A DNA stretch of 21,487 nt, from positions 1 through 21,487 of the forward strand of contig NEEC01000431.1 of the NCBI GenBank assembly GCA_002189035.1. The letters run 5' to 3'. This document shows positions 1 through 21,487 of the stretch, in pieces. The stretch is from Utricularia gibba. Taxonomy: Eukaryota; Streptophyta; Magnoliopsida; Lamiales; Lentibulariaceae. Each line of letters starts with the position of its first letter. Positions within the stretch are counted from its first letter, which is position 1. A program made the position numbers and the translations under genes. The notes under the pieces are model-generated. The model did no database searches. It had not been told where the DNA came from and saw only the letters and a program-made list of their open reading frames with translations.

Positions 1-139
1 CCTACATGGTTTTTCAAGGAACCGCTTCTCGTTTTGTGGCGGCCAGTCTCGCTGGGAAATTGGTCCTTTACCCCGATTTTGTATGGCTCATGAGGTCAAC
101 CGAATGCAAATCGATTAAAAAAAATGATGCATTTGTTTT
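1..139 (+). repeat. B-type unit, partial (window edge)
   Basis: Only the last part of the unit is in the window. It has GGGAAATTGG (A units have GGGAACTTGG), CCTTTACCCC instead of CCTTGACCCC, GATTTTGTATGG instead of GATTCTGTATGG, and ACCGAATGC instead of ACCGGATGC. These four alleles travel together in most other B units, so the unit is assigned to B although its diagnostic first part is missing. Confidence 0.8.
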
Positions 140-449
140 AAATTGCGATATCATGTGCACCCCACATTTTTTCAACAACTTACTTTATACTTGGGAGGCG
201 GTCTTGGGGTGCAGCTGGAACGGGACAAAGGTAAGGTTTGGCTTGCGCCGAGAGTTAGTTGTAGCCCGAAATAAAGTGATGTATTTATTATCGTTCGGTT
301 TTCGGGGGCTGCCTACATGGTTTTTCAAGGAACCGCTTCTCGTTTTGTGGCGGCCAGTCTCGCTGGGAACTTGGTCCTTGACCCCGATTCTGTATGGCTC
401 ATGAGGTCAACCGGATGGAAATCGATTAAAAAAAATGATGCATTTGTTT
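140..449 (+). repeat. A-type unit with the rare GGATGG variant (copy 1)
   Basis: Near its end ACCGGATGGAAATCG (GGATGG at 413-418) replaces ACCGGATGCAAATCG. The only other copy with this change is 5447-5761. Both lie just after a B unit and just before an A' unit. It also lost three bases in CCCACATGATTTT, leaving CCCACATTTT at about 167. Confidence 0.85.
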
Positions 450-761
450 AAATTGCGATATCATGTGCACCCCACATGATTTTTCAACAACTTACTTTAT
501 ACTTGAGGAGGCGGTCTTGGGTGCAGCTGGAACGGGACAAAGGTAAGGTTTGGCTTGCGGCGAGAGTTAGTTGTAGCCCGGCAAATAAAGTGATGTATTT
601 TTTATCGTTCGGTTTTCGGGGCTGCCTACATGGTTTTTCACGGAACCGCTTCTCGTTTTGTGGCGGCCAGTCTCGCTGGGAACTTGGTTTTGACCCCGAT
701 TCTGTATGGCTCATGAGGTCAACCGGATGCAAATCGATTAAAAAAATGATGCATTTGTTTT
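450..761 (+). repeat. A'-type unit, directly before a B unit
   Basis: Carries both A' marks: GTATTTTTTATCG instead of GTATTTATTATCG, and CTTGGTTTTGACC instead of CTTGGTCCTTGACC. Elsewhere it is A-like (GCAGCTGGAAC, GCCCGGCAAATA). The next unit (762-1071) is B. Confidence 0.8.
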
Positions 762-1071
762 AAATTGCGATATCACGTGCACCCACATGATTTTTTCAAC
801 TTACTTTATACTTGGGGAGGCGGTCTTGGGGTGCACCTTGAACGGGACAAAGGTAAGGTTTGGCTTGCGCCGAGAGTTAGTTATAGCCCCACAAATAAAG
901 TGATAAATTTGATATCGTTCGGTTTTCGGGGGCTGCCTACATGGTTTTTCAAGGAACCGCTTCTCGTTTTGTGGCGGCCAGTCTCGCTGGGAAATTGGTC
1001 CTTACCCCGATTTTGTATGGCTCATGAGGTCAACCGATGCAAATCGATTAAAAAAAATGATGCATTTGTTT
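762..1071 (+). repeat. B-type unit, with A alleles at one internal patch
   Basis: B alleles: CTTGGGGAGG, GCACCTTGAAC, GTTATAGCCCC, GTGATAAATTTGATATCG, GGGAAATTGG, GATTTTGTATGG. At the CCTACATGG anchor it has the A allele GGGGGCTGCC instead of GGGACTACC, so a short A patch lies between B alleles. A three-base loss shortens TTCAACAACTTAC to TTCAACTTAC near 798, and one G of the final ACCGGATGC is lost. An A' unit precedes it at 450-761. Confidence 0.85.
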
Positions 1072-1695
1072 AAATTGCGATATCATGTGCCCCACATGAT
1101 TTTTTCAACAACTTACTTTATACTTGAGGAGGCGGTCTTGGGGTGCAGCTGGAACGGGACAAAGGTAAGGTTTGGCTTGCGGCGAGAGTTAGTTGTAGCC
1201 CGGCAAATAAAGTGATGTATTTTTTATCGTTCGGTTTTCGGGGCTGCCTACATGGTTTTTCAAGGAACCGCTTCTCGTTTTGGCGGCCAGTCTCGCTGGG
1301 AAACTTGGTCCTTGACCCCGATTCTGTATGGCTCATGAGGTCAACCGGATGCAAATCATTAAAAAAAATGATGCATTTGTTTAAATTGCGATATCACGTG
1401 CACCCCACATGATTTTTTCAACAACTTACTTTATACTTGAGGAGGCGGTCTTGGGGTGCAGCTGGAACGGGACAAAGGTAAGGTTTGGCTTGCGGCGAGA
1501 GTTAGTTGTAGCCCGGCAAATAAAGTGATGTTTTTTATCGTTCGGTTTTCGGGGCTGCCTACATGGTTTTTCAAGGAACCGCTTCTCGTTTTGTGGCGGC
1601 CAGTCTCGCTGGGAACTTGGTCCTTGACCCCGATTCTGTATGGCTCATGAGGTCAACCGGATGCAAATCGATTAAAAAAAATGATGCATTTGTTT

Positions 1696-2003
1696 AAATT
1701 GCGATCATGTGCACCCCACATGATTTTTCAACAACTTACTTTATACTTGAGGAGGCGGTCTTGGGGTGCAGCTGGAACGGGACAAAGGTAAGGTTTGGCT
1801 TGCGCGAGAGTTAGTTGTAGCCCGGCAAATAAAGTGATGTATTTATTATCGTTCGGTTTTCGGGGCTGCCTACATGGTTTTTCAGGAACCGCTTCTCGTT
1901 TTGTGGCGGCCAGTCTCGCTGGGAACTTGGTTTGACCCCGATTCTGTATGGCTCATGAGGTCAACCGGATGCAAATCGATTAAAAAAAATGATGCATTTG
2001 TTT
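1696..2003 (+). repeat. A'-type unit with one mark only
   Basis: Has CTTGGTTTGACC (the GGTTTTTGACC mark shortened by indels) but the ordinary GTATTTATTATCG. The two units before it, ending at 1695, carry the TATTTTTTATCG-type mark instead (GTATTTTTTATCG near 1217, GTTTTTTATCG near 1530) with ordinary GGTCCTTGACC. The two A' marks are thus separated here. It precedes the B unit at 2004. Confidence 0.65.
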
Positions 2004-2317
2004 AAATTGCGATATGTGCACCCCACATGATTTTTTTCAACAACTTACTTTATACTTGGGGAGGCGGTCTTGGGGTGCACCTTGAACGGGACAAAGGTAA
2101 GGTTTGGCTTGCGCCGAGAGTTAGTTATAGCCCCCACAAATAAAGTGATAAATTTGATATCGTTCGGTTTTCGGGGACTACCTACATGGTTTTTCAAGGA
2201 ACCGCTTCTCGTTTTGTGGCGGCCAGTCTCGCTGGGAAATTGGTCCTTTACCCCGATTTTGTATGGCTCATGAGGTCAACCGATGCAAATCGATTAAAAA
2301 AAATGATGCATTTGTTT
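2004..2317 (+). repeat. B-type unit
   Basis: Nearly the full B allele set: T7 after CATGA, CTTGGGGAGG, GCACCTTGAACGGG, GTTATAGCCCCCAC, GTGATAAATTTGATATCG, GGGGACTACC, GGGAAATTGG, CCTTTACCCC, GATTTTGTATGG. The start reads GATATGTGCACC, which looks like GATATGACGTGCACC with an internal loss. It follows a half-marked A' unit (1696-2003) and lies four units after the previous B. Confidence 0.88.
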
Positions 2318-2327
2318 AAATTGCGAT

Positions 2328-2348
2328 ATCATGTGCACCCCACATGAT
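2328..2348 (+). other. Perfect 8-bp inverted repeat next to a T-run (example of a per-unit feature)
   Basis: ATCATGTG, a five-base spacer CACCC, then CACATGAT, followed at once by a run of T. In units with CATGTG the two arms are perfectly complementary; in units with CACGTG (for example 13255-13275) there is one mismatched pair. The dyad is visible in nearly every unit. Whether it forms a hairpin or binds a protein is unknown. Confidence 0.6.
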
Positions 2349-4187
2349 TTTTTCAACAACTTACTTTATACTTGAGGAGGCGGTCTTGGGGTGCAGCTGG
2401 AACGGGACAAAGGTAAGGTTTGGCTTGCGCCGAGAGTTAGTTGTAGCCCGGCAAATAAAGTGATGTATTTATTATCGTTCGGTTTTCGGGGCTGCCTACA
2501 TGGTTTTTCAAGGAACCGCTTCTCGTTTTGTGGCGGCCAGTCTCGCTGGGAACTTGGTCCTTGACCCCGATTCTGTATGGCTCATGAGGTCAACCGGATG
2601 CAAATCGATTAAAAAAAATGATGCATTTGTTTAAATTGCGATATCACGTGCACCCCACATGATTTTTCAACAACTTACTTTATACTTGAGGAGGCGGTCT
2701 TGGGGTGCAGCTGGAACGGGACAAAGGTAAGGTTTGGCTTGCGCCGAGAGTTAGTTGTAGCCCGACAAATAAAGTGATGTATTTTTATCGTTCGGTTTTC
2801 GGGGGCTGCCTACATGGTTTTTCAAGGAACCGCTTCTCGTTTTGTGGCGGCAGTCTCGCTGGGAACTTGGTCCTTGACCCCGATTCTGTATGGCTCATGA
2901 GGTCAACCGGATGCAAATCGATTAAAAAAAATGATGCATTTGTTTAAATTGCGATATCACGTGCACCCCACATGATTTTTTCAACAACTACTTTATACTT
3001 GAGGAGGCGTCTTGGGGTGCAGCTGGAACGGGACAAAGGTAAGGTTTGGCTTGCGCGAGAGTTAGTTGTAGCCCCCAAATAAAGTGATTTATTATCGTTC
3101 GGTTTTCGGGGCTACATGGTTTTTCAAGGAACCGCTTCTCGTTTTGTGGCGGCCAGTCTCGCTGGGAACTTGGTCCTTGACCCCGATTCTGTATGGCTCA
3201 TGAGGTCAACCGGATGCAAATCGATTAAAAAAAATGATGCATTTGTTTAAATTGCGATATCACGTGCACCCCACATGATTTTTTCAACAACTTACTTTAT
3301 ACTTGAGAGGCGGTTTTGGGTGCACTGGAACGGGACAAAGGTAAGGTTTGGCTTGCGCCGAGAGTTAGTTGTAGCCCGGCAAATAAAGTGATGTATTTAT
3401 TATCGTTCGGTTTTCGGGGGCTGCCTACATGGTTTTTCAAGGAACCGCTTCTCGTTTTGTGGCGGCCAGTCTCGCTGGGAACTTGGTCCTTGACCCCGAT
3501 TCTGTATGGCTCATGAGGTCAACCGGATGCAAATCGATTAAAAAAAATGATGCATTTGTTTAAATTGCGATATCATGTGCACCCCACATGATTTTTTCAA
3601 CAACTTACTTTATACTTGAGGAGGCGGTCTTGGGGTGCAGCTGGAACGGGACAAAGGTAAGGTTTGGCTTGCGCCGAGAGTTAGTTGTAGCCCGACAAAA
3701 AAGTGATGTATTTATTATCGTTCGGTTTTCGGGGGCTGCCTACATGGTTTTTCAAGGAACCGCTTCTCGTTTTGTGGCGGCCAGTCTCGCTGGGAACTTG
3801 GTCCTTGACCCCGATTCTGTATGGCTCATGAGGTCAACCGGATGCAAATCGATTAAAAAAAATGATGCATTTGTTTAAATTGCGATATCACGTGCACCCC
3901 ACATGATTTTTTCAACAACTTACTTTATACTTGAGGAGGCGGTCTTTGGGTGCAGCTGAACGGGACAAAGGTAAGGTTTGGCTTGCGAGAGTTAGTTGTA
4001 GCCCGGCAAATAAAGTGATGTATTTATTATCGTTCGGTTTTCGGGGGCTGCCTACATGGTTTTTCAAGGAACCGCTTCTCGTTTTGTGGCGGCCAGTCTC
4101 GCTGGGAACTTGGTCCTTGACCCCGATTCTGTATGGCTCATGAGGTCAACCGGATGCAAATCGATTAAAAAAATGATGCATTTGTTT

Positions 4188-4499
4188 AAATTGCGATATG
4201 ACGTGCACCCACATGATTTTTTTCAACAACTTACTTTATACTTGGGAGGCGGTCTTGGGGTGCACCTTGAACGGGACAAAGGTAAGGTTTGGCTTGCGCC
4301 GAGAGTTAGTTATAGCCCACAAATAAAGTGATAAATTTGATATCGTTCGGTTTTCGGGGCTACCTACATGGTTTTTCAAGGAACCGCTTCTCGTTTTGTG
4401 GCGGCCAGTCTCGCTGGGAAATTGGTCCTTTACCCCGATTCTGTATGGCTCATGAGGTCAACCGAATGCAAATCGATTAAAAAAATGATGCATTTGTTT
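4188..4499 (+). repeat. B-type unit
   Basis: Starts with the B form GATATGACGTG. It carries T7, CTTGGGAGG (one G lost), GCACCTTGAAC, GTTATAGCCCAC, GTGATAAATTTGATATCG, GGGGCTACC (first changed base A-like, second B-like), GGGAAATTGG and CCTTTACCCC. It has the A allele GATTCTG near 4440, then the B allele ACCGAATGC. The unit before it has no A' marks, so the B-A-A' order is broken here. Confidence 0.85.
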
Positions 4500-4815
4500 A
4501 AATTGCGATATCATGTGCACCCCACATGATTTTTTCAACAACTTACTTTATACTTGAAGAGGCGGTCTTGGGGTGCAGCTGGAACGGGACAAAGGTAAGG
4601 TTTGGCTTGCGCGAGAGTTAGTTGTAGCCCGACAAATAAAGTGATGTATTTATTATCGTTCGGTTTTCGGGGGCTGCCTACATGGTTTTTCAAGGAACCG
4701 CTTCTCGTTTTGTGGCTGCCAGTCTCGCTGGGGAACTTGGTCCTTGACCCCGATTCTGTATGGCTCATGAGGTCAACCGGATGCAAATCGATTAAAAAAA
4801 ATGATGCATTTGTTT

Positions 4816-5131
4816 AAATTGCGATATCATGTGCACCCCACATGATTTTTTTCAACAACTTACTTTATACTTGAGGAGGCGGTCTTGGGGTGCAGCTGGA
4901 ACGGGACAAAGGTAAGGTTTGGCTTGCGGCGAGAGTTAGTTGTAGCCCGGCAAATAAAGTGATGTATTTTTTATCGTTCGGTTTTCGGGGCTGCCTACAT
5001 GGTTTTTCAAGGAACCGCTTCTCGTTTTGTGGCGGCCAGTCTCGCTGGGAACTTGGTTTTTGACCCCGATTCTGTATGGCTCATGAGGTCAACCGGATGC
5101 AAATCGATTAAAAAAAATGATGCATTTGTTT
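4816..5131 (+). repeat. A'-type unit, directly before a B unit
   Basis: Both marks present: GTATTTTTTATCG near 4962 and CTTGGTTTTTGACC near 5052. It uses CATGTG and GCAGCTGG. The next unit (5132-5446) is the most complete B unit. Confidence 0.82.
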
Positions 5132-5446
5132 AAATTGCGATATGACGTGCACCCCACATGATTTTTTTCAACAACTTACTTTATACTTGGGGAGGCGGTC
5201 TTGGGGTGCACCTTGAACGGGACAAAGGTAAGGTTTGGCTTGCGCCGAGAGTTAGTTTAGCCCCACAAATAAAGTGATAAATTTGATATCGTTCGGTTTT
5301 CGGGACTACCTACATGGTTTTTCAAGGAACCGCTTCTCGTTTTGTGGCGGCCAGTCTCGCTGGGAAATTGGTCCTTTACCCCGATTTTGTATGGCTCATG
5401 AGGTCAACCGAATGCAAATCGATTAAAAAAAATGATGCATTTGTTT
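5132..5446 (+). repeat. B-type unit, most complete allele set
   Basis: All the sites checked are B except one deletion: GATATGACGTG, T7, CTTGGGGAGG, GCACCTTGAAC, GTTTAGCCCCAC (an A lost from GTTATAG), GTGATAAATTTGATATCG, GGGACTACC, GGGAAATTGG, CCTTTACCCC, GATTTTG, ACCGAATGC. It is the best available B standard in the window. It is preceded by an A' unit (4816-5131) and followed by the A unit with the rare GGATGG variant. Confidence 0.9.
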
Positions 5447-5761
5447 AAATTGCGATATCATGTGCACCCCACATGATTTTTTCAACAACTTACTTTATAC
5501 TTGAGGAGGCGGTCTTGGGGTGCAGCTGGAACGGGACAAAGGTAAGGTTTGGCTTGCGGCGAGAGTTAGTTGTAGCCCGGCAAATAAAGTGATGTATTTA
5601 TTATCGTTCGGTTTTCGGGGGCTGCCTACATGGTTTTTCAAGGAACCGCTTCTCGTTTTGTGGCGGCCAGTCTCGCTGGAACTTGGTCCTTGACCCCGAT
5701 TCTGTATGGCTCATGAGGTCAACCGGATGGAAATCGATTTAAAAAAATGATGCATTTGTTT
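5447..5761 (+). repeat. A-type unit with the rare GGATGG variant (copy 2)
   Basis: GGATGG at 5725-5730 matches the copy at 413-418. Flanking order is the same (B, this unit, A', B). One A of the following A-run is a T (CGATTTAAAAAAATG), a private change. It suggests that the stretches 1 to about 1070 and 5310 to about 6390 descend from one block. Confidence 0.85.
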
Positions 5762-6075
5762 AAATTGCGATATCATGTGCACCCCACATGATTTTTTCAA
5801 CAACTTACTTTATACTTGAGGAGGCGGTCTTGGGGTGCAGCTGGAACGGGACAAAGGTAAGGTTTGGCTTGCGGCGAGAGTTAGTTGTAGCCCGGCAAAT
5901 AAAGTGATGTATTTTTTATCGTTCGGTTTTCGGGGGCTGCCTACATGGTTTTTCAGGAACCGCTTCTCGTTTTGTGGCGGCCAGTCTCGCTGGGAACTTG
6001 GTTTTGACCCCGATTCTGTATGGCTCATGAGGTCAACCGGATGCAAATCGATTAAAAAAAATGATGCATTTGTTT
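5762..6075 (+). repeat. A'-type unit, directly before a B unit
   Basis: GTATTTTTTATCG near 5910 and CTTGGTTTTGACC near 6000, CATGTG at its start. With the B unit before (5132-5446) and the A unit between them (5447-5761) it completes one clear B-A-A' set; the B of the next set starts at 6076. Confidence 0.82.
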
Positions 6076-6394
6076 AAATTGCGATATATGACGTGCACCC
6101 CACATGATTTTTTTCAACAACTTACTTTATACTTGGGGAGGCGGTCTTGGGGTGCACCTTGAACGGACAAAGGTAAGGTTTGGCTTGCGCCGAGAGTTAG
6201 TTATAGCCCCCACAAATAAAGTGATAAATTTATATCGTTCGGTTTTCGGGGACTACCTACATGGTTTTTCAAGGAACCGCTTCTCGTTTTGTGGCGGCCA
6301 GTCTCGCTGGGAAATTGGTCCTTTACCCCGATTCTGTATGGCTCATGAGGTCAACCGGATGCAAATCGATTAAAAAAAAATGATGCATTTGTTT
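6076..6394 (+). repeat. B-type unit with duplicated AT at its start
   Basis: B alleles throughout the first two thirds: GATATATGACGTG (extra AT), T7, CTTGGGGAGG, GCACCTTGAACGGAC, GTTATAGCCCCCAC, GTGATAAATTTATATCG, GGGGACTACC, GGGAAATTGG, CCTTTACCCC. The end is A-like (GATTCTG and ACCGGATGC), so it is a B-to-A mosaic with the switch near 6330. At 319 bp and with A9 it is the longest B unit. Confidence 0.86.
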
Positions 6395-6706
6395 AAATTG
6401 CGATATCATGTGCACCCCACATGATTTTTTCAACAACTTACTTTATACTTGAGGAGGCGGTCTTGGGTGCAGCTGGAACGGGACAAAGGTAAGGTTTGGC
6501 TTGCGGCGAGAGTTAGTTGTAGCCCGCAAATAAAGTGATGTATTTATTATCGTTCGGTTTTCGGGGCTGCCTACATGGTTTTTCAAGGAACCGCTTCTCG
6601 TTTTGTGGCGGCCAGTCTCGCTGGAACTTGGTCCTTGACCCCGATTCTGTATGGCTCATGAGGTCAACCGGATGCAAATCGATTAAAAAAAATGATGCAT
6701 TTGTTT

Positions 6707-7021
6707 AAATTGCGATATCACGTGCACCCCACATGATTTTTTCAACAACTTACTTTATACTTGAGGAGGCGGTCTTGGGGTGCAGCTGGAACGGGACAAA
6801 GGTAAGGTTTGGCTTGCGGCGAGAGTTAGTTGTAGCCCGGCAAATAAAGTGATGTATTTTTTATCGTTCGGTTTTCGGGGGCTGCCTACATGGTTTTTCA
6901 GGAACCGCTTCTCGTTTTGTGGCGGCCAGTCTCGCTGGGAACTTGGTTTTTGACCCCGATTCTGTATGGCTCATGAGGTCAACCGGATGCAAATCGATTA
7001 AAAAAAATGATGCATTTGTTT
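6707..7021 (+). repeat. A'-type unit, directly before the hybrid unit
   Basis: GTATTTTTTATCG near 6855 and CTTGGTTTTTGACC near 6951. It begins with CACGTG rather than CATGTG. It closes a second adjacent B-A-A' set (6076-7021) and precedes the overwritten B at 7022. Confidence 0.8.
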
Positions 7022-7335
7022 AAATTGCGATATCACGTGCACCCCACATGATTTTTTCAACAACTTACTTTATACTTGAGGAGGCGGTCTTGGGGTGCAC
7101 CTTGAACGGGACAAAGGTAAGGTTTGGCTTGCGCCGAGTTAGTTGTAGCCCCACAAATAAAGTGATGTATTTATATCGTTCGGTTTTCGGGGGCTGCCTA
7201 CATGGTTTTTCAAGGAACCGCTTCTCGTTTTGTGGCGGCCAGTCTCGCTGGGGAACTTGGTCCTTGACCCCGATTCTGTATGGCTCATGAGGTCAACCGG
7301 ATGCAAATCGATTAAAAAAAATGATGCATTTGTTT
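7022..7335 (+). repeat. Hybrid A/B unit in the expected B position
   Basis: Carries only two B alleles, GCACCTTGAACGGG (near 7098) and GCCCCACAAATA (near 7150). The start (GATATCACGTG, CTTGAGGAGG) and end (GGGGGCTGCC, GGGAACTTGG, GATTCTG, ACCGGATGC) are A. It reads TGATGTATTTATATCG, midway between the A and B forms, and has lost four bases (GAGA) in CCGAGAGTTAG. It sits three units after one B and four before the next, and an A' unit precedes it, which is where the periodicity predicts a B. I infer a B unit largely overwritten by A sequence. Confidence 0.65.
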
Positions 7336-8266
7336 AAATTGCGATATCACGTGCACCCCACATGATTTTTCAACAACTTACTTTATACTTGAGGAGGCGG
7401 TCTTGGGGTGCAGCTGGAACGGGACAAAGGTAAGGTTTGGCTTGCGCGAGAGTTAGTTGTAGCCCGGCAAATAAAGTGATGTATTTATATCGTTCGGTTT
7501 TCGGGGGCTGCCTACATGGTTTTTCAAGGAACCGCTTCTCGTTTTGTGGCGGCCAGTCTCGCTGGGAACTTGGTCCTTGACCCCGATTCTGTATGGCTCA
7601 TGAGGTCAACCGGATGCAAATCGATTAAAAAAAAATGATGCATTTGTTTAAATTGCGATATCACGTGCACCCCACATGATTTTTTTCAACAACTTACTTT
7701 ATACTTGAGGAGGCGGTCTTGGGGTGCAGCTGGAACGGGACAAAGGTAAGGTTTGGCTTGCGCCGAGAGTTAGTTTGTAGCCCGACAAATAAAGTGATGT
7801 ATTTATTATCGTTCGGTTTTCGGGGCTGCCTACATGGTTTTTCAAGGAACCGCTTCTCGTTTTGTGGCGGCCAGTCTCGCTGGGAACTTGGTCCTTGACC
7901 CCGATTCTGTATGGCTCATGAGGTCAACCGGATGCAAATCGATTAAAAAAAATGATGCATTTGTTTAAATTGCGATATCATGTGCACCCCACATGATTTT
8001 TTCAACAACTTACTTTATACTTGAGGAGGCGGTCTTGGGTGCACTGGAACGGGACAAAGGTAAGGTTTGGCTTGCGCCGAGAGTTAGTTGTAGCCCAAAT
8101 AAAGTGATGTATTTATTATCGTTCGGTTTTCGGGGGCTGCCTACATGGTTTTTCAAGGAACCGCTTCTCGTTTTGTGGCGCCAGTCTCGCTGGGAACTTG
8201 GTCCTTGACCCCGATTTCTGTATGGCTCATGAGGTCAATCGATTAAAAAAAATGATGCATTTGTTT

Positions 8267-8583
8267 AAATTGCGATATGACGTGCACCCCACATGATTTT
8301 TTTCAACAACTTACTTTATACTTGGGGAGGCGGTCTTGGGGTGCACCTTGAACGGGACAAAGGTAAGGTTTGGCTTGCGCCGAGAGTTAGTTGTAGCCCC
8401 ACAAATAAAGTGATAAATTTGATATCGTTCGGTTTTCGGGGACTACCTACATGGTTTTTCAAGGAACCGCTTCTCGTTTTGTGGCGGCCAGTCTCGCTGG
8501 GAAATTGGTCCTTTTACCCCGATTTTGTATGGCTCATGAGGTCAACCGATGCAAATCGATTAAAAAAAATGATGCATTTGTTT
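8267..8583 (+). repeat. B-type unit
   Basis: GATATGACGTG, T7, CTTGGGGAGG, GCACCTTGAACGGG, GCCCCACAAATA, GTGATAAATTTGATATCG, GGGGACTACC, GGGAAATTGG, CCTTTTACCCC (one extra T), GATTTTGTATGG. The A allele GTTGTAG replaces GTTATAG. The unit just before it ends with an 11-bp deletion (near 8238). Confidence 0.88.
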
Positions 8584-8896
8584 AAATTGCGATATCATGT
8601 GCACCCCACATGATTTTTTCAACAACTTACTTTATACTTGAGGAGGCGTCTTGGGGTGCAGCTGGAACGGGACAAAGGTAAGGTTTGGCTTGCGCGAGAG
8701 TTAGTTGTAGCCCGCAAATAAAGTGATGTATTTATTATCGTTCGGTTTTCGGGGGCTGCCTACATGGTTTTTCAAGGAACCGCTTCTCGTTTTGTGGCGG
8801 CCAGTCTCGCTGGGAACTTGGTCCTTGACCCCGATTCTGTATGGCTCATGAGGTCAACCGGATGCAAATCGATTAAAAAAAATGATGCATTTGTTT

Positions 8897-9207
8897 AAAT
8901 TGCGATATCGTGCACCCCACATGATTTTTCAACAACTTACTTTATACTTGAGGAGGCGGTCTTGGGGTGCAGCTGGAACGGGACAAAGGTAAGGTTTGGC
9001 TTGCGCCGAGAGTTAGTTGTAGCCCGCAAATAAAGTGATGTATTTTTTATCGTTCGGTTTTCGGGGGCTGCCTACATGGTTTTTCAAGGAACCGCTTCTC
9101 GTTTTGTGGCGGCCAGTCTCGCTGGGAACTTGGTTTTGACCCCGATTCTGTATGGCTCATGAGGTCAACCGGATGCAAATCGATTAAAAAAAATGATGCA
9201 TTTGTTT
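8897..9207 (+). repeat. A'-type unit, directly before the last B unit
   Basis: GTATTTTTTATCG near 9041 and CTTGGTTTTGACC near 9130. The start is shortened to GATATCGTGC. It lies two units after the B at 8267 and directly before the B at 9208, the expected order. Confidence 0.8.
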
Positions 9208-9519
9208 AAATTGCGATATCACGTGCACCCCACATGATTTTTTTCAACAACTTACTTTATACTTGGGAGGCGGTCTTGGGGTGCACCTTGAACGGACAAA
9301 GGTAAGGTTTGGCTTGCGCCGAGAGTTAGTTATAGCCCCAAATAAAGTGATGTATTTATATCGTTCGGTTTTCGGGGGCTACCTACATGGTTTTTCAAGG
9401 AACCGCTTCTCGTTTTGTGGCGGCCAGTCTCGCTGGGAAATTGGTCCTTTACCCCGATTTTGTATGGCTCATGAGGTCAACCGAATGCAAATCGATTAAA
9501 AAAAATGATGCATTTGTTT
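9208..9519 (+). repeat. B-type unit with an A-like centre
   Basis: The B alleles T7, CTTGGGAGG, GCACCTTGAACGGAC and GTTATAGCCCCA are followed by the A-like GTGATGTATTTATATCG, then GGGGGCTACC (mixed), and then the B alleles GGGAAATTGG, CCTTTACCCC, GATTTTG and ACCGAATGC. It starts with A-type GATATCACGTG. This is the last B unit; none follows for almost 12 kb. It is preceded by an A' unit at 8897-9207. Confidence 0.85.
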
Positions 9520-10320
9520 AAATTGCGATATCATGTGCACCCCACATGATTTTTTTCAACAACTTACTTTATACTTGAGGAGGCGGTCTTGGGGTGCAGC
9601 TGGAACGGGACAAAGGTAAGGTTTGGCTTGCGGCGAGAGTTAGTTGTAGCCCGGCAAATAAGTGATGTATTTATTATCGTTCGGTTTTCGGGGCTCCTAC
9701 ATGGTTTTTCAAGGAACCGCTTCTCGTTTTGTGGCGGCCAGTCTCGCTGGGAACTTGGTCCTTGACCCGATTCTGTATGGCTCATGAGGTCAACCGGATG
9801 CAAATCGATTAAAAAAAATGATGCATTTGTTTAAATTGCGATATCATGTGCACCCCACATGATTTTTTCAACAACTTACTTTATACTTGAGGAGGCGGTC
9901 TTGGGGTGCAGCTGGAACGGGACAAAGGTAAGGTTTGGCTTGCGCCGAGAGTTAGTTGTAGCCCGGCAAATAAAGTGATGTATTTATTATCGTTCGGTTT
10001 TCGGGGGCTGCCTACATGGTTTTTCAAGGAACCGCTTCTCGTTTTGTGGCGGCCAGTCTCGCTGGGAACTTGGTCCTTGACCCCGATTCTGTATGGCTCA
10101 TGAGGTCAACCGGATGCAAATCGATTAAAAAAAATGATGCATTTGTTTAAATTGCGATATCGTGCACCCCACATGATTTTTTTCAACAACTTACTTTATA
10201 CTTGAGGAGGCGGTCTTGGGGTGCAGCTGGAACGGGACAAAGGTAAGGTTTGGCTTGCGCCGAGAGTTAGTTGTAGCCCCAAATAAAGTGATATTTTTAT
10301 CGTTCGGTTTTCGGGGGCTG

Positions 10321-10613
10321 CCTACATGGTTTTTCAAGGAACCGCTTCTCGTTTTGTGGCGGCCAGTCTCGCTGGGAACTTGGTCCTTGACCCCGATTCT
10401 GTATGGCTCATGAGGTCAACCGGATGCAAATCGATTAAAAAAAATGATGCATTTGTTTAAATTGCGATATCACGTGCACCCCACATGATTTTTTTCAACA
10501 ACTTACTTTATACTTGAGGAGCGGGACAAAGGTAAGGTTTGGCTTGCGCCGAGAGTTAGTTGTAGCCCGACAAATAAAGTGATGTATTTATTATCGTTCG
10601 GTTTTCGGGGCTG
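10321..10613 (+). repeat. Shortest unit (293 bp) at the domain boundary
   Basis: CTTGAGGAG runs straight into CGGGACAAAGG at about 10521. The 23 bases that normally separate them, including the GTGCA(G/C)... segment that distinguishes the two domains, are missing. All units with GTGCAGCTGG lie to the left and none to the right. There is no obvious microhomology at the join. Confidence 0.85.
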
Positions 10614-13087
10614 CCTACATGGTTTTTCAAGGAACCGCTTCTCGTTTTGTGGCGGCCAGTCTCGCTGGGAACTTGGTCCTTGACCCCGATTCTGTATGGC
10701 TCATGAGGTCAACCGGATGCAAATCGATTAAAAAAATGATGCATTTGTTTAAATTGCGATATCACGTGCACCCCACATGATTTTTCAACAACTTACTTTA
10801 TACTTGAGGAGGCGGTCTTGGGTGCAAACGGGACAAAGGTAAGGTTTGGCTTGCGCCGAGAGTTAGTTGTAGCCGGCAAATAAAGTGATGTATTTATTAT
10901 CGTTCGGTTTTCGGGGGCTGCCTACATGGTTTTTCAAGGAACCGCTTCTCGTTTTGTGGCCCAGTCTCGCTGGGAACTTGGTCCTTGACCCCGATTCTGT
11001 ATGGCTCATGAGGTCAACCGGATGCAAATCGATTAAAAAAAATGATGCATTTGTTTAAATTGCGATATCACGTGCACCCCATGATTTTTTCAACAACTTA
11101 CTTTATACTTGAGGAGGCGGTCTTGGGGTGCACCTGGAACGGGACAAAGGTAAGGTTTGGCTTGCGCCGAGAGTTAGTTGTAGCCCGACAAATAAAGTGA
11201 TGTATTTATTATCGTTCGGTTTTCGGGGCTGCCTACATGGTTTTTCAAGGAACCGCTTCTCGTTTTGTGGCGGCCAGTCTCGCTGGGAACTTGGTCCTTG
11301 ACCCCGATTCTGTATGGCTCATGAGGTCAACCGGATGCAAATCGATTAAAAAAATGATGCATTTGTTTAAATTGCGATATCACGTGCACCCCACATGATT
11401 TTTTCAACAACTTACTTTATACTTGAGGAGGCGGTCTTGGGTGCACCTGAACGGACAAAGGTAAGGTTTGGCTTGCGCCGAGAGTTAGTTGTAGCCCGAC
11501 AAATAAAGTGATGTATTTATTATCGTTCGGTTTTCGGGGCTGCCTACATGGTTTTTCAAGGAACCGCTTCTCGTTTTGTGGCGCCAGTCTCGCTGGGAAC
11601 TTGGTCCTTGACCCCGATTCTGTATGGCTCATGAGGTCAACCGGATGCAAATCGATTAAAAAAAATGATGCATTTGTTTAAATTGCGATATCGTGCACCC
11701 CACATGATTTTTTTCAACAACTTACTTTATACTTGAGGAGGCGGTCTTGGGTGCACTGGAACGGGACAAAGGTAAGGTTTGGCTTGCCCGAGAGTTAGTT
11801 GTAGCCCGACAAATAAAGTGATGTATTTATTATCGTTCGGTTTTCGGGGCTGCCTACATGGTTTTTCAAGGAACCGCTTCTCGTTTTGTGGCGGCCAGTC
11901 TCGCTGGGAACTTGGTCCTTGACCCCGATTCTGTATGGCTCATGAGGTCAACCGGATGCAAATCGATTAAAAAAAATGATGCATTTGTTTAAATTGCGAT
12001 ATCACGTGCACCCCACATGATTTTTTCAACAACTTACTTTATACTTGAGGAGGCGGTCTTGGGTGCACTGAACGGGACAAAGGTAAGGTTTGGCTTGCGC
12101 CGAGAGTTAGTTGTAGCCCGACAAATAAAGTGATGTATTTATTATCGTTCGGTTTTCGGGGGCTGCCTACATGGTTTTTCAAGGAACCGCTTCTCGTTTT
12201 GTGGCGGCCAGTCTCGCTGGGAACTTGGTCCTTGACCCCGATTCTGTATGGCTCATGAGGTCAACCGGATGCAAATCGATTAAAAAAAATGATGCATTGT
12301 TTAAATTGCGATATCACGTGCACCCCACATGATTTTTTCAACAACTTACTTTATACTTGAGGAGGCGGTCTTGGGGTGCACCTGAACGGGACAAAGGTAA
12401 GGTTTGGCTTGCGCCGAGAGTTAGTTGTAGCCCGACAAATAAAGTGATGTATTTATTATCGTTCGGTTTTCGGGGGCTGCCTACATGGTTTTTCAAGGAA
12501 CCGCTTCTCGTTTTGTGGCGGCCAGTCTCGCTGGGAACTTGGTCCTTGACCCCGATTCTGTATGGCTCATGAGGTCAACGGATGCAAATCGATTAAAAAA
12601 AATGATGCATTTGTTTAAATTGCGATATCACGTGCACCCCACATGATTTTTTCAACAACTTACTTTATACTTGAGGAGGCGGTCTTGGGTGCACTTGGAA
12701 CGGGACAAAGGTAAGGTTTGGCTTGCGCCGAGAGTTAGTTGTAGCCCGACAAATAAAGTGATGTATTTATTATCGTTCGGTTTTCGGGGTGCCTACATGG
12801 TTTTTCAAGGAACCGCTTCTCGTTTTGTGGCGGCCAGTCTCGCTGGGAACTTGGTCCTTGACCCCGATTCTGTATGGCTCATGAGGTCAACCGGATGCAA
12901 ATCGATTAAAAAAAATGATGCATTTGTTTAAATTGCGATATCACGTGCACCCCACATGATTTTTTCAACAACTTACTTTATACTTGAGGAGGCGGTCTTG
13001 GGGTGCACTGGAACGGGACAAAGGTAAGGTTTGGCTTGCGCCGAGAGTTAGTTGTAGCCCGACAAATAAAGTGATGTATTTATTATC

Positions 13088-13104
13088 GTTCGGTTTTCGG
13101 GGGC
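13088..13104 (+). other. CENP-B-box-like 17-mer (example of a per-unit feature, 7 of 9 core positions)
   Basis: GTTCGGTTTTCGGGGGC compared with the mammalian CENP-B box NTTCGNNNNANNCGGGN matches TTCG and the last GGG. It differs at the fixed A (T here) and at the first base of CGGG (G here). It is found only in copies with five G; four-G copies are one base shorter and fit less well. The match may be chance, and no binding is claimed. Confidence 0.25.
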
Positions 13105-13106
13105 TG

Positions 13107-13421
13107 CCTACATGGTTTTTCAAGGAACCGCTTCTCGTTTTGTGGCGGCCAGTCTCGCTGGGAACTTGGTCCTTGACCCCGATTCTGTATGGCTCATGAG
13201 GTCAACCGGATGCAAATCGATTAAAAAAAATGATGCATTTGTTTAAATTGCGATATCACGTGCACCCCACATGATTTTTTCAACAACTTACTTTATACTT
13301 GAGGAGGCGGTCTTGGGGTGCACTGGAACGGGACAAAGGTAAGGTTTGGCTTGCGCCGAGAGTTAGTTGTAGCCCGACAAATAAAGTGATGTATTTATTA
13401 TCGTTCGGTTTTCGGGGGCTG
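13107..13421 (+). repeat. Reference A-type unit (315 bp)
   Basis: A clean copy that can serve as the family standard. Landmarks in order: CCTACATGG at the start; GTGGCGGCCAGTCTCGCTGG; GACCCCGATTCTGTATGG; TCATGAGG; palindrome AATCGATT (13215-13222); A8 (13223-13230); ATGCAT; GATATCACGTG; T6 (13275-13280); CTTGAGGAGGCGG; GTGCACTGGAACGGG; CAAAGGTAAGG (13334-13344); GCCGAGAGTTAG; AATAAA (13380-13385); TTCGGTTTTCGGGGG. By hand count it has 63 C, 82 G (46% G+C) and 17 CpG. It appears identical to the preceding unit, 12792-13106. Stops in every frame and no recognisable RNA gene motifs make it non-coding. Confidence 0.9.
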
Positions 13422-13735
13422 CCTACATGGTTTTTCAAGGAACCGCTTCTCGTTTTGTGGCGGCCAGTCTCGCTGGGAACTTGGTCCTTGACCCCGATTC
13501 TGTATGGCTCATGAGGTCAACCGGATGCAAATCGATTAAAAAAAATGATGCATTTGTTTAAATTGCGATATCACGTGCACCCCACATGATTTTTTTCAAC
13601 AACTTACTTTATACTTGAGGAGGCGGTCTTGGGGTGCACTGAACGGGACAAAGGTAAGGTTTGGCTTGCGCCGAGAGTTAGTTGTAGCCCGACAAATAAA
13701 GTGATGTATTTATTATCGTTCGGTTTTCGGGGCTG

Positions 13736-14363
13736 CCTACATGGTTTTTCAAGGAACCGCTTCTCGTTTTGTGGCGGCCAGTCTCGCTGGGAACTTGGTC
13801 CTTGACCCCGATTCTGTATGGCTCATGAGGTCAACCGGATGCAAATCGATTAAAAAAAATGATGCATTTGTTTAAATTGCGATATCACGTGCACCCCACA
13901 TGATTTTTTCAACAACTTACTTTATACTTGAGGAGGCGGTCTTGGGGTGCACTGGAACGGGACAAAGGTAAGGTTTGGCTTGCGCCGAGAGTTAGTTGTA
14001 GCCCGACAAATAAAGTGATGTATTTATTATCGTTCGGTTTTCGGGGCTGCCTACATGGTTTTTCAAGGAACCGCTTCTCGTTTTGTGGCGGCCAGTCTCG
14101 CTGGGAACTTGGTCCTTGACCCCGATTCTGTATGGCTCATGAGGTCAACCGGATGCAAATCGATTAAAAAAAATGATGCATTTGTTTAAATTGCGATATC
14201 ACGTGCACCCCACATGATTTTTTCAACAACTTACTTTATACTTGAGGAGGCGGTCTTGGGGTGCACTGGAACGGGACAAAGGTAAGGTTTGGCTTGCGCC
14301 GAGAGTTAGTTGTAGCCCGACAAATAAAGTGATGTATTTATTATCGTTCGGTTTTCGGGGCTG
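13736..14363 (+). repeat. Second pair of adjacent identical units (314 bp)
   Basis: Units 13736-14049 and 14050-14363 read the same by eye, both with the four-G form CGGGGCTGCC. They differ from the pair at 12792-13421 only by that one G. Together these form the most homogeneous 1.6 kb of the window. Confidence 0.78.
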
Positions 14364-17300
14364 CCTACATGGTTTTTCAAGGAACCGCTTCTCGTTTTGT
14401 GGCGGCCAGTCTCGCTGGGAACTTGGTCCTTGACCCCGATTCTGTATGGCTCATGAGGTCAACCGGATGCAAATCGATTAAAAAAAATGATGCATTTGTT
14501 TAAATTGCGATATCACGTGCACCCCACATGATTTTTTCAACAACTTACTTTATACTTGAGGAGGCGGTCTTGGGTGCACTTGGAACGGGACAAAGGTAAG
14601 GTTTGGCTTGCGCCGAGAGTTAGTTGTAGCCCGGCAAATAAAGTGATGTATTTATTATCGTTCGGTTTTTCGGGGCTGCCTACATGGTTTTTCAAGGAAC
14701 CGCTTCTCGTTTTGTGGCGCCAGTCTCGCTGGGAACTTGGTCCTTGACCCCGATTCTGTATGGCTCATGAGGTCAACCGGATGCAAATCGATTAAAAAAA
14801 ATGATGCATTTGTTTAAATTGCGATATCACGTGCACCCCACATGATTTTTTTCAACAACTTACTTTATACTTGGGAGGCGGTCTTGGGGTGCACCTGAAC
14901 GGGACAAAGGTAAGGTTTGGCTTGCGCCGAGAGTTAGTTGTAGCCCGACAAATAAAGTGATGTATTTATTATCGTTCGGTTTTCGGGGTGCCTACATGGT
15001 TTTTCAAGGAACCGCTTTCGTTTTTGTGCGGCCAGTCTCGCTGGGAACTTGGTCCTTGACCCCGATTCTGTATGGCTCATGAGGTCAACCGGATGCAAAT
15101 CGATTAAAAAAAATGATGCATTTGTTTAAATTGCGATATCACGTGCACCCCACATGATTTTTCAACAACTTACTTTATACTTGAGGAGGCGGTCTTGGGC
15201 ACCTGAACGGACAAAGGTAAGGTTTGGCTTGCGCCGAGAGTTAGTTGTAGCCCGACAAATAAAGTGATGTATTTATTATCGTTCGGTTTTCGGGGCTGCC
15301 TACATGGTTTTTCAAGGAACCGCTTCTCGTTTTGTGGCGGCCAGTCTCGCTGGGAACTTGGTCCTTGACCCCGATTCTGTATGGCTCATGAGGTCAACCG
15401 GATGCAAATCGATTAAAAAAAATGATGCATTTGTTTAAATTGCGATATCACGTGCACCCCACATGATTTTTTCAACAACTTACTTTATACTTGAGGAGGC
15501 GGTCTTGGTGCACTGGAACGGGACAAAGGTAAGGTTTGGCTTGCGCCGAGAGTTAGTTGTAGCCCGGCAAATAAAGTGATGTATTTATTATCGTTCGGTT
15601 TTCGGGGGCTGCCTACATGGTTTTTCAAGGAACCGCTTCTCGTTTTGTGGCGGCCAGTCTCGCTGGGAACTTGGTCCTTGACCCCGATTCTGTATGGCTC
15701 ATGAGGTCAACCGGATGCAAATCGATTAAAAAAAATGATGCATTTGTTTAAATTGCGATATCGTGCACCCCACATGATTTTTTCAACAACTTACTTTATA
15801 CTTGAGGAGGCGGTCTTGGGTGCACCTGAACGGGACAAAGGTAAGGTTTGGCTTGCGCCGAGAGTTAGTTGTAGCCCGACAAATAAAGTGATGTATTTAT
15901 TATCGTTCGGTTTTCGGGGGCTGCCTACATGGTTTTTCAAGGAACCGCTTCTCGTTTTGTGGCGGCCAGTCTCGCTGGGAACTTGGTCCTTGACCCCGAT
16001 TCTGTATGGCTCATGAGGTCAACCGGATGCAAATCGATTAAAAAAAATGATGCATTTGTTTAAATTGCGATATCACGTGCACCCCACATGATTTTTTCAA
16101 CAACTTACTTTATACTTGAGGAGGCGGTCTTGGGTGCACCTGAAGGACAAAGGTAAGGTTTGGCTTGCGCCGAGAGTTAGTTGTAGCCCGGCAAATAAAG
16201 TGATGTATTTATTATCGTTCGGTTTTCGGGGGCTGCCTACATGGTTTTTCAAGGAACCGCTTCTCGTTTTGTGGCGGCCAGTCTCGCTGGGAACTTGGTC
16301 CTTGACCCCGATTCTGTATGGCTCATGAGGTCAACCGGATGCAAATCGATTAAAAAAAATGATGCATTTGTTTAAATTGCGATATCACGTGCACCCCACA
16401 TGATTTTTTCAACAACTTACTTTATACTTGAGGAGGCGGTCTTGGGTGCACTGAACGGGACAAAGGTAAGGTTTGGCTTGCCGAGAGTTAGTTGTAGCCC
16501 GACAAATAAAGTGATGTATTTATTATCGTTCGGTTTTCGGGGGCTGCCTACATGGTTTTTCAAGGAACCGCTTCTCGTTTTGTGGCGGCCAGTCTCGCTG
16601 GGAACTTGGTCCTTGACCCCGATTCTGTATGGCTCATGGTCAACCGGATGCAAATCGATTAAAAAAAATGATGCATTTGTTTAAATTGCGATATCACGTG
16701 CACCCACATGATTTTTTCAACAACTTACTTTATACTTGAGGAGGCGGTCTTGGGGTGCACTGGAACGGGACAAAGGTAAGGTTTGGCTTGCGCCGAGAGT
16801 TAGTTGTAGCCCGACAAATAAAGTGATGTATTTATTATCGTTCGGTTTTCGGGGGCTGCCTACATGGTTTTTCAAGGAACCGCTTCTCGTTTTGTGGCGG
16901 CCAGTCTCGCTGGGAACTTGGTCCTTGACCCCGATTCTGTATGGCTCATGAGGTCAACCGGATGCAAATCGATTAAAAAAAATGATGCATTTGTTTAAAT
17001 TGCGATATCACGTGCACCCCACATGATTTTTTCAACAACTTACTTTATACTTGAGGAGGCGGTCTTGGGTGCACCTGGAACGGGACAAAGGTAAGGTTTG
17101 GCTTGCGCGAGAGTTAGTTGTAGCCCCACAAATAAAGTGATGTATTTATTATCGTTCGGTTTTTCGGGGCTGCCTACATGGTTTTTCAAGGAACCGCTTC
17201 TCGTTTTGTGGCGGCAGTCTCGCTGGGAACTTGGTCCTTGACCCCGATTCTGTATGGCTCATGAGGTCAACCGGATGCAAATCGATTAAAAAAATGATGC

Positions 17301-20300
17301 ATTTGTTTAAATTGCGATATCACGTGCACCCCACATGATTTTTTCAACAACTTACTTTATACTTGAGGAGGCGGTCTTGGGGTGCACTGGAACGGGACAA
17401 AGGTAAGGTTTGGCTTGCGCCGAGAGTTAGTTGTAGCCCGACAAATAAAGTGATGTATTTATTATCGTTCGTTTTTCGGGGCTGCCTACATGGTTTTTCA
17501 AGGAACCGCTTCTCGTTTTGTGGCGGCCAGTCTCGCTGGGAACTTGGTCCTTGACCCCGATTCTGTATGGCTCATGAGGTCAACCGGATGCAAATCGATT
17601 AAAAAAAATGATGCATTTGTTTAAATTGCGATATCACGTGCACCCCACATGATTTTTCAACAACTTACTTTATACTTGAGGAGGCGGTCTTGGGGTGCAC
17701 TGGAACGGGACAAAGGTAAGGTTTGGCTTGCGCCGAGAGTTAGTTGTAGCCCGGCAAATAAAGTGATGTATTTATTATCGTTCGGTTTTCGGGGGCTGCC
17801 TACATGGTTTTTCAAGGAACCGCTTCTCGTTTTGTGGCCCAGTCTCGCTGGGAACTTGGTCCTTGACCCCGATTCTGTATGGCTCATGAGGTCAACCGGA
17901 TGCAAATCGATTAAAAAAATGATGCATTTGTTTAAATTGCGATATCACGTGCACCCCACATGATTTTTTCAACAACTTACTTTATACTTGAGGAGGCGGT
18001 CTTGGGGTGCACCTGAACGGGACAAAGGTAAGGTTTGGCTTGCGCCGAGAGTTAGTTGTAGCCCGACAATAAAGTGATGTATTTATATCGTTCGGTTTTC
18101 GGGGGCTGCCTACATGGTTTTTCAAGGAACCGCTTCTCGTTTTGTGGCGGCCAGTCTCGCTGGGAACTTGGTCCTTGACCCCGATTCTGTATGGCTCATG
18201 AGGTCAACCGGATGCAAATCGATTAAAAAAAATGATGCATTTGTTTAAATTGCGATATCACGTGCACCCCACATGATTTTTTCAACAACTTACTTTATAC
18301 TTGAGGAGGCGGTCTTGGGGTGCACTGGAACGGGACAAAGGTAAGGTTTGGCTTGCGCCGAGAGTTAGTTGTAGCCCGGCAAATAAAGTGATGTATTTAT
18401 TATCGTTCGGTTTTCGGGCTGCCTACATGGTTTTTCAAGGAACCGCTTCTCGTTTTGTGGCGGCCAGTCTCGCTGGGAACTTGGTCCTTGACCCCGATTC
18501 TGTATGGCTCATGAGGTCAACCGGATGCAAATCGATTAAAAAAAATGATGCATTTGTTTAAATTGCGATATCACGTGCACCCCACATGATTTTTTCAACA
18601 ACTTACTTTATACTTGAGGAGGCGGTCTTGGGGTGCACTTGGAACGGGACAAAGGTAAGGTTTGGCTTGCTTAGTTGTAGCCCGACAAATAAAGTGATGT
18701 ATTTATTATCGTTCGGTTTTCGGGGCTGCCTACATGGTTTTTCAAGGAACCGCTTCTCGTTTTGTGGCGGCCAGTCTCGCTGGGAACTTGGTCCTTGACC
18801 CCGATTCTGTATGGCTCATGAGGTCAACCGGATGCAAATCGATTAAAAAAATGATGCATTTGTTTAAATTGCGATATCACGTGCACCCCACATGATTTTT
18901 TCAACAACTTACTTTATACTTGAGGAGGCGGTCTTGGGGTGCACTGGAACGGGACAAAGGTAAGGTTTGGCTTGCGCCGAGAGTTAGTTGTAGCCCGGCA
19001 AATAAAGTGATGTATTTATTATCGTTCGGTTTTCGGGGGCTGCCTACATGGTTTTTCAAGGAACCGCTTCTCGTTTTGTGGCGCCAGTCTCGCTGGGAAC
19101 TTGGTCCTTGACCCCGATTCTGTATGGCTCATGAGGTCAACCGGATGCAAATCGATTAAAAAAAATGATGCATTTGTTTAAATTGCGATATCACGTGCAC
19201 CCCACATGATTTTTTCAACAACTTACTTTATACTTGAGGAGGCGGTCTTGGGTGCACTTGAACGGGACAAAGGTAAGGTTTGGCTTGCGCCGAGAGTTAG
19301 TTGTAGCCCCACAAATAAAGTGATGTATTTATTATCGTTCGGTTTTCGGGGCTGCCTACATGGTTTTTCAAGGAACCGCTTCTCGTTTTGTGGCGGCCAG
19401 TCTCGCTGGGAACTTGGTCCTTACCCCGATTCTGTATGGCTCATGAGGTCAACCGGATGCAAATCGATTAAAAAAATGATGCATTTGTTTAAATTGCGAT
19501 ATCACGTGCACCCCACATGATTTTTTCAACAACTTACTTTATACTTGAGAGGCGGTCTTGGGTGCACTGGAACGGGACAAAGGTAAGGTTTGGCTTGCGC
19601 CGAGAGTTAGTTGTAGCCGGCAAATAAAGTGATGTATTTATTATCGTTCGGTTTTCGGGGCTGCCTACATGGTTTTTCAAGGAACCGCTTCTCGTTTTGG
19701 CGGCCAGTCTCGCTGGGAACTTGGTCCTTGACCCCGATTCTGTATGGCTCATGAGGTCAACCGGATGCAAATCGATTAAAAAAAATGATGCATTTGTTTA
19801 AATTGCGATATCACGTGCACCCCACATGATTTTTTCAACAACTTACTTTATACTTGAGGAGGCGGTCTTGGGGTGCACTGGAACGGACAAAGGTAAGGTT
19901 TGGCTTGCCCGAGAGTTAGTTGTAGCCCGGCAAATAAAGTGATGTATTTATTATCGTTCGGTTTTCGGGGCTGCCTACATGGTTTTTCAAGGAACCGCTT
20001 CTCGTTTTGTGGCGGCCAGTCTCGCTGGAACTTGGTCCTTGACCCCGATTCTGTATGGCTCATGAGGTCAACCGGATGCAAATCGATTAAAAAAAATGAT
20101 GCATTTGTTTAAATTGCGATATCACGTGCACCCCACATGATTTTTTCAACAACTTACTTTATACTTTGAGGAGGCGGTCTTGGGTGCACTGGAACGGGAC
20201 AAAGGTAAGGTTTGGCTTGCGCCGAGAGTTAGTTGTAGCCCGGCAAATAAAGTGATGTATTTATTATCGTTCGGTTTTCGGGGCTGCCTACATGGTTTTT

Positions 20301-21360
20301 CAAGGAACCGCTTCTCGTTTTGTGGCGCCAGTCTCGCTGGGAACTTGGTCCTTGACCCCGATTCTGTATGGCTCATGAGGTCAACCGGATGCAAATCGAT
20401 TAAAAAAAAATGATGCATTTGTTTAAATTGCGATATCACGTGCACCCCACATGATTTTTTCAACAACTTACTTTATACTTGAGGAGGCGTCTTGGGGTGC
20501 ACCTGAACGGGACAAAGGTAAGGTTTGGCTTGCGCGAGAGTTAGTTGTAGCCCGCAAATAAAGTGATGTATTTATTATCGTTCGGTTTTCGGGGCTGCCT
20601 ACATGGTTTTTCAAGGAACCGCTTCTCGTTTTGTGGCGCCAGTCTCGCTGGAACTTGGTCCTTGACCCCGATTCTGTATGGCTCATGAGGTCAACCGGAT
20701 GCAAATCGATTAAAAAAAATGATGCATTTGTTTAAATTGCGATATCACGTGCACCCCACATGATTTTTTCAACAACTTACTTTATACTTGAGGAGGCGGT
20801 CTTGGGGTGCACTTGAACGGGACAAAGGTAAGGTTTGGCTTGCGCCGAGAGTTAGTTGTAGCCCGACAAATAAAGTGATGTATTTATTATCGTTCGGTTT
20901 TCGGGGGCTGCCTACATGGTTTTTCAAGGAACCGCTTCTCGTTTTGGGCGGCCAGTCTCGCTGGGAACTTGGTCCTTGACCCGATTCTGTATGGCTCATG
21001 AGGTCAACCGGATGCAAATCGATTAAAAAAAATGATGCATTTGTTTAAATTGCGATATCATGTGCACCCCACATGATTTTTTCAACAACTTACTTTATAC
21101 TTGAGGAGGCGTCTTGGGGTGCACTGGAACGGGACAAAGGTAAGGTTTGGCTTGCGCCGAGAGTTAGTTGTAGCCCGACAAATAAAGTGATGTATTTATT
21201 ATCGTTCGGTTTTCGGGGGCTGCCTACATGGTTTTTCAAGGAACCGCTTCTCGTTTTGTGGCGGCCAGTCTCGCTGGGAACTTGGTCCTTGACCCCGATT
21301 CTGTATGGCTCATGAGGTCAACCGGATGCAAATCGATTAAAAAAAAATGATGCATTTGTT

Positions 21361-21487
21361 TAAATTGCGATATCACGTGCACCCCACATGATTTTTTTCA
21401 ACAACTTACTTTATACTTGAGGAGGCGGTCTTGGGGTGCACCTTGAACGGGACAAAGGTAAGTTTGGCTTGCGCCGAGAGTTAGTTG
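21361..21487 (+). repeat. Last partial unit with two B-type alleles
   Basis: It has T7 after CATGA and GTGCACCTTGAACGGG, both typical of B, but A-type CACGTG, CTTGAGGAGG and GTTAGTTG. It resembles the hybrid at 7022-7335 at these sites. The window ends before the most diagnostic positions (TGATAAATTTGATATC, GGGAAATTGG), so the class is open. Confidence 0.5.

Follow-up and report, generated by a model that had tools for sequence, protein, structure and literature searches.

The first half of the window (the whole stretch of DNA analysed, a 21,487-bp contig of Utricularia gibba) carries a genuine higher-order repeat (HOR), irregular and with a base period of three, in which a variant satellite monomer, B, recurs among plain monomers, A. 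An earlier note on this DNA had proposed an HOR of alternating trimers and tetramers; the repeat itself is real by similarity offsets, clustering and spacing, but the alternation is an over-reading, and the array is better described as an A-A-B trimer of ~0.94 kb into which additional plain units have slipped here and there. Trimer amplification, slips and a neighbouring A-only stretch together make up the explanation preferred here, at a probability of roughly 80%. As an HOR the array is ordinary, a further case of a known satellite organisation, and the main interest lies in an abundant satellite in a tiny-genome carnivorous plant with reportedly satellite-free centromeres.

The window is pure satellite DNA, one contig of a single 313-bp array with 68.8 copies (positions 1-21487). 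The unit consists of two related halves of ~157 bp each (half versus half, p 0.001) and looks like an old dimer of ~157 bp, near nucleosome length; at 313 bp it has the nucleosome-scale monomer size by which centromeric satellites are recognised. The array is most likely structural, heterochromatic DNA. A ribosomal spacer or other RNA-linked repeat was rejected, as neither the window nor L012, L014 or L016 has an Rfam match reaching the gathering score. Two domains, with one short unit where they change, can be told apart (units are numbered in the frame of the earlier note):

1..10316, + strand: domain 1, the higher-order-repeat part, units 1-33 (offset similarity, diagnostic columns, cluster string)
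10317..10609, + strand: unit 34, 293 bp with ~20 bp missing, where the two domains meet
10610..21487, + strand: domain 2, a uniform run of plain units with neither a called B monomer nor a clear higher-order period

The pattern is thus confined to the first part of the window, as had been noted: it occupies units 1-33 only, and the diagnostic columns call no B in units 34-68 apart from one weak call at unit 62. This homogeneous half has just 2 informative substitution columns and 0.91 substitutions per unit against its own consensus, with 2.86 indel events per unit, a ratio of indels to substitutions of ~3:1.

B forms a distinct cluster, with 0.8% divergence within it and 3.8% between B and A, and when cut at the ATGATGCATTTG core it is one monomer of 310-319 bp, which the frame of the earlier note splits in two. 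Because the 12 diagnostic B columns come from clear B units of the window itself, placing B by these columns is a consistency check; clustering without them returns the same places, and both agree with the B units previously put at numbers 1, 4, 8, 15, 18, 21, 28 and 31. There are 7 B monomers in the window, or 8 including one cut by the contig start:

1..125, + strand: remainder of a B monomer, first half, cut by the contig start, end approximate (3/3 first-half B columns)
744..1053, + strand: B monomer 1, 310 bp (clustering)
1986..2299, + strand: B monomer 2, 314 bp (clustering; also called B in the in-register tail of contig C298)
4170..4481, + strand: B monomer 3, 312 bp (clustering)
5114..5428, + strand: B monomer 4, 315 bp (clustering)
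6058..6376, + strand: B monomer 5, 319 bp (clustering)
7010..7324, + strand: hybrid monomer, ends approximate (2/8 second-half and 0/3 first-half B columns)
8249..8565, + strand: B monomer 6, 317 bp (clustering)
9190..9501, + strand: B monomer 7, 312 bp, partial (2/6 second-half and 3/3 first-half B columns; clustering)

By the diagnostic columns, successive B units lie 3, 4, 7, 3, 3, 7 and 3 units apart, every spacing falling in the set {3,4,7} (p 0.0003 for 8 random places among 33, the set being picked post hoc), and the cluster labels of units 1-34 read ABC ABBC ABBBBBC ABC ABC ABC BBBC ABC ABBB, in which a multi-monomer block stands in tandem as ABC ABC ABC. From block to block, corresponding monomers resemble each other more closely than adjacent ones do (units 1-34: substitutions of 1.46% at offset 3 versus 2.45% at offset 1). 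With 2000 order shuffles and 16 offsets tested, the p values being uncorrected for that number, unit similarity rises at offsets 3 (p 0.003), 7 (0.032), 10 (0.017) and 13 (0.025) and does not rise at 4 (0.49), 11 (0.75) and 14 (0.33); of the rises proposed as a check at 3, 4 and 7, the first and last were found and that at 4 was not. These tests used only units of 230-380 bp, which left out 4 of 31 units in C300, 1 of 32 in C203, 3 of 29 in C260 and 2 of 24 in C301. The tight seven-unit distances remarked on earlier were remeasured at 2174, 2182, 2185 and 2190 bp, close to the values given then. The A' units said to precede six B positions had been left undefined, but a fitting variant of GGTTT- type does stand just before six of them (units 3, 17, 20, 23 and 30, and by eye unit 7). 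With 7 B monomers, or 8 counting the one truncated by the contig start, few events underlie the fine spacing pattern.

A strict 7-unit HOR, with trimer and tetramer alternating and now decaying, would account for the rise at offset 7, for the one 3-4 pair and the two 7-unit gaps, and for the B that contig C297 supports at position 24. It is nevertheless quite improbable: offsets 4, 11 and 14 are flat whereas 10 and 13 rise, alternation reaches only p 0.12 even with both sevens split, and counting position 24 yields three consecutive 3s at 15-18-21-24. The B supposed to be hidden at position 11 is traceless: no B column occurs in units 10 and 11 of the window, nor in units 15 and 16 of C297. 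The weak B suggested at 24 fares differently in the two contigs: the window has 2/8 B columns in unit 23 and 0/3 in unit 24, and the in-register C297 unit 28, the place matching the hybrid monomer, has 9/9 second-half B columns. As for decay, it is indistinguishable from consensus error or assembly noise, given the indel excess and the disagreements between the window and C297 over B.

A base period of three is supported by the peaks at 3, 7, 10 and 13, not 4, and is seen best in contig C204, where the same B marks a mainly trimeric array, a further point against strict alternation. There, 20 of 55 monomers are B by clustering, a distance of 3 accounts for 13 of the 19 spacings between these calls (null mean 2.9, p 5e-5), ABC occurs at least four times running, and same-place monomers are again more alike than neighbours (substitutions of 1.46% at offset 3 versus 2.76% at offset 1). 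The diagnostic columns give a weaker result (5 of 11 spacings equal to 3 with strong calls, 10 of 15 with weak calls included), spacing is disrupted across the last ~15 units, and the slip pattern differs from that of the window. The same relation between blocks holds in C8, a tetramer array of the satellite family that also has slips (rises at offsets 4, 8, 11 and 15; substitutions of 3.38% at offset 4 versus 8.96% at offset 1), and the family's other arrays are dimeric, tetrameric or endowed with an amplified copia fragment.

The tail of C297 lies in register with the window: across 23 units the two differ by 2.30 substitutions per unit, versus 3.60-6.62 at 24 other listed offsets. Its strong calls alone give spacings of 4, 7, 3 and 6, and the window's order is matched only with weak calls; in C298, two B blocks recur, and beyond the tail there are five weak calls, scattered. 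At several matching places the B calls of the window and C297 conflict: hybrid unit 23 faces full second-half B columns in C297, units 7 and 17, full in the window, face none, and the C297 counterparts of B monomers 2 and 4 combine A-type second-half columns with B-type first-half columns (2/3 of these in the latter). Such differences, together with the ~3:1 excess of indels and with related contigs of 14.7-43.6 kb (those whose size was seen) broken within satellite, would suit an assembly artefact, the B pattern being a patchwork left where noisy long reads of several arrays or of both haplotypes had been merged into one consensus. That this is unlikely follows from the B columns being co-inherited substitutions rather than indels, from the same B forming the C204 trimer with another slip pattern, and from the recurrence of the spacing order in C297 (weak calls included) and of the two blocks in C298. 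The C297 and C298 tails are not independent copies if they overlap the same locus; the C297/C299 match fits overlap or duplication alike, contig numbering having been used merely as a hint of neighbourhood. The comparisons cover C298, C204 and C39 in full, 8.8 of 24.8 kb of C297, 10 of 14.7 kb of C300 and 18 of 63.9 kb of C8, and, for the unit tests, 10 of 27.0 kb of C203, 10 of 43.6 kb of C260 and the first 8 of 17.9 kb of C301; the satellite matches listed are the best of 361.

In the preferred explanation, a variant monomer B (~3.8% from A) would have been amplified with two adjacent A-type monomers into the trimer, and later unequal exchanges would have inserted or deleted plain monomers, shifting the local period from 3 to 4 or 7; conversion or exchange may have erased B marks in places. 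A homogenised A-only stretch adjoins the HOR part. Unequal exchange and conversion are the likely cause by analogy with known satellite HORs. Alpha-satellite, for instance, is described as arising by amplification and homogenisation of monomer blocks, with monomers ~70% identical within an HOR and adjacent HOR blocks 97-100% identical (PMC8122249). The window resembles it in having monomer blocks amplified together and mixed periods in one array (PMC10199239), and is unlike it in that its monomers differ by <4% and its period is irregular; the comparison is one of organisation. A decaying trimer/tetramer alternation had been regarded as a less usual stage, yet mixed periods as such are hardly rare: interspersed ones are listed for human arrays, for example 7 and 11 on chromosome 13 and 7, 8, 11 and 15 on chromosome 8 (PMC10199239). 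Arabidopsis CEN178 and Populus Palv156 are, like the window, plant satellites in HORs (PMC10199239, PMC12046899), again a comparison of organisation, with monomers of 178 bp and 156 bp unlike the apparently dimer-derived 313 bp; Palv156 is reported in centromeres mapped by CENH3 data (PMC12046899).

The end motif of B is rare, with 34 matches of a 25-mer at <=2 mismatches versus 3,984 exact matches of the satellite core. Selection for B at every third unit, as the bearer of a protein-binding or nucleosome-phasing site, would accord with a unit whose halves are near nucleosome length, but this rarity, the lack of called B in the window's other half and the other periods of other arrays make it very improbable. 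In pieces of C39, C477 and C513, 13 of 107 usable monomers have the end motif (11 of these lie between A and B, 1 is closer to B and 1 to A). Because these monomers, mostly about equidistant from A and B, sit in older copia-bearing arrays, B need not be new and could be a long-standing lineage introduced into the window array. That B arose recently by chance in the window array alone is doubtful, the motif being shared with those pieces.

The abundance of the satellite (the 3,984 matches are to an exact 20-mer core, across the assembly) bears on a statement in PMC8333044 by which satellite repeats are missing from the putative Utricularia gibba centromeres. Core searches give total counts, the places listed being the first ones in contig order; no exact 20-mer core lies in C1-C6, where diverged copies could escape (the list begins at C7, as does that of a second satellite core). 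C3 and C4, which have telomere repeats at both ends, are without the satellite by exact core. Centromeres may differ between chromosomes. In the same family, Lentibulariaceae, the 161-bp Gn7c161 of Genlisea nigrocaulis, about half of 313 bp in length, is given as the top tandem repeat in a carnivorous-plant genome of 86 Mb and as centromere-associated by FISH (PMC4542322); its two published primers, the only part compared, have no clear match to the window satellite (p 0.43 and 0.04). The 313-bp arrays read are all in short contigs, and a sister 315-bp satellite lies at the end of the 3.70-Mb contig C213, which starts with telomere repeat; that satellite end could be a centromere or far subtelomere. 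We tentatively raise the possibility, itself doubtful, that some of the chromosomes have the 313/315-bp superfamily as their centromeric DNA. If so, a species reported satellite-free at its centromeres would have two kinds of chromosome, those with satellite and those without, and the arrays would each have reached a different stage in building an HOR period, be it 2, 3, 4 or a block with a copia fragment. Since one family in this ~100-Mb genome includes arrays with periods 2, 3 and 4 as well as a block bearing a retroelement, the birth of HORs could be followed within a single small genome.

The window is one entire contig (C299 of genome G000, which comprises 100.09 Mb in 516 contigs), and the whole of it is a single array with a period of 313 bp, 68.8 copies and 96% matches according to Tandem Repeats Finder; a comparison with Rfam returned no family at or above the gathering score. 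Units 34-68 differ from their own consensus by 2.86 indel events per unit on average, compared with 0.91 substitutions. The frequent single-base indels are read as residual long-read error and, because of their frequency, aligned units were compared by substitutions only. The two halves of the 313-bp unit align with each other at a score of 44, where shuffling gives 21.6 on average (p 0.001), and from its sequence the unit looks like an old dimer. As to the organellar genes, contig C516 holds an rbcL open frame with a full-length match to the Pfam model, and cox1 is present as two pieces in contig C515, which marks the source as a plant.

Plain monomers (A) and a variant (B) were separated by 12 diagnostic columns, taken from the clear B units of the window itself, and these columns find B exactly where the earlier note had placed it, at units 1, 4, 8, 15, 18, 21, 28 and 31. 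That unit cut splits each B monomer across two units. If the conserved ATGATGCATTTG core is taken as the cutting point instead, B becomes one monomer of 310-319 bp, which diverges from A by 3.8%, against 0.8% within B and 0.75% within A.

B monomers of the window, cut at the ATGATGCATTTG core
Start 744, B monomer
Start 1986, B monomer
Start 4170, B monomer
Start 5114, B monomer
Start 6058, B monomer
Start 8249, B monomer
Start 9190, B monomer

Across units 1-33, with 16 offsets tested and nominal p values, excess similarity between units is seen at offsets 3 (z 2.9, p 0.003), 7 (p 0.032), 10 (p 0.017) and 13 (p 0.025); offsets 4 (p 0.49), 11 (p 0.75) and 14 (p 0.33) show no rise. The earlier note had described a decaying higher-order repeat with B spacings alternating between three and four units: the rises at three and seven are present, the one at four is missing, the alternation reaches only p 0.12 on that note's own filled-in series, and decay is not demonstrated. 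Clustering of units 1-34 in the original cut without preset classes gives, in cluster labels, ABC ABBC ABBBBBC ABC ABC ABC BBBC ABC ABBB, and therefore the block is a trimer with a variable count of plain units. The pattern is real and statistically supported, and with a probability of roughly 0.8 it is a trimer with slips, not an alternating trimer/tetramer. Units 34-68 have just two informative columns, and the offset test found no clear period in them (lowest p 0.050, at offset 2). Where the B-bearing domain gives way to this homogeneous one, at 10317-10609, lies a unit of 293 bp, about 20 bp short.

Other arrays carry B as well. In contig C204 (whole contig, reverse strand), clustering assigns 20 of 55 monomers to B, with a spacing of three in 13 of 19 intervals, and offsets 3 and 6 are prominent (z 6.0 and 4.6); by diagnostic columns alone the picture is less clear, with a spacing of three in 5/11 intervals from strong calls and 10/15 once weak calls are added. 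The tail of contig C297 has B spacings of 3,3,4,7,3,3,3 with weak calls and 4,7,3,6 from strong calls alone, and is in register with the window: at offset 5 (23 units) the two differ by 2.30 substitutions per unit, versus 3.60 to 6.62 at 24 other offsets. The hybrid at window unit 23 corresponds to C297 unit 28, which has full second-half B columns, while no such columns occur in C297 at the places of window units 7 and 17. For the tail of contig C298 the best fit is the window start (offset 65, with 2.7 substitutions per unit; runner-up 3.5; 10 units each), with B blocks at the places of window units 4 and 8; elsewhere this contig has five scattered weak B calls. Each tail may represent either an overlap at a single locus or a duplicate. 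One or two B blocks each were found in the examined parts of C203, C260 and C301, and none in the 27 usable units of the part of C300 examined.

Most likely, the trimer began when one B monomer and two neighbouring A monomers were copied together; misaligned arrays would then exchange unequally, which spreads blocks and also adds or removes plain units, and conversion towards A would wipe out B marks. Processes of this kind are listed among those acting on satellites in passages of PMC8122249 and PMC10199239. Nothing measured here needs selection on B spacing.

The same family takes other periods. Contig C8 (18 of 63.9 kb) has it as a tetramer, with 3.4% substitutions at offset 4 versus 8.5-9.0% at offsets 1-3 and slips at offsets 11 and 15, and a 4.5-kb piece of C7 has periods of 628 and 1257 bp.

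In contigs C15, C39, C477 and C513, arrays of the family include amplified copies of a copia fragment, roughly 1.18 kb long, which contains Retrotran_gag_2 and recurs together with the satellite; steps between neighbouring copies are 3.11-3.15 kb (eight), 3.76-3.78 kb (four) or longer. The fragment is a retroelement piece captured, then amplified inside a larger repeat. A B-specific 25-mer has 34 matches at up to two mismatches, 30 of them exact, and these four contigs together hold 17 of the 30. In the examined pieces of C39, C477 and C513, the B end motif is found in 13 of 107 usable monomers, one nearer B, 11 between and one nearer A (margin 0.8 points); the B-nearer monomer, at C39:14909, is 2.3% from B versus 3.3% from A. 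The motif's presence in copia-bearing arrays means that the B lineage predates, or extends beyond, the window trimer; it may have come from those arrays. Motif-bearing monomers in these three contigs are often the second full unit past the copia fragment, and near the end of C39 almost every unit has the motif. Within C477:3001-8000 is an element of Ty3 type that has frames for gag and reverse transcriptase; it is a few kb away from satellite at the start of that contig.

Genome-wide, a 20-base core of the satellite has 3,984 exact occurrences (2,303 forward, 1,681 reverse), or about 1.25 Mb at one per unit, a figure that misses units with a changed core and may be inflated by redundant contigs. 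The exact core is absent from C1-C6, its occurrences in contig order beginning at C7, as do those of a second core; telomere repeats stand at both ends of C3 and C4 and, in the sequence analysed, only at the start of C1 and C2. For the six contigs C1-C6 the absence of the core agrees with a passage of PMC8333044 stating that satellite repeats are absent from putative U. gibba centromeres. About 1 Mb of satellite is located in other contigs. The array is likely structural heterochromatin, and a centromere role on some chromosomes is possible. The listings of literature searches, which did not extend to the main genome paper, showed no earlier report of this satellite; higher-order repeats as a class are already known, and this array is a further case.

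A 315-bp sister satellite shares about 72% identity with the 313-bp unit. It occupies the final 16.6 kb or more of C213 (C213:3688001-3704653; contig of 3.70 Mb, telomere repeat at its start), where it has a 617-bp dimer period, and is also found in C262. Further satellites have periods of 336 bp, at the end of the 6.8-Mb contig C451, and 340 bp, across the first 3 kb of C239. At C302:1-3000 open frames recur at a distance of 2,091 bp, which means that a long repeat, about 2.09 kb in length, is present in this contig. Four consecutively numbered contigs, C474-C477, share a 331-bp satellite stretch at 100% identity (rounded), which suggests that contigs here are redundant or duplicated.
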